From the NCBI RefSeq assembly GCF_001921205.1, contig NZ_MSIE01000034.1, forward strand, positions 1 to 64,000: a stretch of 64,000 nt of DNA, read 5' to 3'. The stretch comes from Actinophytocola xanthii (lineage in GTDB: Bacteria > Actinomycetota > Actinomycetes > Mycobacteriales > Pseudonocardiaceae). The notes beneath the pieces are model-generated. The model made no database searches. It was not told the origin of the DNA and worked only from the letters and a program-made list of their open reading frames with translations. Shown piece by piece: positions 1-64,000 of this stretch. Made by a program: the position numbers and the translations under genes. Numbering within the stretch: position 1 is the stretch's first letter; each line of letters starts with the position of its first letter.

Positions 1-39
1 CGCCCACACCACCACCACCGGCCTCCCCCTCGGCATCGC

Positions 40-385
40 CTGACCAGCCGGTGAAAAGCTCGGGGTCCGACAGCAGGACCACGCGGTCGGCCACGGGATC
101 GAACCCCAGCACCGGGTGACCCCCGTCCCCCTCCGGGGCTCAGCAGCACCGGCTTGTTCAACTCGCGCCCGAGCACGGCCAGAAAGCCACAGAGGACATC
201 GACCCCGTCCTGTCCCTGGAGCTCGCGCGGATCGACGTCGAACGTGACCTCGTCCGCAGAGAGTCTTCGACCGTGGTCCCCCGCACCGTCACGTCAGCCC
301 ACACCGGCTCGGGCACCTGACCATCCTGCCCGCTGGTGCCGCGCTGTGCGCAGCCGGAATCACGCATGGCCCCAGGACGACACAC
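40..385 (-). pseudogene. frameshifted relic of an unidentified protein
   Basis: Read on the minus strand, three neighbouring segments in different frames each have GC-rich third positions and protein-like composition, and they join into one plausible sequence. The first contains VPEPVWADVTVRG, the second DEVTFDVDPRELQGQDG followed by FLAVLGRELNKPVLLSP, and the third HPVLGFDPVADRVVLLSDPE. Frame changes are needed near 260 and near 130. I do not recognise the family. The third segment stays open toward the window edge, so the exact end is unknown. A + strand reading of bases 2-43 (AHTTTTGLPLGIA, then stop) could instead be the tail of an upstream gene. Sequencing error rather than decay would also explain the shifts. 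Confidence 0.4.
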
Positions 386-389
386 TCCC

Positions 390-545
390 TCAGCCTCGGG
401 TCTCCATGGCCTCGAGCTTGACCACGATGATCCCGTTCGCCATCCCGGTCGTCGTCCACCCCGTGGGTGCTTGGTTCGTCTCGCTGCGGTCGACCGTGAC
501 CGGCAGCGCTGGCAACGCCCAGAAGCCGACGGCGATCATGGGGTA
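390..545 (-). CDS. short unidentified ORF, possibly an N-terminally truncated remnant
   Basis: About 50 residues starting MIAVGFWALPALPV and ending with IIVVKLEAMETRG. Almost every codon ends in G or C, unlike a shadow frame. The frame stays open upstream, but that part overlaps the well supported LuxR-type gene on the other strand, so the true start is probably the ATG at 545 or just upstream. No clear ribosome binding site is visible. It is followed directly by the frameshifted relic on the same strand, so the two could be pieces of one decayed operon. No function can be assigned. Confidence 0.35.
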   Translation of the reverse strand, partial: YPMIAVGFWALPALPVTVDRSETNQAPTGWTTTGMANGIIVVKLEAMETRG

Positions 546-617
546 CGCGCTGGTGTAGCGGCCTGACCACGACCGGGCGGATATGCTCTGCGCCCCCGTG
601 GTGATCAGTGAGGTGTC

Positions 618-1130
618 ATGCGAGCTCTCCGCCGGCTGCTCTCGTCGTCGTCTCGCCGCGGTGTGCTCGTCGCCGCGGTCCTTGGTGGCTGCTTCCTCTG
701 GGCGATGGTCGTCATGGGGCTGTCGTTCGCGATGGTCGAGCGGGGCAACGGGCAGTGGTGGGTCGTGCCGCTGTTCGGTCTGCTCGTGCTGGTCGTCGCC
801 GTGGTGGCGGCGCGCGGCACGCCCACCGGGCGGACGGGAACGGCGCAGGAGGCGTCCCCGCCGCCCTCGGCCTCGTCTCCCGCGCCGGTCACCGCCGGGA
901 GGGTTCTGGCCGAACCGCTCACCCCACGTGAGGTGGAGGTGCTGCGGGAGCTGGCGGCGGGACGCTCCAACCAGGAGATCAGCAGGGCGTTGTTCGTCGC
1001 TCCCGGCACGGTCAAGGCGCACCTCAACCACATCTTCCGCAAGCTGGACGCCGCGAGCCGCCTCCAGGCCATCGCGCACGCCCGGGAGGCGGGGCTGCTC
1101 GACCCACAGCCGAAAATAAACCCCCACTAA
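618..1130 (+). CDS. membrane-anchored LuxR-type HTH regulator
   Basis: 170 residues. Two hydrophobic segments lie at about residues 16-37 and 48-65, followed by a Pro/Ser/Ala-rich linker and a C-terminal LuxR/GerE helix-turn-helix from about residue 100 (LTPREVEVLRELAAGRSNQE, then APGTVKAHLNHIFRKL). There is no receiver domain, so any signal would have to come through the membrane part. The ATG follows GAGGTG at a suitable distance. It is the first of three + strand genes before the convergent operon, so it could regulate the nearby membrane protein and P450. DNA binding is secure from the family; the signal is unknown. Confidence 0.85.
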   Translation: MRALRRLLSSSSRRGVLVAAVLGGCFLWAMVVMGLSFAMVERGNGQWWVVPLFGLLVLVVAVVAARGTPTGRTGTAQEASPPPSASSPAPVTAGRVLAEPLTPREVEVLRELAAGRSNQEISRALFVAPGTVKAHLNHIFRKLDAASRLQAIAHAREAGLLDPQPKINPH

Positions 1131-1225
1131 ACCCCGGATCTGCCTTTCGGCCGACGCCCGGCCGGCGGTCCGCTCCCTAGCCTCGGGCACTCGCTCGAGA
1201 CGACGATGAGGAGCTTGCCGTCACC

Positions 1226-1915
1226 ATGCAACGACGTACTGACCGGATCCTGCCGCTCGGCCTTGCCTCGGCGTTCACCGTCGTGGTCCAGGGGTTGTCC
1301 CTCGTGGAGTTCCTTCCCGTGCTGCTGGCGCTGCTGGCCGCCGCCGCGTGGGCGGTGGTGGTCGACCTCGCTGCGCTGTGGGTCAGGCGACACGCGCGCC
1401 TGAGTGCGTGGGTGGAGGACGTCCTGGTCGCTCTCGGTGTCACGGCGATGGCGCTGTTCGCGTTCGGCGGAGCGATCGGGCTGATGATGTTGGGGCTTGC
1501 CCTGGACAGCTCGTCGATCAGCGGCGAGACCATGGTGCTGATGTTCCTGCCCAGCATCCCCATCGCGATCGCGGCCAACCTGCCCACCGAGCTGGTCGTC
1601 ATCCCCGGGTTGCTGGTCCTGGGCTGGCGTCGGGGACCTCGTCGGGTTCTCGTCGTCGTCGCCGCGGGGCTCTACCTCGTGCTCCGGGTGTGGACCTACC
1701 TCGTGTTCGCTGGCGACCGCCTCGACCTCACCGAGGCGGAGCGGTCGACGACGCCGTTGACCGCCGCCCAGCGGGAGGAGTTCGCGGCCGCCTTCCACGT
1801 CGAGGACCCGCGGTGGATCCTCAACCTGGCCGTGTTCGTCGTTCTCCTGCTGGCCGCGTTCTTCCCCCGGAACCCGTTGCATCGCCGGGCAACGAGCGCA
1901 ACGGTGGGGCCATGA
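1226..1915 (+). CDS. multi-pass membrane protein of unknown function
   Basis: 229 residues with about five or six hydrophobic helices (near 10-50, 68-92, 105-125, 128-165 and 200-218) and a short polar loop around 172-195 (DRLDLTEAERSTT). I recognise no catalytic motif. Its stop overlaps the start of the following P450 in an ATGA arrangement, which implies translational coupling. It may therefore be a membrane partner of that P450 or simply a co-transcribed gene. Confidence 0.8.
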   Translation: MQRRTDRILPLGLASAFTVVVQGLSLVEFLPVLLALLAAAAWAVVVDLAALWVRRHARLSAWVEDVLVALGVTAMALFAFGGAIGLMMLGLALDSSSISGETMVLMFLPSIPIAIAANLPTELVVIPGLLVLGWRRGPRRVLVVVAAGLYLVLRVWTYLVFAGDRLDLTEAERSTTPLTAAQREEFAAAFHVEDPRWILNLAVFVVLLLAAFFPRNPLHRRATSATVGP

Positions 1916-3261
1916 GGCCGACACGTGGTGTTCTCGACCGTGCCGCCGGGGGACTGAACGCGGTCACCGCGCCGTTCGACCCCGAGGGGTACCTGCGCAG
2001 GCGTCGCGCTCGCGGCGGTGACCCGGTCATCGTCCGGGTGCCGGGGGCGGCGGGGCGGATGGTGGTCTCGGGAGATCCCGAGGCAGCCCGGGAGCTGTTC
2101 GGCGGGCCGGTCGAGCTGTTCGACGTCCCCCGTCCCAACCCGGTGGAGCCGCTGCTGGGGACCGGGTCGCTGATCATGCTGAGCGGCGAACGGCACCGAC
2201 GTGAGCGGCGGGTGCTCACGCCCCCTTTCGGCGGACAGCGGATGCGGGCCTACGGGACGATCATCCAGGAGGCGGTGCTCGACCAGGTGCGCTCGTGGCG
2301 GCCGGGGCAACGGCTGGACGCCCAGCGGTTCGGGCAGGCGGTCACGCTGTCGGTGATCGTCCGCGCGGTGTTCGGCGTCGACGGCGGCTCGCTTGGTGAG
2401 CACTTTGCCACCACGACGGCACAGCTGCTCCAGGGGTACAAGCCCATGCTGTCGGTGCCGGCGCTGCGGCGGACGGTGGGGCGGTTGGGCCCGGAGGCGC
2501 GGCTGCGGCGGCGGTTGGCCGCGTTCGACTCGCTGCTCGCCGCGGAGATCGAGAACCGACGCGGCACCGGCGTCGCCGACCGGGAGGACATCCTGTCACT
2601 GCTGTTGTCGGTCCGCTACGACGACGGCAGCGAGCTGTCCACTTCGGATCTGCTGGACGAGCTGCGCACGATGGTCGTCGCCGGCCACGAGACGACGGCG
2701 ACGACGCTCGGCTGGGCGCTGTACCACCTCTACCGGGAACCGGCCCTGGTGCGGCGGCTGATCGAGGAACTGGCGCCGCTCGGTAATCCGCCACCACCGG
2801 CGGAGCTGGCCGAGCTGCCCTTCCTGCGGGCGGTGTGCCACGAGGCGTTGCGGCTGCACCCGGTCGTACCGATGGTCGCCCGGCGGCTGCTCGCACCCTG
2901 GCGGTTCCGCGGCGTCGACCTCGCCCCGGGCGACACGGCGGCCGTCGCGACCTCCTTGCTGCACCACAACCCCGACGTCTGGGACGAGCCGCTCACGTTC
3001 CGGCCGGACCGGTTCCTGGACCGCGAACCACGAGGGTTCGCGTTCGCGCCGTTCGGGGGCGGGCACCGGCGCTGCCTCGGCGCGGCGTTCGGCGACTACG
3101 AGCTGCGCATCGCACTGGGCACGGTGGTCTGCATGGCCACGCTGTCGATGCCCGAGCGGGAACGGGGTCGCCGGATCCCCCCTGCCGTGCCACGCAACAT
3201 CACGTTCGGCCCACGGCGGCCGCTCATGCTGACCTTCGAGGGGCCGACCGGTACCGCATGA
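1912..3261 (+). CDS. cytochrome P450 (class with FGGGHRRC haem loop)
   Basis: 449 residues. P450 landmarks are present in order: the I-helix oxygen-binding motif AGHETT, the K-helix ExxR as EALR, a PDRF-type meander (FRPDRF) and the haem loop FGGGHRRCLG with the thiolate Cys at residue 388. The open frame runs further upstream, but the ATG at 1912 overlaps the previous stop (ATGA) and gives the normal family length, so I chose it. The haem-loop wording resembles mycobacterial CYP132/135/138-like and fatty-acid-type P450s (family knowledge, not tested). No ferredoxin gene is adjacent. It faces the end of the minus-strand operon with only a 3-nt gap, so a role in the same pathway is possible but unproven. 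Confidence 0.93.
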   Translation: MRPTRGVLDRAAGGLNAVTAPFDPEGYLRRRRARGGDPVIVRVPGAAGRMVVSGDPEAARELFGGPVELFDVPRPNPVEPLLGTGSLIMLSGERHRRERRVLTPPFGGQRMRAYGTIIQEAVLDQVRSWRPGQRLDAQRFGQAVTLSVIVRAVFGVDGGSLGEHFATTTAQLLQGYKPMLSVPALRRTVGRLGPEARLRRRLAAFDSLLAAEIENRRGTGVADREDILSLLLSVRYDDGSELSTSDLLDELRTMVVAGHETTATTLGWALYHLYREPALVRRLIEELAPLGNPPPPAELAELPFLRAVCHEALRLHPVVPMVARRLLAPWRFRGVDLAPGDTAAVATSLLHHNPDVWDEPLTFRPDRFLDREPRGFAFAPFGGGHRRCLGAAFGDYELRIALGTVVCMATLSMPERERGRRIPPAVPRNITFGPRRPLMLTFEGPTGTA

Positions 3262-3264
3262 CGA

Positions 3265-3777
3265 CTAGCTGCTGGTGGTGGGCAGGGGGCGCAGGAGCAT
3301 CCGCTCGAGGTTGTCGGCGGGGTCGTCGCAGTGGTACTCCACCGGGGGCTCGTCGGTGAGCATTCTGGGGAGGAACCAGGGGATGTTGCTCACCACCGCC
3401 CGGTTGCCGTGGTCGCAGACCCAGGCCGACGGGAGCCACTCGAGCTGTCCCTCGGGTACCGCACGCCTACCCGGCCAGGTCACGTCCGCGTCGACGAACT
3501 CCGCGACGTAGGCGTACATCCCGGTGCGGCTCGCTCCGGCGGGCCAGGTCACCGTGCCGACCGCCCGGAGCCGGTCGGCGTGGGCGAGGTCGATCCCCGC
3601 CTCCTCCCGGACCTCCCGGCGAACACACCGCTGCGGCGTCTCCGAACCGACGCGCTTCCCGCCGAGACCGTTCCAGCGGTCGACGAAGGGCGGCCTCGCC
3701 CGCAGGAGCATGAGGACACGTTCCCTGTGGACACAGAAGCAGATGGTGTACGGCAGCGCCGGACGCTCGTCGTCCAT
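3265..3777 (-). CDS. Nudix hydrolase
   Basis: 170 residues from the ATG at 3777; a TTG three codons upstream overlaps the previous stop and is an alternative. A complete Nudix box (G-x5-E-x7-REVxEExGI) spans residues 40-62, with glutamates for metal binding. The N-terminal wording (YTICFCVHRERVLMLLR) is like MutT/8-oxo-dGTP-type members. Enzymes of this family cleave nucleoside diphosphate-X bonds. It is the last gene of the ten-gene operon and is almost fused to the nucleotidyltransferase-like gene, so it may hydrolyse a nucleotide intermediate or side product of that pathway rather than do general housekeeping. Confidence 0.9.
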   Translation of the reverse strand: MDDERPALPYTICFCVHRERVLMLLRARPPFVDRWNGLGGKRVGSETPQRCVRREVREEAGIDLAHADRLRAVGTVTWPAGASRTGMYAYVAEFVDADVTWPGRRAVPEGQLEWLPSAWVCDHGNRAVVSNIPWFLPRMLTDEPPVEYHCDDPADNLERMLLRPLPTTSS

Positions 3778-3782
3778 CGGCG

Positions 3783-5390
3783 TCAACCGCCCGACCCGTG
3801 CGGTTGCCGACCCGCGGTCGCGATCAAGTCCTGTGCCTCCTGGATGGGAAAAGCGGCGTTGAGATAGCCCCCGAGCCTGGTCCAGTCATAGCCGATGTCG
3901 AGCGTACTTCGCCACTCGGCGATCGACGCGAAGGAGGACGGGAACAGCTCCACCCCCACCGCCGCGCGCATGGCCGTGACGAGGTCCTCGAGGTCGGTCA
4001 GGAGCCTGGCCGCCTGGTCGGCGTTCGCCACGCGGAACTCGACCGCTCGCGCGGACTCCGCGATGGGCCGCGGGAGCTCCGGCAGACGCGACAGCCAGTC
4101 GAGTGACTCCTCGGCGGGAGGTTGCGGGCTCACGCCGAACGCGCTCAGCACCGCCAGGCACGCCTGCCGGAACATGCGGCGCGAGGTCGTCTCGACCACG
4201 GGCCACTGGCGACGCCGCGCCGCGCCCTCGGCGTCCTCCCGTGCGTTCTCCACCATGATGTTCGCCCAGACCAACGACATGCCCGCCTCCGCGAACCGCC
4301 GCGCCGCCAGCGGAACGAGGGTGACGAACGGGTCGTGCTCGGTGACCGGCGCCCCGTGCAGGGACAGGATCGGCCGGCGGGCTGTCGGCGGCGGGGACGC
4401 GACCGCGTACCCCCGCACCAGACCGCCGCCCCGCCAGCGCAACCGCAGGAGACCGACCCGGAGGAACTCGGCGATGACCTCGCCCGCGTCACCCGTCACG
4501 ACCTCCGGCAGCGGTGTGTCGAAACGCAGCGATCGCCAGACGTGTGCCGCCTTCTCGTTCAGCGTGAACACGTCTTGGCCGCGCAGCAGGTGCAGGTGCC
4601 GGCCCAGTGGCCAGGTCGTGACGCCCCGGACCCGGGCGAGCAGTACGCGTGCCGGGTCGAGCGGGGCCCCGTCGACGCCGAGCTCGGGAAGCGAGCCGAC
4701 GCAGTGCCGGACGTACTGCTCCGGCGGCAGGTCCGAGCGCTCGGCGGTCTCGAGCATCCGGCGGACCGGCGCCGAGCCGTCGACACGCGCCAGCTGCTGG
4801 GAGATCCACTTGCGTTCGAGGTAGCTCTCGCCGCGCTCGGCGACCCAGGACTTGGCGCCCTGGATCAGCGCGGTGCGGGCCCAGCTCGCGGCGCGGTCCA
4901 CGGCCCCGAGTCCAGCGAGCGCCGTCGCGTACCGGGCGGACTGCCGGGCACGCTGGCGGAACCAGACCACGACGATCCGGGCCAGCTCGTCCTCGGGCAG
5001 GATGTCCCGAACGGCCTTCAGCGACGAAGGGTTGCGCAGCGGAACAGCTCGGACCAGCCGCTGGACCCGGTTCAACGAGTCCTCGGGGATGCCGGCGACT
5101 CCTCGGGGGCCAGACCTGGCGGAGCCGGCGACCGCGCGCGCCAACTCCTCGGCCTGCCGCACGGACCGCACGCGGACCTCGACCCGGCGTCCCTCCACGA
5201 ACACGATGGTGGGCATCGTCGGGAAGTCGTGGTCGCCGGCCTCCAACAACAGGAAGTCCACATCGGAGGAGTCGTTGCCGAAACCCTCGGCGATCGATCC
5301 CTCGATGACCGCCGCCGTGCCCTCCGGTACGTCGATCCCCTCGGTCGCGAGGGTGAGCAGGTGCTGGAGGTGGTCGTGGGACAGGATCAC
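3783..5390 (-). CDS. nucleotidyltransferase-fold protein with a PqqD-like segment
   Basis: 535 residues. Near the N terminus is a minimal nucleotidyltransferase signature, GSxxEG followed by SSDVD (residues 31-45), which supplies the first two metal-binding aspartates; REVRV-like strands follow. Residues about 258-317 (LGRHLHLLRG, FTLNEKAAHVWRSL) resemble the PqqD fold, a peptide- or partner-binding module. The rest (320-535) is unassigned and partly helical. The GTG start at 5390 overlaps the lyase stop, giving tight coupling. Nucleotidyltransferase and HPr-kinase-like genes sit together in some lasso-peptide clusters (family knowledge), but no precursor, protease or cyclase is seen here. 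Transfer of a nucleotide to a small-molecule or carrier substrate is inference. Confidence 0.75.
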   Translation of the reverse strand: MILSHDHLQHLLTLATEGIDVPEGTAAVIEGSIAEGFGNDSSDVDFLLLEAGDHDFPTMPTIVFVEGRRVEVRVRSVRQAEELARAVAGSARSGPRGVAGIPEDSLNRVQRLVRAVPLRNPSSLKAVRDILPEDELARIVVVWFRQRARQSARYATALAGLGAVDRAASWARTALIQGAKSWVAERGESYLERKWISQQLARVDGSAPVRRMLETAERSDLPPEQYVRHCVGSLPELGVDGAPLDPARVLLARVRGVTTWPLGRHLHLLRGQDVFTLNEKAAHVWRSLRFDTPLPEVVTGDAGEVIAEFLRVGLLRLRWRGGGLVRGYAVASPPPTARRPILSLHGAPVTEHDPFVTLVPLAARRFAEAGMSLVWANIMVENAREDAEGAARRRQWPVVETTSRRMFRQACLAVLSAFGVSPQPPAEESLDWLSRLPELPRPIAESARAVEFRVANADQAARLLTDLEDLVTAMRAAVGVELFPSSFASIAEWRSTLDIGYDWTRLGGYLNAAFPIQEAQDLIATAGRQPHGSGG

Positions 5391-6859
5391 GGCGTCACCT
5401 CCGCAGCGCGAGGCCGGTTCCCGCGGGCCAGCCGCGCGGCCATTCCGTCGGAACCCAGCAGCCGCCGCTCCCACAACCCGCACACGTACTCGGTGCGTTC
5501 CGCCGCGAGTCCGGTGTAGCTCTCGGGGTGGACAAGGACGTCGGACAGCCCGCCGAGCGACGAGGCCAGGCGGTCGTCCGCACGCAGCACACCGGACAGT
5601 GCCTCGCCGGAGGACTGCGCGCGCCGCACGGCGGCGTGCACGAGATCGTAGGCGTCGGCATGGCCGGACAACGCGAGCAGCACGTACAGCGCTTCGGTCG
5701 TCACCTGCTCGCCCGCCGCGTCGAGGTGGCGGCGCATTCGCGCGGGGTTCACCCGCACCGCAGCCAGAGCGCGGGTCAGGACGGTGGTGGCGCAGGAGAA
5801 GGCGACGAACAGCTCCACGGCGAACCGGGCCGAGGCGCCGTTGGTGAGGTCCCGCTGGTGCTCGGAGACCTGGTCGAGCAGGGTGGTGACCAGGCGGGGC
5901 GCGAACGACTTCCACAGGCTCTTCACCATCTCGAAGCGGAACGGGTTCGTCTTGTGCGGCATCGTCGACGACCCGACCTCCGTCGCGTCCGGGGCGGTTC
6001 CCAGCTCACCGATCTCGCTGCGCATGAGGTGCCGCACGTCGTCGGCGATGTTCGCCAGCACGGAGAAGCACGACGTGACCGCCCAGGCCAGGTCGCCGGC
6101 GTACTCCGGCGGCACGATCTGGGTGGCGTGTGCCGCGGGCGCGATGCCCAGCTCGCCCAGGACGGCCTGCTCGAGCTCCTCGGGCGAGAACGTCGTGCGG
6201 TCCCCGAGGAGTGTGTGCGCGTTGTAGGCGCCGACCGCACCCGACGCCTTGCCCTTCAGGCAGTGCGCCGCCCGTTCGACTGCCTCGATCCGGTTGCCGA
6301 GCCGGTGCACGTACCCCGCCACGGTGAACCCGAAGGTGACCGGGACGGCGAACTGCCCGTGGGTCCGGCCCACCTGGGGGAGCTCCGCAGTGGCCCGCGC
6401 CCAGTCGATCAACAGTCGCGCGAGGTCCAGCAGGTCCGGCAGCAGCACCTCGATCGTGAGGTCGCGCAGGCGCAGCGCCGCGGCCGTGTCGGTCACGTCA
6501 GACGAGGTCAACAGCAGGTGCACCCATGGGCGGGCGGGCTCGGAGACCCGCCTCCCGACACAGTTGACCAGTGCACGCACGTGGTGCTTGGTCCGCAGCT
6601 CCTCGAGGTAGACCTCCTCCGGGGTGACCTCGTGGCAGGCCGCCGCGATCTCGTCCGCCACCTCGGCCGTGCACAGCCCGGCCTTCGCCAGCGCACGCGC
6701 GAGGGCGACCTCCACCTTGAGCTGGTAGCGGATGTGCGCGCTCTCCGAGGCGTACGGTCGTGCCCGGTCGTAGACTCCGCGGATTCCCTTGTAGTAGCGG
6801 TAGTCCAGCGGCGACACGTCGTCGAAGTCGAAGCGGGGATAACCGTCCACGTCAGACAC
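5387..6859 (-). CDS. adenylosuccinate lyase homologue (fumarase/aspartase superfamily)
   Basis: 490 residues, close to the usual family length. The superfamily signature GSSTMPHKTNP spans 296-306, a THGQ catalytic histidine is at 167, and KHHVR carries histidines at 92-93. PurB normally removes fumarate from adenylosuccinate or SAICAR. Here it overlaps its neighbours by 4-8 nt inside a biosynthetic operon and lies two genes after a PurA-like gene, so a specialised lyase that frees an amine from a succinyl adduct is more likely than housekeeping purine synthesis. Its substrate is inference. Argininosuccinate-lyase-type chemistry in N-N bond pathways is an alternative. Confidence 0.85.
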   Translation of the reverse strand: MSDVDGYPRFDFDDVSPLDYRYYKGIRGVYDRARPYASESAHIRYQLKVEVALARALAKAGLCTAEVADEIAAACHEVTPEEVYLEELRTKHHVRALVNCVGRRVSEPARPWVHLLLTSSDVTDTAAALRLRDLTIEVLLPDLLDLARLLIDWARATAELPQVGRTHGQFAVPVTFGFTVAGYVHRLGNRIEAVERAAHCLKGKASGAVGAYNAHTLLGDRTTFSPEELEQAVLGELGIAPAAHATQIVPPEYAGDLAWAVTSCFSVLANIADDVRHLMRSEIGELGTAPDATEVGSSTMPHKTNPFRFEMVKSLWKSFAPRLVTTLLDQVSEHQRDLTNGASARFAVELFVAFSCATTVLTRALAAVRVNPARMRRHLDAAGEQVTTEALYVLLALSGHADAYDLVHAAVRRAQSSGEALSGVLRADDRLASSLGGLSDVLVHPESYTGLAAERTEYVCGLWERRLLGSDGMAARLARGNRPRAAEVTP

Positions 6860-7949
6860 GAGATGTCGCCACCCTCCGGGCGAGTACCTCCAGGGCTTCG
6901 GCCACCTGGCCGCGGGTGTGCTCCCGGCGCAGGAAGAAGTGGTGCGGCACGCACCGACTCAGGGCGTCGATCACCTTCGCCTCCCGCTCCGACGCCGGGC
7001 CGCCGGCGAAAAGACCCGACCAGTTGCCTGGCGCCAGCTCCTGCCGGAAGGCCGCGACGTTGCCGGTCAGCTCGTCGCGGACCACCGCCGCGCTCACCGG
7101 TTCGACCGACGGCGGCCCGACGCGGCGGTCCAGCAGCGGCCTGACGACAAGTCCGACCGGCGCGGAGCGCCGGACGCCGTAGAGCCTGGACAACTGGTCG
7201 AGCGGCACGACGATCTTCGCCCGCACGTCGGTGTCCGGTGCCGGTCCCAGCTCCGGGAACAGTTCGGCCGTCCCGCGTCCCACGGTCAGTGGATACGGCA
7301 GACCGTGGGACACTGCGCCGCCGGGTCCGGCGCGGACCACCACCCGGTCGTTGGACAGGAACTCCGCTCCCCGGTGTACCAGGAGGTGGAGCAGTGTGGT
7401 GGTCTTGCCGTCGCCACTCTCACCGAAGACGAGCACACCGCGGCCGTCCAGCACACAGGCGCCGGCGTGGACGATCGTCGCCGTCGCAGAGCACCACGGC
7501 ATCAGCACCTGACCCCGCACCACGCTGACCGTGTCGGCCTCGAGAACCCAAGGCCGGGGTTGGCACACCACGACCTCCCGTCGTCCGAGGTGGACGATGA
7601 CCCGGGTGCCGTCCCGTTCGGTCTCGACGAGCACCACGTCGCCGAGCGCCCGTCGCCGAGCCGTGTCCGCCCCGCCGAACACCGCGATCCGCTCGGAGTC
7701 GGGAATGAGCGCGTCGAACGCCGCCGACGCGCCGGACGGGAGCGACGGCAGGCACCACACGTGCACCGTCGAGCCGTCGTCGGCGGGCGGCGACGGACCG
7801 GCGAGCGCCGCCACCGCGTCCAACGGCTCCGGCCGCGGCGCGACGAGCTCGACGCGCAGACCGTGCCACCACAGCTCGGTGTGACACCGGAACGGCTGCG
7901 TGCGCAGCTCGCCGAGCAGCGCCTCGCCGACGTCGTGCCGGGCCAGCAT
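6852..7949 (-). CDS. HPr kinase/PEPCK-like P-loop protein
   Basis: 365 residues from the ATG at 7949, with an in-frame GTG immediately upstream. A P-loop of the HPr-kinase type, GESGDGKTT, lies at 176-184 and is followed by LSNDRVVV, the strand with the acidic residue typical of this fold. The N-terminal 150 residues are not recognised. In bacteria, related proteins phosphorylate HPr, and HprK-like proteins of some RiPP clusters phosphorylate a peptide serine. No HPr or precursor gene is seen nearby. Its stop and start overlap both neighbours, so it acts with the PurA- and PurB-like proteins. The phosphoacceptor is unknown. Confidence 0.75.
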   Translation of the reverse strand: MLARHDVGEALLGELRTQPFRCHTELWWHGLRVELVAPRPEPLDAVAALAGPSPPADDGSTVHVWCLPSLPSGASAAFDALIPDSERIAVFGGADTARRRALGDVVLVETERDGTRVIVHLGRREVVVCQPRPWVLEADTVSVVRGQVLMPWCSATATIVHAGACVLDGRGVLVFGESGDGKTTTLLHLLVHRGAEFLSNDRVVVRAGPGGAVSHGLPYPLTVGRGTAELFPELGPAPDTDVRAKIVVPLDQLSRLYGVRRSAPVGLVVRPLLDRRVGPPSVEPVSAAVVRDELTGNVAAFRQELAPGNWSGLFAGGPASEREAKVIDALSRCVPHHFFLRREHTRGQVAEALEVLARRVATSRV

Positions 7950-9031
7950 CACGACAGGAGCCCGGTGTCGCCGCTGAGATCGATCATCATGTCGGGTTCC
8001 GGGCCCGTGCTGACGTAGCTGAGGCGTCCGGACAGGTCGCAGCGCTCGACGACGTCCCTCAGCCAGTCAAGCGTCTGGGCGGAGAGATCCGCGAGCCGCC
8101 TCTTGCCGTAGTCCTGCCAGTTCCGGTAGTCCAGGAAGGTGAGGGCCACCCTGCTGGGACGGTTGATCGCGAGCGCCTGCTTGAGGTCCTCCTCGGCGAA
8201 CTCGAAGACGCGACGCACCCGGCCGGTGACCGTGGTCCTCTCGAGGATGGAGACCGGAGATCCGCTGCGCCGGGTGACGGTCTCCCAGCTGATCTCCCTG
8301 CCCGCCAGCGGGCCCGAGTTGCCGGCCACCCTGATCGGGTAGGTGCGGAACACGCCGATGATGTCGCGAACCGCGAGCGGGCTCACCGCCGCATCGGACA
8401 GCACCCCCGCGGCGTTGGGATCGCAGTTGGTCGTCATCGGGTAGTACGGCGAGGTCACGATCGACAGCAGGCTGCCCTGGTGTCCTTCGAGCAGGACCGG
8501 CCGGTTCTCGTTGATGTAGTTCCCGATGAACCCGATCGTGTCGGTGAGGTAGGGCTTCAGCCACTCGACGTCGTCGGCCCGGCGGATGGCGGTGTCGCGG
8601 GACAGCTTGTCCATCCGTGCGGCGCCGACCCCCTGGAGGGTCGACCCGTACCGCTCCCACCGGTTCTCCTGGGCCGCCGTGTCGGCGTGTCTGCTGTCGA
8701 CGATGACGACCCGGGGGTCGATGCGCAGCCGGTGTCGCACGTGGACGCCGGCCTGCTCGACCATCGCGATCTCCCTGCGCAGGATCTCCTCGCCGAAGAA
8801 CGCACCGGGTGCGATCACGAGCTCGCACCGGGGGTTGATCCAGGCGCACGGCAGGACCCGCATCGCGAACGGCTCCCCGTTGAAGTGCACCGTATGCCCC
8901 GCCTGGTGCCCGCCCGACCGCACCGCGACGTCGTAGCGGTCCGAGAGATATGCGACGACCTTCCCCTTGCCCTCGCTGCCGGCCTGCAGTCCGACGATCA
9001 CGTCGACACAGGAGTTCTCCCTGCTGTTCAT
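7949..9031 (-). CDS. short PurZ-like adenylosuccinate synthetase homologue
   Basis: 360 residues, against about 430 for bacterial PurA. The N-terminal P-loop reads GLQAGSEGKGK. The Ser at residue 19 sits where PurA has its catalytic Asp13, while the following Glu, the Lys residues and the catalytic His (GGHQAGHT, His46, equivalent to His41) remain; Asn38 is Gln43. The PurA arginine loop (GRRRR) is replaced by ERTTVTGRVRRV. Loss of the Asp and the short length are features I associate with PurZ, which uses dGMP instead of IMP. The family reaction is GTP-dependent coupling of an amino acid, normally aspartate, to a purine 6-oxo group. It pairs with the downstream PurB-like lyase. The substrate is inferred; a protein alignment would settle the subfamily. 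Confidence 0.82.
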   Translation of the reverse strand: MNSRENSCVDVIVGLQAGSEGKGKVVAYLSDRYDVAVRSGGHQAGHTVHFNGEPFAMRVLPCAWINPRCELVIAPGAFFGEEILRREIAMVEQAGVHVRHRLRIDPRVVIVDSRHADTAAQENRWERYGSTLQGVGAARMDKLSRDTAIRRADDVEWLKPYLTDTIGFIGNYINENRPVLLEGHQGSLLSIVTSPYYPMTTNCDPNAAGVLSDAAVSPLAVRDIIGVFRTYPIRVAGNSGPLAGREISWETVTRRSGSPVSILERTTVTGRVRRVFEFAEEDLKQALAINRPSRVALTFLDYRNWQDYGKRRLADLSAQTLDWLRDVVERCDLSGRLSYVSTGPEPDMMIDLSGDTGLLS

Positions 9032-9067
9032 TGGCTTCCTCTGTTCCCCGAATTTCCCCGATGAGTG

Positions 9068-11764
9068 TCAGGACACCGTGTTCTCGTCCGACAGGACGTG
9101 CACCGTGCCCTCGCCACCGTCGACGCGCAGGCGCATGCCGGTCGCGATCTCCCTGGTGACGTTCCTTATCTGTACGACGCACGGAATCCCGAGCTCGCGC
9201 GCCACGATCGCGACATGGGTAAGCGGGCTGCCCCGCTCGATGAGGAGGGCCTTCGCGGCCGGCAGTGCCGCGATCCACCCGGGATCGGTGCGGTAGGTGA
9301 CCAGGATCGCGCCCTCGACGTCGTGCGGCTCCGTGACGACCTTGGCCTCGCCCTCCACGACGCCCGGACCGCACGGCACGCCACGCAGCACCTCCGACCG
9401 CGGAGAGACCACCGCACCGCCGGCGGAAGACGGGTCCCAGCCGGCACGCTCGAGGTTGCCGCCCCAGTACACCGGCCCGTAGGTGGTGAACCTCGGCGGC
9501 GCAACCAGCTCCCGGTCCTGGGCGTGCTGCCGCTTGCGCAGGTCCACCAGCGACGCGAGCTCCCGGTGGGCGATCGTCCCGTCGAAACAGCCGCGCAGCT
9601 CGTCGAGGCGGAGGTAGAAGACGTCCCGCTCGTCGTTCAGCGCCCCGAGGCGGGCCAGGCTCGCGCCCATCGCCCGGATCATCCTCCTGGCCATGCCGAA
9701 CGCCCTGGTCCGGCAGAACCGCACCCGCTCTCGATCGGCGAGGGAGCGCCGGACCCGCCGGCGAACCTGCTGGTACACGATCCGACGCAGGCCGTGCAGG
9801 TGTCTGTCGAGGATCCGCTCGGCGGCCTGGCTGTCGTTCCCGTTCTGCCGCGCGAAGGCCAGTGCGCCGCGCAGCATGACGAACAGCCGCGACGGGTCCT
9901 GGCGAAGGTCCGGCTCCTCCAGCTTCAGCTCGTTCACGCTCCGGTACCCGAAGTCGGCGATGTAGGCGTCGATCTCGCCGACCAGCTCCCGGAGCCCGCG
10001 GTCGGCCAGCGTGGCGTACAGCTGTTCCGGCGCGGTCTCCCTGACCAGGCGGGACAGTTCCTCGTCCGCGCGGATCGTCGCGGCCAGCCGTTCGAAGCGG
10101 TACGCCGGTTCGGCCGACTCCAGCACGCCCGCCGGGTTCGCCACTGCCCACGGGAGCCACCGCGGCACGTCGGGGGGAAGCCATCGTTCGGTCAGCTTCT
10201 GCAGCAGGCCGAAGGAGAGCCCGATGACGGCCTCCAGGACGATCATGGCGCCCCAGCGATCCAGAAGCGTCCGTTCCAGCTTCCTGAACAGCTGGTACAC
10301 CTCGTCAGCCGGCAACGCGTCGAAGTCGACGTCGTCGAACTCCCGGTAGGTCGTGGCGAAGTGCCGGAGAAAGTCACGAACCGTCCGGTCGACCGCGAGG
10401 AACCGTCGCCAGTACGCGGTGACGATGACGGCGCGGTGTGGGCGTTCCTGCCACCGGAACCGTGAGCTGAACGGTCGCAGCTCCATCGCCAGCTCGTCGG
10501 GCAGCGGTTCCGCCAGCCCCATCGACACCTCGAGCACCTGCCGGTTCACCCGGTAGAACGGAGCGAGCCGGATGACCCGGTACCAGTTCAGCAGGTTGTA
10601 GTAGACGCGACCGTGGAAGTAACCCAGCATGGTGGGAAGCCACTCGTCCATCTGCCGCATGCCGTGGCGGGGCACGGCGAGCAACTGGCAGTACTGCCGG
10701 TAGACCTGGTGGTAGACGTGGGCGGCGAAGCTGAACGTCATCGGCGAGGTGATGTCGCTGAAGCTCTCGATGATGTTCGAGTTGTCCCAGATCCGCAGCT
10801 CACCCCGGGGCGACGGGTCGGCCCCCCGCACAGGGCCGGTGACCGGCCTGCTCTGCAGGATCCAGACGGAGTCGTCCGCGATCGCCCACTCGATGTCCTG
10901 CGGCCCGGAGAACGCGGCGACGACGTCGGACGCCACGCGGACCAGGCGAGCGACCTCCTCGCCGGAGAGCGCACTGGCCGCTCGTGCTTCGGCCCCGACG
11001 ACGGTCGTCACGCTGCCGTCGCCGTGCTCGTCCGGGTCGACCCGTTCCCGCTTGTCGCCGACGACGACCTCCCGCACCGCGCCGCTCCGCCGGTCGACGA
11101 GCACGGTGTCGGCGTCGACCAACCCCGACACCAACCCCTCGCCGAGCCCGAGCACCGCGCTGATCATGTACTCGTCGGGGTCGCCGCCGAGCGGGTTGGC
11201 CGTGAACAACACACCGCTCTTGTCGGCCGGCACCATGCGCTGGACAACCACGGCCATGCCGCTGGTCTCACAGGGCAGCCCGTGCGCCAGTCGGTACCGC
11301 AGGGCCTGCGCGGAGTACGCCGACGCCCAGCACCGCCTGACGTGTGCGACCACCGAGTCGAGACCGCCGATGTTGAGGAACGTCGAGAACTGTCCGGCGA
11401 ACGAGTAGCGGGCGCCGTCCTCCTCGGCCCCCGAGGAACGCACGGCGACCCGGCCGGCACCGACGTGTTCGTAGGCCCGCCGGACGGTGGCGAGCAGGTC
11501 GGGCTCCGGGGTGGTGCCGAGCACGAGCTCCTCGATCCGCACCGCGACGAGGTCCGCCGTGTCGGCGGTGACCCCCACGAGGTGTTCCCGGACCTTCTCC
11601 ACCAGGCCGTTGGCGCGGAGGAACCGGTCGAACACGTCGACGCCGATGACCGCCCACTCCGGCACGTCGGCCCCGTGTTCGGTGAGCCGGTGAAGGGTGT
11701 GGCCTTTGGCGCCGGCCAACCGGGCCGCATCGGCGCTCGGTGTCTCGCTGGTGATGACGGACAT
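9068..11764 (-). CDS. PEP-synthase-like / rifampin-phosphotransferase-like dikinase
   Basis: 898 residues. The layout matches the antibiotic phosphotransferases rather than true PEP synthase. An N-terminal ATP-grasp region covers about 1-320 (VAVRSSGAEEDG, ADKSGVLFTANP, WILQSRPVTGP), a long central substrate region follows (about 320-770), and a C-terminal swivelling phospho-histidine domain carries SPLTHVAIVARELGIPCVV with His850. No pyruvate/PEP TIM barrel is visible. Family enzymes split ATP to AMP and phosphate and move the beta-phosphate to a hydroxyl of the substrate. In this operon it could phosphorylate the product for self-protection or activate an intermediate; both are inference. 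The ATG at 11764 gives the expected N terminus. Confidence 0.85.
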   Translation of the reverse strand: MSVITSETPSADAARLAGAKGHTLHRLTEHGADVPEWAVIGVDVFDRFLRANGLVEKVREHLVGVTADTADLVAVRIEELVLGTTPEPDLLATVRRAYEHVGAGRVAVRSSGAEEDGARYSFAGQFSTFLNIGGLDSVVAHVRRCWASAYSAQALRYRLAHGLPCETSGMAVVVQRMVPADKSGVLFTANPLGGDPDEYMISAVLGLGEGLVSGLVDADTVLVDRRSGAVREVVVGDKRERVDPDEHGDGSVTTVVGAEARAASALSGEEVARLVRVASDVVAAFSGPQDIEWAIADDSVWILQSRPVTGPVRGADPSPRGELRIWDNSNIIESFSDITSPMTFSFAAHVYHQVYRQYCQLLAVPRHGMRQMDEWLPTMLGYFHGRVYYNLLNWYRVIRLAPFYRVNRQVLEVSMGLAEPLPDELAMELRPFSSRFRWQERPHRAVIVTAYWRRFLAVDRTVRDFLRHFATTYREFDDVDFDALPADEVYQLFRKLERTLLDRWGAMIVLEAVIGLSFGLLQKLTERWLPPDVPRWLPWAVANPAGVLESAEPAYRFERLAATIRADEELSRLVRETAPEQLYATLADRGLRELVGEIDAYIADFGYRSVNELKLEEPDLRQDPSRLFVMLRGALAFARQNGNDSQAAERILDRHLHGLRRIVYQQVRRRVRRSLADRERVRFCRTRAFGMARRMIRAMGASLARLGALNDERDVFYLRLDELRGCFDGTIAHRELASLVDLRKRQHAQDRELVAPPRFTTYGPVYWGGNLERAGWDPSSAGGAVVSPRSEVLRGVPCGPGVVEGEAKVVTEPHDVEGAILVTYRTDPGWIAALPAAKALLIERGSPLTHVAIVARELGIPCVVQIRNVTREIATGMRLRVDGGEGTVHVLSDENTVS

Positions 11765-11784
11765 CGGAACTACTCCCCTCGCGG

Positions 11785-12702
11785 TCAGCCGACGGTCCAC
11801 AGCAGCGCCTCGACGATGACGCCGAACTGGAGGAGCACGGCGTAGATCAGACCGGCGAGCCCGAGGGCCCGGGCCAGCCGACTCGCCCGGGCGGCCGGTG
11901 GGGCCATCGCCCACTCCCCTGCCGTCCAGGCGATGAGCAGTCCGAGGAGGACGCTCTGGTAGATGATGAAGAACCAGGTCACCGGCAGGGTGACGACGAT
12001 GGTCGCGACACACGCGGCCGCGCAGCACAGCAGCGCGAGCAGGACGGCACGCACGCCGTCGCGCCCGAGGCGATAGGGCCGGTAGTCGAGGTCGGGCGCC
12101 TTGCGCGAGAACTTCCAGAACTCGTAGGCCGCCCAGAACAACACGACCACAGCCGCCGTCGGTGCCGCCGCCGGCGCGACTCCGCCCTCGGAGAGCCAGA
12201 ACAGGACCGGGTAGGCCATGACCACCAGGGGGATGGTCTCGTAGCACACGGCGAGCGGCACCCGTCGGGTCGTCAGCCGGCGCTTGACCCAGAACGGGGT
12301 GAGCACCGTCAGGGCCACCGCGGCGAGAGCGCCGCCGAGCGCCGGTGGGTACAGCAGGTTCAGTGCCACGATCCCGACCACGACGGTGAGCCACCCGTAC
12401 GTGAGCCCGCTCCGGGTGTGCCCGGCGGCACCGCCGTCCTGCTCCAGGTCGTCGATGTCGTCGACGAGACGCAGCTGGAGGAACAGCAGCACGAACGAGG
12501 CGACGCCGAGCACGCCCGTCCACCGCAGGCCGACGGGGCCGACGGCACGGTCGAGGAGCAGCTGCGCGGACACGAACGTCAGCACGATCGCCGTTCCCTG
12601 GGTCGGGAGGGGAAACCGGGACGCCAGGTAGCCCCGCACCGCACGCGATACCGACCCGGTCCGTGGACCGCCCGTCCGTGCGCCTCCGACGGTGTCGTTC
12701 AT
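11785..12702 (-). CDS. UbiA-like polytopic prenyltransferase candidate
   Basis: 305 residues with about eight hydrophobic helices. An Asp-rich loop, LRLVDDIDDLEQD, ends near residue 89 after the second helix, where UbiA-family enzymes hold their first prenyl-diphosphate-binding motif. A second polar loop, FSRKAPDLDYRPYR, fits the second Asp-containing region. The longer open frame upstream overlaps the hotdog gene and is not used; the ATG at 12702 is 28 nt after that gene. If it is UbiA-like, it would attach a polyprenyl group to an acceptor at the membrane. Similarity is by topology and motif only, and the second motif is atypical. Confidence 0.6.
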   Translation of the reverse strand: MNDTVGGARTGGPRTGSVSRAVRGYLASRFPLPTQGTAIVLTFVSAQLLLDRAVGPVGLRWTGVLGVASFVLLFLQLRLVDDIDDLEQDGGAAGHTRSGLTYGWLTVVVGIVALNLLYPPALGGALAAVALTVLTPFWVKRRLTTRRVPLAVCYETIPLVVMAYPVLFWLSEGGVAPAAAPTAAVVVLFWAAYEFWKFSRKAPDLDYRPYRLGRDGVRAVLLALLCCAAACVATIVVTLPVTWFFIIYQSVLLGLLIAWTAGEWAMAPPAARASRLARALGLAGLIYAVLLQFGVIVEALLWTVG

Positions 12703-12730
12703 CCGCCTTCTCCCCGGGAAGTCGTGGATG

Positions 12731-13738
12731 TCAGGTGTCCTGGTGGACGCCGTGGGTGGCGAGAGCGGCGGCCACCGTCCTGCCCTTGCCGTCGTGGATC
12801 CGCACCTCGGCGTGCGCGACGGTCCTGCCGGTCGCGACGACCGCGCCGTCGGCGCGCAGCTCCGCGTCGTCGACGGGTACCCGTCGCAGGTAGGACAGCG
12901 CGATGTCCTGGGTGGCCGCCGTCGTGCCGCTGGGCAGTGCGGTGCGCACGGCCCCGTAGGCCGTGCGTTCGGCCAGGAACGCCAGCACCCCGCCCTGGAT
13001 GTTGCCCAGCGGCGAGGAGAACCACGCGTTGGCCGGGAGAACGGCCGAGAACTCACCGTCCTCAAAGGACAGAATGCGCAGTCCGGTCAGTCGCCCCAGC
13101 GGCGCGGTCGCGAACTCGGCGGACAGGCTGCCGGGTGACGGGTGCCACCTCTCCGGCACCGGAAGCTCGTGCGGCCTGAACCCGACGGCGGCGTCGGGAA
13201 TGGTGGCCGGGTTCGACGGCGGCGTGCACGCCGGTGCGGGCAGCGGGAAGAGCGCGGAGCGGGATGTCGACCGGGCGACGAGCCGGTTGTCGCCGTCCCG
13301 GACGGCAGCGGTCGACAGCACGTGGGTGGCCGTGGTGTGCAGCACGTGCCCGCTCGCCGTGAGCGGACCGGAACCCGGTCGTACCCGGTCGCCCAGCTGG
13401 ATGGAGGTCGACACGGTCACGAACCCGGTCGCGGGAGCCACCGTGGTGTAGACGGCACCGAGGTGTGCGGAGTCGAGCACGACCGCCAGGACGCCCTCGG
13501 TCATCACCCCGCCGCGCCAGTCCAACCAGCCCGTCGCCGGCATGCGGTAGGCGGCTGTGCCGCTGTCCACTGCCTCCAGGGTGATGCCGAAGAGCCGGTC
13601 GATCGGCGGGGCGACGGTCTTGCCCGCGATTCCCCAGCGCAGCTGCTCGAGCCCGGGAAGGGCGGTGAGCTCGGTCGCCCGTGCGTCGACGGACACCTCC
13701 TCGTACGGCGAGCGGAACGTCGCGACCAGCGCGGTCAT
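12731..13738 (-). CDS. double-hotdog (PaaI/acyl-CoA thioesterase-like) protein
   Basis: 335 residues made of two related halves. Each half has a hotdog helix preceded by a Gly-rich turn: GVMTEGVLAVVLDSAHLGAV in the first, GNIQGGVLAFLAERTAYGAV in the second. Each is followed by strands with TTATHVLSTAAVRDGD- or GRTVAHAEVRIHDGKG-like wording. PaaI-type thioesterases hydrolyse acyl-CoA thioesters. The first half has Asp in the helix (LDSAH) and the second Glu (LAERTAYG), possible catalytic acids. The ATG at 13738 overlaps the P450 stop (ATGA). Context suggests release or transfer of an acyl group in the pathway. Confidence 0.8.
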   Translation of the reverse strand: MTALVATFRSPYEEVSVDARATELTALPGLEQLRWGIAGKTVAPPIDRLFGITLEAVDSGTAAYRMPATGWLDWRGGVMTEGVLAVVLDSAHLGAVYTTVAPATGFVTVSTSIQLGDRVRPGSGPLTASGHVLHTTATHVLSTAAVRDGDNRLVARSTSRSALFPLPAPACTPPSNPATIPDAAVGFRPHELPVPERWHPSPGSLSAEFATAPLGRLTGLRILSFEDGEFSAVLPANAWFSSPLGNIQGGVLAFLAERTAYGAVRTALPSGTTAATQDIALSYLRRVPVDDAELRADGAVVATGRTVAHAEVRIHDGKGRTVAAALATHGVHQDT

Positions 13739-15030
13739 CGGCGCCGCGCTCCGGTTCGGGCCGCGGTGGGGGTGAACTCGCACGGCAGCCGCTTGATGCC
13801 GTTGATGAACGAGCTGCCGAGCAGCGGCTCCGGTTCACCCGCCGAGATGTCGGGTAGCCGTGCGAGCAGCTCGCGGAAGGCCGCGGTGATCTCCCGCCGC
13901 GCGAGGTGCGCGCCGAGGCAGAAGTGAGGTCCCGGACCACCGAACCCCACCTGCGGGTTCGGCTGCCTGCGGATGTCGAAGCGCGCCGCGTCGGGGAAGA
14001 CCGACTCGTCCCGGTTGGCTGACCAGTAGAAGAGCAGGACCTTGTCGCCACGGCGGTACCGCATGCCGTTCATGACGTGGTCACGGGTGGCGCGGCGGCG
14101 CATGAAGATCACCGGCGAGCTGATCCGCACGATCTCCTCGACCGCGGTCGGCGCGTGCCGCTCGAAGTCCGCGAGCCACAGCTGTCTCTGGTCCGGGTTG
14201 TGGGTGAGCAGTGTCAGCCCGTGTGCGATCGCGTTGCGTGTGGTCTCGTTGCCCGCGACCACCAGCAGGATGAAGAAGGACGCGATCTCCTGGTGGGTCA
14301 GCCGCTCGCCGTCGACGTCGGCGTTGACCAGTACCGAGACGAGGTCCTCGGTGGGGTGCTCGCGCCGGTGGGCGGCGAGGTCGGTGACCAGCTCGACCAG
14401 CTCGTTGGCCGCGCCGAGCATGCGGCTGCCGATGCCGGCGGGATCGGTGAGGAACTCCGGGTCGAAACCGCCCAGGATGCGTACCGAGCGGTCGATGACG
14501 AACTGGTGACGGGACGACGGAATGCCCATCATGTCGCAGATCACGATCAGCGGGAGCCTGGCCGCTACCTCGGCGACGAAGTCGCACTCGCCGCGCTCGG
14601 CGATGGCGTCGACGAGTCCCGCGGCGATCCGTCGCACATCGCTCTCGATCCGCCCCGTCATCTTCGGGGTGAAAGCCCGTGACACGATGCGCCGCAGCCG
14701 CGCGTGTTCGGGGTCGTCCATGTTGATCAGTGAGCCGAAGTACTGCGCGAACTCCGTTGGCATGTCGGCGATGTTGGTGGCGCCTCCCCAGGAGGAGCAG
14801 AACACCTCGGCGTTTCGGCTGGCCTCGACCACGTCCGCGTGCCGCACGAGGGCGTAGTAGCCCGCGCCGGGCGGGAAGCCGATCTCGGACAGGTCGGGCT
14901 CGGCGTAGAAGCGAGGCCGAGGCTGTGCCCTGAGCTCGGCGAAGGCCGCCTCCCGGTCCGCGAGCGAGCGGCTCCAGAACTCGGTGTCGGACAGGTCGAT
15001 GTCCATGACCGTGTTTTCGTCGCTCGCCAT
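13735..15030 (-). CDS. cytochrome P450, CYP124/125/142-like
   Basis: 431 residues. Motifs seen are AGNETTRN in the I helix, where Asn replaces the commoner acidic or His residue, EIVR for ExxR, and the haem loop GFGGPGPHFCLGAHLARRE with the thiolate Cys at 371. AGNETTRN with PHFCLGAHLARRE is the wording of actinobacterial P450s that hydroxylate terminal carbons of sterol or branched/isoprenoid chains (family knowledge). In an operon with a UbiA-like protein, an SDR and a thioesterase, hydroxylation of a lipid or prenyl chain is a reasonable inference. The ATG at 15030 was chosen over an upstream extension that runs into the SDR gene. Confidence 0.92.
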   Translation of the reverse strand: MASDENTVMDIDLSDTEFWSRSLADREAAFAELRAQPRPRFYAEPDLSEIGFPPGAGYYALVRHADVVEASRNAEVFCSSWGGATNIADMPTEFAQYFGSLINMDDPEHARLRRIVSRAFTPKMTGRIESDVRRIAAGLVDAIAERGECDFVAEVAARLPLIVICDMMGIPSSRHQFVIDRSVRILGGFDPEFLTDPAGIGSRMLGAANELVELVTDLAAHRREHPTEDLVSVLVNADVDGERLTHQEIASFFILLVVAGNETTRNAIAHGLTLLTHNPDQRQLWLADFERHAPTAVEEIVRISSPVIFMRRRATRDHVMNGMRYRRGDKVLLFYWSANRDESVFPDAARFDIRRQPNPQVGFGGPGPHFCLGAHLARREITAAFRELLARLPDISAGEPEPLLGSSFINGIKRLPCEFTPTAARTGARRR

Positions 15031-15043
15031 CGTCGACCTCCGT

Positions 15044-16159
15044 TCAGGATCCCTGAAGCTGCGCGGTTCGGCGGGACACGGTGCGGGGCGGCGGGCCGAA
15101 GTAGCCGACCCGAAGCCCGTGGTCGAGCAACTTCCGTAGATGTGCACGGCCTTCGATCGCGGGTTTTCCGCCGGCGATCTCCCGCGCCACGGTGGTGTCG
15201 AAGAACGCGCGGCGGCGGAAATAGTCCTCGTACAGCACCATGATGCTGCGGTAGTACCGCTGCTCCGCGGCCGTGAGCTGGTCCAGCTGCCAGTTCGCCG
15301 GCGGTATGTAGCGTGGCACGTGGAAGTTCGGGTACTCGGCGAGCACATCACTGAAGTCGCGGAGGGTCAGCGGACTGGCGCCAGTCACGTGAAGCGTCTT
15401 TCCCGCCGCGGTATCGAACCGGTCGCTGACGCGGGCGATCACGTCCGCGACGCGGTCGATGGGCACGAGGTCGATCACGGCGTCGTACAGGCCCGGGATG
15501 GCGCGTAGCCGGCCCTGCGTGAGCACCTTGATGACGATGTACATGTTCCTGAACTCCCGGATCGCACCGGTGCGCTGGTTCCCCACGACGACCGAGGGCC
15601 GCACCACCGCCACCGGCCAGCCATCGGCCCGCACCTCCGCGACAGCCACCTCCGCGTGGAACTTGCTCGCCTCGTAGGGGTTCCCGTGCCGCTGTCCGAG
15701 ATCGAGCTCGTCCTCCCGGACCACGCCCGTTCGGTCGCCGCACACGTAGGCCGTGCTCACGTGCACCAGCGGAATGCGCCGTGAACCGGCGGTGAGGAAG
15801 CCGAGCAGGTGACGAGTGCCGGTGACGTTGACCGACTCGTACCGGGCCGGGTCCAGACCGAAGTCGGTGACGGCGGCGTTGTGCACGACCAGATCGGAAC
15901 GGTTCGCGACGACGCGGCGGATTTCCGAGGACAGGCCCAACCCGGGGTCGGTTATGTCGCCACGTACGACGACGACCGACTCGGGTTCGAAATCCCCGCG
16001 AAACGGTTTCGTCCGAATGCGACGCCCATTGTTTCGAACCAGTTCGCCATTGTCGTGGGTAACCGCCACAACCGCGTGCCCACCGGCGAGCAGCCGGGCC
16101 ACGACCTCGGCCCCGACCAGTCCGGCGGCGCCGGTGACGACCACATTGCGTTTTGCCAT
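15044..16159 (-). CDS. extended SDR, NAD(P)-dependent epimerase/thioester-reductase-like
   Basis: 371 residues. A Rossmann fingerprint, TGAAGLVG, lies at about 9-16, the NNAA-like element appears as HNAAVTDFG, and the active site has HVSTAYVCG followed by YEASK. The closest wording I know is in the extended-SDR group that includes thioester reductases and fatty-acyl reductases (the SKFHAE and VVRPSVVVGNQRTG region). It is the first gene of the minus-strand operon and starts 275 nt from the divergent activator. It may reduce a carbonyl or an acyl thioester; with the hotdog protein and P450 it suggests handling of an acyl or alkyl unit. Confidence 0.85.
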   Translation of the reverse strand: MAKRNVVVTGAAGLVGAEVVARLLAGGHAVVAVTHDNGELVRNNGRRIRTKPFRGDFEPESVVVVRGDITDPGLGLSSEIRRVVANRSDLVVHNAAVTDFGLDPARYESVNVTGTRHLLGFLTAGSRRIPLVHVSTAYVCGDRTGVVREDELDLGQRHGNPYEASKFHAEVAVAEVRADGWPVAVVRPSVVVGNQRTGAIREFRNMYIVIKVLTQGRLRAIPGLYDAVIDLVPIDRVADVIARVSDRFDTAAGKTLHVTGASPLTLRDFSDVLAEYPNFHVPRYIPPANWQLDQLTAAEQRYYRSIMVLYEDYFRRRAFFDTTVAREIAGGKPAIEGRAHLRKLLDHGLRVGYFGPPPRTVSRRTAQLQGS

Positions 16160-16433
16160 GATTACGAACCCAAACCCTCGTCCCAGGATTGGGAGTCAAG
16201 CACAACCCTCTCACCGTGTCAGCCCGCGCCGAACCGAACGAGGCGCGCGACCCGGGCTGCCTGCGCCGATGGTGCGGGTGAACTTCTTCCGGCAGCCGCA
16301 CGAGGCCGATACACTCGCCTGATCGTGTGACGCCGCACAAGGGATGTCGAGCGCCGGTCGTGATCGGTGTCGTTGCGGATCGTCATTCAGGTATGGGCAA
16401 GCCGCTGGTGCACAACCTTGGGGGATGCGGTTG
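16160..16433 (-). promoter_or_regulatory. divergent promoter region between the operon and its activator
   Basis: 274 nt without a convincing ORF separates the SDR start from the StrR-like start, so both promoters must lie here. I looked for the palindromic StrR/NovG-type site (GTTCGACTG half-sites) and did not find a clear copy. A GATACACT element near 16308 could be a -10 box. It is the natural place for the activator to bind, but I cannot define the site. Confidence 0.5.
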
Positions 16434-17432
16434 ATGGCCGGTTACAGCAATGCTCGCCCGTCGGCCATCGGACAGCACGGCAGCACCGTCTGGCTTCCGG
16501 TCGAATCGTTGCGCGGGGCGGACTCGCCGCGGTTGGCCGGCGAGGATATCGAGCACGTGCTGGTGCTGAACGAGATGGAGGCACCGTTCCCGCCGATCAC
16601 GGTTCATCGCGCCACGATGCGCGTCATCGACGGGATGCACCGGTTGTGCGCCGCGAGGCTGCGCGGTGACGACCGGATCGAGGCGCGGTTCTTCGACGGG
16701 ACAGAGGATGACGCGTTCGTGCACGCCGTGGCGGCCAACATCGTGCACGGTCTGCCGCTGTCGCTGCCGGATCGCACGGCGGCGGCGGCCCGCATCGTCG
16801 CCTCCCACACCGACTGGTCCGACCGGCGGATCGCGGAGATCACAGGGCTCGCCGCCACTACCGTCGGATCGATCCGCCGGCGTTCGAACGAAGGCCTCAC
16901 ACAGTCGAACATCCGTGTCGGTCGGGACAAGAGGGCACGCCCGGTGAACAACTCCTCCGGCCGGACGCTCGCCGGCGAACTGATGAGCGAGCGCCCGGAG
17001 CTGTCGCTGCGGAAAGTCGCCAAGGCGGCCGGGATCTCCGTGTCCACCGCCCACGACGTCCGCAAGCGCATTCGCCAGGGCCAGCACCCGGTTCCGCCGA
17101 GGCAGCGGACCGGCGACGACGTCGAGTCCTCGACGACGGGCAAGGCGGCCGATCAACCGATGACGAGCTGCCCGAGGCGGATCCCCACGACCGAGATCGC
17201 GCCGATCCTGCGGCGGTTGCGAACCGATCCTTCACTGCGGTTCAGCGACAGCGGTCGTGAGCTGCTCCGGTGGCTGGTCCTGCACACCGCGGACGTCCAG
17301 CAGTGGGAGCGGCTCATCGACTCGGTACCGGCGTACTCGCGCCCGCTCGTCGCGGAGCTCGCCAGAGGAACCAGCAGGGCGTGGTACGAGTTCGCGAACC
17401 GCCTCGACCAGCTCGGGGACACGGAGTCCTGA
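16434..17432 (+). CDS. StrR/NovG-type ParB-like pathway activator
   Basis: 332 residues from the ATG at 16434, preceded by GGGGG at good spacing; an in-frame ATG at 16425 is an alternative. A ParB N-terminal-like domain spans about residues 18-110 (VWLPVESLRGADSPRLAGED and VIDGMHRLCAA). Two helix-turn-helix segments follow at about 127-150 (WSDRRIAEITGLAATTVGSI) and 191-213 (SLRKVAKAAGISVSTAHDV). This is the layout of the StrR family, cluster-specific activators in aminoglycoside, aminocoumarin and glycopeptide clusters (family knowledge). Its divergent position at the head of the ten-gene operon strongly suggests it switches that operon on. Confidence 0.88.
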   Translation: MAGYSNARPSAIGQHGSTVWLPVESLRGADSPRLAGEDIEHVLVLNEMEAPFPPITVHRATMRVIDGMHRLCAARLRGDDRIEARFFDGTEDDAFVHAVAANIVHGLPLSLPDRTAAAARIVASHTDWSDRRIAEITGLAATTVGSIRRRSNEGLTQSNIRVGRDKRARPVNNSSGRTLAGELMSERPELSLRKVAKAAGISVSTAHDVRKRIRQGQHPVPPRQRTGDDVESSTTGKAADQPMTSCPRRIPTTEIAPILRRLRTDPSLRFSDSGRELLRWLVLHTADVQQWERLIDSVPAYSRPLVAELARGTSRAWYEFANRLDQLGDTES

Positions 17433-17446
17433 CACCATCGGCATCA

Positions 17447-17480
17447 CCGGCGGCGCTGGCCGGTCTCGCCTGGCCGCCGG
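17447..17480. terminator. candidate hairpin between convergent genes
   Basis: CCGGCGGC at 17447-17454 is exactly complementary to GCCGCCGG at 17473-17480, with further possible pairing in the loop. It lies between the activator stop and the convergent amidase stop. There is no T-run. A modest 8-bp stem in GC-rich DNA could occur by chance. Confidence 0.4.
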
Positions 17481-17481
17481 A

Positions 17482-18939
17482 TCATCCGCCGAAGAGAGCG
17501 GGTGTGCGGTCCTGCCACCGGACGACGGCCTCGAGCTGCGCGCCGAGTGAGAACAGGACGGACTCCCCGCCGGGCCGCCCCACCACCATGACCCCGACAG
17601 GGACGTTCTCCGGGGTCCAGTGGATCGGGAGACTGATCGCGGGTTGTCCCGTACTGGCATACATCGCGGTGTAGGGAGTGAACCTCTTGATCTCCTCGAA
17701 CTCCCGCGCGGGGTCCTCGTCGTCGCGGATCGCGCCGACCGCTGGAGACGGTCGGGTCACCGTGGGGGTGAGGATGACGTCGTAGGACCAGCTGTGTTCC
17801 AGGAGCGTGCGGGAGACGGCCTCGGTCGCCGCCAGTGCGCGGCCGTAGTCGAGGGCCGAGAGCGTCGAACCCCGGCCACGCAGCCACCGGGTCAGCGGCA
17901 TGAGCATGCCTTCCCGGTCTGGCGGTACCGGAGCGAGCAGGGCGAGCATCGAGAAGACCGGTTCGATCGAGGCGACGACGGTCGGGTCGAACGCGGGCGT
18001 GATGTCCTCGACGTCGTGTCCGAGCTCAGCCAACAGCTCGCTCGCCCGCGTGTACGCGGCAACGCATTCCGGATCCACGTCGGCCTCGGTGAAGACCGGC
18101 GCGAGGTGCCGCCCGACGCGCAGCCGCCCCGGCTCCCGTCCACAGTGGTCGAGGAAGGTCCGGCCGGGGGCGGGCGACGCGATGGGGTACGGGTCGCCTG
18201 GCATCGGTACCGCGATGGCGTCGAGCAGCGCCGCGCAGTCTCCTACGGTGCGTGCGATCATTCCGTGCGTGGTCAGGCCGAAACTGGTCGCCTCGGTGAA
18301 GCCCGGCCCGTTGCTCACCCGGCCTCGGCTCGGCTTCAGCCCGACGAGCCCGCAGGCGCTGGCGGCGATGCGGTTCGAGCCGGTTCCGTCGTTTCCCTGG
18401 GCCACCGGTGCCAACCCCGCGGCGACCGCCGCCGCACCGCCGCCGCTGGACCCACCGGCGGACCGGGACAGGTCCCAGGGGGTGCGGGCGGGTGGGGCCA
18501 CCCGGTTCTCGGTGTGGCAGGCCAGCCCGAACTCGGGCGTGTTGGTCTTCCCCAGGACAACCATGCCGGCCCGGCGCAGCAGAGTAGCCACGTTGTCGTC
18601 GATCGGGGAGATGAAGTCCTCGAAAGAAAGCGAGCCGAAGGTACACCGCATCCCCGCGACATTGGTGAGGTCCTTGACCGCGACGGGGACGCCGAGCAGG
18701 GGCGGCAGTGCGGCCGCTGGTTTTTCGCCGGCCAACGCCCGCTCGGCGGCCTCGGCCTGGTGCAGGGCCGATTCCGCGGCCACCGTCAGGTAGGCGCCGA
18801 TGCTCGCGTCGATGCGCTCAATGCGTTCCAGGTAATGCTCGACGAGTTGGACCGGAGAGATCTCACGCCGGCGGACGGCGGCGGCGAGCTCCACCATCGA
18901 AAGGTGGTGACAGCCAACTTCCGACTCGGTTCTGCTCAT
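17482..18939 (-). CDS. amidase-signature family hydrolase
   Basis: 485 residues. The catalytic triad of the family is present: Lys89 in VAVKD, the cis-Ser at 164 in GGSSGG and the nucleophile Ser188 in GNDGTGSNRIAAS. The usual GGGSIRIPAS wording is altered to GTGSNRIAAS. Such enzymes hydrolyse carboxamides or aryl/peptide amides; the altered loop gives no clear specificity. It is convergent with the StrR-like gene and transcribed alone. It could be an outer member of the cluster, for example removing an amide protecting group, or an unrelated catabolic enzyme. Confidence 0.9.
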   Translation of the reverse strand: MSRTESEVGCHHLSMVELAAAVRRREISPVQLVEHYLERIERIDASIGAYLTVAAESALHQAEAAERALAGEKPAAALPPLLGVPVAVKDLTNVAGMRCTFGSLSFEDFISPIDDNVATLLRRAGMVVLGKTNTPEFGLACHTENRVAPPARTPWDLSRSAGGSSGGGAAAVAAGLAPVAQGNDGTGSNRIAASACGLVGLKPSRGRVSNGPGFTEATSFGLTTHGMIARTVGDCAALLDAIAVPMPGDPYPIASPAPGRTFLDHCGREPGRLRVGRHLAPVFTEADVDPECVAAYTRASELLAELGHDVEDITPAFDPTVVASIEPVFSMLALLAPVPPDREGMLMPLTRWLRGRGSTLSALDYGRALAATEAVSRTLLEHSWSYDVILTPTVTRPSPAVGAIRDDEDPAREFEEIKRFTPYTAMYASTGQPAISLPIHWTPENVPVGVMVVGRPGGESVLFSLGAQLEAVVRWQDRTPALFGG

Positions 18940-19094
18940 GGGAGACCCCTACCTCGACGGTAAGCACGGCGAGTTGAACCGAAACCCAGTGAACCTTTCC
19001 TGCCGACAGGCGGTCAAGCCGGGCCCGAACAGGCACGTGCGAACGCGCGATGCTCCACAACGGACGGAAGCAGGCCGAGTGTCAGGTGGACCGG

Positions 19095-19526
19095 TCAGCG
19101 TGCGGAGGGCCGTGGCACGTCGCGGCGGTTGGGGACCAGGTCGTGCGGTTCGGTGTCGAGGTCGTCGAGGCCGAAGCTGATGATCCGGTGCGGGTACACG
19201 CGGATGATCGGCCCGCCGACCGGGGCCTTGGAGTCAACCGGCTTGTCGATGGCCTCGCCGTGGCCGCGGATGTCGACGCAGCGCACGCGCCACGGCTGCA
19301 CCGAGGCGATGTCGTCGACGACGAACGCCACCCGGCCGTTGTCGGCCACGTTGCGGAACTTCCGGCTCCTCGCCAGGTTGAAGCCGCCGATGTCGATCGT
19401 CTGGGTGGTGGGGTTGTAGGCGAAGCCCACCGGGTTCACCTGCAGGGTGCCGTCGGGGTGGACGGTGGCCAGGCGGCCGAGGGGCTGGGCGGCCAGGTAC
19501 TCGAGCTCGGTGTCGGCGAACGGCAT
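19095..19526 (-). CDS. PPOX-fold flavin/F420-dependent oxidoreductase
   Basis: 143 residues from the ATG at 19526. The sequence follows the split-barrel pattern of actinobacterial PPOX-class proteins: EYLAAQPLGRLATVHPDG near the N terminus, INPVGFAY-like wording in strand 2, LARSRKFRNVADNGRVAFVVDD in the middle, and RGHGEA. This group binds F420 or a flavin and reduces small substrates, or acts in stress protection (family knowledge). It lies 20 nt after a quinone oxidoreductase gene on the same strand, probably in one transcript. The substrate is unknown. Confidence 0.85.
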   Translation of the reverse strand: MPFADTELEYLAAQPLGRLATVHPDGTLQVNPVGFAYNPTTQTIDIGGFNLARSRKFRNVADNGRVAFVVDDIASVQPWRVRCVDIRGHGEAIDKPVDSKAPVGGPIIRVYPHRIISFGLDDLDTEPHDLVPNRRDVPRPSAR

Positions 19527-19546
19527 GGGACTCCTCGGGAGAACGG

Positions 19547-20521
19547 TCAGACGAACAGCAGGGTCTTGCCGAGGACCTCGCGGGCCTCGATCGCGGCGTG
19601 GGCGGCGTCGGCCCGCTCCAGGGGGAAGGTGCGGCCGATGCGGGGGGTGACCCGGCCCGCGGCGGCCTCGGCGAGCATGTGTTCGACGCGTTCCCGCGCC
19701 CCGACGTGGAAACTCCGGAGCTGCTCGAGGCCGATCACCGACACCCCTCGTCGGCGCGCCTCGGCGGGGTCGACCACCGTGACCGCGCGGCTGGCGGCGC
19801 CGTGCACCGAGAACCGCGCATTCGGCGCCGTCGCCTCGAGGGCCTCCTGCCCGATCCGGCCGCCGACGCCGTCGAACACCACGTCCACCCCCCGGCCACC
19901 GGTCGCCGCGCGCACCCGCTCGGACCAGCCGGGCTCGGAGTAGTCGACCACCGCCTCGGCACCGAGCGCGCGGGCCACCTCGAGCTTCGCCGCGCCGCGG
20001 GCGGCACCGACCACCCGGGCGCCGGCGGCACCGGCGAGCTGCACGAGCAGCCCGCCGACCCCGCCGGCCGCCGCCTCGACCAGCACCCACTCCCCCGCGC
20101 GGACGCCGGCCCGGTGGACCAGGCCCAGCGCCGTGGCACCGTCGTCGAGCAGCGCCGCCGCCTCGGGCAGCCCCAGTCCGGCGGGCACCGGGACCAACTC
20201 CTCGACAGCCGCCACCGCTGCCTCGGCGTTGCCGCCGGCACCGCTCGCGGTGTGGGTGACCACCCGCCGGCCGAGCCAGGCCCGGTCCACCCCCTCCCCC
20301 ACCGAGCCCACCCGGCCGGCGATCGACGAGCCCGGCACGTAGGGCGGGGTCGGCAGCGGCGGCCCCGGTGTCCAGCCACTGCGCAGCTGGGTCTGGACGA
20401 AGTCGATCGCCACGACCGACACCTCGACCACGACCTGCCCAGGCCCGGCCACCGGCTCCGGCTCCTGGTCGGGCACCAGCACCTCCGGTCCCCCGAACCG
20501 GACCGCCCGCACCACCCGCAT
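19547..20521 (-). CDS. zinc-independent MDR quinone oxidoreductase
   Basis: 324 residues from the ATG at 20521; a GTG two codons upstream also fits. GroES-like N-terminal half with no zinc cysteines (VVAIDFVQTQLRSG, YVPGSSIAGRVGSVGEGVD). The Rossmann NADPH-binding motif is AAAGGVGGLLVQLAG, and VFDGVGG is typical of the QOR/crotonase-like MDR subgroup. Such enzymes reduce quinones or enones with NADPH. It probably shares a promoter with the PPOX gene and faces away from the WYL regulator, which could control it. Confidence 0.9.
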   Translation of the reverse strand: MRVVRAVRFGGPEVLVPDQEPEPVAGPGQVVVEVSVVAIDFVQTQLRSGWTPGPPLPTPPYVPGSSIAGRVGSVGEGVDRAWLGRRVVTHTASGAGGNAEAAVAAVEELVPVPAGLGLPEAAALLDDGATALGLVHRAGVRAGEWVLVEAAAGGVGGLLVQLAGAAGARVVGAARGAAKLEVARALGAEAVVDYSEPGWSERVRAATGGRGVDVVFDGVGGRIGQEALEATAPNARFSVHGAASRAVTVVDPAEARRRGVSVIGLEQLRSFHVGARERVEHMLAEAAAGRVTPRIGRTFPLERADAAHAAIEAREVLGKTLLFV

Positions 20522-20582
20522 ACCCACCCCGCATCGCCCGAGAACCGTCCAGGCAAGCCTGCAACCTCTACCTTGCTGGAGG

Positions 20583-21545
20583 TCAACTCCCCCGCGCGCG
20601 GACGAACCTGGCTCCCCAGGCGTGCACCTCCTCGAGCAGCTCGGGCGGGCCGAGCACCTGGAAGTCGGCGGCCAGGACGCCCAACGCCATCACCGCCCAG
20701 TCCAGGGAGACCGTCGTCATCCGCAGTCGCGAGCGGTTCTGGTCGAGCTCCTCGAACGTCGCCCAGCGGCCGACGCGCTGCCGGGCGTCGGCGGCCGGCA
20801 GCTCGACCAGGACCTCCACCTGGTAGGAGCGGGGCAGGTTCTCGAGCCGCTCCCGGACGAACTCGGCGGCGTCGGTGGCCGGCAGGGTGCGGGGGCGGAA
20901 CCGGGCGCCGGTCCGGCCAAGACCGGTGAGGCGGTCCACGCGGAAGCTGCGCCAGTCGTGCCGGCCGAGGTCGTAGGCGACGAGGTACCAGCGCCGCCCC
21001 ACCCGGACCAGGCGGTACGGCTCGACGTCGCGCTCGGTGAGCTCCCCGCCGGCCGCCCGGTAGGAGAAGTGGAGACGTTCACTGTCGCGGCAGGCCAGGG
21101 CGACGGTGGTGAGCACGCCGGGGTCCACGCCCGCCTCCGAGGAGCCCTGCCAGTCCAGCGGGACGGTCATCGCCCGGAGGGCCTCGACCCGACGGCGCAG
21201 GCGGACGGGCATCACCTGCACCACCTTGGCCAGCACCCGCACCGAGCTCTCGGCGATGCCCTCGACAGCGCTGTGCGCACTGGACTGGAGGCCGACCGCC
21301 AGCGCGACGGCCTCCTCGTCGTCGACGACCAGCGGGGGCAGCGCGGCGCCGGCCGCGAGCTGGTACCCGCCGTCCACACCCCGCTGCGCCTCCACCGGGT
21401 AGCCGAGCTCGCGGAGGCGGTCGATGTCGCGGCGCAGGGTCCGCACCGACACGTCCAACCGGTCGGCCAGCTCCCCACCCGGCCAGAAGCGGTGGGTCTG
21501 GAGCAGGGACAGCAGCCGCAGCATCCGGGAGCTGGTGTTCGCCAT
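20583..21545 (-). CDS. YafY-type HTH-WYL transcriptional regulator
   Basis: 320 residues. An HTH_11/DeoR-like winged helix sits at residues 1-60 (MLRLLSLLQTH, SVRTLRRDIDRLRELGYPV) and a WYL domain from about 138 (RWYLVAYDLGRHDWRSFRVD). WYL proteins sense small ligands or nucleic acids and often repress or activate a neighbouring gene. It is divergent from the DinB gene (about 90 nt apart) and upstream of the oxidoreductase pair on the same strand. Regulation of either neighbour is plausible but not shown. Confidence 0.92.
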   Translation of the reverse strand: MANTSSRMLRLLSLLQTHRFWPGGELADRLDVSVRTLRRDIDRLRELGYPVEAQRGVDGGYQLAAGAALPPLVVDDEEAVALAVGLQSSAHSAVEGIAESSVRVLAKVVQVMPVRLRRRVEALRAMTVPLDWQGSSEAGVDPGVLTTVALACRDSERLHFSYRAAGGELTERDVEPYRLVRVGRRWYLVAYDLGRHDWRSFRVDRLTGLGRTGARFRPRTLPATDAAEFVRERLENLPRSYQVEVLVELPAADARQRVGRWATFEELDQNRSRLRMTTVSLDWAVMALGVLAADFQVLGPPELLEEVHAWGARFVRARGS

Positions 21546-21634
21546 GTGCTCGATTCTCCGCGCATTGCGGTCAAAAGGTGGCCGGAATGCCCTCTAGCGT
21601 TGGTCTCAACGACCTGAGGACGAAGGAGAAGACA

Positions 21635-22165
21635 GTGAACGTGACCGAGCTGGAGGCGACCGTGGTGACCGGCGAGCGGGCCGACCTGCTGGAGGCGCTG
21701 GGCAAGGCGCGGCACTTCCTGCGGTTCACCACCCGGGACCTGACCGACGAGCAGGCCGCACTCCGCACCACGGTGAGCGAGCTGTGCCTGGGTGGGCTGG
21801 TCAAGCACGTCACCTCGGTCGAGCGGAACTGGAGCGACTTCATCGTGAACGGCCCGGGCAAGGACTTCGCCGACATGACCGAGGAGGACATGGCGGAGTG
21901 GGGCGACGTCTTCCGGATGCTGCCCGGCGAGACGCTGGAGGGCGTGCTCGCCGACTACGAGGAGGCGGCGCGCGGCACCGACGAGCTGCTCGTGCGGCTG
22001 CCCGACCTGGACGCCCGGCAGCCCCTGCCCAAGGCACCGTGGTTCGAGGACTCGACGTGGTCGGTCCGCCAGGTGTTCATGCACATCGTGGCGGAGACGG
22101 CGCAGCACGCCGGCCACGCCGACATCATCCGGGAGTCGCTCGACGGGGCGAAGAGCATGGGCTGA
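21635..22165 (+). CDS. DinB-family (DUF664-like) protein
   Basis: 176 residues from a GTG at 21635 preceded by GAAGGAG; the upstream in-frame ATG lacks a site. A four-helix DinB-like bundle is suggested by LVKHVTSVERNW (His of the metal site), the acidic middle helix and FMHIVAETAQHAGHADIIRE, which contributes two further histidines. The three-His arrangement is that of mycothiol- or bacillithiol-dependent transferases (family knowledge). It is followed by a strong hairpin before the giant convergent gene. Confidence 0.85.
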   Translation: MNVTELEATVVTGERADLLEALGKARHFLRFTTRDLTDEQAALRTTVSELCLGGLVKHVTSVERNWSDFIVNGPGKDFADMTEEDMAEWGDVFRMLPGETLEGVLADYEEAARGTDELLVRLPDLDARQPLPKAPWFEDSTWSVRQVFMHIVAETAQHAGHADIIRESLDGAKSMG

Positions 22166-22177
22166 CCTCGTCCCCTC

Positions 22178-22208
22178 CCCGCGGTCGGGTTCCGGACCCG
22201 ACCGCGGG
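22178..22208. terminator. 13-bp perfect hairpin between convergent genes
   Basis: CCCGCGGTCGGGT (22178-22190) and ACCCGACCGCGGG (22196-22208) are perfectly complementary with a 5-nt loop. The hairpin stands between the DinB stop and the stop of the giant surface-protein gene, so it can end transcription from both sides. No T-run is seen. Confidence 0.8.
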
Positions 22209-22214
22209 CAGGGG

Positions 22215-25200
22215 TCACGACGTCCGTGCGCGTCGTCGGGACCTCCGCCGGCCGCCGAGCACGAACCCGACGCCGGCGAGGACGAGCAGGAGACCCGCGG
22301 CGAGCCAGCGCAGGACGGCGTACCCGGTGAAGGCGAGCGGCGGCTCGTCGTCGTCCGAGGGCACCTGTCCCCCGCCACCGGACCCCGGAGGCGCCTGTGG
22401 TGCCGGAGACGGCGGTGGTGTGGCGGTCACCTCGGTCACGCTGCTCGCCGTGTCGTCGTCGGCGGTCGCGTCGAAGACCCCGGCCGCGGTCAGCGTGGCG
22501 GTGTTGGTCAGCTGACCGACCCGGTCCAGCCGCACGGTCAGGGTCAGCGACGGGGAGTCTCCCGGTGCCACCGGGCCGAGCGCCCAGAACCCGGTCGCCG
22601 GGTCGAACTCCCCCCGGTCCGCCCGGGCGGACAGGAGCGTGACACCGGCCGGCAGCCGGTCCAGCACGCTGACCCCCGGCGCCGAGGACGGGCCGTCGTT
22701 GGTGGCCGTCACCGTCCAGGTCAGCCGCGTGCCGACCTGGGCTCGGGCCGCGTCGGCCGTCTTGGTCAGGGCAAGGGCCACCTCGCGGCGCAGGTCGGCC
22801 GCGGCCAGGGCGGTGTTGTCGCCGGTCTCGGGGTCGGGCGTGGCCGAGGCGACGACCGCGGTGTTGGTCAGCTGTTCGCCGGCCACCGACGGGTCGACCT
22901 CGCCGACGACGCGGACCCGCGTCGTGGTGCCCGCCGCGAGCGCGTCGACCGCGCACTCGAGAACGCCCTCGGTCACCGTGCAGGAGTCCACGTCGGCGGA
23001 GACGAACCGGACACCGGCCGGCAGCGGGTCGGTCAGCCGCACGTCGTCGGCCGTGGACGGGCCCGCGTTGGCGATCTCTACCATCCACGTGACCTGCTCG
23101 CCGGGGACGACCGGTCCGCTCTCGACGCTCTTGGCGACCGAGAGGTCCGCCTCCGACCGAAGCGGCGTGATCGCGTCCGCGACGTTGTTGGCGGGGTTGC
23201 CCTCCGCCGTCGTCGACAGGACCGAGACCGCGTTGACGATGTCGGCCGTGTCGGCGTCGGGCCGGACCTGGCTGGCCACCGACAGCGTCCTGGTGGCGCC
23301 GGGCGCGAGCTGGTCGAGCAGGCACCGCATGGTCCGGCCGGTGACCGTGCACCCGGTCGGCGGCTCCGAAACCTCGACGCCGGCCGGCAGCAGGTCGACC
23401 ATCACCACCTCGTCGGCGCTCGACGGACCGCTGTTGGCCACGGTCACCGTCCAGGTGAGCGGGTCCCCGGACTCGGCCTCGACCCGGTCGGCCACCTTCG
23501 TCACGCTCAGGTCGGCCCGGGTGGCGGCGCCGCCGGCCACCACCGCCGCGTTGTTGGTGAGGTCCGGGTCGGGCACGTCGCCCAGCACCGCCGCGTTGTT
23601 CGCGACCTCGCCCGGCGCGACGTCCGGGTCGACGGCCACCGTGACGGTCGTCGTGGCGCTCGCCCCCGGCGCGAGGGGTCCGAGCTGGCAGCTCACCACC
23701 TCGGCGGCGACCCCGCAGTCACCGTCCGGGCTGGTCACCTCGGTCACCGACATCCCGGCCGCGACCGGGTCGGTCAGCAGCACCGTCGGTGCCGTCGAGG
23801 GGCCGGCGTTGGCGACCGTGAGGGTGAAGGTGGCGGGCTCGCCGGCCACGATCGGGTCGGGCCGCAGCGTCTTGGTCAGCGACAGGTCGGCCGACTGGCC
23901 GACGGCGGTCGTGACCTCGGCCGTGTTGCCGGCCGGCCGCGGGTCGGCGACCGGGGAGGTGATCGACGCGATGTTGGTGAGCTGCCGCCAGCCGGTGTCG
24001 GGGGCCACCCGGCCGGCGATGGTCACCACGCGGTTCTCGCCGGGATCGAGCGCACCCACGGCGCACCGGACCACACGGTCCTGCGCCGCACAGGCGGGAT
24101 CGGTCGACACCAACGACACGCCCTCCGGTAGGACGTCGGTGACCACGACGTCCGTCGCCCGGGACGGGCCCGCGCTGCTGGCCGTGAGCCGCCAGGTCAC
24201 GGTCTGCCCGGCGACGGCCTCGGCCGGCCCGGTCTTCGTGACGGACAGGTCGGCGTGGGCCTCCACCGGCTCCCCCACCGCCGCGGTGTTGTTGGCGGTG
24301 TTCGGGTCGGCCGTGTCGGCGGTCACCGACACGCTGGCGCTCACGGCACCCACGGCGTCGGGCGCGAGCGACCCGCGCAGCACGATCTCCACCCGCTCCC
24401 CCACCCGAAGCGTCGGCGCCGTGCAGACGAGACCGCGGCAGGTCACGCCCGCCGGGGCGACGAACTCCAGGTCCCGCATGCCGGCCGGCGGCGAGAACGT
24501 GACGGTCAGCCCCGCGGCGTCCGCGGGCCCCGCGTTCTCCATGGTCGCCGTGAGCGTCAGCGCGCCTCCGGCGACCGGTGTCGTCGGCGTGAGCGTCAGG
24601 GCGACCCCGACGTCGGCCGAGACGGCCAACAGCGTGCTGGCCTCGTCGCTGTTGTCACCGGGGTCGGGGTCGGGGGTGCTGGTCGACACCGTCGCGACCG
24701 CCGGCAGGACCGGCCCGGTGAACCCCGGCGCGACCGTGCCGCGCACAGTCAGCCGCACGGCGCCGTGGGGTCCGGGCGACAGGTTCCCGAGGACGCACCG
24801 ATCCGGCGTGTCGCAGTCCTGCACCGCGTCCGGCGCGGTGATGGCCAGGCCGGTCACGCCTTCGGGTGCGGTGACGCGAACCGTGACGTCACGAGCGGTG
24901 GAGGGGCCGGCGTTGGTCACGATCACGGTCCAGCTGAACGGGCTACCCGGCGAGGCCGACGCGTGGTCGGGGCTGATGTTGACCGAGACCCCGGAGCTGG
25001 CCTCGACCTCCGTCGTCGCACTGGCCGACCTGCCGTCTGGCTCGGTCGGTGCCGGCTCGGGAACCGGAGAGGTGAGCGTGGCGGTGCCGACGACGGTCGC
25101 GGCCGTCGCGGCCGGCGCCAGGACGCCGGTGACCGTGACCGTCGTCTCCGTGCCGACGCCGAGCGTCGGGAAGACGCACCGGACCTCGCGCCCGTCGACC

Positions 25201-28200
25201 GAGCACGAGCCGCCCGAGGCGACCGCCGCGACCTCGCCGACGCCTGCCGGCAGCGTGTAGACCAGCTCCGCCGGGGCGTCCGACGGGCCGGCGTTGCGGA
25301 CGGTCAGCGTCCAGCGCACGGCGCCGCCGGGAGCGACGTCGGCGGGCCCGGCGACCTCGACGGACAGGTCGGCGAGCGGGGTGACGCTCTCCTGGGTGGT
25401 GGCCGAGTCGTCGGCCGGGTCCGGGTCGGGGGTCACCGACTGGGCGGTCACCGTGGTGTCCAGCCGGTCGCCGGTGAAGGACGGGCTCAGCACGATCGGG
25501 ATCGTGATCGTCACCGGCTCCGCGGGCAGCACCGAGCCGAGGTCGCAGACGATGCTGCGAATGATCTGCGTGCAGGAGCCCTGGCTGGTCCTGATCTCGC
25601 CGTTGGCGTCGGTGCCGGCCGGCAGCTCCATCAGCGTGACGACGTTCTGGGCGGCTGACGGGCCCCGGCTGGTGACGGTGGCCGTGTAGAGGACGGTCTG
25701 GCCGGGCACCGCCGGGCGCGGGTCGTTGACGAGCTCGACGGCGAGGTCCGCGGACCTGGACACGGCCACCCGGGAGCTGATCGCGTTGTTCCGCCCGTCG
25801 GGGTCGGGTGTCGTCGCCGAGACCGAGGCACGCGCGACGAGCGCGGTGGCCCGGCTGTCCGGGTCGACGACCCCGTGCACGCGCAGCACCACCGACTCAC
25901 CGGGGGCGATGTCGCCCAGCGCGCAGCCGGTCGGCGACGTACAACCGGGGTGGTCCACGCCGATGTCGAGCAGACCCGGGACCTCCTCCGGAACCAGCAC
26001 GACATCGCGGGCCGTCGACGGTCCCGCGTTGGTGACCGTGACCGTGTAGGTCAGCGGCTGACCGGCCACGACGGACTCCACGACGTCGACGGTCATGGCC
26101 ACGTTGGCCGAGTCGGTCGCCGACGCGGTGACCGCGCTGGTGTTGTCGTTCGGGGTGAGCTCGCTGGTGGCGCTGGTCACCGCGGCCACGTTGGTGATCG
26201 GTTCGGTCGTGCCGTCGGCGACGATCCCCCGGATGGTGATGGTGGACGGGGTGTCCCCGGCGGTGAGCCCGTCCAGCTCGCAGCGCACGACCTGCCCGGT
26301 GACCGAGCACTCCCCGTCGGGCGTGGTCGCCGTGAGCGCCCCCACCGAGCTGGGCACGGTGTCGGTCACCACCACCGACCGGGCGTCGGACGGACCGGCG
26401 TTGGCGACCTCCACGAGGAACTCGATGGGGGCGCCGGCGACCGGCGGACCCGAGGTGACCGCCGTGGCCAACCGCAGGTCGGTGACCGGCGTGACCGGGA
26501 TGGACAGGGCGGCGGCGTTGTCGTCCGGGTCGGGGTCCTCGGTGTTCGACCGGCCGCGAGCCGTGCTGTCGAGGGTGGCCTCGGTCAGGGCCGAGGACGG
26601 CGTGCCGGTGATCGACACGAGCACCGTCGCACCAGGCCCCAGGTCGCCGACCGGGCAGGTGACCTCCCGCCCGCTGACCGTGCAGGAACCCGCCGTGGTG
26701 CTGGCGACCACGTCGGTGAGCTGCGCGGGCAACGTGTGGACGACCTCCACCCCGGTCGCCGTCGACGGCCCGAAGTTGCGGGTGGTGAGGACGAGCGTGA
26801 GCGGCCGGCCCGGGACCACCGCGTCGGGACCGGTGAGCGTGGTGGCCAGGTCGGCCGAGCTGATCGTGGTCTGCGTGGCTCCCCCGGTGTTGTTCGAGGA
26901 GTTCGGGTCGACCCCCGCGGCGCTCACCTCGGCCGACAGCGCCATGCTGCCGGTGTGGGTCGAGGGCACCGACCCGGTGACCGTGATGTCGGTGGTCTTG
27001 CCCGCGGGCACCACGCCCAGCGCACAGTCGGCGACGGCGTCGTCGATCGCGCACTGCCCGTCGGCCCAGCTCGCCCGGACGTTGGTCAGGGAGCGCGGGA
27101 GGAGCACCCGGACCGCGACGGCCCTGGCGTCGGAGGGGCCCGACCCGAGCACGCGGACCGTCCAGCTGCTGACCGAACCCGCGGCGATGCTCTCCGGGGC
27201 GATGACGTCGACCGACAGGTCGACCTCGGGGCGCACCGAGGTGGAGGTGGTGGCGGTGTCGTCGCGGGGGTCGTGGTCGGCGGTCCCGCTGGTGACCGTC
27301 GCCGTGGCGGTCACGGCGGAGGCGACGAAGCCCGCGGACACCAGGCCGGACACCTCGACCGCGGCGGAGGACCCCGCCGCCACGTCGCCGAGGGCGCAGG
27401 TCACGCGCTGCCCGGCGATCTCGCACCCGGCCGACGGTCGGGCCGTCACCCCGGCCGGCAGCTCGGTGGTGACGACCACGTCGCGGGCGGCGGACGGGCC
27501 GGCGTTGTCGACGGTCATGGTCCAGGTGGCCGCCCGGCCGGGAACGACCGGGTCCGGGGTGGCGGCCATGGTCAGGGCCAGCTCCGCGCTGCTGGTGGTG
27601 TCCGAGTCGGCGGAGGAGGAGTTGTTCGAGGGGTCGGGGTCGGTCGTCGTCGCGGTGACCGACGCGGTGTTGGTGACCCGGGTGCCGACGTAGTCCGCCG
27701 CCAACACCCCGGACACGGTCATGGTGGCGGACTCGTTGGCGGCCAGCGCGCCGACCGTGCACCGCACGGCGGTCGCGGAGCTGGTGCAGCTGCCGAGAGT
27801 GGTCTCCACCCGGTCGAACCGCACCCCGGCCGGCGCGCGGTCGTCCACCACGACCCCGGCGGCGGCGGAGGGACCGCCGTTGTGCACGACGACCTGCCAG
27901 GTGGCCCGCCCGCCGGCGACCGGGGGGCCGGAGCTGAGCCGGGTCAGCACCGACACGTCGGCGACGGTGGCGACCGGGGCGGTGGTGGTGGCCACGTTGT
28001 CGCTCGGGTTGACGTCGGCGACCGCCGCGGTGGCCGTGACGGTGTTGGTCAGCGTGGAGCCGGCCGGCGTGCCGCTCGCGAGGAGCACGGTGACCTCGGC
28101 GGCGACCGACGCGCCCACGGCCAGGGTGGGCCAGGTGCAGCGCACCGTGCTCGCGTCGGCCACGCACTCCCCGCCGGCCGAGGGGGCCACCGACAGCGGC

Positions 28201-31200
28201 GTGGCGCCCTGCGGCAGCGAGTCGGTCAGGATGACCTGCGGCGCCTGCGAGGGACCGGCGTTGACGGCGCTGATCCGGTACGTGACCTGCCGCCCGGCGA
28301 CGGGGGTCCCGGAGGTGAGCTCCTGCCCGGCCACCAGGTCCGCGCTCGCGCTGATGGTCTGGGTCGTCGTGGTGGTGTTGTCCGCCGGGGTGGCGTCGGC
28401 GGTCGCCGACCGGACCGTCACCTCGCTGGTGAGGGTCGGACCGGGGTAGTCGGGTGCGAGCAGGAGCGTGTACCGCACGGTGCGGATGGACCCACGACCG
28501 ACGTTGCCCAGCTCGCAGCGCACGGCGTCGGCGTCGGCCGTGCAGCCGGTCGTCCCCTCGACGAACGTGCTGCCGGCCGGGATCGGAACGGTGACGGTGA
28601 CCGCGCGCGCGAGCGACGGTCCGCTGTTGGTCACGGTCACCGCCTGCTGCAGCTCGCGTCCCGCCTCGGGGTTGCTGGTCGCCGTGCTCGCCACCACCGC
28701 CAGGTCCGCCTCGGTCACCACCGAGGTGGCCAGCTCGAGCCGCCGGTCGGCCGGCGTCGGGTCCGGTGTCGGGGAGGCCACGGTGGCCGTGTTGGTCAGG
28801 ACGGTGTCCGCGGCGAGGGCCTGCGGTACGGCCGCGGTCAGCACCACGGTCGTCGACTGTCCCGGTTCGAGACCGGCGAGCACGCAGGAGACGTCGCGGC
28901 CGGCGGTCGTGCAGGTGCCGTTCTCCGCCTGCGCGCCGCCCGGCAGCAGCGTCACCCCCTCGGGCAGCACGTCGGAGAGCACGACGTCCTCGGCCGCCGA
29001 GGGCCCGGCGTTGGTGACGGTCAGGGTGTAGGTCACCGCGGCACCGGCGCGCACCGGCGCCGGCGTCGCGGAGCCGGTGAGCACCAGGTCGGCCCGCCAC
29101 TCGACCGGCGACTCGACGCTGGCGGTGCGGGTACCGCCGGGAGCGGGGGTCGCGCTGGTCAGCTCGGCCGAGTTGAGCAGCGGCCCCTCGGCGTCCGCGG
29201 CGACGTCGACCACCAGGACGACCTCGGCGACGGCGCCCGCGGGCAGCCGGGGGACGTCGCAGGTCACCACCCGGTCGGCGACCGTGCACGAGCCGAGGGC
29301 GCTGGTCGCGGAGACCACGGTGACGCCCTCGGGCACCGTGTCGGTGATGCGTACCGAGGTGGCGTCGGACGGTCCGGCGTTCGTCGCGGTGATCCGGTAG
29401 ATGGCCCGGGCACCAGCCACCAGCCGTTCCTGGTCGGCCCGCATGGCGAGGTCCACCGTGGCGGCGGTGACCAGGTGAGCGACGCCCGAGATGTGGTTGC
29501 CCTCCGGAACCGGGTCCGGGGCGGCCGAGCTGAGCGTGAGCCCGAAGGGCGAGGACTCCCTGCGACCGGACGGGTCGACCCGGCCCGCCGCCTCCACGAC
29601 GACGGTCTGGCCGACGGCGACCGTTCCCACCGAGCAGAACACCCGTTGACCGGAGATGGTGCACGGCACGCCCCCGACCGAGGCGACCATCTCGTACATC
29701 CCCTCGGGCAGGTCCAACACGAACACCGTGTCCCGCGCGTCGGAGGGACCCGCGTTGGTGAACGTCGCGGAGGCGGTGAACTCCTCGCCGGCGGTGAACG
29801 GCTCGGGGTACTGGACCCCGGTCACCCGTAGATCGGCCGCGGTCCGGATGACGGTGCTGGCGGCGGTCACGTTGTTCGACTCGCTCGGGTCGAACGTGTC
29901 CGAGGTGACCGAGACCGACTCGGTGACCTCTCCCTCCGGCTGGCCGGCGGGCACAGCCGTCGTGATCGAGACCGTGACCTCCTCGCCGTCGGCGAGGTCG
30001 CCGAGCTCGCAGCGGACCCGCTCGTCCTCGACCGTGCAGCTGCCGGCCGAGGGGGTTGCCGTCAGGGCCCTGAGCCCCGGGGCGAGCGTCTGGGTGAGGA
30101 CCGTGGACCGCGCCGTGGACGGGCCCTCGTTGCCGACGGTCACCACGAAGGTCCTCGACTCCCCGGCGACGACCGGGTCGTCGCCCGCGGTCGTGCTCAC
30201 CCACACCTCGGCCTGCATGTCGACCGAGGCGACGTAGGTCGCGGCGTTGGTGGTCGACTCCGGGTCGGTGCTGGCCGACCGCACCGTGGCGGTGTTGGCG
30301 AAGCCGCCGGGCGGGACCGTGCCCGGGGTGGCCGCGGTGACGGTGATGGTGGCGACGGCGTCGGCGGCGAGCGTTCCCAGCGCACAGGAGACGGCCCCGT
30401 CGACCGCGCCGCAGCTGCCCTGGGTCGAGTTCGCCGAGATGAGCGTCAGGCCCGCCGGCAGGATGTCCTCGACGGTCACGGCGTCGGCCGCAGAGGGGCC
30501 GTGGTTGGTCACCGTGACCGTGTAGGTCAGCGGCTCACCCGCGATCACCGGACGCGGCGTGGCCGTGACGTCCAGCTCGAGGTCGCTCACCCTGCTGACG
30601 GTCACGGTGCTCGACGCGGAGTCGTTGCCGGTGACGTCCTGACGGGTCGCCGTGGTCGCCCGCGCCTCGTTGACGAGCAGGCCCTCGGCGTCCGGCGCGA
30701 TCCGGATCCGCAGCACGATGGTGGTGGACGTGCCCGCCGGCAGGGTCTCGAGCAGGCACTCCGCGACGCCCTCGGACACCGAGCAGGAACCGGCCTGCGG
30801 AGTGGCGAGGACGACCTCGGCGCCCTCGGGGACGGAGTGGGTGAGCCTGACGTCGGCGGCGTCGGACGGGCCGGCGTTGGTGACCGTGACCGTGACCGTG
30901 GTCTCGGTACCGGCGACCGCGCCGGCCGGCGCGCTCGTGGCGACCTGGACGTCGGCGAGCGGGGCCAACGGTGCCGCGGCGGTCGCGGCGTTGTTGGTGG
31001 GCTCGGCGTCGGGCGTGCCGGACGAGGCGACGGTGTTGGTGGTCAGGGTGGTGTCCTGGGCGTTGGCGGGGACGTCCAGTCGCACGCGCACGGTGCGGCT
31101 CGCACCGGGGGCGAGCTCGCCGACGGTGCAGGTCACCGTGCCGGCCGCGACCGAGCAGCCCTCCCCCGACGCGGAGGTGATGTCCGCCGGCAGGGGCGTG

Positions 31201-33290
31201 CTCAGCACCACGGCCCGCGCGGAGGAGGGTCCGCGGTTGGTGACGGTCGTGGTGAGCGTCGCGGGAGTGCCCGGGACCACGGGGTCCGGCGCGAGCGAGG
31301 CGGTGACCGCCAGGTCCGCCGCCCGGGTGACGCTGGTCGACGCCGTCGCGACGTTGTTCGCGGCGATGTCGTCGGCGGTGGCGGCCGAGACCTGGACCGC
31401 GTTGGTGAGCACACCCTCGGCGGTGCCCGGACCGACCCGCGCCACGATCGGGACCGACACGGTCGCCTCCGCGGCGAGCGAGGCCACCCGGCAGGTGACG
31501 GTCTGGCCGCTCGGGGTGCAGGTGGTGCCCGCGGGCGCCGCCGCCGACTCGAAAGTCGTCCCGGCTGGCAGTTGGTCGGTGAGCACGACGTCGGTGGCGG
31601 TGCTCGGCCCGTCGTTCCTGGCGGAGACGGTGTAGGTGAGCGGGCGGCCGGCTTCGAGGGTCGCCGCCGAGGCGGTCTTGGCGGCGACCAGGTCGGCCAC
31701 CTCGAGTACTTGGGTGCTGACCTCGTTGCCGGCGAAGGTGAAGGACCGGTTGATGGTGCGGGCCCGGTAGTCGAGGAACGAGCCGTTGGTGATCGTGCCG
31801 CCCGCCGCCGCCCTGGCGACGGTCACCCGGAACCGCACCGACGCGGTGGCGCCGGGAACCAGGGTGCCCCCGGCGGTGGCGCTCGCCCCGGTTCCCACCC
31901 GGAAGCGGACGGTCCGGTCGCCCGCCGTGTAGTCGGCCGTGTCGTCCCCGGCGGCGTCGGTGCGCGGACCGGCGGTGGCGCCGGGAGCCGCGATGACGGC
32001 GAGGCTGCCCGGTACGTAGGTGACGTTCGCCGGGACGACGTCACGGATGACCGAGGCGTCGGCCGCGTCCCCGCCCGAGTTGGTGTAGGAGATCCGGTAC
32101 TCGAGCACGTCGCCGGGACGGGCCGGGGCGTTGCCGGACAGGTTGACCACCGACTTGCTCACCGGGTCGAACTGGGGGGTGAACAGGTCGATCTGGCTCG
32201 TGACGATGCCCGGGTAGTACGCCTCACCCGTCGTGGACAGCCGGATGGTGGTCGAGGTGCTGCCGGTCGGCAGCACGTCGGTCGTGGCGATGCGGCTGAT
32301 GTCGACGCCGAAGTTGTTCACGTGGGCCGGGTTGCGCCCGCTCTGCTCGACGCCGCCGTCGCTGATCCGCGAGTTGAAGAAGTTCGTCGCGGGGTGGGTC
32401 GGGTCGCTCAGCGTCGTGCCGGCCAGCCGGAGGCTGTCGCCGGTGGTGCCGAAGTCGCCCTCCCACGCGACGACACCGACCGAGGCGTTGACGGGACCGG
32501 TCGTCGGCGTCAGGAACCCCGAGACCGGGATGTCCACGACGTCGTTGCCCTCGAACGGCGTCACGTCCGCGAACCCCTCGAACACCCGCAGGTCGCGCAG
32601 CGGCAACGCCGGGTTGCGGTACGCCACGACCATCGACCAGCCGGCATACCTGTCCTGCCCGGTCGCGGCCGAGATGTTGGCGACGGTGTAGGCGCCGTTG
32701 CCGGCGGTGCGGACCCGCTGGGTGATGTCCAGTGAGGACTGGTAGGGACCCCGGTCGGTCGTGGAGGAGATGAGCGCCGCGGGTTGGTTGACCGTCGTGG
32801 CGGTCACGGTGGAGTAGCCGCTCGAGCCCGGGGTGCGCAGCCTGACCGAGTTGATGGGGGTGGCCGCCCCCGTCCCGTTCGTGCCCGCGCCCGTGCGCGC
32901 GCCCCAGACCAGGCGTGCGTGGAGCACCGTCGAACCGCTGGGCAGGGCGAGCGTGGCGGTGGAGGAGTTCGAGGTCGTCGCGTCCGCGTCGACGTCGGCG
33001 AACACCATGTTGTAGACGTTGTTGTTGTTCTGCGTGCCGCTCGCCGTGGCCGTCCTCGCCGCCGCGCACCCGGACGCGGCCGTGGGACACGTCATCGAGC
33101 TGGCGCCGATGAGGGTGATCGCCCCGTTCTCCTCGGCCGAGTAGACGGCGTTGAAGGGCTCGCGGACCGCGGCCTCCGCCACCCCGGGCGCGACGAGCGA
33201 CACCACGCTCGCCACCAGTGCCACGGCCAAGGCCGACACCGTCGCCCGAACCAACCGTCCCGCTCCGTGAGCGCCATGGTTCGCGGTCAT
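22215..33290 (-). CDS. giant LAxTG-anchored surface protein with about 26 DUF11 repeats
   Basis: 3691 residues in one uninterrupted frame. The N terminus is a Sec signal peptide (hydrophobic core ALAVALVASVVSLV, then APGVAEAAV). Next comes a 340-residue head domain with DUF3344-like wording, about 26 DUF11 beta-sandwich repeats (residues about 385-3620), a Pro/Gly-rich linker, and a sorting signal LAFTG followed by a hydrophobic helix and an RRRSRRRAR tail. LAxTG is the motif used by class E sortases (family knowledge). The ATG at 33290 is right before the signal peptide and has no clear Shine-Dalgarno; a TTG 11 codons upstream is possible. A long stalk for adhesion or cell-surface structure is likely. 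No sortase gene is nearby. Confidence 0.93.
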   Translation of the reverse strand: MTANHGAHGAGRLVRATVSALAVALVASVVSLVAPGVAEAAVREPFNAVYSAEENGAITLIGASSMTCPTAASGCAAARTATASGTQNNNNVYNMVFADVDADATTSNSSTATLALPSGSTVLHARLVWGARTGAGTNGTGAATPINSVRLRTPGSSGYSTVTATTVNQPAALISSTTDRGPYQSSLDITQRVRTAGNGAYTVANISAATGQDRYAGWSMVVAYRNPALPLRDLRVFEGFADVTPFEGNDVVDIPVSGFLTPTTGPVNASVGVVAWEGDFGTTGDSLRLAGTTLSDPTHPATNFFNSRISDGGVEQSGRNPAHVNNFGVDISRIATTDVLPTGSTSTTIRLSTTGEAYYPGIVTSQIDLFTPQFDPVSKSVVNLSGNAPARPGDVLEYRISYTNSGGDAADASVIRDVVPANVTYVPGSLAVIAAPGATAGPRTDAAGDDTADYTAGDRTVRFRVGTGASATAGGTLVPGATASVRFRVTVARAAAGGTITNGSFLDYRARTINRSFTFAGNEVSTQVLEVADLVAAKTASAATLEAGRPLTYTVSARNDGPSTATDVVLTDQLPAGTTFESAAAPAGTTCTPSGQTVTCRVASLAAEATVSVPIVARVGPGTAEGVLTNAVQVSAATADDIAANNVATASTSVTRAADLAVTASLAPDPVVPGTPATLTTTVTNRGPSSARAVVLSTPLPADITSASGEGCSVAAGTVTCTVGELAPGASRTVRVRLDVPANAQDTTLTTNTVASSGTPDAEPTNNAATAAAPLAPLADVQVATSAPAGAVAGTETTVTVTVTNAGPSDAADVRLTHSVPEGAEVVLATPQAGSCSVSEGVAECLLETLPAGTSTTIVLRIRIAPDAEGLLVNEARATTATRQDVTGNDSASSTVTVSRVSDLELDVTATPRPVIAGEPLTYTVTVTNHGPSAADAVTVEDILPAGLTLISANSTQGSCGAVDGAVSCALGTLAADAVATITVTAATPGTVPPGGFANTATVRSASTDPESTTNAATYVASVDMQAEVWVSTTAGDDPVVAGESRTFVVTVGNEGPSTARSTVLTQTLAPGLRALTATPSAGSCTVEDERVRCELGDLADGEEVTVSITTAVPAGQPEGEVTESVSVTSDTFDPSESNNVTAASTVIRTAADLRVTGVQYPEPFTAGEEFTASATFTNAGPSDARDTVFVLDLPEGMYEMVASVGGVPCTISGQRVFCSVGTVAVGQTVVVEAAGRVDPSGRRESSPFGLTLSSAAPDPVPEGNHISGVAHLVTAATVDLAMRADQERLVAGARAIYRITATNAGPSDATSVRITDTVPEGVTVVSATSALGSCTVADRVVTCDVPRLPAGAVAEVVLVVDVAADAEGPLLNSAELTSATPAPGGTRTASVESPVEWRADLVLTGSATPAPVRAGAAVTYTLTVTNAGPSAAEDVVLSDVLPEGVTLLPGGAQAENGTCTTAGRDVSCVLAGLEPGQSTTVVLTAAVPQALAADTVLTNTATVASPTPDPTPADRRLELATSVVTEADLAVVASTATSNPEAGRELQQAVTVTNSGPSLARAVTVTVPIPAGSTFVEGTTGCTADADAVRCELGNVGRGSIRTVRYTLLLAPDYPGPTLTSEVTVRSATADATPADNTTTTTQTISASADLVAGQELTSGTPVAGRQVTYRISAVNAGPSQAPQVILTDSLPQGATPLSVAPSAGGECVADASTVRCTWPTLAVGASVAAEVTVLLASGTPAGSTLTNTVTATAAVADVNPSDNVATTTAPVATVADVSVLTRLSSGPPVAGGRATWQVVVHNGGPSAAAGVVVDDRAPAGVRFDRVETTLGSCTSSATAVRCTVGALAANESATMTVSGVLAADYVGTRVTNTASVTATTTDPDPSNNSSSADSDTTSSAELALTMAATPDPVVPGRAATWTMTVDNAGPSAARDVVVTTELPAGVTARPSAGCEIAGQRVTCALGDVAAGSSAAVEVSGLVSAGFVASAVTATATVTSGTADHDPRDDTATTSTSVRPEVDLSVDVIAPESIAAGSVSSWTVRVLGSGPSDARAVAVRVLLPRSLTNVRASWADGQCAIDDAVADCALGVVPAGKTTDITVTGSVPSTHTGSMALSAEVSAAGVDPNSSNNTGGATQTTISSADLATTLTGPDAVVPGRPLTLVLTTRNFGPSTATGVEVVHTLPAQLTDVVASTTAGSCTVSGREVTCPVGDLGPGATVLVSITGTPSSALTEATLDSTARGRSNTEDPDPDDNAAALSIPVTPVTDLRLATAVTSGPPVAGAPIEFLVEVANAGPSDARSVVVTDTVPSSVGALTATTPDGECSVTGQVVRCELDGLTAGDTPSTITIRGIVADGTTEPITNVAAVTSATSELTPNDNTSAVTASATDSANVAMTVDVVESVVAGQPLTYTVTVTNAGPSTARDVVLVPEEVPGLLDIGVDHPGCTSPTGCALGDIAPGESVVLRVHGVVDPDSRATALVARASVSATTPDPDGRNNAISSRVAVSRSADLAVELVNDPRPAVPGQTVLYTATVTSRGPSAAQNVVTLMELPAGTDANGEIRTSQGSCTQIIRSIVCDLGSVLPAEPVTITIPIVLSPSFTGDRLDTTVTAQSVTPDPDPADDSATTQESVTPLADLSVEVAGPADVAPGGAVRWTLTVRNAGPSDAPAELVYTLPAGVGEVAAVASGGSCSVDGREVRCVFPTLGVGTETTVTVTGVLAPAATAATVVGTATLTSPVPEPAPTEPDGRSASATTEVEASSGVSVNISPDHASASPGSPFSWTVIVTNAGPSTARDVTVRVTAPEGVTGLAITAPDAVQDCDTPDRCVLGNLSPGPHGAVRLTVRGTVAPGFTGPVLPAVATVSTSTPDPDPGDNSDEASTLLAVSADVGVALTLTPTTPVAGGALTLTATMENAGPADAAGLTVTFSPPAGMRDLEFVAPAGVTCRGLVCTAPTLRVGERVEIVLRGSLAPDAVGAVSASVSVTADTADPNTANNTAAVGEPVEAHADLSVTKTGPAEAVAGQTVTWRLTASSAGPSRATDVVVTDVLPEGVSLVSTDPACAAQDRVVRCAVGALDPGENRVVTIAGRVAPDTGWRQLTNIASITSPVADPRPAGNTAEVTTAVGQSADLSLTKTLRPDPIVAGEPATFTLTVANAGPSTAPTVLLTDPVAAGMSVTEVTSPDGDCGVAAEVVSCQLGPLAPGASATTTVTVAVDPDVAPGEVANNAAVLGDVPDPDLTNNAAVVAGGAATRADLSVTKVADRVEAESGDPLTWTVTVANSGPSSADEVVMVDLLPAGVEVSEPPTGCTVTGRTMRCLLDQLAPGATRTLSVASQVRPDADTADIVNAVSVLSTTAEGNPANNVADAITPLRSEADLSVAKSVESGPVVPGEQVTWMVEIANAGPSTADDVRLTDPLPAGVRFVSADVDSCTVTEGVLECAVDALAAGTTTRVRVVGEVDPSVAGEQLTNTAVVASATPDPETGDNTALAAADLRREVALALTKTADAARAQVGTRLTWTVTATNDGPSSAPGVSVLDRLPAGVTLLSARADRGEFDPATGFWALGPVAPGDSPSLTLTVRLDRVGQLTNTATLTAAGVFDATADDDTASSVTEVTATPPPSPAPQAPPGSGGGGQVPSDDDEPPLAFTGYAVLRWLAAGLLLVLAGVGFVLGGRRRSRRRARTS
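22428..32138 (-). repeat. about 26 tandem DUF11 coding repeats with conserved Cys pairs
   Basis: Units of about 115-130 codons recur, each opening with ADLxV or similar, then TVTNAGPSxAxDV, LPAGV and GSC-x6-9-C-x-LGxLxxG. I count 26 copies by the GPS element. They are diverged at the DNA level, not near-identical. All but the first and last copies hold the Cys pair, which could form a disulfide in each domain. Long antisense open frames in this stretch are composition artefacts. Confidence 0.85.
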
Positions 33291-33520
33291 GACGAAACCG
33301 CTACGCGACCACACATATCCCAAGACATTAAGGAGAAACCGAGAAATTACAGATCACACGAGCAGGCGCAGTTTTGGCGACGCTGTGCAGTATTTTGAGC
33401 GCTTTCACCCCTCAGTAGCCTCGCAAGACCCCTTCAGGTGGACATCTGCTGACCGAACGTGGGATTCCCCTAGGGTCGATCCCGGAAGCGGAGCGTCGCC
33501 GAACCGGGCATCGTGGAGAG
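33291..33520. promoter_or_regulatory. AT-richer divergent promoter region
   Basis: 230 nt between the divergent giant gene and the AAA ATPase. Bases 33300-33400 are markedly AT-rich for this genome (for example GAAATTACAGATC and CAGTATTTTGAGCG), as expected for promoters of one or both genes. I see no recognisable riboswitch or operator. Confidence 0.45.
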
Positions 33521-34891
33521 GTGGACCCCACCGAAGCCCGTGAACTGGGACGCGCTGTCAAGGGACTGTTCGAGTCCGCACAGCAGACGCTGCGCGACAC
33601 GGCCGAGTCGACGCTGACCAAGCGGGTCACCGATCATCTCGGATGCCCGCTGAGCGAGATCCCCAACGTCGCACTGCACCTGCCGAGCTTCGAGCACGTG
33701 AACCTGCAACGCGGCGTGGAGGCGTACCTCGCCGAGCACACGCCCGACGCCGGCTGGTTCGGCATCTCCGGAACGCGGTACTTCAGCACGCTGATCGAGA
33801 TGCTGGCCGAGGCCGCCAACAGCGGCAGCCACCAGCTCGGCGCCGTCGACTACACCACGGTGGCCACCGGCCCGAACACCTGGACCGAGGCGGTGCAGGT
33901 CGGTCTGGTGTGTACGGCGGCGCCGGACGGCGCGCCGGTGGTGCTGGGGGTGCAGGGCGCCCTGGAGGACCGCGGCGAGCACCGGTGCCACCTCCAGGTG
34001 CTCGCCGCCGACCGTGCGACGGCCGCCGCGGTCCGCGAGGAGATCGAGCGCCTGACGCGTGAGCACGACGCCTTCCGCGGTCAGGTGCTCTCGCTCGGGA
34101 TGAACGAGCACCACGGCAACACGCTGTTGACGTTCCTCCCCCGGCCGGCGCTGCGGGCCGAGGAAGTCGTGCTGCCGGACGGTGTGCTGGCCTCGATCGA
34201 GCGGCACATCGTGCGCACCGCCGCCCAGACCGAGGTGCTGCGGCGGTACGGACAGCACCTCAAGCGGGGCCTGCTGCTCTACGGTCCGCCCGGCACCGGC
34301 AAGACCCACACCGTGCGGTATCTGCTCAGCCGGGTGCCGGAGTGCACGGTGTTCGTGCTCAGCGGCCGCGCGATGATCCGCTACCTCCCCACGACGACGG
34401 CGTTGGCGCGCCGGCTGGCGCCGTCGGTCGTCGTCGTGGAGGACGTGGACCTGATCGCGCAGCACCGTGCGATGACCGAGGGCAACCCGGTGCTGTTCGA
34501 GCTGCTCAACGAGATGGACGGCATCGGCTCGGAGGCGGACGTCACGTTCGTGCTCACGACGAACCGGGTGGACAGCATGGAGGAGGCGCTGACCCAGCGC
34601 CCCGGGCGGGTCGACCTGGCGGTCGAGGTGCCCAAACCGGACGCCGAGTGCCGCGAACGCCTGCTGCGGCTGTACGCCGCGGACACTCCGTTGGACCTGC
34701 CCTCGGCCGAGGCGCTGGTGGCCGCGACCGACGGTGTGACGGCCTCGTTCATCAAGGAGCTCGTGCGCCGGGCCGTCCTGCGCCAGGCCGACCAGGGCGG
34801 TCCGCTGGACGAGGCGGTCGTGGACGGTGTCCTGGCGGAACTGATGGCCGAACGGCAGACGCTGACCAGGAGCATCCTCGGTGGACGCTGA
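33521..34891 (+). CDS. AAA+ ATPase (CDC48/ATAD-like single module)
   Basis: 456 residues, GTG start after GGAGAG. The N-terminal 240 residues form an unassigned domain. The AAA module has Walker A GPPGTGKT (255-262), Walker B VVVVEDVD (303-310, with Glu-Asp order changed from the usual DEID), sensor 1 TTN (346-348) and an arginine finger in RPGRVD (360-365). Proteins of this build in actinobacteria remodel or unfold protein partners, but the partner here is unknown. It is transcribed away from the surface-protein gene and alone. Confidence 0.88.
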   Translation: MDPTEARELGRAVKGLFESAQQTLRDTAESTLTKRVTDHLGCPLSEIPNVALHLPSFEHVNLQRGVEAYLAEHTPDAGWFGISGTRYFSTLIEMLAEAANSGSHQLGAVDYTTVATGPNTWTEAVQVGLVCTAAPDGAPVVLGVQGALEDRGEHRCHLQVLAADRATAAAVREEIERLTREHDAFRGQVLSLGMNEHHGNTLLTFLPRPALRAEEVVLPDGVLASIERHIVRTAAQTEVLRRYGQHLKRGLLLYGPPGTGKTHTVRYLLSRVPECTVFVLSGRAMIRYLPTTTALARRLAPSVVVVEDVDLIAQHRAMTEGNPVLFELLNEMDGIGSEADVTFVLTTNRVDSMEEALTQRPGRVDLAVEVPKPDAECRERLLRLYAADTPLDLPSAEALVAATDGVTASFIKELVRRAVLRQADQGGPLDEAVVDGVLAELMAERQTLTRSILGGR

Positions 34892-34985
34892 GCGGCTCGG
34901 TCCCGGGCCGGACAGGGCGATTCCGGTACCGGCGGACCGCGGAGCGGACCATAATCGACATCGCACCCGATCGTTGAGGAGCGCG

Positions 34986-35033
34986 ATGAGAGGCACCAGA
35001 CCCGCCGCGCCCACGGCGCGGCCCGCCCGCTGA
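34986..35033 (+). CDS. possible 15-residue leader peptide (Arg/Pro/Ala-rich)
   Basis: An ATG at 34986 is preceded by GAGGAG at ideal spacing and opens a 16-codon frame, MRGTRPAAPTARPAR then stop. The stop is 6 nt before the GTG of the ArsR-like gene, so ribosomes could re-initiate there. It may be a translated leader that couples expression of the regulator, or a chance frame. Confidence 0.4.
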   Translation: MRGTRPAAPTARPAR

Positions 35034-35039
35034 CCACCC

Positions 35040-36026
35040 GTGCTCCGGATCCACTTCACGGCGGAGGACCTCACGCGGACGACCGTGTCCCCGAGCCCCG
35101 ACCCGCTCTGGGAGATCCTGCTCAGCGGGTTCCGGCTGCGCGAGCGCCAGCGCACGGTCATCCACCGGCCGTGGGCGCGGGCGCTGAGGTCGATCCCCCA
35201 GGCCCGCACCGCGTCGGTGCGGGCCGGCTACACGGTGCTGGACGTGCTCGCCCCCATGGGCCCGTACTTCCCGGACTTCCTCACCCCGCCCGAGGGGCGG
35301 CAGGGCCTGGCCGCGGGTCTGGACTCGCTGCGCGGCACCTCCCGCCGCGAGCTGTACCGGCAGCTGGAGCGGCTCGGCACCCGGCGGCCCCTTCCGGGCT
35401 GGGTCCGGCCGCTCGCCGAGGGTGACCAGGACGCGCTCAGCCGGCTCGCCGGCACCCTGCGCGCGTACCACGAAGCGGCCGTCGCGCCGTTCGCGGAGCT
35501 CATCGAGCAGAGCATCGCCGCCGACCACGCGCTGCGGGTGCACAGCCTGGTCAACGGGGGCGTCGACGGCCTGCTGGCCAGCATGCGGCCGGTGATGCGG
35601 TGGCGCCCGCCCGTCCTCGAGGTCGACTACGGCGTCGACCGGGAGCTCCACCTGGGCGGCCGCGGTCTGCGGTTCGTGCCGTCCTACTTCTGCCACCGGG
35701 TCCCGGTCTCGCTCGCCGACCCCGACCTGCCGCCGGTGCTCGTCTACCCGATCGCCCAGCAGTTCGCCTGGAGCACGGTCGAGCGCCGGCCAGGTGCGTT
35801 GGACAAGCTGCTCGGGCCGACCCGGGGCGCGGTGCTCCGGGGGATCGGCGCCGGCGCCACCACCACCGAGCTCGGGCGGCGGCTGACGATCTCACTCGCC
35901 TCGGTCAGCAGGCACACGGCGGTCCTGCGTGAGGCGGGCCTGGTGCGCAGCGACCGCGACGGAGCCGCGGTGCTGCACGCGGTGACCCCGCTCGGCAGGA
36001 CACTGCTCGACGCCGACCGGGGGTGA
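35040..36026 (+). CDS. ArsR-like winged-helix regulator with N-terminal DUF5937-type region
   Basis: 328 residues from a GTG. The C-terminal 75 residues are an ArsR winged helix (TTTELGRRLTISLASVSRHTAVLREAGLVRSDRDG). The first 240 residues (IHFTAEDLTRTTVSPSPDPLWE, then a long helical part) match the actinobacterial ArsR/DUF5937 arrangement from memory. No metal-binding Cys cluster is present, so it is unlikely to be a metal sensor. A strong hairpin follows the stop immediately. The target is unknown. Confidence 0.85.
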   Translation: MLRIHFTAEDLTRTTVSPSPDPLWEILLSGFRLRERQRTVIHRPWARALRSIPQARTASVRAGYTVLDVLAPMGPYFPDFLTPPEGRQGLAAGLDSLRGTSRRELYRQLERLGTRRPLPGWVRPLAEGDQDALSRLAGTLRAYHEAAVAPFAELIEQSIAADHALRVHSLVNGGVDGLLASMRPVMRWRPPVLEVDYGVDRELHLGGRGLRFVPSYFCHRVPVSLADPDLPPVLVYPIAQQFAWSTVERRPGALDKLLGPTRGAVLRGIGAGATTTELGRRLTISLASVSRHTAVLREAGLVRSDRDGAAVLHAVTPLGRTLLDADRG

Positions 36027-36060
36027 CGTCCGGAGCCCACCCCCAGGCGGGCTCCGGACG
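36027..36060 (+). terminator. 12-bp perfect hairpin after the ArsR-like gene
   Basis: CGTCCGGAGCCC (36027-36038) pairs exactly with GGGCTCCGGACG (36049-36060) across a 10-nt loop. It starts at the base after the stop codon. Confidence 0.8.
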
Positions 36061-36236
36061 CCACACCGCTCGGGGTCGGCGCGCCCCACCAGCATCGGGC
36101 CGGGCGGCGCGGAAGGGTAGAACCCTTGCAGCGGAGGGCAAACTCGCTGATCACGGCGGGGCGGGAGTCCAGCGTGAACTCATCCGCGGCAAACCGCGGA
36201 TAGCTGGTGACCCCGCAGCCGGCGAAAGAGGAGCCC

Positions 36237-36815
36237 ATGCACCAACCCGACGAGGACGACGCGGCGATCATCGGGGGATCGCTGCGCCGACCCGAACGGT
36301 TCGCCGCGATCTTCGACCGCCATGCCCCGCACATCCAGCGCTACCTGGCCCGCCGGCTCGGCCGGCAGGTCGCGGACGACCTGGTCGCCGAGACCTTCCT
36401 GGTCGCGTTCGGCAAGCGGTCGCGCTACGACCTCGGCCGGCCCGACGCCCGCCCCTGGCTGTACGGCATCGCCACCAACCTCGTTCGGCAGCACCAGCGC
36501 GAGGAGGTCCGGGAGTACCGGCTGCGCGCGTCCGTCGCACCGGAACCCGACATCGACGGCCACGCCGACCGGGTCGTGGCACAGGTCAGCGCCGGCGCCA
36601 TGCACCGGCCACTGGCCGCCGCGCTCGCCGAGCTCTCGGCCGGCGACCGGGACGTGCTGCTGCTCGTCGCCTGGGAGGCGCTCAGCTACCACGAGGTCGC
36701 CGAGGTGCTCGGCATCCCGATCGGCACCGTCCGATCCCGACTGAACCGCGCGCGGCGCCAGGTTCGCGCCGCGCTCACCGCATCGACCCGGAAGGAGTGC
36801 GCCAACCGTGGATGA
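36237..36815 (+). CDS. ECF-type RNA polymerase sigma factor
   Basis: 192 residues from the ATG at 36237, which follows GAAAGAGGAG; the upstream in-frame ATG lacks a site. Sigma region 2 is seen in FDRHAPHIQRYLARRLGRQVADDLVAETF and region 4 in LSYHEVAEVLGIPIGTVRSRLNRARRQVR. Its stop overlaps the start of a CU044_5270-like membrane protein, the usual partner of this sigma group in actinobacteria (family knowledge). The partner may act as an anti-sigma or signal-receiving protein. The regulon is unknown. Confidence 0.92.
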   Translation: MHQPDEDDAAIIGGSLRRPERFAAIFDRHAPHIQRYLARRLGRQVADDLVAETFLVAFGKRSRYDLGRPDARPWLYGIATNLVRQHQREEVREYRLRASVAPEPDIDGHADRVVAQVSAGAMHRPLAAALAELSAGDRDVLLLVAWEALSYHEVAEVLGIPIGTVRSRLNRARRQVRAALTASTRKECANRG

Positions 36816-37692
36816 GCTCGCACTGCTCAAGGACATGGGCGAGAAGACCCCGCTGCCGCCCGCGGCGGACCTCGCGCCGGCCCGCGCCCGCCTGGCGGCC
36901 GTGTTCCCCGTCGCTGCCGCGGAAACGGCCGTACCTAGGCGGCGACGGCGGCTGCTGATCCCGAGCCTCACCGCCACGGGTCTCGCCGCCGCGATCACGG
37001 CCGTCGTCGCCTTCGGCGGGCTGGAGCCCTTCGGGGTCGCACCGCCCCAGGCGGAGGCGGTGGCGTTCCTGCACGAGGCGGCCGACGCGGCCCGGGTGCT
37101 GCCGGCCACGCCACCGCGGCCCGAACAGTTCGTCTACACGCGAACCCGGCAGGGCGACGGCAGCGTCCGGGAGAGCTGGTTCTCCGCGGACGGCACCCAC
37201 GACGGGCTGATCCGCCAGGACGGTCTGCGCATCCCGATGCCCGGATGCCGGGACGGCCGGCGGGCGGTCATGCGCGGCGAGGTCGACACCACTCGAACCG
37301 AGCCGTGCACGCCGGAGCCGGCCGACCGGTCCGACCTGCCCACCGACGCCGCCGGAATGCGGGAGTACCTGAGTCGCGCCGAGCTCGAGCCCGAGCGCGG
37401 CGAGATCGACTTCGACGTTCTCGTCCACTTCGGGCTCACCGAGAAGTACCTGCCACCGCGGGCCCTGGCCGCCCTGTTCGAGGTGATGGCCGACTTCCCC
37501 GGGCTCACCATCGACGAGAACGCGACCGACGGCGCCGGACGGCCGGGGATCGGTCTCACCTGGGCGCAACCCGCCGACCAGAACGAGGTGATGCTCGTCT
37601 TCGACCGTGAGTCCCACGCCCTGCTGGGCATCGCGGGCGAGTCGGCGGTCGTCGAGCAGGCCGTCGTGGACGCGGTGGACCAGCGTCCGTAG
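36808..37692 (+). CDS. CU044_5270-family membrane-anchored partner of the sigma factor
   Basis: 294 residues from a GTG overlapping the sigma stop by 8 nt. An N-terminal cytoplasmic piece (DELALLKDMGEKTPLPPAADL) is followed by a basic stretch and one transmembrane helix at about 50-66 (LIPSLTATGLAAAITAVVAF). The rest is extracellular, with AFLHEAADAARVLP and QFVYTRTRQ typical of this family. The two cysteines (CRDGRR and EPCTPEP) may pair. It probably tethers or senses for the sigma factor. The fold is known from family only. Confidence 0.82.
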   Translation: MDELALLKDMGEKTPLPPAADLAPARARLAAVFPVAAAETAVPRRRRRLLIPSLTATGLAAAITAVVAFGGLEPFGVAPPQAEAVAFLHEAADAARVLPATPPRPEQFVYTRTRQGDGSVRESWFSADGTHDGLIRQDGLRIPMPGCRDGRRAVMRGEVDTTRTEPCTPEPADRSDLPTDAAGMREYLSRAELEPERGEIDFDVLVHFGLTEKYLPPRALAALFEVMADFPGLTIDENATDGAGRPGIGLTWAQPADQNEVMLVFDRESHALLGIAGESAVVEQAVVDAVDQRP

Positions 37693-37715
37693 TACCCGGG
37701 GGGAACCTGGGGGTA

Positions 37716-37758
37716 CCGGCCGGGCGCGACGGCCTTGTGGACCGTCGTGCCCGGCCGG
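37716..37758. terminator. 17-bp hairpin between convergent genes
   Basis: CCGGCCGGGCGCGACGG (37716-37732) pairs with CCGTCGTGCCCGGCCGG (37742-37758) with a single G-U pair and a 9-nt loop. It separates the CU044_5270-like gene from the convergent small gene and can serve both. Confidence 0.8.
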
Positions 37759-37770
37759 TTGGGCGCTCGG

Positions 37771-38079
37771 TCAGGAGACCTCGAAGGACAGCTCGTACCA
37801 GGCGCCGGAGGTCTTGAAGTGGACCGTGTTCGGGTTGCCGCTCTCCCGGATGGTCACATCGGCGCCGATCTGCTTGGCCTTGCTGCCGTTCAGCTCCTCC
37901 AGGGCGACCTTCGTCGTGTCGTCGAACTCGACGCTAGTCGGGCGCAGATTCCGGTCGTCGCCCTTGTCCATCACCCCGTTCCACACCGGAACCCCGTCGA
38001 CCTTGAGCCGCGGCTCGTCCGAGCCGCTGACGTCCTGCTTGCGGTGGCAGTGCAGGTTGACCAGCTCGAGTGTCGCCAT
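37771..38079 (-). CDS. conserved-looking small beta-rich protein, function unknown
   Basis: 102 residues from the ATG at 38079, which follows GAGGAACGAC at short distance. There is no signal peptide or membrane segment. The sequence alternates short strands and turns: LELVNLHCHRKQDVSGSDEP, LKVDGVPVWNGVMDKGDD, VHFKTSGAWYELSFEV. This pattern of repeated polar beta strands with DEP and WNGV turns looks like a compact beta-sandwich. I have a vague memory of related actinobacterial proteins but cannot name a family. It is divergent from the secreted RTX-like gene and may share regulation with it. Confidence 0.75.
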   Translation of the reverse strand: MATLELVNLHCHRKQDVSGSDEPRLKVDGVPVWNGVMDKGDDRNLRPTSVEFDDTTKVALEELNGSKAKQIGADVTIRESGNPNTVHFKTSGAWYELSFEVS

Positions 38080-38131
38080 CGTCGTTCCTCCTCGTCGTCG
38101 CGAATGGTGCCGGCGACGGTGGCAGGGCGGC

Positions 38132-38191
38132 GTTAACCGGGTGCTGTCCGGACGACGCGGGAGCCGACGCCGGCGGTAGCGCCGGGTTAAC
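38132..38191. promoter_or_regulatory. paired GTTAAC boxes in a divergent promoter
   Basis: Two GTTAAC elements lie at 38132-38137 and 38186-38191, each beside a GC-rich flank (GCGTTAACCGGG and GCCGGGTTAACGGC) that makes them an imperfect inverted pair. They fall between divergent genes and could be operator or -10-like elements. GTTAAC is rare in such GC-rich DNA. Confidence 0.35.
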
Positions 38192-38262
38192 GGCCGGCGC
38201 GGAGGGTCGTCGCCGTGGTCGTCCGGACGGACGGCACCGACACGGCAACGGAGGTATCCCTC

Positions 38263-38697
38263 ATGCGTCTGAACACCCCGCTCACCGCCATCGCCAGCGC
38301 GGCCGCGCTGGGTCTCGGGCTGCTCGTGACCGCCGGGGCGGCCGCCGCGGCGCCGGCCCAGGAGTTCTGCGCCGGCGTCCCGGCGACGATCGTCGTCGCG
38401 GCACCGAACATGGTCACCTTCGGCAACGCCGGGGACGACGTCATCGTCGGCACCTCCGGTGTCGACACGATCCACGCGCAGGGCGGGAACGACCTGGTGT
38501 GCGCCGGGGACGGCGACGACCGGGTCACCGGCGGCCCCGGCGACGACGAGGTCCGCGGCCAGGGCGGCGACGACGACATGGCCGGTGGCCTGGGCAAGGA
38601 CGTCCTCAACGGCCAGTCGCACCTGGAGGGCGACCGCGGCAACGGCGGCGCCGACGCCGACAGCTGCCCCAACACGGAATTCGTGATCAGCTGCTGA
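38263..38697 (+). CDS. secreted RTX-like calcium-binding repeat protein
   Basis: 144 residues, ATG after ACGGAGG. A clear Sec signal peptide (LTAIASAAALGLGLLVTAGAAAAA) precedes about four GGxGxDxhx nonapeptide repeats: GNAGDDVIVG, GGNDLVCAGDGDDRVTG, GPGDDEVRG, GGDDDMAGG. Such repeats form a calcium-bound beta-roll. Cysteines at the start, in a repeat and at the end (PNTEFVISC) could form disulfides. At this size it is only a beta-roll with no enzyme domain. Its end overlaps the convergent regulator by 11 nt. Confidence 0.88.
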   Translation: MRLNTPLTAIASAAALGLGLLVTAGAAAAAPAQEFCAGVPATIVVAAPNMVTFGNAGDDVIVGTSGVDTIHAQGGNDLVCAGDGDDRVTGGPGDDEVRGQGGDDDMAGGLGKDVLNGQSHLEGDRGNGGADADSCPNTEFVISC

Positions 38698-41600
38698 CCC
38701 GGTCCGGGTGCCGCCCCCGTCGCACCGGGCGCGGGGGCGGCGCCTGCCGGAGCAGCAGCTCGGTCGCCGGGTCGGGTGCGGCGCCGAGCTGCCCCAGCGC
38801 GGTCAGCACCGTGGTGCGCACCGCCTCGATCCGGGCCGGGTCGCGGGCCTTGATGGCCGCGGCGAGCGCCAACCGGTGGCCACGGGCCTCGTAGGGCTCG
38901 AGGGCGAGCGCGCGGACGGCCAACCTGGCCGCCTCGGCCGGGTCACCGGCGACCAGGCGCAGCTCGCCGAGCTCGAGCAGGTTGCGGACGTGGCGCACCC
39001 GGACCCGGTCGATCTCGATGGCGACCTCGGGGTCGGGCATACAGCGCAGGTCCGGCACCGGCTCGCCCCGCCACAACGCCACCGCCCCGGCGAGCAGCTC
39101 GGCCGCCAGGTCGACGTCGCCGGCGGCCCGTGCCCGGTCGACCCGCCCGCCCAGCTCGTCGAAGATCCACAGGTCGACCCGCAGCCAGCGCGAGCGCACC
39201 AGCCGGATCCGCTCCCCGTCGGTGCGCAGGTGGACGCTCGCGTCCCGAGCCGAGCGGTCCGGCTCCAGCAGGCGCCGCAGGTGGGTCAGCGTGACCCGCA
39301 GGTTGCGCGCGGCGTCGACCGGGTCGAGGTCCGGCCAGAGCAGCTCGACCGCCTGGTCCCGGGACAGCACCGGACGCAGCACCAACGCGGCGAGCAGCTG
39401 GCGGACCCTGGTCCGCCGCAGCTGCGGGGCGTCGACCGGGCGGCCGCCCCGGCTCACCCGCATCGGACCGAGCACCTCGATCGCGGTGCCCGACGTCGGC
39501 GGGGCCGGCAGCGCGGCGAGCAGGCGCGCTGCGCCCGTCGCGAGCGGACGGTCGGACGACTGCCCGTGGCACCGCAGCCACCGGTGCACCGCCGGCCCCA
39601 CCGTGTCGGCCAGTGAGCGGCCGAGCTCGACCCCGGCGGCCTCGTCGGCGCCGGCGAGCCGCGCGGCGAGCTCCACCGACCAGGGCAACGGCAGGTGGCA
39701 CAGCGCGTGCGCGGGCGCGAGAGCCGCGTCCGGCTGCCCGGCCCGGGCCGAGACCAGGGCTCGCGCCGCCGCCAGGGCCCGCCGGTGGGACGGACCGAGC
39801 TCGGCCCGCTCCCAGCGTCGGCGCAGGCGCTCGCTGAGCACGTACCCGAGGGCGAGGAAGCGCCGCAGGTGGCGCTCGTTGAACGGCTCGTCCACCGGCC
39901 ACCGGGCGAGATGGGCCGCGTAGGCGCGGCGGGCGGCCGCCTCGTCGCCCCCCACGACGGCCGCCGCCGCGCTTGCCGCGCAGGCGAGGACGGCGTCGCG
40001 CGGGTTGTCGTGGTCGGAGGGGTCTCCGCACGGCGTCGGGTCCTCGCCGAGGCAGGTGGCGACCACGGCCAGGAAGGCCGCCGTGACGAACGCGTCCCGG
40101 GCCGTGCCGAGATCGGACCCCGGACGCGCCGCCGCCTCGCGGAGCCGGGCCAGGTCGGTCGGGTCGCCGTCGAACCAGCGGGCGAGGGGACCGGCGAGCC
40201 GGACGTTCTCGTCGGCGGTGTCGCCGGCGGTGTGGTCGGCGAGCTCGGCCGCGGCGGCACCGAGACCGCAGATGTCGAGGCAGTGGTAGTGGAACCGGAC
40301 GGTGGCCAGTGCCAGCGCCCGCGGGACCTCGAGCACGGGGGCGCGCACGATCTCGGTGAGGGCGGTCTCGGGGTCGCCCCGCACCTCGGCGAGGATCGCC
40401 GCCACGCCGTGGCGCAGGCAACGGACGACGGGGGCGGACGGGTCGGCGAGCTGGTCGACCCGCTCGCCGAGCTCGACCAGCCGGGCCAGGTCGGCCCGGG
40501 AGTGGGCGGCGATCGCGGCCTGCGCGAGGACGGCGCTCGGGCCAGGACCGGCGGTACCGGCCTCGCGCATCGCCTGCCAGGCCCGGTCGAGCAGGGTGTC
40601 GATCCGCCCGTCGGCGAAGTCCGCCGCGTACAGCACGGCGGCCCGCAGCAGCAGGAACGCCGGGGTGTCGGCGTCCGCGGGGGGAACCGCGTCGAGCCAG
40701 CGGCGGGCAATCGCGGACGGGAGCGCGGAGAGCGTCGTGGCGACGAGCTCGACGGACAGGTCGGCGAGCAGCGCCCAGTCCCGGCTGTCGCGGGCCAGGT
40801 CGCCGGCCCGGGCGAGATCGCCCCTGGCGCTCAGCACGGCGGCGGCGCGGCGGTGCAGCTCCCGCGCCTGCTCGGCGCGCAGTGTCCGGGACAGCGCCTC
40901 GGTCCACAGCTCGTGGGCGCGGTAGCGGCCGTCGTCGAGCACTCCGACCAGGGGGATCGTGCTCGCGAGCTCGTCGAGGTCGACCGGTTCCTCGGTGACC
41001 TCGGTGACCTCGGCCGCCGTGGCCGTTCCCAGCGCCGCCAGCGCGGCCAGGGCGAGCCGCCACCCGTCCGGCACGCGGGCGAGGATCTCCTCACGCGCGT
41101 ACCGCCAGGGTGCGCCGGGCCCGGCCGCGAACGCGAGCCGCACCAGCGCCGGCCAGCCCCGCAGCGACTCGGCGATGGCCGCCTCCCGCCCGAGCCGCCG
41201 CCCCAGCGCACGCACCTCGACGTCGGTGAAGGACAGCTCGTCGGTGCCGATGCGCAGTACCCCGCCGGCGGCCTCGCGGCGGGCGAGCGGCAGCTCGGGC
41301 ACCATCCGTCCACTGAGGACAAGATGACCGGTCGCCGGCAGCGACCGGACCAGCTCACCGAGGAGCTCGGCCCCGGGCGAGCCGGCGGGGATCTCGTGCA
41401 CGTCGTCGAGGACGAGACAGACCTCGAGCGGCGCGAGCCGGATCACCGCGTCGAGCACGGTCCGGGCGCGGGCACCCGGCAGTGCGTCGAGGACGGCCGC
41501 GCTGAGCTCGGCGCGGTCGGCGTGGGCTGGCGAGCAGCTCACCCACGCGTCGACACCGCGCGGCGCCAGCAGGTGCGACCGGACCGCCTGAGCGAGGACA

Positions 41601-41770
41601 GTCGTCTTGCCGAACCCCGGTCCGGCGACCAGCAGGGTGACCGGGTGGTCCCACCGCCTGGCGAGGAGCTCAACCAGGCGCAGCCGCGGCACCTCGACGT
41701 CGAGCGGCCGCGGCAGGTCCGCCCATCCGACCCCCCACGGCCGATGGCGGCGTTCCCCGGTGTGATCCAC
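38687..41770 (-). CDS. MalT-like ATPase fused to a C-terminal SARP/BTAD domain
   Basis: 1027 residues from a GTG. The N-terminal STAND/MalT-type NTPase has Walker A GPGFGKTT (50-57) and Walker B CLVLDDVH, followed by a winged region and a helical solenoid. The C-terminal 250 residues carry an OmpR-like DNA-binding part (RTRVRQLLAALVLRPVLSRDQAVELLWPD) and a BTAD domain (LAAELLAGAVALWRGEPVPDL, AIEIDRVRVRHV). SARP domains activate secondary-metabolite genes, but usually sit at the N terminus; here the order is reversed. Its targets are unknown, and the StrR-controlled operon is 22 kb away. Confidence 0.88.
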   Translation of the reverse strand: MDHTGERRHRPWGVGWADLPRPLDVEVPRLRLVELLARRWDHPVTLLVAGPGFGKTTVLAQAVRSHLLAPRGVDAWVSCSPAHADRAELSAAVLDALPGARARTVLDAVIRLAPLEVCLVLDDVHEIPAGSPGAELLGELVRSLPATGHLVLSGRMVPELPLARREAAGGVLRIGTDELSFTDVEVRALGRRLGREAAIAESLRGWPALVRLAFAAGPGAPWRYAREEILARVPDGWRLALAALAALGTATAAEVTEVTEEPVDLDELASTIPLVGVLDDGRYRAHELWTEALSRTLRAEQARELHRRAAAVLSARGDLARAGDLARDSRDWALLADLSVELVATTLSALPSAIARRWLDAVPPADADTPAFLLLRAAVLYAADFADGRIDTLLDRAWQAMREAGTAGPGPSAVLAQAAIAAHSRADLARLVELGERVDQLADPSAPVVRCLRHGVAAILAEVRGDPETALTEIVRAPVLEVPRALALATVRFHYHCLDICGLGAAAAELADHTAGDTADENVRLAGPLARWFDGDPTDLARLREAAARPGSDLGTARDAFVTAAFLAVVATCLGEDPTPCGDPSDHDNPRDAVLACAASAAAAVVGGDEAAARRAYAAHLARWPVDEPFNERHLRRFLALGYVLSERLRRRWERAELGPSHRRALAAARALVSARAGQPDAALAPAHALCHLPLPWSVELAARLAGADEAAGVELGRSLADTVGPAVHRWLRCHGQSSDRPLATGAARLLAALPAPPTSGTAIEVLGPMRVSRGGRPVDAPQLRRTRVRQLLAALVLRPVLSRDQAVELLWPDLDPVDAARNLRVTLTHLRRLLEPDRSARDASVHLRTDGERIRLVRSRWLRVDLWIFDELGGRVDRARAAGDVDLAAELLAGAVALWRGEPVPDLRCMPDPEVAIEIDRVRVRHVRNLLELGELRLVAGDPAEAARLAVRALALEPYEARGHRLALAAAIKARDPARIEAVRTTVLTALGQLGAAPDPATELLLRQAPPPRPVRRGRHPDRVSS

Positions 41771-41818
41771 GCATACATGAGTACTGGCGCGGCCCCCCAG
41801 ATACCTCGGCCCAGGCGA

Positions 41819-41977
41819 CTACCGGCGCCGAGCGACCTCGAGCAACTCGGCCAGCGCGGCCGGCGACACCGGCATGACAGTGGTGTGGCACTTGCTGTCG
41901 CGGACCGCTGCCAGGTCCCGCCTGATCTCGACACATGCCCCGCTGTCACCGGAGAAACTCGACTTGCGCCACTCCAT
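41819..41977 (-). CDS. DUF397 small protein
   Basis: 52 residues, too short for a standard ORF cut-off. The sequence has the DUF397 pattern: WRKSSFSGDSGACVEI near the start, VRDSK in the middle, and a Pro-containing C-terminal helix. It starts one base before the end of the XRE-DUF5753 regulator gene. DUF397/XRE pairs are widespread in Streptomyces and relatives and act in developmental or antibiotic regulation (WhiJ/BldB-like context, family knowledge); the small protein probably binds or modulates the regulator. Confidence 0.88.
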   Translation of the reverse strand: MEWRKSSFSGDSGACVEIRRDLAAVRDSKCHTTVMPVSPAALAELLEVARRR

Positions 41978-41978
41978 G

Positions 41979-42809
41979 TCATGCCTCCTTGAGAATCGAT
42001 CGCAGCCTATCGCAACTCTGCGAGACGGAGGGGGAGACGCGATCCAGCTTCGCGATCATCGCCAGGTACGGCTCAGCTTGCTCATCGTGCAGATAAACCC
42101 CTCCTGCGGCTACTTCCACGTTGACCACCGGCGTGGTGTGAGGAAACGTCATGTAGAGCCAGGAATGGCTGATCAATCCGAGTGGCACGTGTTCTGGCAC
42201 CACCCGTACCGGTATGCCACGCTCCCGCGCGTTCAACAGGTGGATGAGCTGCTCCCGATGTCCACTTCGACCACCGAAGGGAGTCCGTATCGCGGTCTCG
42301 CTGATAAAGGCGACGTAGTCCACGGTGCCGAGAATCTTCTGCCGTCGGCGCCGCGCGACCCAACGCAACTCGGCCGCGTCGCGCGGAACATCCTCGGAGA
42401 GCATGAGCGCCATCGCGTAGGACTCGACCTGCAAGAGTCCGGGTACGAGGGTGGCAGCCCAACTGGTCAGCCCATTAGCGTCAACGGCATAGCTGGCCAG
42501 AGTGCCCATCTCGGTCGGAACCCCGGGCAACGGCCGGTCCCACCAACCAGAAGCGTTGTCCGCCCGGACCTCGGCGATGATCTCCTCCCGCTCCGCGGAC
42601 GGGATGTGGTAGGCGGTGAGGATCATCGCCACGCACTCCGTGCTGATCCGCCGCTGGCCGTTCTCGATGCGGGACATGGTCGCCGCTGACCAACCCAGTA
42701 CAGCGGCAGCCGCCTCGAGACTCAGCTCGGTACGTCCCCTGCGCATGGCGCGGAGCCGAGCACCGACAATGCGGTCCCGTGGACGTGGGGACTGTCGCTT
42801 GTTCGGCAT
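41979..42809 (-). CDS. XRE-family regulator with DUF5753 domain
   Basis: 276 residues. An N-terminal Cro/XRE helix-turn-helix (LSLEAAAAVLGWSAATMSRIENGQRRIS) is followed by a DUF5753 domain with WAATLVPGLLQVESYA, the ISETAIR element and a C-terminal GVYLHDEQAEPYL region. This is the WhiJ-like type of actinobacterial regulator. It is coupled to the DUF397 gene downstream and divergent from a small Cys-containing gene, a layout common in these modules. Confidence 0.92.
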   Translation of the reverse strand: MPNKRQSPRPRDRIVGARLRAMRRGRTELSLEAAAAVLGWSAATMSRIENGQRRISTECVAMILTAYHIPSAEREEIIAEVRADNASGWWDRPLPGVPTEMGTLASYAVDANGLTSWAATLVPGLLQVESYAMALMLSEDVPRDAAELRWVARRRRQKILGTVDYVAFISETAIRTPFGGRSGHREQLIHLLNARERGIPVRVVPEHVPLGLISHSWLYMTFPHTTPVVNVEVAAGGVYLHDEQAEPYLAMIAKLDRVSPSVSQSCDRLRSILKEA

Positions 42810-42895
42810 GACCTACCTTTCCACCCACGTAAGCGCCAGCGCCTTTTCCGAAGAAAGCCTAGCGTTCTGTACAGGGAGTCGCGGCAGGAGAGGTC

Positions 42896-43123
42896 ATGAA
42901 TCATTTCACGTCGAAGGCCAGCGCGGTGATGTGGCGTCAGGGAGTGGCGTCAACTCAATACGTCCACTACTGCGCTGACCCGACGCCGGACACGGTACTC
43001 GGTCTGCTCTGGTCCGTCCACAACGCACCGTGTTTTCCGGGGGAACCGCCAGAAGGACTGGAACGCTGCCCGGTCTGTGTTGGCCAGCTCGGCAGCGAAC
43101 TACTCGCCAGCATGGGGAGGTGA
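42896..43123 (+). CDS. small protein divergent from the XRE/DUF397 pair
   Basis: 75 residues, ATG after CAGGAGAGG. The sequence has no signal peptide and contains YVHYCADPTPDTVLGLL, an SVHNAPC segment and a CPVC pair, which could bind a metal or form a disulfide. I cannot name the family. Its divergent position beside the XRE regulator suggests it is the regulated gene of this module. Composition and ribosome site support a real gene, although GC content here is lower than that of its neighbours. Confidence 0.7.
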   Translation: MNHFTSKASAVMWRQGVASTQYVHYCADPTPDTVLGLLWSVHNAPCFPGEPPEGLERCPVCVGQLGSELLASMGR

Positions 43124-43150
43124 TTCAACTCAGGGAAGTGGGCCATGTTC

Positions 43151-43186
43151 CGGGGCTCCCCGCGGCCCCAAACACGGGGAGCCCCG
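43151..43186. terminator. 12-bp perfect hairpin
   Basis: CGGGGCTCCCCG (43151-43162) pairs exactly with CGGGGAGCCCCG (43175-43186) across a 12-nt loop. It lies between the small gene and the convergent ABC permease gene; AT-rich bases follow on the + side. Confidence 0.8.
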
Positions 43187-43217
43187 ACATTTCCCGCCCG
43201 AATGCGGCGTCGAAACG

Positions 43218-44093
43218 TCAGATTGGTTTACGCGCCACCCGGTAGACGACCGGGCCGGCGAGCAGCACGGTCGCCAGGGCGAGGATGCCGGTCTCGGTCC
43301 ACTGGAAGCGCCAGTACCGGTCGGCGGGATGGAAGTACTCCACCATCCGGTAGCCCGCCTCGAGCGGGCAGGACAGCCAGGCCTCGCCGGACGCGTCGGC
43401 GCACTCGGGGACCGTCTCCACCTCGACCCCGGACGGCGAGAGCCACATCGAGCCCGTACGCAGACCGGCGCTCGGCGCGCTCTTGTCCTCGACAACGCGG
43501 CGTTCCGGTTCCGCGTACGCCGGGCGGGCGTCCAGGACCGCGAACAGCGCCAGCAGGAACACCGCCGTCGTCACCGCGAGCGCGGGGAGGGTGCGGCGCA
43601 GCACCCCGCCCGCCGCGGTGCCGAGCATGAACGCGAACAGCCACCACGCCCCGGCCGCCACCCCCGTGGCACCGAACATCGCCGCATCGCCGAAACGGTC
43701 GGCGACGCCGTCGAACGCCGACTGCCAGCCGGCTACGATCATGCCGAGCGCCAGGCCGGCCACCGTCACGGCGAGCCCCAGGCAGAGGAGCTTCGCCCCA
43801 AGCCAGCGCCGGCGCGGCACCGACTGCGTCCACGCCAGCCGGTGGGTCCCCCGCTCCAGCTCCCGCGCGAGCACCGGCGCTCCCCAGAACGCCCCGACCA
43901 GCAACGGCACCGCCGGGAGCCAGCTCAGATAGACCTGCACCGACTCGTACCGGTCCCGCAACGCCTCCGGTCCGGCGCCGGAAGTGCCGAGCGCGTGCAC
44001 GAGCAGGAACACCCCCAGCGCCAGCAGCAGACCGGCCGTCACCAACGCCTGCGCGCGGTGCTGCCGCCACGTCAACCACACCATCTCGACCAT
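43218..44093 (-). CDS. ABC transporter permease
   Basis: 291 residues with six predicted transmembrane helices: one near the N terminus (ALVTAGLLLALGVFLL), several between 55 and 190, and one at the C terminus (ILALATVLLAGPVVY). An extracellular loop at about 195-255 holds three cysteines (VPECADASGEAWLSC is part of it). This type pairs with the ATPase encoded 18 nt upstream. The substrate is not evident; YtrA-linked transporters often respond to cell-wall antibiotics (family knowledge). Confidence 0.85.
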   Translation of the reverse strand: MVEMVWLTWRQHRAQALVTAGLLLALGVFLLVHALGTSGAGPEALRDRYESVQVYLSWLPAVPLLVGAFWGAPVLARELERGTHRLAWTQSVPRRRWLGAKLLCLGLAVTVAGLALGMIVAGWQSAFDGVADRFGDAAMFGATGVAAGAWWLFAFMLGTAAGGVLRRTLPALAVTTAVFLLALFAVLDARPAYAEPERRVVEDKSAPSAGLRTGSMWLSPSGVEVETVPECADASGEAWLSCPLEAGYRMVEYFHPADRYWRFQWTETGILALATVLLAGPVVYRVARKPI

Positions 44094-44111
44094 CTCCTCG
44101 GAAAATGCGAC

Positions 44112-45002
44112 TCAGGCCCGGGCGAGGGCGGGGCGCGGCAGGGACGCCGCGTCGGGGCGGCGGAGGTAGGCCAGTACCAGCTCCTCGAGGTCGACACCCC
44201 GCGTCGTCCACCTCGGGTCGAGCGGCTGCCGCTCCCCGCGCGTCCGCACGAGCAGCGTCGCCTGCCGGTCGGTCCGGCTGTCGTCGACCACGTCGACGCG
44301 GGCGGCGAGGCCGTCGGCCAGGTCGGCCGGGCCGGTGAGCAGTCGGTGCTCGGCGAGCAGGTCCTCGATGTCACCGGCGACCTGGATGCGACCCCGGTTG
44401 AGCAGCACCAGCCAGTCGCAGGTGTCCTCCAGGTCTGACACCACGTGCGAGGACAGCACGACCGTCATGCCGGACTCGGCGACAGCGGTCATCAGGCCAC
44501 GCATGACGTCGTGGCGGGCCAGCGGGTCGAGGTTCGCCAGCGGCTCGTCGAGCACCAGCAGGTCCGGGCGCTTGGCCAGTGCCACGCTCAGCGCGACCTG
44601 CGCCTGCTGCCCGCCGGAGAGCCGTCCCACCTTGCGCGCCAGCGGGATGCCGAGCTCGGCGAGCCGGCGCCGCGCCAGCTCCCCGTCCCACCGCGGGTTC
44701 ATCCGCGCTCCGAACCGGAGCATGTCGGCGACCGAGAACCCCTCGTAAAGCGGCTTGTCCTGGGCGAGGAACGCGATCCGCCGCAGGGTGTCGGCCTCGC
44801 CCGGCGCACCGCCGAGCACCGCGACGCTCCCCGCGTCCGGTTCGAGCAGGCCGACCACCAGGTGCAGCAACGTCGTCTTGCCCGCGCCGTTCGGCCCGAC
44901 CAGTGCGACGACCCTTCCCGGTGGCACCGACAGGGAACACCCCTCGAGCACCCAGTTGCGCCGATACCTCTTGCCGAGCCCGGTCGCCGTCAGCGCCGTC
45001 AT
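44112..45002 (-). CDS. ABC transporter ATP-binding protein
   Basis: 296 residues. Walker A GPNGAGKT lies at 36-43, signature LSGGQ at 128-132, Walker B LLVLDEP at 148-154, and the H-loop in VLSSHVVSD. A C-terminal extension of about 90 residues has a strand-rich pattern and may contact the permease. The ATG at 45002 overlaps the regulator stop (ATGA), fixing the start and indicating one operon with the GntR regulator and the permease. Confidence 0.93.
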   Translation of the reverse strand: MTALTATGLGKRYRRNWVLEGCSLSVPPGRVVALVGPNGAGKTTLLHLVVGLLEPDAGSVAVLGGAPGEADTLRRIAFLAQDKPLYEGFSVADMLRFGARMNPRWDGELARRRLAELGIPLARKVGRLSGGQQAQVALSVALAKRPDLLVLDEPLANLDPLARHDVMRGLMTAVAESGMTVVLSSHVVSDLEDTCDWLVLLNRGRIQVAGDIEDLLAEHRLLTGPADLADGLAARVDVVDDSRTDRQATLLVRTRGERQPLDPRWTTRGVDLEELVLAYLRRPDAASLPRPALARA

Positions 45003-45397
45003 GCCGTGTCCTCCCCTAGCCGAAACGAGTCGAGCACCACCGACGCGACCAGCGCCTCGATGTCCTCGTGGTCCAACCCCGCGGCCCGGGCGTCGCGCAC
45101 CCAGGCCGCGAGGCCCTCCCGCAACCGGGTCTGCTCGGCACCCGAGGCGCCGCCCAGCGAGCGCTGTACGAACGTTCCCAGGCCCGGTCGGCCGGTGACC
45201 AACCCCTCGCGCTCGAGCTCCCGGTACGCCTTGAGCACCGTGTTCGGGTTGATCGCCAACAGCTCCACCACCTCCCTGGCGGTGGGCAACCGGTCCCCCG
45301 GGCGCAGCACCCCCAGCCGCAGCGCGTGCTTGACCTGGTGCACGAGCTGCAGGTAGGTCGCGACGCCCGAGCCGCGGTCGAGGCGAAACTCGATCAC
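44999..45397 (-). CDS. GntR-family regulator of the YtrA subfamily
   Basis: 132 residues. An N-terminal winged helix (YLQLVHQVKHALRLGVLRPGDRLPTAREVVELLAINPNTVLKAYRELEREGLV) is followed by a short helical C-terminal part of about 55 residues, the size that defines the YtrA group. These are repressors of their own ABC operons. A perfect 10-bp inverted repeat lies 9 nt upstream of the start codon, exactly where such a repressor would bind. Confidence 0.93.
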   Translation of the reverse strand: MIEFRLDRGSGVATYLQLVHQVKHALRLGVLRPGDRLPTAREVVELLAINPNTVLKAYRELEREGLVTGRPGLGTFVQRSLGGASGAEQTRLREGLAAWVRDARAAGLDHEDIEALVASVVLDSFRLGEDTA

Positions 45398-45405
45398 GTC
45401 TTCCC

Positions 45406-45431
45406 CCTTTCACTAATGAAGTAGTGAAAGG
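45406..45431. promoter_or_regulatory. perfect palindromic operator for the YtrA-type regulator
   Basis: CCTTTCACTA (45406-45415) and TAGTGAAAGG (45422-45431) are exact reverse complements around a 6-nt spacer (ATGAAG). The site sits 9 nt ahead of the regulator start codon and would overlap its promoter, so binding should shut off the operon. The AT-rich centre and position fit known YtrA operators. Confidence 0.82.
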
Positions 45432-45552
45432 ATGCATTGTCGCGCCACCGTTGTCAAGCCACCCGCAAAGTCCACCCACTGTCCGCGATAGTCCACGTCG
45501 GCGTACCTATCCTGGAACCAGCGAGTCCACATTGGACAAACTGGAGGCCGTC

Positions 45553-46599
45553 GTGGCGAACCCAGCACCCACCCGCCGGCAACTCACCGCGCTGGTGGCG
45601 ACCGGCGCGAGCCTGCTCGCGCTCCTCGTGGTGGCGCCGCCGGGGGCGCACGGAGCGCGGCCCGCGGCGGCCTGCGACTCGACCGACCGGCCAATCGGTT
45701 TCGCCTCGGTCGACGCCTGGGGCCAGAACGGCACCACCGGCGGCGCCGGCGGGCCGGTGGTCGAGGTGGACACCGCACCGGAGTTCCTCGCCGCGATCGC
45801 CGCGAGCGGGCCGCGCGTCGTCTGCGTGCTCGGCACGATCGCGCTGCCCGGCCCCATGCACGACGTCACCTCGGACAAGACGATCGTCGGCGGCGGCACC
45901 GGGGCCGGCCTCACCGGGGGCGGGCTCACCATCGGCCTGCCGGTCGCCGACGGGGTCACCGCGCCGCCGGCCAACGCGGTGCACAACGTGATCGTGCGCA
46001 ACCTCGTGTTCCGCGACTGGCCGGACGACGCCGTCAACGTCCAGATGTTCAGCCACCACGTGTGGATCGACCACAACGACCTCGCCGAGGGCTACGACGG
46101 TGCGATCGACATCAAGCGCGGGTCGAGCTACGTCACCGTGTCCTGGAACCACACGCACGACCACACCAAGAACATGCTGCTCGGGCACGACGACGACAAC
46201 GACGCCCAGGACGTCGGCCGACTGAAGGTGACCTACCACCACAACTGGTTCGACGAGACCCCGCAGCGCAACCCCCGGGTGCGGTTCGGCGAGCCGGTGC
46301 ACGTGTTCAACAACTACTACTTCCACAACACCGACGTCGGCGTCGCCTGCCAGGCCGACGCCGGGTGCCTGGTCGAGGGCAACTACTTCGAGAACGTCGA
46401 GGAACCGGTGAGCAACCACTACGCCGGTCCCACCGGCCGCTGCGTGGCGCGGAACAACGTGTTCACCGGCGAGGAACCCGGCGAGCCCGAGTGCGACGGC
46501 AGCGTCGAGGAAGCCCGGAACTACTACGACTACCCGCTGGACGACCCGGCGAGCGTCAAGGCACGGGTGACGGCCGGCGCCGGGGTTGGCCGAATCTGA
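45553..46599 (+). CDS. secreted pectate lyase, PL1 family
   Basis: 348 residues from a GTG preceded by CTGGAGG. The signal sequence has a twin-arginine look (TRRQLTALVATGASLLALLVV), so Tat export is possible. The right-handed beta-helix core carries PL1 landmarks: VWIDHND (calcium/substrate region), VSWNHTHDHTKNMLLGHDDD, and the catalytic-arginine region NPRVRFG. Cysteines at the C-terminal side may form disulfides. It cleaves polygalacturonate by beta-elimination, pointing to plant-derived carbon. It is transcribed alone. Confidence 0.92.
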   Translation: MANPAPTRRQLTALVATGASLLALLVVAPPGAHGARPAAACDSTDRPIGFASVDAWGQNGTTGGAGGPVVEVDTAPEFLAAIAASGPRVVCVLGTIALPGPMHDVTSDKTIVGGGTGAGLTGGGLTIGLPVADGVTAPPANAVHNVIVRNLVFRDWPDDAVNVQMFSHHVWIDHNDLAEGYDGAIDIKRGSSYVTVSWNHTHDHTKNMLLGHDDDNDAQDVGRLKVTYHHNWFDETPQRNPRVRFGEPVHVFNNYYFHNTDVGVACQADAGCLVEGNYFENVEEPVSNHYAGPTGRCVARNNVFTGEEPGEPECDGSVEEARNYYDYPLDDPASVKARVTAGAGVGRI

Positions 46600-46635
46600 C
46601 TCGGCCCTACCGGACGGATCGTCCTCCCGTCTCAC

Positions 46636-46680
46636 CCCGACCCTCCGTTGTCCCTCTACAGTGGACGACAGAGGGTCGGG
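46636..46680. promoter_or_regulatory. 10-bp inverted repeat, terminator or operator
   Basis: CCCGACCCTC (46636-46645) pairs exactly with GAGGGTCGGG (46671-46680) with a 25-nt loop. It lies 37 nt after the pectate lyase stop and 118 nt before the GAF gene. It may terminate the lyase transcript or serve as a binding site for the next gene. Confidence 0.5.
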
Positions 46681-46797
46681 GCGTCCTCATCAACCAGTTG
46701 AGTAACCGGTTTCCTCCCCTGCTGGCCAGTCCGCCGGCCCACTCGTTCCGAACCAACTCCGAACGGGTGAAGAAGACCACTTCTCGGGGAGGAAGGC

Positions 46798-47310
46798 ATG
46801 GGAGGACACGACGAGGGAGCACCTACTTCGACGGGATCACCCTCCTGGGACTGCGCCCGGATCGTGTGCGAGGTCGCGATCGAGTGCCTCGACGTCGACG
46901 CGGTGGCGATCTCGGCACGGGGAACCCACGGGACCCGCGAACTGGCGGCGGCCACCGACGGCTGGGCGACGCGGGCCGCCGAGCTCGAGGCCACGGCGGG
47001 TGAGGGGCCGGGCCACGACGCGCTGATCCTCGGCGGCGAGGTCAGCGCACCGGACCTCGACGAGGCGCGGCACCGCTGGCCCCGGTACCGCGCGCTGGCC
47101 GGTGAGCTGGGGGTGGCGGCGGTCTTCGCCTGGCCGGTTCCGGACGGCACGGGCGCCCCGGCCCTGCTGACCGGCTTCCGGCGGCAGCCGGGAGCGCTGC
47201 CCTACCAGGAACGGGTCGACGCCGCGGCGCTGATCGCGCTGGCCGCCAAGGCCCTGCGGTACGACCGGGAACGTGCTGGTCGGGCCGGAGGAGAGGCCAA
47301 TAAGGAGTGA
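46798..47310 (+). CDS. GAF-domain protein
   Basis: 170 residues, ATG after GGGGAGG. The sequence follows a GAF pattern (DCARIVCEVAIECLDVDAVAIS at the start, LGVAAVFAWPVPDG, and a C-terminal helix). No ANTAR, kinase or phosphatase output domain is present, so it is a stand-alone sensor-like fold. It precedes the catalase gene by 51 nt, possibly co-transcribed with it and sensing redox or a ligand. The ligand is unknown. Confidence 0.78.
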   Translation: MGGHDEGAPTSTGSPSWDCARIVCEVAIECLDVDAVAISARGTHGTRELAAATDGWATRAAELEATAGEGPGHDALILGGEVSAPDLDEARHRWPRYRALAGELGVAAVFAWPVPDGTGAPALLTGFRRQPGALPYQERVDAAALIALAAKALRYDRERAGRAGGEANKE

Positions 47311-47361
47311 GAAGGGCCAAGCGGGGGTACGTCGTCCTCCACGTTCTACGAGGAGGCATGT

Positions 47362-49626
<2,265 letters not shown>

Positions 49627-49655
49627 CCCACCAGACCGACGACACCAGCCAGGAC

Positions 49656-49695
49656 AGCCAGGAGGGCCCCGCCGACCGGCGGGGCCCTCCTGGCT
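49656..49695 (+). terminator. 18-bp perfect hairpin after catalase
   Basis: The 18-nt arm at 49656-49673 (AGCCAGGAGGGCCCCGCC) is exactly complementary to 49678-49695 with a 4-nt loop. It is one of the strongest hairpins in the window and separates the catalase from the ankyrin gene. Confidence 0.9.
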
Positions 49696-49713
49696 GGTGT
49701 CGAGGACCATGCA

Positions 49714-50124
49714 TTGGACTACCATCGAGCGGTGCCGGAAGCGCTGACCGAGGCGGAGCTGGAGTTCCTCCGCTCGATGTTCGACCTGGCTCGCGCCGGC
49801 CGGACCGAGGAGCTCGCCGCCGCGCTCGACGCGGGCGTACCGGCGAACCTGGCCAACGACGCCGGCGACACCCTGCTCATCCTGGCCGCCTACCACGACC
49901 ACCCGGACACGGTCCTGGCACTGCTCGAGCGCGGAGCCGACACCGGGCGGATCAACGACCGCGGGCAGACGGCACTCGGGGCGGCGGTCTTCCGCCGTTC
50001 CACCGAGAGCGTCACCCACCTGCTGTCCGCCGGCGCCGACCCCGCGCTCGGACCACGCTCCGCGCTACAGATCGCGCAGTTCTTCGACCTGCCCGAGATG
50101 CTCACGCTGCTCCGGCAGGGTTGA
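49714..50124 (+). CDS. ankyrin-repeat protein
   Basis: 136 residues from a TTG preceded by GAGGA at 7 nt; a GTG six codons later is an alternative. About three ankyrin units are visible (AGDTLLILAAYHDHPDTVLALLERGAD, RGQTALGAAVFRRSTESVTHLLSAGAD, SALQIAQFFDLPEMLTLL). Ankyrin genes next to catalase occur in other bacteria (the ankB/katB arrangement), where the ankyrin protein supports catalase function; here a strong terminator lies between them. No signal peptide is seen, so it is probably cytoplasmic. Confidence 0.85.
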   Translation: MDYHRAVPEALTEAELEFLRSMFDLARAGRTEELAAALDAGVPANLANDAGDTLLILAAYHDHPDTVLALLERGADTGRINDRGQTALGAAVFRRSTESVTHLLSAGADPALGPRSALQIAQFFDLPEMLTLLRQG

Positions 50125-50127
50125 CCG

Positions 50128-50370
50128 TCAGGAGAGAGCCGGCCCTGACTCCGAGGTGCCGGAAAGCTCCTTGAGGAACTCGTGGCACTGCTTGGCGCGC
50201 GCCGAGTCCTCTTCCATCACCTTGCGGAAGAAGTCCGCGATGTCGGAGCGGTTGGCGTTCTCGGCGTCGCGGACGTACTGCCCGTAGTCGTGCCCCGCCT
50301 TGAGGGCGTGGTACTGCACCGAGATCAGGTCGTAGGACACATCGTCGAACCCTGTCTCACCGGTGGCCAT
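50128..50370 (-). CDS. small helical protein, function unknown
   Basis: 80 residues from the ATG at 50370 after GGGAGAC; the longer upstream frame is not used. It is acidic and helical (DLISVQYHALKAGHDYGQYV, IADFFRKVMEEDSARAKQCHEFL), with His/Glu/Asp residues spaced like one half of a four-helix ferritin-like bundle. No full di-iron motif can be assigned. It is convergent with the ankyrin gene (3-nt gap). It may act in stress protection. Confidence 0.7.
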   Translation of the reverse strand: MATGETGFDDVSYDLISVQYHALKAGHDYGQYVRDAENANRSDIADFFRKVMEEDSARAKQCHEFLKELSGTSESGPALS

Positions 50371-50559
50371 ACTGTCTCCCTTCTCCGTTTCTCCTGGACC
50401 GCGAATACCCACCGGATCCGAGTTCACTCGTCCAGCCGGCAACCCGCACCCGTCCGGCGGGACGCGTCATCGCGACGTGCTCGCCGTCTCCCACCAGATG
50501 GCTCCCCTCCGGACGTGGAGGTGGCTCGAGCGGCGAGCGGATGGTGGTGGGTGGTTTCC

Positions 50560-51195
50560 GTGCAAGGTGTCGACGAACCGGTGGTCGAGCTGCTGCACCG
50601 GCGGGCGAGCGCGTCGGCCGCGACCGGGGAGTGGGCCCGCGCCGAGCTGGACTGGCTGCGGGTCCTCGCGATCGCCGAGGAGACCGGCGACCAGCGGCGG
50701 TTCGAGGCCACCCTGCCACTGCTCGGGGCCACCTACCAGGCGTGGGGTCGCCCGCACCGGACGGTGGACGTGCTGCTCGAGCTCGCTACGGCCCGGGAGC
50801 GCGACGGGGACCCGGTCGGGCACGCCGACGCCCTGGCCGCGGTGGGGCGCACGCTGACCGACGCCCTGCGGCCCGACGCCGCGATCGACTACCTCGGGCG
50901 CGCCGAGAAGGAGCTCGCCGGGCTCGGCGACCGCGCGGCCACGGACCCGGCGGTGGCGCCGCTGCATGCCTCAGTTCTGGAGGAGCTCGCCCGGGCCCAC
51001 GTCGCGCGCGGGACGATCAACACCGCCCGAACCCTTCTTCGGCAGGCGCTGACGCTGGTCGTCGACCTGGACGAGGAGGCGGCCGAGCGGGTCCGCACCC
51101 GCCAGGCCGCGCTGCCGGACGCCCGGGTCGAGCCGGCTCAGCGGCGGGCCGGGTCGGGCAGGGACCGGTCCTGTGGGGACACCCGGCCGTCGTAG
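50560..51195 (+). CDS. TPR-like helical repeat protein
   Basis: 211 residues from a GTG at 50560, the last of several in-frame GTGs, so the start is uncertain. The body is alpha-helical with tetratricopeptide-like periodicity (ARAELDWLRVLAIAEETGD, ADALAAVGRTLTDALRPDAAIDYLGRAEKEL, ARTLLRQALTLVVDL). It has no export signal. The last 58 nt overlap the convergent Fic-like gene, so the two cannot both be fully transcribed without interference. No specific role can be given. Confidence 0.7.
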   Translation: MQGVDEPVVELLHRRASASAATGEWARAELDWLRVLAIAEETGDQRRFEATLPLLGATYQAWGRPHRTVDVLLELATARERDGDPVGHADALAAVGRTLTDALRPDAAIDYLGRAEKELAGLGDRAATDPAVAPLHASVLEELARAHVARGTINTARTLLRQALTLVVDLDEEAAERVRTRQAALPDARVEPAQRRAGSGRDRSCGDTRPS

Positions 51196-52346
51196 AGGTT
51201 GAGCAGGCGCATGACCGTCGGGACCTCGTACAGCTTGTTCCGCTTGCGGCTGCCCACTTCCTTGAGCAGGCCGTAGCCCTCCAGCTTCTGGATCAGCGTG
51301 CGGCTCTGCTTGACCGAGATCTGGCAGAGCCGGGCAACCAGCTGCGCGGTCAGCATCGGGTTGCCGGACAGGGCGTTGACCACGCGCGCGATGGCGTCGT
51401 TGCGGGTCGGCAGGCGCTCGAAGTGGCGGTGGCGCTCCCGCTCCAGCGCGTGCACGAGCATCAGTTGGCTCTCGCACTGCTCGATGATCGCCTCGGCGAA
51501 GAAGCCCACCCAGTCGTCGAAGTCCCCGGTGTCGACCACCTGCCGGTGCAGCCGCTCGAACCGCGCCCGGTTGCGGTCGACGAACACCGACACCGGGACG
51601 CACTGGTCCTCGACCAGCCCGGCCTTGATCAGCTCCAGGGACACGTAGGAGTACACCAGCTCGTCCGCGTGCTCCAGGGGAGCCAGGGTGTAGAGCTGGT
51701 AGGCGCCGAGCGCGAGCTTGGCGACGACCTGCATGTCGGTGGTGGTGTCGACCCACACCTTCCACTGCTCGGCGGCACCGCGCAGGTCCGCGCCCGGGGG
51801 CGCGGCGAGCAGGTAGGCGTGTTCGGCCCGGCCGCCACCGAACCAGCGCGGGCCCGATCGCCAGGGGAGGCGGTTGTGGACGGTCTGCTCCGCGCGCAGG
51901 GGGTCGGCGACGGCGGCCGCCAGCCTGAAGACCGTCTCCCCGACCGGCGAGTCGTGGACCCGGCGGGCGGCCTCGTCGCTGGCGCGGAGGAACTGGCGGA
52001 CCGCCAGCACCTCGGGTGGGGACGGCACGCGGCCGGAGAGTTCGGCGGCGAGCACCTCGCGGAAGGCGACGATCACCTGCTTGAGGGCCAGCATGCTCTG
52101 CGCCTCCCGCAGCTGGGTCGTGCGCACCAGGATGCGCCGGTCGGTGAGGCGGACCGCGGCCTCGTCGAGCCGGCCGGCGAGGTGGTGGGCCCGGGAGAGC
52201 AGGTTCTGGGTTCGCAGGCTCACCGGCAGTTCGCCCGGCAGGGGCCTGGGCAGGAAAGCCCCCTCCTCCCGGACACGAAGCGGCAGTCCGGCGATCTCCC
52301 CGGTGCGCAGCCACAGTCCGGAGGCCGTGAGCGTGGGTTTGACCAT
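51138..52346 (-). CDS. Fic-fold pseudoenzyme with C-terminal winged helix
   Basis: 402 residues. The N-terminal part reads like Fic_N (FLPRPLPGELPVSLRTQNLL, GRLDEA), and the part after the core (SYVSLELIKAGL, SVFVDRNRARFERL, TGDFDDWVGFFAEAII) matches the helices following the Fic loop. The catalytic loop itself, normally HPFxDGNGR, is replaced by LAPLEHADELVYS (221-233), so the catalytic His, Gly-Asn and Arg are lost. The inhibitory motif (S/T)xxxE(G/N) appears as TQLREA. A winged helix follows (LVARLCQISVKQSRTLIQKLEGYGLL). Likely a former AMP-transferase turned transcription regulator. Family assignment is from motif alignment by eye. Confidence 0.7.
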   Translation of the reverse strand: MVKPTLTASGLWLRTGEIAGLPLRVREEGAFLPRPLPGELPVSLRTQNLLSRAHHLAGRLDEAAVRLTDRRILVRTTQLREAQSMLALKQVIVAFREVLAAELSGRVPSPPEVLAVRQFLRASDEAARRVHDSPVGETVFRLAAAVADPLRAEQTVHNRLPWRSGPRWFGGGRAEHAYLLAAPPGADLRGAAEQWKVWVDTTTDMQVVAKLALGAYQLYTLAPLEHADELVYSYVSLELIKAGLVEDQCVPVSVFVDRNRARFERLHRQVVDTGDFDDWVGFFAEAIIEQCESQLMLVHALERERHRHFERLPTRNDAIARVVNALSGNPMLTAQLVARLCQISVKQSRTLIQKLEGYGLLKEVGSRKRNKLYEVPTVMRLLNLYDGRVSPQDRSLPDPARR

Positions 52347-52728
52347 GGGCGAGAGCGTTCAGTAAGCACCCGAAACGCCGCAAGTCTTCCCCAGCGCCGT
52401 TCAAGATCCACCCCGGCTCGGGCCGACGACTGGAATTCCACACCCTGCCCGGTCGGTGAGAATCACCCGCCCGATACCGAAAGCCCTGGTCAACCCCTGC
52501 CTCGTGCTTTTTGGGCAGAATGCTGGAAGTAAACCGACCGTGAGTTAGATGTCCACTTTCCACTGCTTCGGATCGCCCGACTTGTCGAGTCAGGACTGAA
52601 GAAGACATCGCCGAGGTAAGAAAGAACCACCCGATCAGGTGATCAATCGCCTGTGCGTGTTCACCCCTCCGCGCTCGGGCAGACCGGTGCCCCGCCATAC
52701 CGCGCGGCCATCGGATGAGACGAACTTC
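52347..52728. other. long intergenic region without a gene
   Basis: About 450 nt separate the Fic-like start from the chemotaxis-receptor start. I see no ORF with credible codon use and no recognisable riboswitch. CCATCGG near 52708-52714 and CCGATGG at 52749-52755 form a 7-bp inverted pair. The region probably holds both promoters and a long 5' leader. Confidence 0.6.
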
Positions 52729-52755
52729 TCAGCACGACCGCGGTCACGCCGATGG
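52729..52755 (+). promoter_or_regulatory. candidate FliA/WhiG-type promoter of the chemotaxis receptor
   Basis: TCA at 52729-52731 is followed after 16 nt by GCCGATGG at 52748-52755, about 40 nt before the ATG of the receptor. Actinobacterial motility sigma factors (FliA/WhiG class) recognise a -35 like TCA/TAAA and a -10 like GCCGATAA at this spacing (family knowledge). One mismatch pair at the end of the -10. It may be a chance match. Confidence 0.4.
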
Positions 52756-52794
52756 AGGCACCAACAAGTGTCCTGAGATCCGTGGGAGGGCTGT

Positions 52795-54417
52795 ATGCCT
52801 CGGTCACAAGGCGAGTACAAGCGAGGCCGGTTCAACCTCCTCGCCGACCGCCCGGTACGTGTCAAGATCCTCGCCGTGCTGGCCGTCGCCAGCGTGGGTG
52901 TCATCGCCGTCGCGATCACCACGCACCTGGCGCTCGGCACCATGCGCGAGAACGTCGACTCGCTGTACGAGGAAGGGATCGCGGCCGGCTTCCACGAGTC
53001 CCTCGTGCACCAGCAGGAGATCAAGGTCCGGATGGACCTGTTCGCCCACCTGGACGAGCCCACCGCCGAGGGCAAGGCGGGCTGGGAGCAGGACATCGTC
53101 GACGACGAGGCCGAGCTCGACGCCGCCGTCGAGGCGTACAACGAGCTGGTCGGCAACACCACCGAGCTCGGGCCGTTCGTGGCGAGCTGGAACGAGGTGC
53201 GCTCGCTCTACAACGAGCTGCTGATCCCGGCCTCCCGGGCCGGCGACTCCGCGTCCTGGCGCGAGGCCTACGCCAACAAGGTCAAGCCGGCGATCAGCCA
53301 GGCCGCCGACGACCTCGACGCCCTCGAGGCGTGGCGGACCGAGCAGGGCAAGGTGCAGCACGACGACGCCGCGAACGCCGAGTCGACGGGCCGGACCACG
53401 ATGGTCGTGGTGATCCTGCTCGCCCTGGCCGCCGGCGCGTGGCTCGCCCTCGCCGTCGCCCGCCGGATCGTGCGCCCGCTCGGCAACGTGTCGCAGGCGC
53501 TCGACAACATGGCCCGCGGGGACCTCACCACCCACGTCACCGTCGAGAGCCGGGACGAGGTGGGCCACATGGCGGTCGCGTTGAACACCGCGACGAAGAG
53601 CCTCAACGACACGATCCGCCACATCGAGTCCTCGCTCGCCGAGCTGGACAGCGCCTCCCGGGAGCTGACCGGCACCAGCGACCAGCTGGCCGCCGACGCC
53701 AGCTCCAGCCGTCAGCGCGCCGGCACGGTCGCCGACGCCGCGAGCCAGGTGACCGAGAACGTCCATTCGGTGGCCACGGGTTCGCAGGAGATGGACCAGG
53801 CGATCGGTGCCATCGCGCAGAGCGCCAGCGCCGCGGCCAAGGTCGGCGAGCAGGCCGTCGCCGCGGCCCAGTCCACGACCGAGACCATCGGCAGGCTCGG
53901 CGCGTCGAGCTCGGAGATCGGCAACGTGATGAAGACGATCACGTCGATCGCCGAGCAGACCAACCTGCTCGCGCTCAACGCCACGATCGAGGCGGCCCGC
54001 GCGGGCGACGCCGGCAAGGGCTTCGCGGTGGTCGCCGGCGAGGTCAAGGACCTGGCCCAGGAGACCGGCAAGGCCACCGAGGACATCTCGCGCCGGGTCG
54101 AGGCCATCCAGGTCGGCACCGACGACGCGGTCCGGGCGATCGCGGAGATCAGCGAGATCATCGAGAACATCAACGAGTTCCAGATGGCCATCGCCTCCGC
54201 GGTCGAGGAGCAGAGCGCCACCACGCGGGAGATGGACCGCAGCGTGTCCACCGCGGCCACCGGCTCGGCGAACATCACCGGCTACATCGACGACGTGGCC
54301 TCGGTCGCGGAGTCGGTCGCCGACGGCGCGGAGCGGACCCGCACCGCGGCGGCGAACCTGTCGGCGATGTCGGACCGGCTCAACGAGCTCGTCGGGGGGT
54401 TCCAGACCAAGCCCTGA
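52795..54417 (+). CDS. methyl-accepting chemotaxis protein
   Basis: 540 residues. TM1 at about 24-46, a periplasmic/extracellular four-helix-bundle sensor (about 50-198), TM2 at about 200-222 ([19 protein letters not shown]), HAMP ([22 protein letters not shown]) and a long coiled-coil signalling domain with the hairpin tip [19 protein letters not shown]. It would signal through CheA/CheW, none of which is in the window. A receptor gene implies a motile or spore-motile actinobacterium or another use of the Che pathway. ATG start, with GGGAGG close upstream. Confidence 0.95.
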
Positions 54418-54428
54418 CCCGCTCCACA

Positions 54429-54468
54429 CGAGGGCGCCCGCCCGGTCACCCGACCGCGGGCGCCCTCG
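54429..54468. terminator. 13-bp perfect hairpin between convergent genes
   Basis: CGAGGGCGCCCGC (54429-54441) pairs exactly with GCGGGCGCCCTCG (54456-54468) across a 14-nt loop. It lies between the receptor stop and the convergent polymerase stop, so it can work in both directions. Confidence 0.85.
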
Positions 54469-54472
54469 CGCG

Positions 54473-55492
54473 TCAGGACTGCTTCCTGGCCCGGCTCGGC
54501 GCGACCCGGGGCGGCTCGCCGGGCATCTTCGGGTACACCGGCGGCCACGGCGCGTCCGGCAACCCGGCGGCCCGGTCCCGCTCGTGCAGCACCAGCAACG
54601 GCTCGAGGTCCTGGGCGGCCATGGCCGCCCACGGGTCTCCCCGTTCGGCCAGCCGCGCCGGCACGCTCGCCAGGGTGAGCTCCCGCGGCTCGATCCGGGC
54701 GAGCTCGTCCCATCCGAACGGGGTGGACACCTGGCCGTGCGGGTTCGCCCGCACGGACCAGGCGCCGAACACCGTCTTGTGCGGGGCGTTCTGGTTGAAG
54801 TCGACGAACACGCGGGCGCCGCGCTCCTCCTTCCACCAGGCGGCGGTGAGCAGGTCCGGCCGGCGGCGTTCGAGCTCGCGGGCCAGCGCGACGGCCGCGG
54901 CGCGCACGGCGTAGCCGTCCCACCGCGGAGCCAGCCGCACGTAGACGTGGATCCCGCGGTTGCCCGTGGTCTTGGGGAAGCCCGCCATGCCGAGCTCGTC
55001 GAGCAGCGCCCTCGTCTCCGCGGCACCCTCCTGGATCATCGCGAAGGTGACCCCCGGCCCGGGGTCGAGGTCGACGCGGAGCTCGTCGGCGTGCTCGGGG
55101 TCGGCGGCGGTGGTGGGCCAGACGTGGAAGCCGAGGCAGCCCATGTTCACCGCCCAGAGCACGTGCGCGAGGTCGGCGGCCACCAGCGCGTCGGCGGTGG
55201 TGCCGTTCGGCGTGGCCACCCTGCTGGTGGTCAGCCAGGGATCGGCCTTGGTCGCCGCGACCCGCTTCTGGAAGAACGACGAGCCGCCCACCCCGTTGGG
55301 GAAGCGCTCCAGCAGCACCGGCCGGCCGCCCATGGCGGCCATCAGCGGCTCGGCGACCGCGAGGTAGTACCGGGCGAGGTCGAGCTTGGTCTCCCCTCGC
55401 TCGGGGAAGAACACCTTGCCCGGGTTGGTGATCCGCACCGCCCGTCCCGCCACCTCGATCACCTCGACGGAGCCGTCACCGCGCACAGCCAT
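54473..55492 (-). CDS. LigD-type primase-polymerase (PrimPol) protein
   Basis: 339 residues from the ATG at 55492, with a GTG one codon upstream. It matches the stand-alone LigD polymerase domain: ITNPGKVFFPERGETKLDLARYY at the start, the metal-binding DLD pair at 141-143 in ELRVDLDPG, GNRGIHVYV, and the third acidic site in VFVDFNQN. This domain adds nucleotides during non-homologous end joining. It overlaps the ligase gene, so the two replace a fused LigD. No Ku gene is in the window. Confidence 0.92.
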   Translation of the reverse strand: MAVRGDGSVEVIEVAGRAVRITNPGKVFFPERGETKLDLARYYLAVAEPLMAAMGGRPVLLERFPNGVGGSSFFQKRVAATKADPWLTTSRVATPNGTTADALVAADLAHVLWAVNMGCLGFHVWPTTAADPEHADELRVDLDPGPGVTFAMIQEGAAETRALLDELGMAGFPKTTGNRGIHVYVRLAPRWDGYAVRAAAVALARELERRRPDLLTAAWWKEERGARVFVDFNQNAPHKTVFGAWSVRANPHGQVSTPFGWDELARIEPRELTLASVPARLAERGDPWAAMAAQDLEPLLVLHERDRAAGLPDAPWPPVYPKMPGEPPRVAPSRARKQS

Positions 55493-56436
55493 CACCCCTC
55501 GGTCTCGGGTGACGGTACCGCCACGTCGGCCGGGTTGAGGTCGGGACGGAGGCGGTGGACGCGGGGACGCAGCCGCGCGCTGAAGCTCAGCACGGTCGCC
55601 TCCGCCTCGACCTCGACGACCAGGGCGGCGCGCACCGGCTGGTACTCGGTGCCCGGCTGGCCGAGGACGGCGTTCGGCAGCCGGCGGCGCGGCTCGTCGG
55701 TCGGCGTGACCAGCGCCGCCGCGGCGTCGCGGACGGCCGGCGGCAGGGGGAGGGACAGCCCGATCTGCTGGAGCTCGCCGGTGGCGTCCGGGCGGGCGAG
55801 CACGAACGCCTCCGGCCGGGACACCGCGCCGGACACCCCGACGACGACCGCGTCCACGACGATCTTCTGCCGGACCTTGAGCCAGTCGCCGGTGCGGCCG
55901 GTGCGGTAGGGCCTGGTGACGTCCTTGGCCACCAGGCCCTCGATGCCCACGTCGGCGAGCTCCGGGCGCATCCAGCCCAGGGCGAGAGCTCGGTCGGTGG
56001 TGGCGGGGCCCAGCTGGAGCGGTGGCCGCACACCGGCCAGCCGGTGCTCGAGGTGCGCCCGGCGGACCGAGTAGGGCTGGGGGCGCAGGTCGACGCCGTC
56101 CTCGGCGAGCAGGTCGAAGGCGATGTAGTAGACGGCGATACCCGCCTCGGCCCGGCCGCGGGGCATCGAGGTGAGCGACCCGAAGTCGAGCCGGCCCTCG
56201 CGCAGGGCCACCAGCTCGCCGTCGAGCACGAGGTCACCGAGACCGCGGACGGCCGAGACCACCTCGGGGAACCGCGCGGCGAGGTCGTTGTCCCGACGGG
56301 ACTGGACAACCCCGGGGGCGGTGAACACCGCCGCACGCCACCCGTCGAACTTCGGTTCGTAGCTCCAGCGCGGGTCGGGCCCGGGGACGTCACGCTCGTC
56401 CCTGGCCAGCGCCATCCCGATCGGCGGCCCCACCAC
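55492..56436 (-). CDS. ATP-dependent DNA ligase (LigC/LigD ligase type)
   Basis: 314 residues from a GTG. Motif I is EPKFDGWRA with the adenylated Lys at 29; motif III-like YYIAFDLL, motif IV EGLVAKD and motif V DWLKVR follow, and a C-terminal OB-fold closes the protein. It seals nicks using ATP. It is transcribed first and overlaps the polymerase gene by one base, indicating a two-gene repair unit for end joining or gap repair. Confidence 0.93.
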   Translation of the reverse strand: MVGPPIGMALARDERDVPGPDPRWSYEPKFDGWRAAVFTAPGVVQSRRDNDLAARFPEVVSAVRGLGDLVLDGELVALREGRLDFGSLTSMPRGRAEAGIAVYYIAFDLLAEDGVDLRPQPYSVRRAHLEHRLAGVRPPLQLGPATTDRALALGWMRPELADVGIEGLVAKDVTRPYRTGRTGDWLKVRQKIVVDAVVVGVSGAVSRPEAFVLARPDATGELQQIGLSLPLPPAVRDAAAALVTPTDEPRRRLPNAVLGQPGTEYQPVRAALVVEVEAEATVLSFSARLRPRVHRLRPDLNPADVAVPSPETEG

Positions 56437-56519
56437 ACAGGGGACGATAAGCTCCGACTAGGTTACCGGCCAGTATCTTGACCGCTCGTACCTGCCCCGC
56501 CACCCAGGAGAGTGTTCCG

Positions 56520-57173
56520 ATGCCGACGCTGACCCGCGATGCCGACGTGTTCGTCCTGGACCTGGGCGACGGGGAGAACCGCTTCCACCCGGACTGGCTG
56601 ACCGAGGTGGAGGAGGCGCTGGCCACGGTCGAGCAGACCACGCCGCGGGCCCTGGTCACCACGGCGACCGGGAAGATCTACTCCAACGGGCTGGACCTGG
56701 AATGGCTCGGCCGCAACGGCGACCAGCTGACCAGCTACGTCGGCCGGGTGCAGGAGCTGCTGGCCAGGGTCCTCGAGTTCCCGGCACCCACGGTCGCGGC
56801 GATCCAGGGCCACGCGTTCGCCGCCGGCGCCATGCTGGCGCTCGCCCACGACTTCCGCGTCATGCGCGCCGACCGCGGCTACTTCTGCCTGCCCGAGGTG
56901 GACATCGACATCCCGTTCACGCCGGGCATGTCCGCGCTCATCCAGGCCAAGCTGACCCCGGCCGCCGCCGTCGAGGCGATGACCACCGGCCGCCGGTTCG
57001 GCGGCACCGACGCCACTGCCGCCGGCCTGGTCGACGCCGCCGTCCCCGAGACCGAGGTCCTGGCGACGGCCGTCGAGCGGGTCCGCCCGCTGGCCGCCAA
57101 GAACCCCCGCACGCTCGCCGCGATCAAGGCCGGCATGTTCCCGGAGGTGCTCCGCGCCCTGCGGGAGGCGTAG
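56520..57173 (+). CDS. enoyl-CoA hydratase/isomerase family protein
   Basis: 217 residues, ATG after AGGAG. Crotonase fold: the first oxyanion-hole region is seen in GKIYSNGLDLEW and the second in GHAFAAGAMLALAHDFRVM. The usual catalytic glutamate region reads LPEVDIDIPFTPGM. It is shorter than typical crotonases (about 260), lacking part of the C-terminal helices, as in the ECI/PECI-like delta3-delta2 isomerase group. It probably acts in fatty-acid oxidation. It is transcribed alone and divergent from the ligase. Confidence 0.88.
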   Translation: MPTLTRDADVFVLDLGDGENRFHPDWLTEVEEALATVEQTTPRALVTTATGKIYSNGLDLEWLGRNGDQLTSYVGRVQELLARVLEFPAPTVAAIQGHAFAAGAMLALAHDFRVMRADRGYFCLPEVDIDIPFTPGMSALIQAKLTPAAAVEAMTTGRRFGGTDATAAGLVDAAVPETEVLATAVERVRPLAAKNPRTLAAIKAGMFPEVLRALREA

Positions 57174-57245
57174 ACGCCGCCCAACCTCGCCAGGGCGGCC
57201 GCGGCGGTGGGCGGTAGGAATCCATCGTGGCCCGGTGAACGACCA

Positions 57246-58379
57246 TCAGCTGTCGTGGTTCCTGTCCGCGGACCTCCGTTGTTCCCGCCGGCGCTGGTTT
57301 CGTTCCTGGCGCTCCCGCTCGCGGCGGCCGTAGGTCGCGTTGCGGACGGTCTCCTCGTCCTCCAGGCTCGACCCGAGCGCACCGGCGACGATGCCGACCG
57401 AGCTGCACAGCCAGACCAGGTTCAGGTACGAGCCCACACCGACCGGATGACCCAGCGTCTGTGCGAAATAGCCGCTGTCGACCAGGACGGCCGCCGCGAG
57501 CAGCGCGAGCACGAACAGGATCGCGTACATGCACGCGACCCCGATCGCCAGTGTGGTTGCCGTGGAGACGTTGTACAGCAGCGCCTTGCGTCGCTCGCCC
57601 GCCTCGGAAGGCCTGTCCCAGAGGTGGTTGTACACGGTCAACCACACCGTCATGACCAGGATGGTGACCACCGTGATCGCGGCCAGCCGCAGCGGGGGCA
57701 GCGCGTCCGCGAGGTTCCAGAACGAACTGGTGATGATGCCGTAGGCGGCGGTTCCGGCCGCGGCCGCCGTGGCGCCCGCGAGGTGGGGGACGAGCCGCCA
57801 CGGACGGTTGTCCCGCACCATTCCGGCCAGCAGCCGCAGGCGGCCGCGCAGCCCGACCAGGGCGACGTGCGTCGCGGCCGAGTCGCGGTCGTCGGGCAGC
57901 CGCTGTGTGGGGGCCAGCGCCTCACGCAACCATGCCGCCGCCCCCTCTCCGTCGTGATCACCGTCGATCCCGAGCCGGCGCGACACCAGTTGCCGCATCA
58001 CGCGCACCAGCAACGCCCGCGTTCGGCGCCGTACCAGGACGGCACCGAGCGCGGGCAGCGAGATCATCGCGACACCGTTGTCGACGTCGACGCTGGTGGC
58101 GACGGGGTTCGTTCCCGCGCGCCTGGGCAGGTCGGTGACCAGGACCAGCAGGTCCCAGCCCCGGTCCTGCCGGTGTTGCTGCGACAGCATGCGCATCGGG
58201 ATGTCGCCGTCCTCGTCCAGCGGCAGCTGGTTCACCTCGTGCTCCACCCGCCACTGCGTCTGCCCGCTCACCTGGGAGGTGAACGTGCCGGGTAGCTCGG
58301 CGGCGATCGTCTTGATCACCTGCTCCGGCAGCCCTTCGTCGGCCACCAACCCGACGGCCATCTCGCGTGGTGCGTTCAT
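57246..58379 (-). CDS. polytopic membrane protein with cytoplasmic N-terminal domain
   Basis: 377 residues from the ATG at 58379 after CGAGGTGAACCAC. Residues 1-190 are soluble, starting with GLVADEGLPEQVIKTIAAELP, and contain LVLVTDLPRRAGTNPVATSV; about four transmembrane helices follow at 208-225, 236-253, 275-300 and 310-330. The C-terminal tail is very basic (RRERERQERNQRRREQRR). I recognise no family. It is transcribed after the dehydrogenase/SRPBCC pair on the same strand or from its own promoter. Confidence 0.8.
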   Translation of the reverse strand: MNAPREMAVGLVADEGLPEQVIKTIAAELPGTFTSQVSGQTQWRVEHEVNQLPLDEDGDIPMRMLSQQHRQDRGWDLLVLVTDLPRRAGTNPVATSVDVDNGVAMISLPALGAVLVRRRTRALLVRVMRQLVSRRLGIDGDHDGEGAAAWLREALAPTQRLPDDRDSAATHVALVGLRGRLRLLAGMVRDNRPWRLVPHLAGATAAAAGTAAYGIITSSFWNLADALPPLRLAAITVVTILVMTVWLTVYNHLWDRPSEAGERRKALLYNVSTATTLAIGVACMYAILFVLALLAAAVLVDSGYFAQTLGHPVGVGSYLNLVWLCSSVGIVAGALGSSLEDEETVRNATYGRRERERQERNQRRREQRRSADRNHDS

Positions 58380-58421
58380 GTGGTTCACCTCGCTCGTCGG
58401 CGTCCGCCGGTCGGCTGCCCG

Positions 58422-59597
58422 TCAGGGTTTGAGGACGACTTTCTCGCAGTTCTCCTGCTTGTTCTTGAAGATCTCGTAGCCGTGTGGCGCCTCGTCGAGC
58501 GGCAGGGTGTGGGTGATGATCCGGGTCGGATCGATCTCTCCGCGCTCGATGCGCTCCAGCAGCGGTTTCATGTAGCGCTGGACGTGGCACTGCCCGGTCC
58601 GCAGGGTCAGGGACCGGTTCATCCAGGCGCCGGCGGGGAACTTGTCCAGCAGACCGCCGTACACGCCGACCACCGAGACCACGCCGCCGCTGCGGCACGA
58701 CATGATCGCCTGGCGCAGGGCGTGCGGGCGTTCGGTCTCCGACCGCACGGCCTGCTTGATCCGGTCGTACGCGGCGACGTGCGCGCTGCCGTGGGTGGCT
58801 TCCAGGCCGACCGCGTCGATGCACTTGTCCGGTCCGCGTCCGCCGGTGAGTTCCAGCAGCCGCGACCGCACGTCGACCTCGTCGAAGTTCACCGGGATGT
58901 GGCCGGCCTGTTCGGCCATCTGCAGCCGGTAGGGCTCCTTGTCGATCGCGATGACCCGCGCGGCGCCGAGCACCCGGGCGCTGTCCATGGCGAACTGGCC
59001 GACCGGGCCGGCTCCCCAGACGGCCACCACGTCGCTGGGCTGGATGTCGCACATCTCGGCACCCATGTAGCCGGTGGGCAGGATGTCGGACAGGAACAGC
59101 ACCTGCTCGTCGGTCAGGTCGGACTCGATCTTCAACGGGCCGACGTCGGCGAACGGCACCCGCGCGTACTGCGCCTGACCGCCCGCGAAGCCGCCGGTCA
59201 GGTGGGAGTAGCCGAAGATCCCGGCGAGCGGGTGGCCGAACATCTTCTCCGCGATCCCGGCGTTGGGGTTGGAGTTCTCACAGCAGGAGTACAGCTCGGC
59301 GGAACAGGCGGCGCACGCGCCGCAGCTGATCGGGAACGGCACGACGACGCGGTCCCCGACGTGCAGCCAGTCCGGGGCGACGTCCGGGCCGACCTCGACC
59401 ACCTCGCCCATGAACTCGTGGCCCAGGACGTCGCCGTCCTGCATGGTGGGCACGTAACCGTCGACCAGGTGCAGGTCCGAGCCGCAGATCGCGGTGGAGG
59501 TGATCCGGACGATGACGTCGCGCCCGTTCAGGATCTTCGGATCCGGGACGTCGCGGACCTCGACCTTGTTGCGGCCCGCCCAGGTGTTCGCCCTCAT
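58422..59597 (-). CDS. zinc-dependent alcohol dehydrogenase
   Basis: 391 residues. Catalytic-zinc ligands are in [10 protein letters not shown] and [12 protein letters not shown]; the structural-zinc cysteines are in [15 protein letters not shown]. The NAD-binding motif is WGAGPVGQF, with an acidic IDKEPYR after strand 2. The wording and length fit the formaldehyde-dehydrogenase-like MDR group (family knowledge). Its ATG overlaps the SRPBCC stop (ATGA), so they are co-expressed. Confidence 0.93.
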
Positions 59598-60136
59598 GCG
59601 TCCGCTCCCTTCTCGAGCTCGACGTCCGACAGCGGCTGCGCGGGGCGCTGCGGGAACTCCTTGCGCGCCCGCTTGCCCCACGGGGCACCGTCGGACCGGA
59701 CCACCTCGCCGGTCTCCAGCACCTGCTTGAGCCGGCGCAGATCGTCGTCGAGCTGCTGGTGCGGTTCCTCGCCGAAGTACTTGGCGACGGCCTTGCCGAC
59801 CGCACCGCCCGGGATGTCGTACACCAGGACGACGTGCACCTCGGTGCTCACACCGTCCGGGGCCGGCACGAACCGGACCGCACCGGCGTTCGGCACGGCC
59901 GCCTCCCCGGTCGACCGCCACTCGATCCGCTCGCCGGGCGTCTCGTGGATGATCTCCGCGTCCCACTCGACGTCCGTGCCGAACGGGGCGCTGGCCGACC
60001 AGTGGCTCGTTTTCTCGCCGGTGGCGCGGACCTGCTCGAGGTGCGCCATGAACGTCGGAAGGTTCTCCAGGACGCGCCAGAACGCGTACACCTCCGGCGC
60101 GGGTCTGCGAATCGTCGTCGTTGCTGTCAGGTCCAT
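59594..60136 (-). CDS. SRPBCC-family (polyketide cyclase/START-like) protein
   Basis: 180 residues. A Bet v1/SRPBCC fold is suggested by [25 protein letters not shown] at the start, [10 protein letters not shown] and [24 protein letters not shown] basic tail follows ([16 protein letters not shown]). Such proteins bind hydrophobic ligands. It is co-transcribed with the alcohol dehydrogenase, a pair common in actinobacteria. The ATG at 60136 follows AAGGAG. Confidence 0.87.
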
Positions 60137-60739
60137 GATTCTCCTTTGCGTACGTCCGCGCCGCTGGCACGGATTCGAGGTATTTCGCTCGGGTGGCCCA
60201 CACGGCGGTCACCAGGTGCAGCACCGTGATCCCGACGATCGCGCCGGTGAGTGCGACGAGCCGCCGTCGGCGCCGCCCGCCGCGGTCGGCGACGGCCACC
60301 CCCCAGCGCCGTCAGGTCCATCGCATCGGCCGCAACCCTGGTCCCCAGGTGCCCTTCCGCCGGCTCGTCAGGAGCCCGGCCCCGGGTACCGGCTCCCGTG
60401 CTCCGACGACCGGCACCACCGCCGCGACCTCGCCGAGTCGTCCACGCCGCTGAGGCGGCGCACCGTGCCCGGTGCCGCCGGCTGTGCCACGTCCGGACCG
60501 AAGCTCCGGCAAGCCGGCCACCGGCCCTGCGGCCGCACCTCCTCCTGCCTCGCTCGCGCTGCGGTACCAGGTGCAAGTCCCCGACTACCCGTTCACCATC
60601 CAGCTAACCCCCGCGCGAAGATGCCACCCGATCGTGGCCGCGGCCGGAGACGCCGGTTACGCGAAAGCGGTGTGTGAACGGCTCCAGAAGTCGAGAGCCG
60701 ACCGCATCCCGGTACCGGCGGGATGACCACGCTGTGGCC
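60137..60739. other. 600-nt region with a doubtful small membrane ORF
   Basis: No convincing complete gene. On the minus strand a GTG at 60299 opens a frame with good codon use for about 50 codons ([20 protein letters not shown], then [10 protein letters not shown]), which looks like a small single-helix membrane protein, but the frame then runs without a stop through the SRPBCC gene. It may be a decayed or frameshifted gene. CATCCCG (60705-60711) and CGGGATG (60719-60725) form a weak hairpin after the next gene. Confidence 0.4.
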
Positions 60740-61348
60740 TCAGCGCTCGCGGTCGAGCGTCTCCGGGGCTCCGGGCTGCCCGCCGCCCTCGACGCCGAGC
60801 GGCATCTCGGTGACCGGCGGCGGCCGGCGGTCGGCCTCCCCCGAGCCCGCGCTCGCCGCCGCCTCGGCCGCCGCGGCGCGGGCCGCCGTCACCCTGCCGA
60901 CCAGGCCACGCAGGTCGTCCAGGCGGATGCGCTGGCCCTCGATGCGCAGGCGTTCGCTGGCGAGTGTCGCCGGAGCCTCGGGGCCGAGCAGGATCGTGCC
61001 GTCGTCCTCCAGGGGGTAGGCGCTGCCGAAGTAGGGCACGTAGGCCTCCTGGCCCGACCGCGCGCCGAGCACCAGCGCGAGCGAGACGCCCTCCCGCAGC
61101 GGTGCCGCCTGCGGGGTGGCGTACCGGCCCGCCTCTCCCCCGGTCACCTCGACCAGGATCGTCCCGGGCACCCCCGACCCCTTGAGCACGTCGGTCACCA
61201 TTACCTCGTAGGTGGTACGCACGAAGGCCTCGCCGTCGTAGTGCTCGACGGTCGTCGCGACCGGGCGGCCGACCGTTCCGGTCACCACCAGCGGCGCGGC
61301 CGCGACCCGCATCTCCAGGGTCGGCACTTCCTTGTAGTACGTGGTCAT
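60740..61348 (-). CDS. protein of unknown function next to a metzincin
   Basis: 202 residues, ATG at 61348. No signal peptide, membrane helix or known motif. The first 120 residues are beta-rich (PLVVTGTVGRPVATTVEHYDG, YEVMVTDVLKGSG, LREGVSLALVLGARSG), reminiscent of small beta-barrel proteins in which a tract like VTGTVxxP begins an OB-like fold; the end is Ala/Pro-rich and disordered. It starts 9 nt after the protease stop, so it is co-translated with it and may be a partner or substrate. Confidence 0.75.
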   Translation of the reverse strand: MTTYYKEVPTLEMRVAAAPLVVTGTVGRPVATTVEHYDGEAFVRTTYEVMVTDVLKGSGVPGTILVEVTGGEAGRYATPQAAPLREGVSLALVLGARSGQEAYVPYFGSAYPLEDDGTILLGPEAPATLASERLRIEGQRIRLDDLRGLVGRVTAARAAAAEAAASAGSGEADRRPPPVTEMPLGVEGGGQPGAPETLDRER

Positions 61349-61357
61349 CCCGGCCTC

Positions 61358-62857
61358 CTACTCCTGGCCGTACCACAGCGCGACCTCACCGTACTCCGGG
61401 GAGGCGGCCAGGGCCGGTGCCGTGTGCGTGCTCTGCCCCGGCCGGACCAGCGGGGACCAGTCGCCGCCCGCCGCCGGCCGGTGCGCGATGTTCAGCGAGG
61501 TGGCGAAGTTCTGTTCACGCCAGGCCATGACGAACCGGTCGGTCGAGGACTCGTAGGCCAGTGCCGGCTGGACGCGGGTGCGTTCGCCGAGCCGCAGCAC
61601 GTCGCGCACCCGGACCTCGGTGCCCTCCACGGCGCAGGCGAACGTCCGGATCGTGTTGATGTCGGCGTGGTTCGCGTCGTGGTCCGGCGCCCAGGCGAGC
61701 GCGATCTCGATCCGGTTGTCCGGCGTCGCGGCGACCGCGACCCCGGACAGCGCGCGGAACCTGGAATCCAGCACCGTCGGGGCGCTCCAGGTCCACCCGT
61801 CGTCGGTGGAGACGCTGGTGAGCACCAGACCGGTCGCGTCCTGGTTAGCGCGGTCGAAGTTGGCCCACACCAACACCCACACCGACCGGCCGTCGACACG
61901 GGTCCAGCACAGCGCGGGAGTACCCGCGGTGCGCGCACCGGGCGGGGTGCCCACCCAGTACCAGCCGCGTGCCTGGCTGCGCGAGGCGACCAGCCGCAGC
62001 GTCCCCTCGTCGTCGCCGGACACCCAGGCCCACAGTGTGGTCCGGTCGTCGTCGGCCGCGTACGCCGGGCCGTGGACCGACCGCTCGCCGCCGTAGTAGA
62101 CCCAGCCGCGGAAGACGAACCGGTCGCCGTCGGTGCGGATCCAGGTCGGCACGCCGTCGGTGTGGCTCCAGCCCACCGCGTACAGGCCGGATCGGGGCAG
62201 CGCGACCACGCCGGGGCCGACGTTGGTCCGCGTGTGCACGTGGCCGTGCGCGGTCAGCTCGTTGGGCACCTCGCCCCAGGAGCTGCCGCCGTCCCCGGAC
62301 CGCAGCTGCCGCAGTCGGTTGCGGGTGAACGCGGGATACACCGCGCGCACCCGGTTGACGTCGTCGGCGAACGGGCCGAACCGGCAGCTGTGGTAGCCGT
62401 AGGCGGGAAACATCGTCGCGTCGGGGTCGCTGCCGTGGTCGAGCCCGAGGCAGTGACCGAGCTCGTGGGTGAGCACGCCCTGCATCTCGATCTCGCCGCT
62501 GACCGCGTTGCGGGGCACGAAGTTCCACGGCGTGCCGTCGCCGTTGCGGCGGTGGAACACGATGATGAGCCGGTTGTACTGGCCGAAGGTGGACGCCAGT
62601 CGCGACTCGTTGGGATGGTGCAGGCGGTTCATCGAGATCACCAGCTCGCCGTCGGCGGACTCGGTGTTGGTGGTGTAGCCGAAGAACTGGAACCGCAGGT
62701 CCACCCCGGCCAGGTGCTGCCAGCGCGTGTAGGCGTTCACCACCGCCTCGGTGAACGGGCCCTGCCAGTCGTTCGGGATCCCCTCCGCGACGAACGAGCT
62801 CCAGTTGACGAGGATCCGCGGCCGCGTTCCCGCCGGGTACCACTGCTGGTCTGCCAT
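61358..62857 (-). CDS. matrixin-like metzincin metalloprotease with BNR-type C-terminal repeats
   Basis: 499 residues from the ATG at 62857; the longer upstream frame is not used. The zinc-binding motif HELGHCLGLDH is at 131-141 and the Met-turn in SDPDATMFP (Met149), both typical of matrixins. The C-terminal two thirds look like a sialidase/BNR-type beta-propeller with Asp-box-like turns (SGDGGSSWGEV, STDDGWTW). No signal peptide is visible at MADQQWYPAGTRPRILVNW, which is unusual because matrixins act outside the cell. There is no pro-domain with a Cys switch. Confidence 0.9.
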   Translation of the reverse strand: MADQQWYPAGTRPRILVNWSSFVAEGIPNDWQGPFTEAVVNAYTRWQHLAGVDLRFQFFGYTTNTESADGELVISMNRLHHPNESRLASTFGQYNRLIIVFHRRNGDGTPWNFVPRNAVSGEIEMQGVLTHELGHCLGLDHGSDPDATMFPAYGYHSCRFGPFADDVNRVRAVYPAFTRNRLRQLRSGDGGSSWGEVPNELTAHGHVHTRTNVGPGVVALPRSGLYAVGWSHTDGVPTWIRTDGDRFVFRGWVYYGGERSVHGPAYAADDDRTTLWAWVSGDDEGTLRLVASRSQARGWYWVGTPPGARTAGTPALCWTRVDGRSVWVLVWANFDRANQDATGLVLTSVSTDDGWTWSAPTVLDSRFRALSGVAVAATPDNRIEIALAWAPDHDANHADINTIRTFACAVEGTEVRVRDVLRLGERTRVQPALAYESSTDRFVMAWREQNFATSLNIAHRPAAGGDWSPLVRPGQSTHTAPALAASPEYGEVALWYGQE

Positions 62858-62974
62858 CGAGAACCCCCTTGCGCGAGAACGGGTGCACCCCACAGAACCA
62901 CCCCACCGACCGCCTTCGTCACCCCCTGGCGCACACCGTGAGAGGATCGTTTCCGGTCTGTTCAAGGGGGTTTT

Positions 62975-63877
62975 ATGTTCGCGCTGGTCGTGGACCCGCG
63001 CGCGGAGGAGGCCGTCCGCCTCGCGGAGGTGGACGAACCCGTGGCCGCGCCGGGGGAGCTGGTCGTCGCGGTGCGGCACGCGTCGCTCAACCACGGGGAT
63101 CTCAACGACGCGCGGTCCGGCCGCGTACCGCCGGGAGCGGTGCTGGGCTCCGACGTCGCGGGCGTGGTCGTGACGCCGGGAGAGTCCGGGCTGGAGCCCG
63201 GCACGCGGGTTGTCGCGCTGGCCGCCGGCGCGTTCGCCGAGCGGGTCGCCGTCGGCGCGAACATGGTGGCCGAGGTGCCGCCGTCGGTCGACCTGGCCCA
63301 GGCCGCTGCCCTCCCCGTGGCGGGCGTCGCGGCGTTGCGGGCGCTACGGCTGGGTGGCTCGCTGCTCGGCCGCCGGGTCCTGGTCACCGGCGCGTCCGGC
63401 GGAGTCGGCCGCTTCGCTGTCCGGCTCGCCTCGGTCGGTGGTGCGTACGTGGTCGCCTCGGTCGGCTCCCCGGCCCGCGCCGAGGGACTGGACATGGTCG
63501 GGGCGGACGAGGTCCTGGTCGGGCCGGACGGACCCGAGGAGCGGGTGGACCTGGTCCTGGACAACGTCGGCGGGCCGTGGCTGGTGGCCGGGTGGCAGGC
63601 GCTCGCACCCGGCGGCACCCTGGTGAGCATCGGCTGCGCCTCCGGGGAGGCGGCGGTCCTGCCCCCCTACTCGACGGTCGGGCCGCACCGGTCGCTGGTC
63701 TCGTTCATCAACTCCGGCCCCGTCGCCGGGGACCTGCGCGACCTCGTGCGCATGGTCGGCTCCGGTGCCCTGCCCGTGGAGATCGGCTGGCGCGGCGCGC
63801 TGGAGCGGTTCGGAGAGGCCGCACGGGCGTTGCGCGGTCGTCGGGTCGCCGGCAAGGCCGTACTCGACGTCGTCTGA
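62975..63877 (+). CDS. MDR quinone oxidoreductase-like protein
   Basis: 300 residues. GroES-like N-terminal half without zinc cysteines (SLNHGDLNDARSG, GSDVAGVVVTPGESG), Rossmann motif TGASGGVGRFAVRL, and LVLDNVGG late in the fold. It is shorter than usual because the N-terminal barrel is trimmed. It presumably reduces an alkene or quinone with NADPH. It is divergent from the protease, with no operon partner other than the following DinB gene about 60 nt on. Confidence 0.9.
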   Translation: MFALVVDPRAEEAVRLAEVDEPVAAPGELVVAVRHASLNHGDLNDARSGRVPPGAVLGSDVAGVVVTPGESGLEPGTRVVALAAGAFAERVAVGANMVAEVPPSVDLAQAAALPVAGVAALRALRLGGSLLGRRVLVTGASGGVGRFAVRLASVGGAYVVASVGSPARAEGLDMVGADEVLVGPDGPEERVDLVLDNVGGPWLVAGWQALAPGGTLVSIGCASGEAAVLPPYSTVGPHRSLVSFINSGPVAGDLRDLVRMVGSGALPVEIGWRGALERFGEAARALRGRRVAGKAVLDVV

Positions 63878-63933
63878 GCGTCGGGCGAAATGGGGTGCGG
63901 CCGGACCCGGCGGCCCCGTAGCGTCCCCCGGCC

Positions 63934-64000
63934 ATGACACCTCCCCGAGTACGTCCGGACTTCACCGCCGACGAGCGCAGCCAGCTGGTGGGCTGGTTCG
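63934..64000 (+). CDS. start of a DinB/DUF664-type gene, cut by the window edge
   Basis: ATG at 63934 opens a frame that continues to the edge. The first 22 residues (TPPRVRPDFTADERSQLVGW included) match the usual N terminus of DUF664/DinB-family proteins (TADERxQLVGWL). Only this fragment is visible. Confidence 0.6.
   Translation, partial: MTPPRVRPDFTADERSQLVGWF

Follow-up and report, generated by a model that had tools for sequence, protein, structure and literature searches.

The first 64,000 nucleotides of contig NZ_MSIE01000034.1 from Actinophytocola xanthii (hereafter, the window) contain an operon of ten minus-strand genes (positions 3265–16159). With a confidence just short of even, we propose that it encodes a phosphoester pathway of the salinipostin (spt) type in which a purine-nucleotide module has replaced the butyrolactone head module. 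Locus comparisons support well the assignment of four of the genes (g1, g4, g5, and g9) to the core of a cluster family that is widespread and to which the putative spt locus of Salinispora also belongs. The head group of the product is likely a nucleotide, and we hypothesize that it is of the 2-aminoadenine type. A structure as specific as a 2-aminoadenine (base Z) nucleotide joined to a lipid as a phosphoester, or perhaps as a phosphotriester, is a speculative prediction and, taken as a whole, unlikely.

Operon organization and regulation

The ten reading frames are intact and closely spaced, with start codons that we chose among the ORF options. The genes and their divergent regulator are as follows:

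g1, 15044–16159, minus strand: extended SDR, thioester-reductase-like (NAD_binding_4), core gene (homologue in 79 of 80 loci)
g2, 13735–15030, minus strand: P450 of the CYP124/CYP125 group, methyl-branched-lipid omega-hydroxylase-like (CYP124, E 2.3e-114)
g3, 12731–13738, minus strand: double 4HBT hotdog protein, thioesterase-like, not AfsA (profile matches; hhalign against AfsA)
g4, 11785–12702, minus strand: UbiA-like membrane protein with a DDxxD motif, core gene (UbiA homologue in 76 of 80 loci)
g5, 9068–11764, minus strand: PEP-synthase-type dikinase with ATP-binding and PEP-utiliser (phosphohistidine) domains, core gene (NF004881, 1120 bits, cut-off 883)
g6, 7949–9031, minus strand: short PurA homologue with the PurZ-type Ser for Asp13 (profiles, alignment, tree)
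g7, 6852–7952, minus strand: HPr-kinase-like P-loop protein (HprK_rel_B, 38.1 bits, cut-off 200)
g8, 5387–6859, minus strand: PurB-like lyase, extra copy (TIGR00928, 251.6 bits, cut-off 326.2)
g9, 3783–5390, minus strand: nucleotidyltransferase, core gene (alignment of 32 rows, predicted structure)
g10, 3265–3786, TTG start (or ATG at 3777), minus strand: Nudix hydrolase (PF00293, 39.5 bits)
Regulator, 16344–17432, plus strand: StrR-like cluster-situated regulator (similarity to annotated StrR-type genes)

An earlier sequence-only reading of this DNA had assigned these families to ten minus-strand genes, and ORF and profile matches recovered them all; as it had also stated, no PKS, NRPS, or terpene synthase was among the Pfam matches of the ten genes. 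Its description of the junctions as mostly ATGA-type overlaps was slightly overstated: of the nine junctions, five are overlaps (4 bp in four cases and 8 bp in one) and the other four have gaps of 13–36 bp. No RNA family reached gathering scores in window positions 1–20000. Between positions 3000 and 17500 we found no promoter patterns (0.3 expected) and five terminator patterns (3.2 expected), and the repeats in the divergent promoter were short and imperfect.

A StrR-like regulator does diverge from the head of the operon, as first read. Its product was 41–49% identical to matches from plasmid records (12 listed of 94), and three of the 12 listed carry their depositors' annotation as streptomycin biosynthesis protein. 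A profile search at E 0.01 returned helix-turn-helix families alone, the ParB-like N-terminal domain not being among them. The genome has a second copy of the regulator gene (67% DNA identity over 544 query bases) on contig C151, a contig that also has six AMP-binding (PF00501) matches.

A core shared with salinipostin-type clusters

We compared the operon with 80 named loci fetched by homology to g9, which is therefore present in all 80 by construction; two weak g9 matches without the core (L018 and L019) were excluded from the counts. Genes of the relatives were called with a simple script of our own, so their starts are approximate. Homologues of the reductase (79/80), the dikinase (78/80), and the UbiA gene (76/80) recurred in these loci, whose hosts include Streptomyces, Nocardia, Salinispora, Lentzea, Actinomadura, and Paraburkholderia. 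Identities to five relatives were 42–50% for g5, 37–44% for g9, and 45–49% for g1. The g4 protein shared 18–25% identity with the UbiA proteins of relatives and scored 18.7 bits in Pfam, under the cut-off of 34.2. Its UbiA-like label nevertheless holds: homologues share the DDxxD motif, and profiles of the two UbiA types in these clusters align with each other (hhalign probability 91.7).

Two Salinispora loci (L056 and L058) have nine co-directional genes in the order dikinase-FAAL-NT-ACP-SDR-NDK-UbiA-LLM-AfsA, with AfsA last. We take this locus to be the salinipostin spt cluster, which has this gene order, and its AfsA-type butyrolactone synthase is presumably Spt9. AfsA and NDK genes were each found in 66 of the 80 loci, which points to a gamma-butyrolactone head in most of the relatives, and 22 of the 80 show neither FAAL nor ACP yet retain NDK and AfsA. 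The A. xanthii operon resembles the AfsA-bearing clusters, which make bicyclic enol phosphotriesters, in its dikinase, nucleotidyltransferase, and reductase (37–50% identical) and, at the profile level, in its UbiA protein. However, Pfam detected no AfsA, NDK, FAAL, or ACP among its ten genes, and it also lacks the LLM/nitroreductase. In place of the spt head genes it has those for PurA, PurB, the HprK-like protein, the CYP124-like P450, the double hotdog protein, and the Nudix protein. A tree of the core placed the window outside a 76-row set holding every AfsA-bearing row (SH-aLRT 99) and with loci whose modules include thymidylate-kinase-like genes.

Also close to the operon are loci of Plantactinospora (L029), Lentzea (L042 and L057), and Actinomadura terrae (L064), which have the same core, also without AfsA. 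Unlike the A. xanthii operon, they carry ACP and thymidylate-kinase-like genes and have no PurA, PurB, or HprK homologues at 50 bits. In one of the Lentzea loci (L042), an HprK-like match was found but was weak (E 1.3e-4). We found no description of these loci in the open-licence literature searched. A further locus, from Actinomadura macrotermitis (L081), has homologues of g9, g4, g5, and PurA, as well as a protein that resembles g7 in the HprK P-loop region (44% over 77 residues). It differs in that its PurA keeps the Asp, it has no reductase or PurB match, and genes for a PLP enzyme, a transketolase, a HAD protein, and a Gfo/Idh protein are present.

The gene set as a whole was first read as unrecognized. 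This does not apply to g1, g4, g5, and g9, given the widespread core and the putative spt cluster, but stands for the full set: it was in none of the other loci in the gene-neighborhood comparison, and among all the genomes and loci examined it is confined to A. xanthii. Homologues of PurB, g3, and g10 were absent from the 80 loci, and PurA and HprK occurred once each, both in L081. Nor was the ten-gene set described among the listed matches from open-licence literature on salinipostin, cyclipostin, alkyl-phosphate clusters, PurA/PurB, and PurZ.

Membership in the core also bears on g5, which had been described as antibiotic-phosphotransferase-like. The dikinase family is confirmed and g5 keeps the motif residues, but because it belongs to the widespread core (78 of 80 loci) its role is most likely biosynthetic. 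The prodigiosin ligases PigC/RedH and rifampin phosphotransferase are dikinases of the same type; g5 scored 312–344 and 306 bits on those models versus 1120 on NF004881.

The purine-side genes

The purine part suggested for the cluster was upheld by an extra PurA (g6) and an extra PurB (g8). Both are extra copies because contig C159 of the same genome encodes a standard PurA, with a GDEGKGK motif, and a standard PurB (418.7 bits, over the cut-off). A search for PurA matched 390 of 394 genomes of the class, the best stretch other than g6 scoring 72.8 bits. The g8 protein keeps the GSSTMPHKTNP signature.

The g6 motif (GSEGKGK) has a Ser at the position of the catalytic Asp13. In our alignment this Ser was shared by all seven PurZ-type phage rows, a Bacillus phage row, and all six rhizobial-type rows; Asp13 was kept in all seven PurA rows and in L081. 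The rhizobial proteins bearing this Ser have no assigned function. Asp13, termed essential in adenylosuccinate synthetase, is 99% conserved in the PurA group, and all 147 phage sequences of the PurZ group have Ser (PMC12884076, in part). In the PurZ of S-2L, residue S23 adjoins the 2-amino group of dGMP (PMC8342488, in part). A 23-row tree placed g6 on the Ser side with phage PurZ, split from PurA with support of 96/96. Within that side it lies on a long branch with no supported position, and Pyrococcus PurA is among the nearest rows by path. The GNSGPL-type loop of g6 is likewise shared with actinophage PurZ rows, the S-2L and Vibrio rows having a different loop. In contrast to PurZ, g6 sits in a bacterial operon among biosynthetic genes, scores 187.7 bits on the NCBIfam PurZ model (cut-off 300), and retains a PurA-like TGR where PurZ rows have K or L. 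Its score was higher on the archaeal-type PurA model NF003295 (247.7 bits, cut-off 368). A change of TT to ST near the active site was dropped as a PurZ mark because an Asp-bearing rhizobial row (L163) also has ST. We consider a nucleotide head likely because of the extra PurA and PurB copies, the Ser for Asp13, and the 96/96 split.

Other purine-derived pathways offer partial precedents. A deazapurine-type cluster of Rhizobium leguminosarum (L163) carries PurA and PurB copies, although its PurA keeps the Asp, and the formycin pathway has a second Pur set (PMC8724604, in part). In tubercidin synthesis a Nudix enzyme takes off phosphate, g10 being a Nudix protein as well, but for this pathway primary metabolism is the proposed source of PurA and PurB (PMC6112128, in part). 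Unlike all three, the A. xanthii operon has no deazapurine or pyrazole genes, and Pfam detected no Que-type or phosphoribosyltransferase (base- or sugar-building) genes among the ten. A search for HprK relatives matched 32 of the 394 class genomes, A. xanthii included; the best other match (61.4 bits) covered the middle P-loop part.

The strongest competing explanation, itself rather unlikely, is an spt-type pathway whose PurA and PurB homologues have a substrate other than a nucleotide; Asp would donate the nitrogen, and a head-group carbonyl or lactam would become an amine or amidine. The 80-locus counts, which relate the core to spt-type loci, fit this explanation, as do the quite different head modules of other members (the AfsA type, or the PLP enzyme, transketolase, and Gfo/Idh beside PurA in L081) and the identity of g6 to the phage and rhizobial rows of the alignment, which is only 34–37%. 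Against it, g6 resembles PurZ at the residue that lies beside the 2-amino group of the base, and the operon also encodes a Nudix protein.

The two extra copies could also serve self-protection, as insensitive versions of PurA and PurB in a host whose product inhibits one of them. Resistant target copies are common in biosynthetic clusters. However, joint copying of two targets would be unusual, and g6 could hardly stand in for PurA because it has Ser at the Asp13 called essential (PMC12884076, in part), which makes this explanation improbable.

The nucleotidyltransferase and its RRE-like domain

The g9 protein consists of a nucleotidyltransferase (residues 1–240), an RRE/PqqD-like winged helix (approximately 249–320), and a helical C-terminal part (approximately 363–480). 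Its predicted structure (pLDDT 92.5) has a kanamycin-nucleotidyltransferase-type fold (Foldseek E 5.8e-05; Z 11.2, 4.9 Å over 222 residues), and the metal-binding acids D43, D45, and E71 were invariant in all 32 aligned sequences. A match to Tam41 (Z 7.6) was below the level trusted by the tool, and a HEPN-like match of the C-terminal part (Z 11.7) was given no weight because helical bundles score so by chance. The PqqD-like part of the first reading had no Pfam match; modelled separately, however, this domain was most like RRE/PqqD domains, with marginal scores. RRE-bearing enzymes took Foldseek ranks 1–7 (best TbiB1, E 5.2e-03, none below 0.001), and the best structural alignment was to MccB (Z 8.0, 2.7 Å over 74 residues). 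Searches for g9 relatives gave 43 pattern-matching stretches in viral contigs, none confirmed, and no match in plasmids; PADLOC matched neither g7 nor g9.

The resemblance to TbiB1 and MccB raises the question of a phosphorylated or nucleotidylated peptide, held by the RRE-like domain of g9 and modified by g7 and g9. HprK-like kinases and PqqD-like chaperones co-occur in NCBIfam HprK-related systems, which would favor such a product. Yet intergenic gaps are at most 36 bp, and the long gap at 16160–16343 holds short overlapping ORFs (30–64 codons), none convincing as a precursor. Furthermore, the RRE-like part is also present in the 31 aligned relatives of g9, Salinispora loci included, and the spt product, if those loci are spt, is not a peptide (PMC6681047, in part). 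We therefore give a peptide product little credence. Decay or a composite origin of the operon, without a coherent pathway, is equally remote, for although the full set occurs in the A. xanthii genome alone, every one of the ten frames is open, the genes lie close together, and the motif residues of g5, g8, and g9 are retained.

The lipid-side genes

A lipid part of the cluster, also anticipated in the first reading, was supported. CYP124 is the best match of g2, which suggests a lipid tail, and g2 is 58% identical to the P450 of the Plantactinospora locus. AfsA is also a double hotdog protein, but g3 as an AfsA substitute was rejected (hhalign probability 0.2 against a five-sequence AfsA profile). 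The absence of FAAL, ACP, NDK, and AfsA from the operon counts against our proposal, as does the RRE-like part of g9, for which it offers no role.

Proposed pathway and implications

In the nucleotide-headed pathway that we favor, the StrR-like regulator would turn on the operon. The PurZ-like g6 would act on a 2-aminopurine nucleotide of the GMP or dGMP type, coupling its 6-oxo group with Asp, and g8 would remove fumarate to yield a 2,6-diaminopurine nucleotide. The kinase g7 and the Nudix protein g10 could set its phosphorylation state, comparable to a possible role of the NDK-like and thymidylate-kinase-like proteins in relatives. On the lipid side, g3 would act on acyl thioesters, g1 would form an aldehyde or alcohol by reducing a lipid thioester, and g2 would hydroxylate the tail. 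With the lipid alcohol or its phosphate as acceptor, g9 may then transfer the nucleotidyl (or head-group phosphate) unit, and g5 (ATP to AMP and Pi via phosphohistidine) with the membrane-bound g4 may complete or activate the phosphoester. The product would thus belong to the lipid phosphodiesters or phosphotriesters, with a nucleotide of the 2-aminoadenine type as its head. All of these steps are proposed from sequence, and those assigned to g4, g5, g7, and g9 are guesses.

The operon is now a testable member of a broad family in which one four-gene core is combined with many head modules. If the operon does make a 2-aminoadenine phosphoester, this would show the salinipostin core to be a phospholipidation module that is exchangeable and takes different head groups. 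Salinipostins are potent antimalarials (PMC11095149, in part) and enol phosphates related to them phosphorylate serines in active sites (PMC6681047, in part), so a relative with a nucleotide head would represent a new chemotype. The pathway would also place a PurZ-type enzyme, a kind known so far from DNA synthesis in phages, in bacterial small-molecule synthesis. A PurZ-like enzyme encoded by a cell together with its own PurB would be relevant to the origin of phage 2-aminoadenine synthesis.

Organization and genomic setting of the operon

The window lies within a 133.5-kb contig of the 8.34-Mb genome of Actinophytocola xanthii. The sequence-only reading had described a ten-gene operon divergent from a StrR-type activator; the StrR-like regulator, the tight packing of the operon and the families assigned to all ten genes were confirmed. 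The operon (3265–16159, minus strand) runs from a reductase gene (15044–16159) through genes for a P450, a double hotdog protein, a UbiA-like protein, a dikinase, PurA-like, HprK-like and PurB-like proteins and a nucleotidyltransferase to a Nudix gene (3265–3786). It is real, not a chance assembly, and partly explained. Its surroundings contain the following features:

618–1130: LuxR-type regulator, upstream of the second P450 gene
1226–1915: membrane protein, also upstream of the second P450 gene
1912–3261, plus strand: second P450 gene, convergent with the operon and stopping three bases short of the end of its last gene
17482–18939, minus strand: amidase gene directly behind the StrR-like regulator
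22215–33323, minus strand: protein of 3702 residues carrying CARDB domains and, in 26 stretches, DUF11 repeats

The second P450 region could be part of the cluster.

A core akin to salinipostin-type clusters

The core of the operon (reductase, UbiA-like protein, dikinase and nucleotidyltransferase) is very probably akin to clusters of the salinipostin (spt) type. Among 298 genomes of the order, a search with the nucleotidyltransferase matched eight (A. xanthii itself, five strong and two weak). All five strong relatives also carry the dikinase and reductase, as well as AMP-ligase (FAAL-like), acyl-carrier-like (ACP), NDK-like, UbiA and butyrolactone-synthase (AfsA) genes. At the level of the family, matches came from 10 of 249 genomes, A. 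xanthii included and one weakly, with none in the five congeners listed. Scanning named genomes yielded 140 relatives that were confirmed. Homologues of at least 50 bits were counted in the best 80 of these 140 loci, where the nucleotidyltransferase is present by construction and some misses reflect contig ends. The reductase (79/80), dikinase (78/80) and UbiA (76/80) accompany it, often with AfsA and NDK (66/80 each), FAAL (54/80) and ACP (47/80). Thymidylate-kinase-like proteins (4/80), PurA (1/80) and HprK (1/80) are rare, and homologues of PurB, the double hotdog and the Nudix protein scored 0/80.

The spt cluster has nine genes, Spt9 being the butyrolactone synthase. Two Salinispora loci, which we take to be spt from their genus and from the number and order of their genes, have nine genes in a single direction (dikinase, FAAL, nucleotidyltransferase, ACP, SDR, NDK, UbiA, LLM oxidoreductase and AfsA). 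AfsA was tested for in the operon and is absent, so we did not class the operon as an spt cluster. The gene set had been considered unrecognised; the half formed by the core is known in kind, and none of the other loci examined shows the whole combination.

Related loci vary in arrangement. Four relatives (L014–L017) have the FAAL-like ligase and nucleotidyltransferase called as a single protein (~1107–1169 residues). Outside Actinomycetota, five Paraburkholderia loci (L078, L088, L097, L098, L099) carry the four-gene core plus an AMP-ligase gene, with no AfsA match. One Kutzneria-like genome (G746) has two loci with a nucleotidyltransferase of this type, L183 and L184, the whole core being visible in L183. 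Locus L180, from the same family, equals Lentzea waywayandensis L042 in genes and identities.

The nucleotidyltransferase has a confident predicted structure (mean pLDDT 92.5). Residues 1–240 are predicted to adopt the kanamycin nucleotidyltransferase fold (Foldseek 5.8e-05; against 6p06, Z 11.2, 4.9 Å, 222 residues), and D43, D45 and E71 are invariant across 32 sequences. Residues 241–352, modelled separately (pLDDT 83.5, last third low), most resemble RRE/PqqD domains, which take Foldseek ranks 1–7 (best E 5.2e-03), with MccB among the similar proteins (Z 8.0). This likeness favours the proposed PqqD-like part but falls short of proof.

Position of the window outside the AfsA clade

A quick tree without bootstrap was built from three concatenated core proteins for the 88 of 91 rows with all three (L046, L072 and L081 dropped), and we set its root on Paraburkholderia. 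One branch (SH-aLRT 99) splits 76 rows, among them all AfsA-bearing rows, from a group of 12 that lacks AfsA and was hand-picked before the tree was built: the window, L029, L064, four Lentzea-type and five Paraburkholderia loci. The program warned that long branches, the window's included, come together. The rule is not a clean one, since L074, L080 and L061 (truncated by a contig end) also show no AfsA yet fall among the 76. The sole use made of this tree is to place the window outside the AfsA clade. Relatives outside the clade carry other kinases, such as the thymidylate-kinase-like proteins of L029 and L042. The locus closest in gene content, L081 of Actinomadura macrotermitis, encodes a PurA homologue as well as a protein that has the HprK P-loop region in common with the operon protein. 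There the core, minus its reductase, is accompanied by a PLP enzyme, a split transketolase, HAD and Gfo/Idh proteins, a DUF6917 kinase-like protein and the PurA homologue; these neighbours are another putative head module.

The purine half

The PurA-like and PurB-like proteins are extra copies: the genome also encodes a standard PurA bearing GDEGKGK and a standard PurB (418.7 versus 251.8 bits for the operon protein). The PurA-like protein has Ser at the PurA Asp13 position. One study gives Asp13 as conserved at 99% in its PurA group and Ser in 147/147 phage sequences of its group of PurZ, the phage enzyme of 2-aminoadenine synthesis (PMC12884076); in another, the corresponding Ser adjoins the 2-amino group of dGMP (PMC8342488). 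The loop RVAGNSGPLAGREISW resembles actinophage PurZ-type rows and is partly common to rhizobial rows, whereas the S-2L and Vibrio rows do not have it. In a 23-row tree, Ser-bearing proteins (the operon protein, seven PurZ-type phage rows, one Bacillus phage and six rhizobial-type rows) part from Asp-bearing ones (96/96), a split that gives the operon protein its side of the tree and no closer placement. We name the protein PurZ-like, not PurZ, because it falls below the cut-off of the PurZ model (187.7 bits against 300), scores higher on an archaeal-type PurA model and has a PurA-like TGR motif. The missed cut-off is also why the operon was not classed under PurZ.

Rhizobium and Agrobacterium plasmids (L150, L151, L161) encode PurZ-like proteins with the same Ser and an N-terminal extension (weakly AAA_18-like in L151), followed by a gene of ~690 bp (DUF7002 in L150 and L151). 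These genes are a candidate PurZ-type system; in L151, genes for RelA/SpoT and AbiJ-domain proteins are found close by, and PADLOC gave no match for the L151 pair. A Rhizobium leguminosarum plasmid (pCC283b_4) has a deazapurine-type cluster with short PurA, PurB, FolE, QueC, QueE, a nitrile hydratase subunit, IMP dehydrogenase and a phosphoribosyltransferase.

The lipid half and a proposed pathway

The operon P450 is nearest to CYP124, a methyl-branched lipid omega-hydroxylase (E 2.3e-114), and 58% identical to the P450 of L029. The reductase belongs to the thioester-reductase-like SDRs, and the UbiA-like protein keeps the DDxxD motif. Together with the kinship of the core, these sequence features point to a lipid alcohol as the putative tail of the product. 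The operon encodes neither FAAL nor ACP; other AMP-binding proteins gave 62 matches elsewhere in the genome.

We infer every reaction from gene content, kinship, motifs and predicted folds. The PurA-like, PurB-like, HprK-like and Nudix proteins would make and tune a 2-aminopurine-type nucleotide; 2-aminoadenine as the base in the product is a low-confidence hypothesis. The reductase, P450 and double hotdog protein would make and decorate the lipid alcohol, to which the nucleotidyltransferase, dikinase and UbiA-like protein may link the nucleotide via a phosphoester. This whole account, a lipid alcohol and a 2-aminopurine-type nucleotide joined by a phosphoester, is the simplest reading, and we advance it tentatively. 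The operon probably works like both the spt cluster and PurZ.

Follow-up and report, generated by a model that had tools for sequence, protein, structure and literature searches.

PurZ is known as the enzyme of diaminopurine synthesis in phages whose DNA has its adenine replaced, and there it acts together with the PurB of the host. For toyocamycin, a pair of the PurA/PurB type (ToyG/ToyF) is dedicated to the metabolite beside the housekeeping set, and it has been proposed to aminate a 7-deazapurine. Toyocamycin is not the only case of such a pair in a biosynthetic cluster, since the formycin cluster also carries PurA/PurB-type enzymes (PMC8724604). For tubercidin, the proposal is that housekeeping enzymes are borrowed (PMC6112128). 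At the residue level, the catalytic Asp13 is 99% conserved in PurA, and its position is taken by Ser in 100% of 147 phage PurZ proteins (PMC12884076); the residues specific to the PurZ of phage S-2L that contact the substrate are Ser23, Thr273 and Gln308 (PMC8342488). The open-access literature yielded no account of a PurZ-type enzyme paired with a lyase of its own in an operon of specialised-metabolism type, and no paper on diaminopurine nucleoside antibiotics.

Here we describe a locus of Actinophytocola xanthii with a PurA-like protein that, like the phage PurZ and PurZ0 enzymes (S-2L, phiVC8, Archimedes), has a short PurA fold, Ser at the Asp13 position and a PurZ0-like insertion. Unlike the phage genes, its gene is chromosomal, is accompanied by its own PurB-type lyase and a kinase-like gene in an operon of small-molecule type, and none of the Z-genome partner genes was seen nearby.

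Organisation of the locus

The window analysed is a stretch of 64,000 nucleotides whose base 1 is the start of a contig (NZ_MSIE01000034.1; C133 of genome G000), where the gene inventory on the left stops. An initial annotation had placed PurA-like and PurB-like genes one gene apart with an HPr-kinase-like gene between them, and all three open reading frames were confirmed on the minus strand. They belong to a tight run of ten minus-strand genes, read from 16159 to 3265, which is listed here with the genes on either side.

16344..17432, plus strand: divergent regulator; HTH match only (HTH_23, 4.9e-06), StrR/ParB-like by eye
15044..16159, minus strand: thioester-reductase-like NAD(P)-binding protein (PF07993, 3.9e-44)
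13735..15030, minus strand: cytochrome P450 (PF00067, 3.8e-23)
12731..13738, minus strand: double hotdog thioesterase-like protein (4HBT, 4.6e-14)
11785..12702, minus strand: UbiA-like membrane protein; weak match, below cut-off (PF01040, 0.0011); homologues in type I clusters
9068..11764, minus strand: PEP-synthase-like phosphotransferase, 898 aa (PPDK_N and PEP-utilizers domains)
7949..9031, minus strand: putative PurZ-type (PurA-like) synthetase, 360 aa (PF00709, 4e-49; phrog_1211, 216 bits; motif alignment, tree and model)
6852..7952, minus strand: HPrK-like P-loop protein, 366 aa (Hpr_kinase_C, 5.9e-05, residues 156-207; HprK_rel_B, 9e-10)
5387..6859, minus strand: PurB-like lyase, 490 aa (PF00206, 2.6e-39; ASL_C, 8.7e-11)
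3783..5390, minus strand: nucleotidyltransferase-like protein, 535 aa; weak nucleotidyltransferase match only; core gene of a cluster family (below)
3265..3786, minus strand: NUDIX hydrolase, 173 aa (PF00293, 7e-10)
1912..3261, plus strand: second cytochrome P450, possibly in the cluster (PF00067, 1.4e-60)

From the reductase to the NUDIX gene the intergenic distances are 13, -4, 28, 20, 36, -4, -8, -4 and -4 bases, the gap of 36 bases being that between the PEP-synthase-like gene and the PurA-like gene that follows it. The HPrK-like gene overlaps both of its neighbours, as had been claimed, by 4 bases on the PurA-like side (GTGA; 1 base if an ATG start is used instead) and by 8 bases on the PurB-like side. 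The overlaps behind the proposed coupling of the trio were therefore borne out, but the chain is longer than had been supposed: the PurB-like stop overlaps the nucleotidyltransferase-like start by 4 bases, and the latter gene overlaps the NUDIX gene by another 4, given a TTG start, so that the coupled chain, running from 9031 to 3265, comprises as many as five genes. It is plausible from the overlaps that the three proteins are made in fixed ratio. Their frames are intact and their codon usage is host-like.

The cluster is probably of natural-product type, because P450, reductase, hotdog and PEP-synthase-like genes are present. As a guess, the NUDIX protein might provide or trim a nucleotide. 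The middle part of the nucleotidyltransferase-like protein, judged by eye, is possibly PqqD-like, and a viral scan with this protein gave no match.

The PurA-like protein

Alignment placed Ser19 (motif GLQAGSEGKGK) at the position of the catalytic Asp13 and Gln43 at that of Asn38 of PurA. The change from Asp13 to Ser points to a 2-amino-6-oxopurine (guanine-type) nucleotide as the likely substrate. Two of the S-2L PurZ-specific residues, Ser23 and Thr273, are both present, and the Gln308 position is Asp. The protein is 25-35% identical to phage PurZ and PurZ0 and carries an insertion, AGNSGPLAGREISW, resembling that of PurZ0; against the curated PurZ profile NF038379 it scored 187.7 bits, below the cut-off of 300. 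The TxLD motif is kept, as is TVTGRVRR, which includes the Arg303 position, and at both sites the protein is PurA-like, so that its nucleotide preferences appear uncertain; GTP as energy donor would be compatible with the retained TxLD motif. At the Arg303 position the phage PurZ and PurZ0 sequences compared have Lys or Leu. Retention of Arg303 was considered as proof of a ribonucleotide substrate, an argument that was dropped because the relatives L076 and L156 also carry Arg; the position therefore does not tell ribose from deoxyribose substrates. Gln at the Asn38 position, which could change substrate or activity, is common to the window protein, L076, L156, L159, L161, L166 and the archaeal L078-L081.

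In a tree of 45 sequences the window protein joined viral or probably viral sequences (support 98/92) and then two more viral ones (99/99), in a clade that is uncharacterised and distinct from the characterised PurZ and PurZ0 subgroups. The PurA proteins with Asp13 formed a separate clade (100/100), and forcing the window protein among them cost 46 log-likelihood units and was rejected (p-AU 0.0005). One of its relatives, L076, comes from a Hespellia MAG and is probably phage sequence, because the genes around it, by inspection thymidylate-kinase-like and NrdD-like, correspond to those on the viral contig L156. The AlphaFold model of the protein is confident (mean pLDDT 93.9) and superposes on adenylosuccinate synthetases with Z scores of 38-48, which argues that the PurA-like match is not due to chance. 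The fold matches include P. horikoshii PurA (5k7x, Z 47.8) and PurZ0 (Z 45.4), and the modelled fold by itself cannot tell PurA from PurZ. Taken on its sequence, the protein is of PurZ type rather than an ordinary PurA.

A full-length housekeeping PurA with Asp13 (604 bits) is encoded on another contig of the genome (C159), likewise an actinobacterial-type PurB, and the window pair is therefore additional. The remaining lyase-superfamily matches in the genome were, by sequence inspection, fumarase, argininosuccinate lyase and PcaB. With the PurA-like protein as query, a single-protein scan of GTDB genomes found no relative. Beyond its own genome there were no matches at E <= 1e-22 among 394 class-level genomes, and in the order sample all matches outside its own genome were at housekeeping level, 9.5e-18 or weaker. 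The gene is thus rare in its group.

The PurB-like and HPrK-like proteins

The PurB-like protein retains in alignment the N-terminal Arg-Tyr, the first catalytic His, THGQ, the Gln of TQI, the loop GSSTMPHKTNP (GSSxMPxKxNP) and two Arg of the phosphate region; we take the roles of these residues from what is generally held of adenylosuccinate lyases. Two positions differ, His replacing the Asp after the first His and Gly replacing one phosphate-loop Ser, and these changes could shift substrate or activity. The protein scored 251.6 bits against the curated equivalog TIGR00928, below the cut-off of 326.2. The closest relative found, at 38.5% identity, was a Lokiarchaeal PurB (contig L082), whose gene lies 1.7 kb downstream of one for a PurZ-like protein. 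In a small tree built from 11 sequences, the two PurB-type proteins were sisters (98/97). Among 296 genomes sampled in the class, identity never exceeded 34%, and a viral scan with the PurB pair gave no match.

The match of the HPrK-like protein to the HPr kinase C-terminal domain is confined to the P-loop region and falls below the Pfam cut-off. It scored 25 bits against the curated TIGR00679 (cut-off 240), a full-length HPr(Ser) kinase match is absent, and a FomB-family match is weak. We suspect a small-molecule kinase, which is a guess from sequence. Matches occur in 46 of 390 genomes of the family, its own included, and no PurA, PurB or nucleotidyltransferase homologue was seen at the 15 loci inspected. 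A lasso-peptide reading, in which HPrK, PqqD and nucleotidyltransferase proteins are known, was set aside since no lasso cyclase was recognised.

The three genes fill a slot in a conserved cluster family

Relatives of the nucleotidyltransferase-like gene were found in 16 other actinobacterial genomes, in 17 clusters (L212-L216 and L235-L246), for each of which 17-20 kb was inspected. All 17 have the reductase and the PEP-synthase-like gene, the latter at 43-54% identity. The PEP-like and nucleotidyltransferase genes are adjacent in ten of them, with an estimated spacer of -21 to 42 bases, and in the other seven an AMP-ligase gene of about 1.7 kb lies between the two. Exactly the PurA-like, HPrK-like and PurB-like genes fill this slot in the window, whereas homologues of PurA, PurB and HPrK were found in none of the 17 clusters within the inspected 17-20 kb, and there was no syntenic relative with the three genes.

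Because the flanking genes are kept while the 17 clusters are without PurA, PurB and the kinase, the three genes have the look of a cassette, apparently inserted as one block. Insertion in the lineage of the window would be the simplest account, and a 17-fold loss from the relatives is formally possible. No foreign base composition was found as a sign of insertion, the cassette being codon-matched. Finding the slot empty, or occupied by an AMP-ligase or by PurZ-HPrK-PurB, would be expected if it sets the building block.

We found no paper on this cluster family in the open-access literature. Its members also carry UbiA-like genes, as the window operon does, and many have NDK-like and AfsA-like genes; the nucleotidyltransferase-like gene is sometimes fused to an AMP-ligase. 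In one cluster (L246, genome G852) the nucleotidyltransferase and PEP-like genes are broken across several frames, through decay or assembly error.

A proposed function for the cassette

The initial annotation had read the pair as a module that adds aspartate to, and releases fumarate from, a non-canonical substrate. This stands in so far as a housekeeping pair exists elsewhere and most of the catalytic machinery is kept; what it missed is the PurZ type of the first enzyme and the cassette. The chemistry would follow from the two enzyme families, and the guanine-type substrate, which is less certain, from the PurZ-type residues and the placement in the tree. On balance we think it probable that the PurZ-type and PurB-type proteins form a dedicated two-step amination of a guanine-type nucleotide, set as a cassette in the cluster and feeding a specialised metabolite. 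As with phage PurZ and host PurB, the PurZ-type enzyme would phosphorylate O6 of a 2-amino-6-oxopurine nucleotide, with ATP or GTP, aspartate would displace the phosphate, and the lyase would release fumarate to leave a 6-amino group and hence a 2,6-diaminopurine nucleotide. An intermediate or the product may be phosphorylated by the HPrK-like protein, and the aminated nucleotide would likely serve as a building block or decoration of the product of the cluster.

A more specific version, in which a phage-derived PurZ-type enzyme, a PurB-type lyase and a kinase were recruited as a plug-in cassette and the strain makes a small molecule containing 2,6-diaminopurine, is put forward tentatively, as something short of probable. 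If true, it would place a diaminopurine pathway outside phage DNA, with the same PurZ chemistry used for another purpose, offer a pair of enzymes with which guanine nucleotides could be turned into diaminopurine nucleotides, and mark the cluster family for product isolation. With the 17 cassette-free clusters as comparison the idea is directly testable.

It is rather unlikely that the nucleotide aminated by the pair instead lacks a 2-amino group, being IMP-like or carrying an otherwise modified 6-oxo heterocycle, so that Ser19 reflects ancestry and not a guanine substrate. The TxLD and Arg303 positions are indeed PurA-like and Gln at the Asn38 position is unusual, and pairs of PurA/PurB type are known in nucleoside clusters (L042; PMC8724604). 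However, the ToyG-like protein of L042 retains Asp13 and groups in the Asp13 clade, unlike the window protein, and in the operon of the window Pfam and NCBIfam gave no recognisable genes for building a deazapurine or any other base, with no GTP cyclohydrolase, QueC/QueD/QueE-type or pyrazolopyrimidine gene among those of the operon, on a contig that ends at base 1.

We regard as improbable a role in defence or DNA modification, for which the PurZ-type enzyme would supply a diaminopurine deoxynucleotide or signal, as is suspected of the many PurZ-like systems encoded by cells, its position in the operon being incidental. Cell-encoded PurA-like genes with Ser13 are widespread (348 contigs), with dNK, DCD-like or kinase partners, but no dNK, DCD-like, polymerase or phage gene was seen near the window pair, its frames overlap those of operon neighbours with matched codon usage, and its PurA-like protein falls in a different clade from those systems. 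An ordinary redundant or decayed, inactive PurA/PurB pair would share the two superfamilies and might explain some active-site substitutions, but it is equally improbable given the full housekeeping set on C159, the loss of Asp13, the placement outside PurA, the lack of a close relative of the PurB-like protein in the 296 genomes sampled in the class and the intact frames.

Related gene sets

The cell-encoded PurZ-like systems resemble the window in having a PurA-like protein with Ser13 in a cell genome, and one of them, L082, supplies the sister of the window's PurB-like protein among the sequences compared. They differ in their partner genes and tree clades, and their PurZ-like proteins are about 36-40% identical to that of the window. 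One bacterial and archaeal set (L098, L082, L088, L093, L097, L099, L100, L113 and others) consists of an RNase_H_2/DUF429 gene, to which a P-loop kinase or PHP-like part is added in some cases, a PurZ-like gene with Ser13, a dCTP-deaminase-like (DCD-like) gene with a membrane segment, and a deoxynucleoside kinase (dNK) gene; the DCD-like gene adjoins the PurZ-like gene in 38 of 87 loci. This set resembles a nucleotide or defence system that has yet to be described.

A second set, at 31 of the 87 loci (L039, L040, L107, L108, L127, L133, L146 and others), has a kinase-PurZ fusion of about 540 aa with a DUF7002-type gene after it; an IrrE-peptidase and macro-domain gene often comes before the fusion (19 loci), and on some rhizobial plasmids this set lies near UvrD, AbiJ and RelA/SpoT genes. 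The DPANN archaea L078-L081 have a chromosomal PurZ-like gene with Ser13/Gln38, which in L078 is followed by ribosomal-protein-like genes and in L079-L081 has nearby a gene for a NUDIX-like protein whose N-terminal part is regulator-like. The L042 locus (7363-15711, R. leguminosarum plasmid pCC283b_4) is a toyocamycin/queuosine-type set that includes folE, the PurA-like gene with Asp13, purB, queE, IMPDH, nitrile hydratase and queC. Elsewhere in the window, 22215-33323 on the minus strand is a single open reading frame of 3702 aa with a GC3 of 0.95.

Follow-up and report, generated by a model that had tools for sequence, protein, structure and literature searches.

The window analysed here covers 64,000 nt of the Actinophytocola xanthii contig NZ_MSIE01000034.1 (positions 1 to 64,000, forward strand). 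Ten genes lie on one of its strands, from 16159 to 3265; no gap between them exceeds 36 nt, and the last four junctions overlap by 4 to 8 nt. They encode, in order, a short-chain dehydrogenase (SDR), a P450, a double hot-dog protein, a UbiA-like protein, a PEP-synthase/RedH-like enzyme, a PurZ-like synthetase, an HPr-kinase-like protein, a PurB-like lyase, a nucleotidyltransferase-PqqD protein and a NUDIX protein (Table 1). The HPr-kinase-like gene overlaps the PurZ-like synthetase gene by 4 nt. Elsewhere in the window, positions 22215-33323 encode a 3702-aa secreted repeat-module protein that ends in LAFTG, a membrane segment and an Arg-rich tail, resembling a sortase anchor.

Table 1. Features of the A. 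xanthii operon and its surroundings, with loci of two recurrent operons that hold cellular relatives of the synthetase
Feature	Coordinates	Strand	Basis
Second cytochrome P450, convergent, possible cluster member	1906..3261	+	Pfam, NCBIfam
NUDIX hydrolase, 173 aa	3265..3786	-	Pfam
Putative nucleotidyltransferase-like plus PqqD-like protein, 535 aa	3783..5390	-	motif GSIAEGFGNDSSDVDF; no Pfam match
Adenylosuccinate-lyase (PurB)-like, 490 aa, archaeal type	5387..6859	-	Pfam, NCBIfam, motifs
HPr-kinase-like, 366 aa, P-loop GESGDGKTT	6852..7952	-	Hpr_kinase_C 23 bits, weak, below cut-off
PurZ-like synthetase, Ser-type PurA/PurZ superclade, 360 aa	7949..9031	-	ORF, Pfam, NCBIfam, tree, model
Asp-binding loop ERTTVTGRVRR, residues 264-274, canonical	8210..8242	-	coordinates computed from residue numbers
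P-loop segment GLQAGSEGKGK, codons 13-26, Ser19 = AGC	8954..8995	-	coordinates computed from residue numbers
PEP-synthase/RedH-PigC-like ATP-dependent enzyme, 898 aa	9068..11764	-	Pfam, NCBIfam
Putative membrane protein, UbiA-like	11785..12702	-	position and Asp-rich motif; no Pfam match
Double hot-dog thioesterase-like	12731..13783	-	Pfam, NCBIfam
Cytochrome P450	13735..15030	-	Pfam; start set at Met
Extended SDR / NAD_binding_4 reductase, 371 aa, first gene of the operon	15044..16159	-	neighbourhood comparison
Divergent HTH regulator, N-terminus probably ParB/StrR-like	16344..17432	+	sequence reading
Recurrent operon type 1, examples	L073:7894-9981, L043:2365-4133, L035:152-5798
Recurrent operon type 2, loci	L005-L008, L016-L018, L047, L053, L055, L057, L058, L063, L065, L069, L071 and others

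Our searches gave no orthologue of the operon as a whole. The HPr-kinase-like protein occurred in no other genome among 249 of the family, and neither it nor the nucleotidyltransferase-like protein had a match on plasmids. Five other actinobacterial genomes in the sample encode the reductase, the PEP-synthase-like enzyme and the nucleotidyltransferase-PqqD protein together, next to UbiA-like, AfsA hot-dog and NDK-like proteins; in four of the five, a fatty-acyl-AMP-ligase-like domain is fused to the nucleotidyltransferase-PqqD protein. The window's nucleotidyltransferase-PqqD protein is homologous to the C-terminal half of the corresponding protein at one of these loci (L147). The recurrent cluster (L144-L148, in genomes G475, G021, G095, G007 and G060) sometimes also holds a glycosyltransferase and a P450. 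Homologues of purZ or purB were absent from the stretches read around this core in the five actinobacteria, so the synthetase, PurB-like, HPr-kinase-like and NUDIX genes look like additions to it. We know of no natural product of the A. xanthii cluster, nor of any product of the recurrent actinobacterial one.

The synthetase gene has codon-position GC contents of 0.64/0.47/0.93, typical of the window (72% GC), and its product is a full-length Adenylsucc_synt protein (Pfam 4e-49). The original prediction had placed an open reading frame of about 360 residues here without naming a strand, and its limits proved exact. It had also read Ser for the catalytic Asp in the P-loop, and this was confirmed at both the protein and the codon level, with Ser19 encoded by AGC and Ala17 by GCC. 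The catalytic Asp of GxxxGDEGKGK, the mark of ordinary PurA, is absent. As AGC lies two base changes from GAC (Asp being GAC or GAT), a one-base sequencing error hiding an Asp at residue 19 is excluded. An ordinary PurA with the Asp (GAQWGDEGKG) is encoded on a separate contig of the same genome (G000:C159). The synthetase scored below the cut-off of each NCBIfam model, with 247.7 bits for archaeal PurA (NF003295, cut-off 368), 177.6 for bacterial PurA (TIGR00184, 395.55) and 187.7 for phage PurZ (NF038379, 300). The equivalent of His41, said to be kept, is His46. Two other readings had to be given up. The arginine loop, thought to be changed, aligns column by column (TTVTGRVRR) with the T-x-T-G-R-x-R-R loop of PurA, archaeal PurA and PurZ, and the short length, taken as a sign of PurZ, is shared by archaeal PurA proteins with the Asp (335-342 aa).

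An alignment of Ser-type proteins, used to scan the contigs of GTDB, matched 352 relatives, and 80 of these were kept. Canonical PurAs for the tree were taken from genomes holding Ser-type relatives and from 80 archaeal genomes. The final tree (LG+C20) had 57 rows, and its 19 Asp-type rows fell outside a single clade of Ser/Gly proteins that included phage PurZ and PurZ0 (support 100/100). This agrees with published residue counts, in which phage PurZ has Ser in 147/147, archaeal relatives have Ser or Gly in four, and PurA has Asp13 in 99% (PMC12884076). All 25 canonical archaeal PurAs that we read carry the Asp, in the motif GGFWGDEGKGK. Within the Ser/Gly clade, the window enzyme groups with DPANN archaea and one Patescibacterium (98/91), although its branch is long (1.07), which makes its exact sister uncertain. 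AU tests rejected trees with the enzyme outside the Ser/Gly clade (p 0.012), grouped with the Asp types (p 0.010-0.012), or grouped with the phiVC8/S-2L phage PurZ (p 0.0169). Judged by sequence, the enzyme belongs to the PurZ/PurZ0 superclade. The view that it is a chromosomal relative of PurZ, rather than an ordinary PurA, was thereby upheld, its placement inside PurA having been tried and rejected. Ser19 is likely to reflect more than chance, given the full support for the clade and the intact state of the other catalytic residues.

The enzyme is not phage PurZ proper, as its clade position and its score under the NF038379 cut-off show; DatZ, MazZ and DpoZ were all absent from the scanned operon genes. 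It shares with the phage PurZ of phiVC8 and S-2L (6fm1, 7odx) the Ser at the catalytic position and a largely kept dGMP pocket, but it is only about 29-30% identical to them. PurZ0 of the Gordonia phages Archimedes and Ghobes (7vf6) resembles it in the Ser for Asp, the length of about 360 aa, the guanine-recognising Asp, the fold and the superclade, but is 34% identical and sits on a separate branch. The PurZ0 gene lies near Dut-like genes and serves viral DNA, whereas the window gene belongs to a metabolite operon that includes a PurB of its own. Closer relatives were sought in 299 genomes of the order, 395 of the class and 5 further ones of the genus, and none was found; the phylum held one distant relative (39%). 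A search of viral contigs with a single query (P0002), which reaches close relatives only, gave no match.

We mapped the dGMP-contacting residues of S-2L PurZ (PMC8342488) onto the synthetase. Gly18, Ser19, Ala44, Ser130, Thr131, Arg145, Gln185, Thr201, Arg234 and Val235 of the dGMP pocket are kept, Arg145 being contributed by the partner subunit. Among catalytic and ligand residues, Lys22, His46, Gln185, Arg145, Arg234, Arg271, Arg273 and Arg274 are all present. A structural or regulatory role for a protein that has lost its catalytic Asp would fit the missing general base, but is hardly credible given this conservation and the activity of phage enzymes with the same Ser (PMC8342488, PMC12884076). 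Asp301 corresponds in the alignment to Asp334 of the ordinary PurA of this genome, and 64 of 65 relatives have it; ATP-using phage PurZ has Asn or Gln at this position, so GTP is the likely phosphate donor.

Since the phosphate and ribose contacts are kept, the substrate is probably a 5'-nucleotide and not a free carbonyl compound. The base pocket is unusual at two positions: residue 17 is Ala here but aromatic in 63 of 65 relatives, and residue 43 is Gln but Asn in 61 of 65, with Gln in four DPANN proteins. The base may therefore differ from guanine. By this account, a modified guanine-like or other bicyclic nucleotide would be converted to a nucleoside that carries an amidine or amino group but is not 2-aminoadenine, with the retained phosphate and ribose contacts pointing to a nucleotide all the same. 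We consider it unlikely; the four archaeal proteins with Gln43 come from an unrelated context, so that this residue need not reflect the substrate of the pathway, and none of the scanned operon genes has an obvious role in remodelling a base.

The AlphaFold model of the synthetase (pLDDT 95.5) had as its best PDB match the archaeal PurA 5k7x (Z 47.6, rmsd 1.6, 333 aligned), and it also matched PurZ0 7vf6 (Z 45.3, rmsd 1.8, 337 aligned). Such likeness of a predicted fold does not settle the substrate. Archaeal-type PurA (5k7x, NF003295) shares with the window enzyme its length, fold and GTP-type residues, but carries the Asp without exception among those read, and the window enzyme is excluded from that group.

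The PurB-like lyase keeps GRTHGQ with the catalytic His, GSSTMPHKTNP with the catalytic Ser, and the SPxDYRY N-terminus. Its identity to the ordinary PurB of the archaeal order Methanophagales is 46-51%, against only 32% to the nearest PurB encoded elsewhere in the A. xanthii genome. We considered a pathway shared with the Methanophagales purZ operon through this PurB and rejected it, as the PurB in question is the order's ordinary one, present in 44 of 53 genomes. From these archaeal relationships, the synthetase and the lyase look as if they were acquired from archaea-like sources. They form a second PurA-like plus PurB-like pair within one biosynthetic operon, and the two-step amination would call for a lyase of its own.

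Second PurA-PurB pairs are also found in a deazapurine-type cluster of Rhizobium leguminosarum and in the formycin cluster, the latter having a second Pur set (PMC8724604). The Rhizobium locus (L009:8363-16711, plasmid pCC283b_4) encodes an Asp-type PurA, a PurB, FolE, and QueC/QueE-like, nitrile-hydratase-like and IMP-dehydrogenase-like proteins. These precedents, together with the IMP-bound archaeal PurA as the closest fold match, would fit a dedicated duplicate of AMP synthesis, in which the pair, despite Ser19, would convert IMP or a similar analogue into a nucleotide of adenine type, as happens in clusters for deazapurines and C-nucleosides, with no 2-amino group involved. This is rather unlikely in our view. 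Every canonical PurA that we examined retains the Asp, and so does the Rhizobium cluster enzyme; on the tree, Ser or Gly is the hallmark of the PurZ side, and no deazapurine or C-nucleoside genes occur among the scanned neighbours. The window pair also differs from the Rhizobium one, which lies beside deazapurine genes, in its archaeal-type PurB.

Ser-type PurZ-like genes are a frequent find on cellular chromosomes, with 352 loci matched. Most belong to one of two operons that recur, and the accompanying genes suggest a role in deoxynucleotide metabolism or defence. In the first type, an RNase_H_2/kinase-like gene precedes and a DCD-like gene follows the synthetase gene in 36-39 loci, with dNK in 24. 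Its synthetase is of Ser or Gly type, and it occurs in archaea and many bacterial phyla (L010 and part of L032-L102); it is possibly a deoxynucleotide-modifying or defence system. In the second type (35 loci), a P-loop-kinase-like domain is fused before the synthetase (about 540 aa in all) and DUF7002 follows directly, and an IrrE-peptidase protein, whose C-terminus is weakly macro/DarG-like, often precedes the fusion (21 loci). An HD YfbR-like gene is also present in some of the Rhizobiaceae copies, and the fused synthetases often lack the partner-subunit Arg145. PADLOC gave only weak, partial matches to the two operons, and a literature search of incomplete coverage found no description of them. 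In three DPANN/Patescibacteria genomes (loci L025, L026 and L031; genomes G879, G878 and G886), the Ser-type protein is the sole PF00709 match; either these genomes have no PurA, possibly as incomplete assemblies, or the Ser-type protein does the work of PurA.

With most cellular relatives adjoining DCD-like, dNK, nuclease, kinase-like, DUF7002 or HD genes, the window gene might represent such a deoxynucleotide or defence system that landed in the operon by chance. This is very improbable, as the window gene has none of the partners of either operon type, nor do any of those families occur among the operon genes; it is embedded in a biosynthetic operon, overlaps the next gene by 4 nt and has its own PurB. 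PADLOC, moreover, found no match for the synthetase or for the two neighbours tested.

Returning to a guanine-type substrate, the 2-amino purine is our best inference from the replacement of Asp by Ser. A guanine-type nucleotide appears likeliest because known Ser-type enzymes use 2-amino purine nucleotides, the window enzyme has residues of the GTP type, the contacts are intact and a dedicated lyase is present. The idea of a substrate other than IMP, put forward at the outset, thus holds as far as a guanine-like nucleotide is concerned; a non-nucleotide carbonyl, also suggested then, does not agree with the kept phosphate, ribose and most base contacts. Taken as a whole, the observation behind the original prediction was partly confirmed and its interpretation partly supported.

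We propose that the Ser-type, GTP-using synthetase would phosphorylate the 6-oxo group of a guanine-type 5'-nucleotide, and that aspartate would displace the phosphate to give a 6-succinylamino-2-aminopurine nucleotide. Fumarate would then be removed by the PurB-like lyase, the product of the second gene downstream, leaving a 2-aminoadenine (2,6-diaminopurine) nucleotide. The nucleotidyltransferase-like, kinase-like and NUDIX enzymes may draw on this nucleotide or a derivative of it to assemble or decorate a small molecule, and the PEP-synthase-like, reductase, hot-dog, UbiA-like and P450 proteins would supply the core of that molecule. The gene, the operon, the fold, the clade, the kept ligand residues and the dedicated second PurB are direct results of computation; we infer the order of the pathway and its use in a metabolite. 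That some neighbour functions are assigned from motifs rather than family matches counts against the proposal, as do the enzyme's long branch and its two unusual positions in the base pocket. We give about an even chance to the synthetase and lyase together making a 2-aminoadenine nucleotide for a metabolite, and hold as conceivable, though with somewhat less than even confidence, that a bacterial operon makes the 2-aminoadenine (Z) nucleotide as a small-molecule building block outside phage DNA.

Our literature searches, incomplete in coverage, found no description of such a cluster or of cellular PurZ operons, and no reported assay of any enzyme of the cellular Ser-type clade. In the papers that we consulted, the synthesis of 2-aminoadenine is described as a trait of phages, with a few relatives in archaea. 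If the proposal is true, Z-nucleotide chemistry would extend to bacterial natural products, and the synthetase and lyase genes form a pair that can be assayed directly. The wide occurrence of Ser-type PurZ-like genes on bacterial and archaeal chromosomes and plasmids makes the use of PurZ by cells a testable question.
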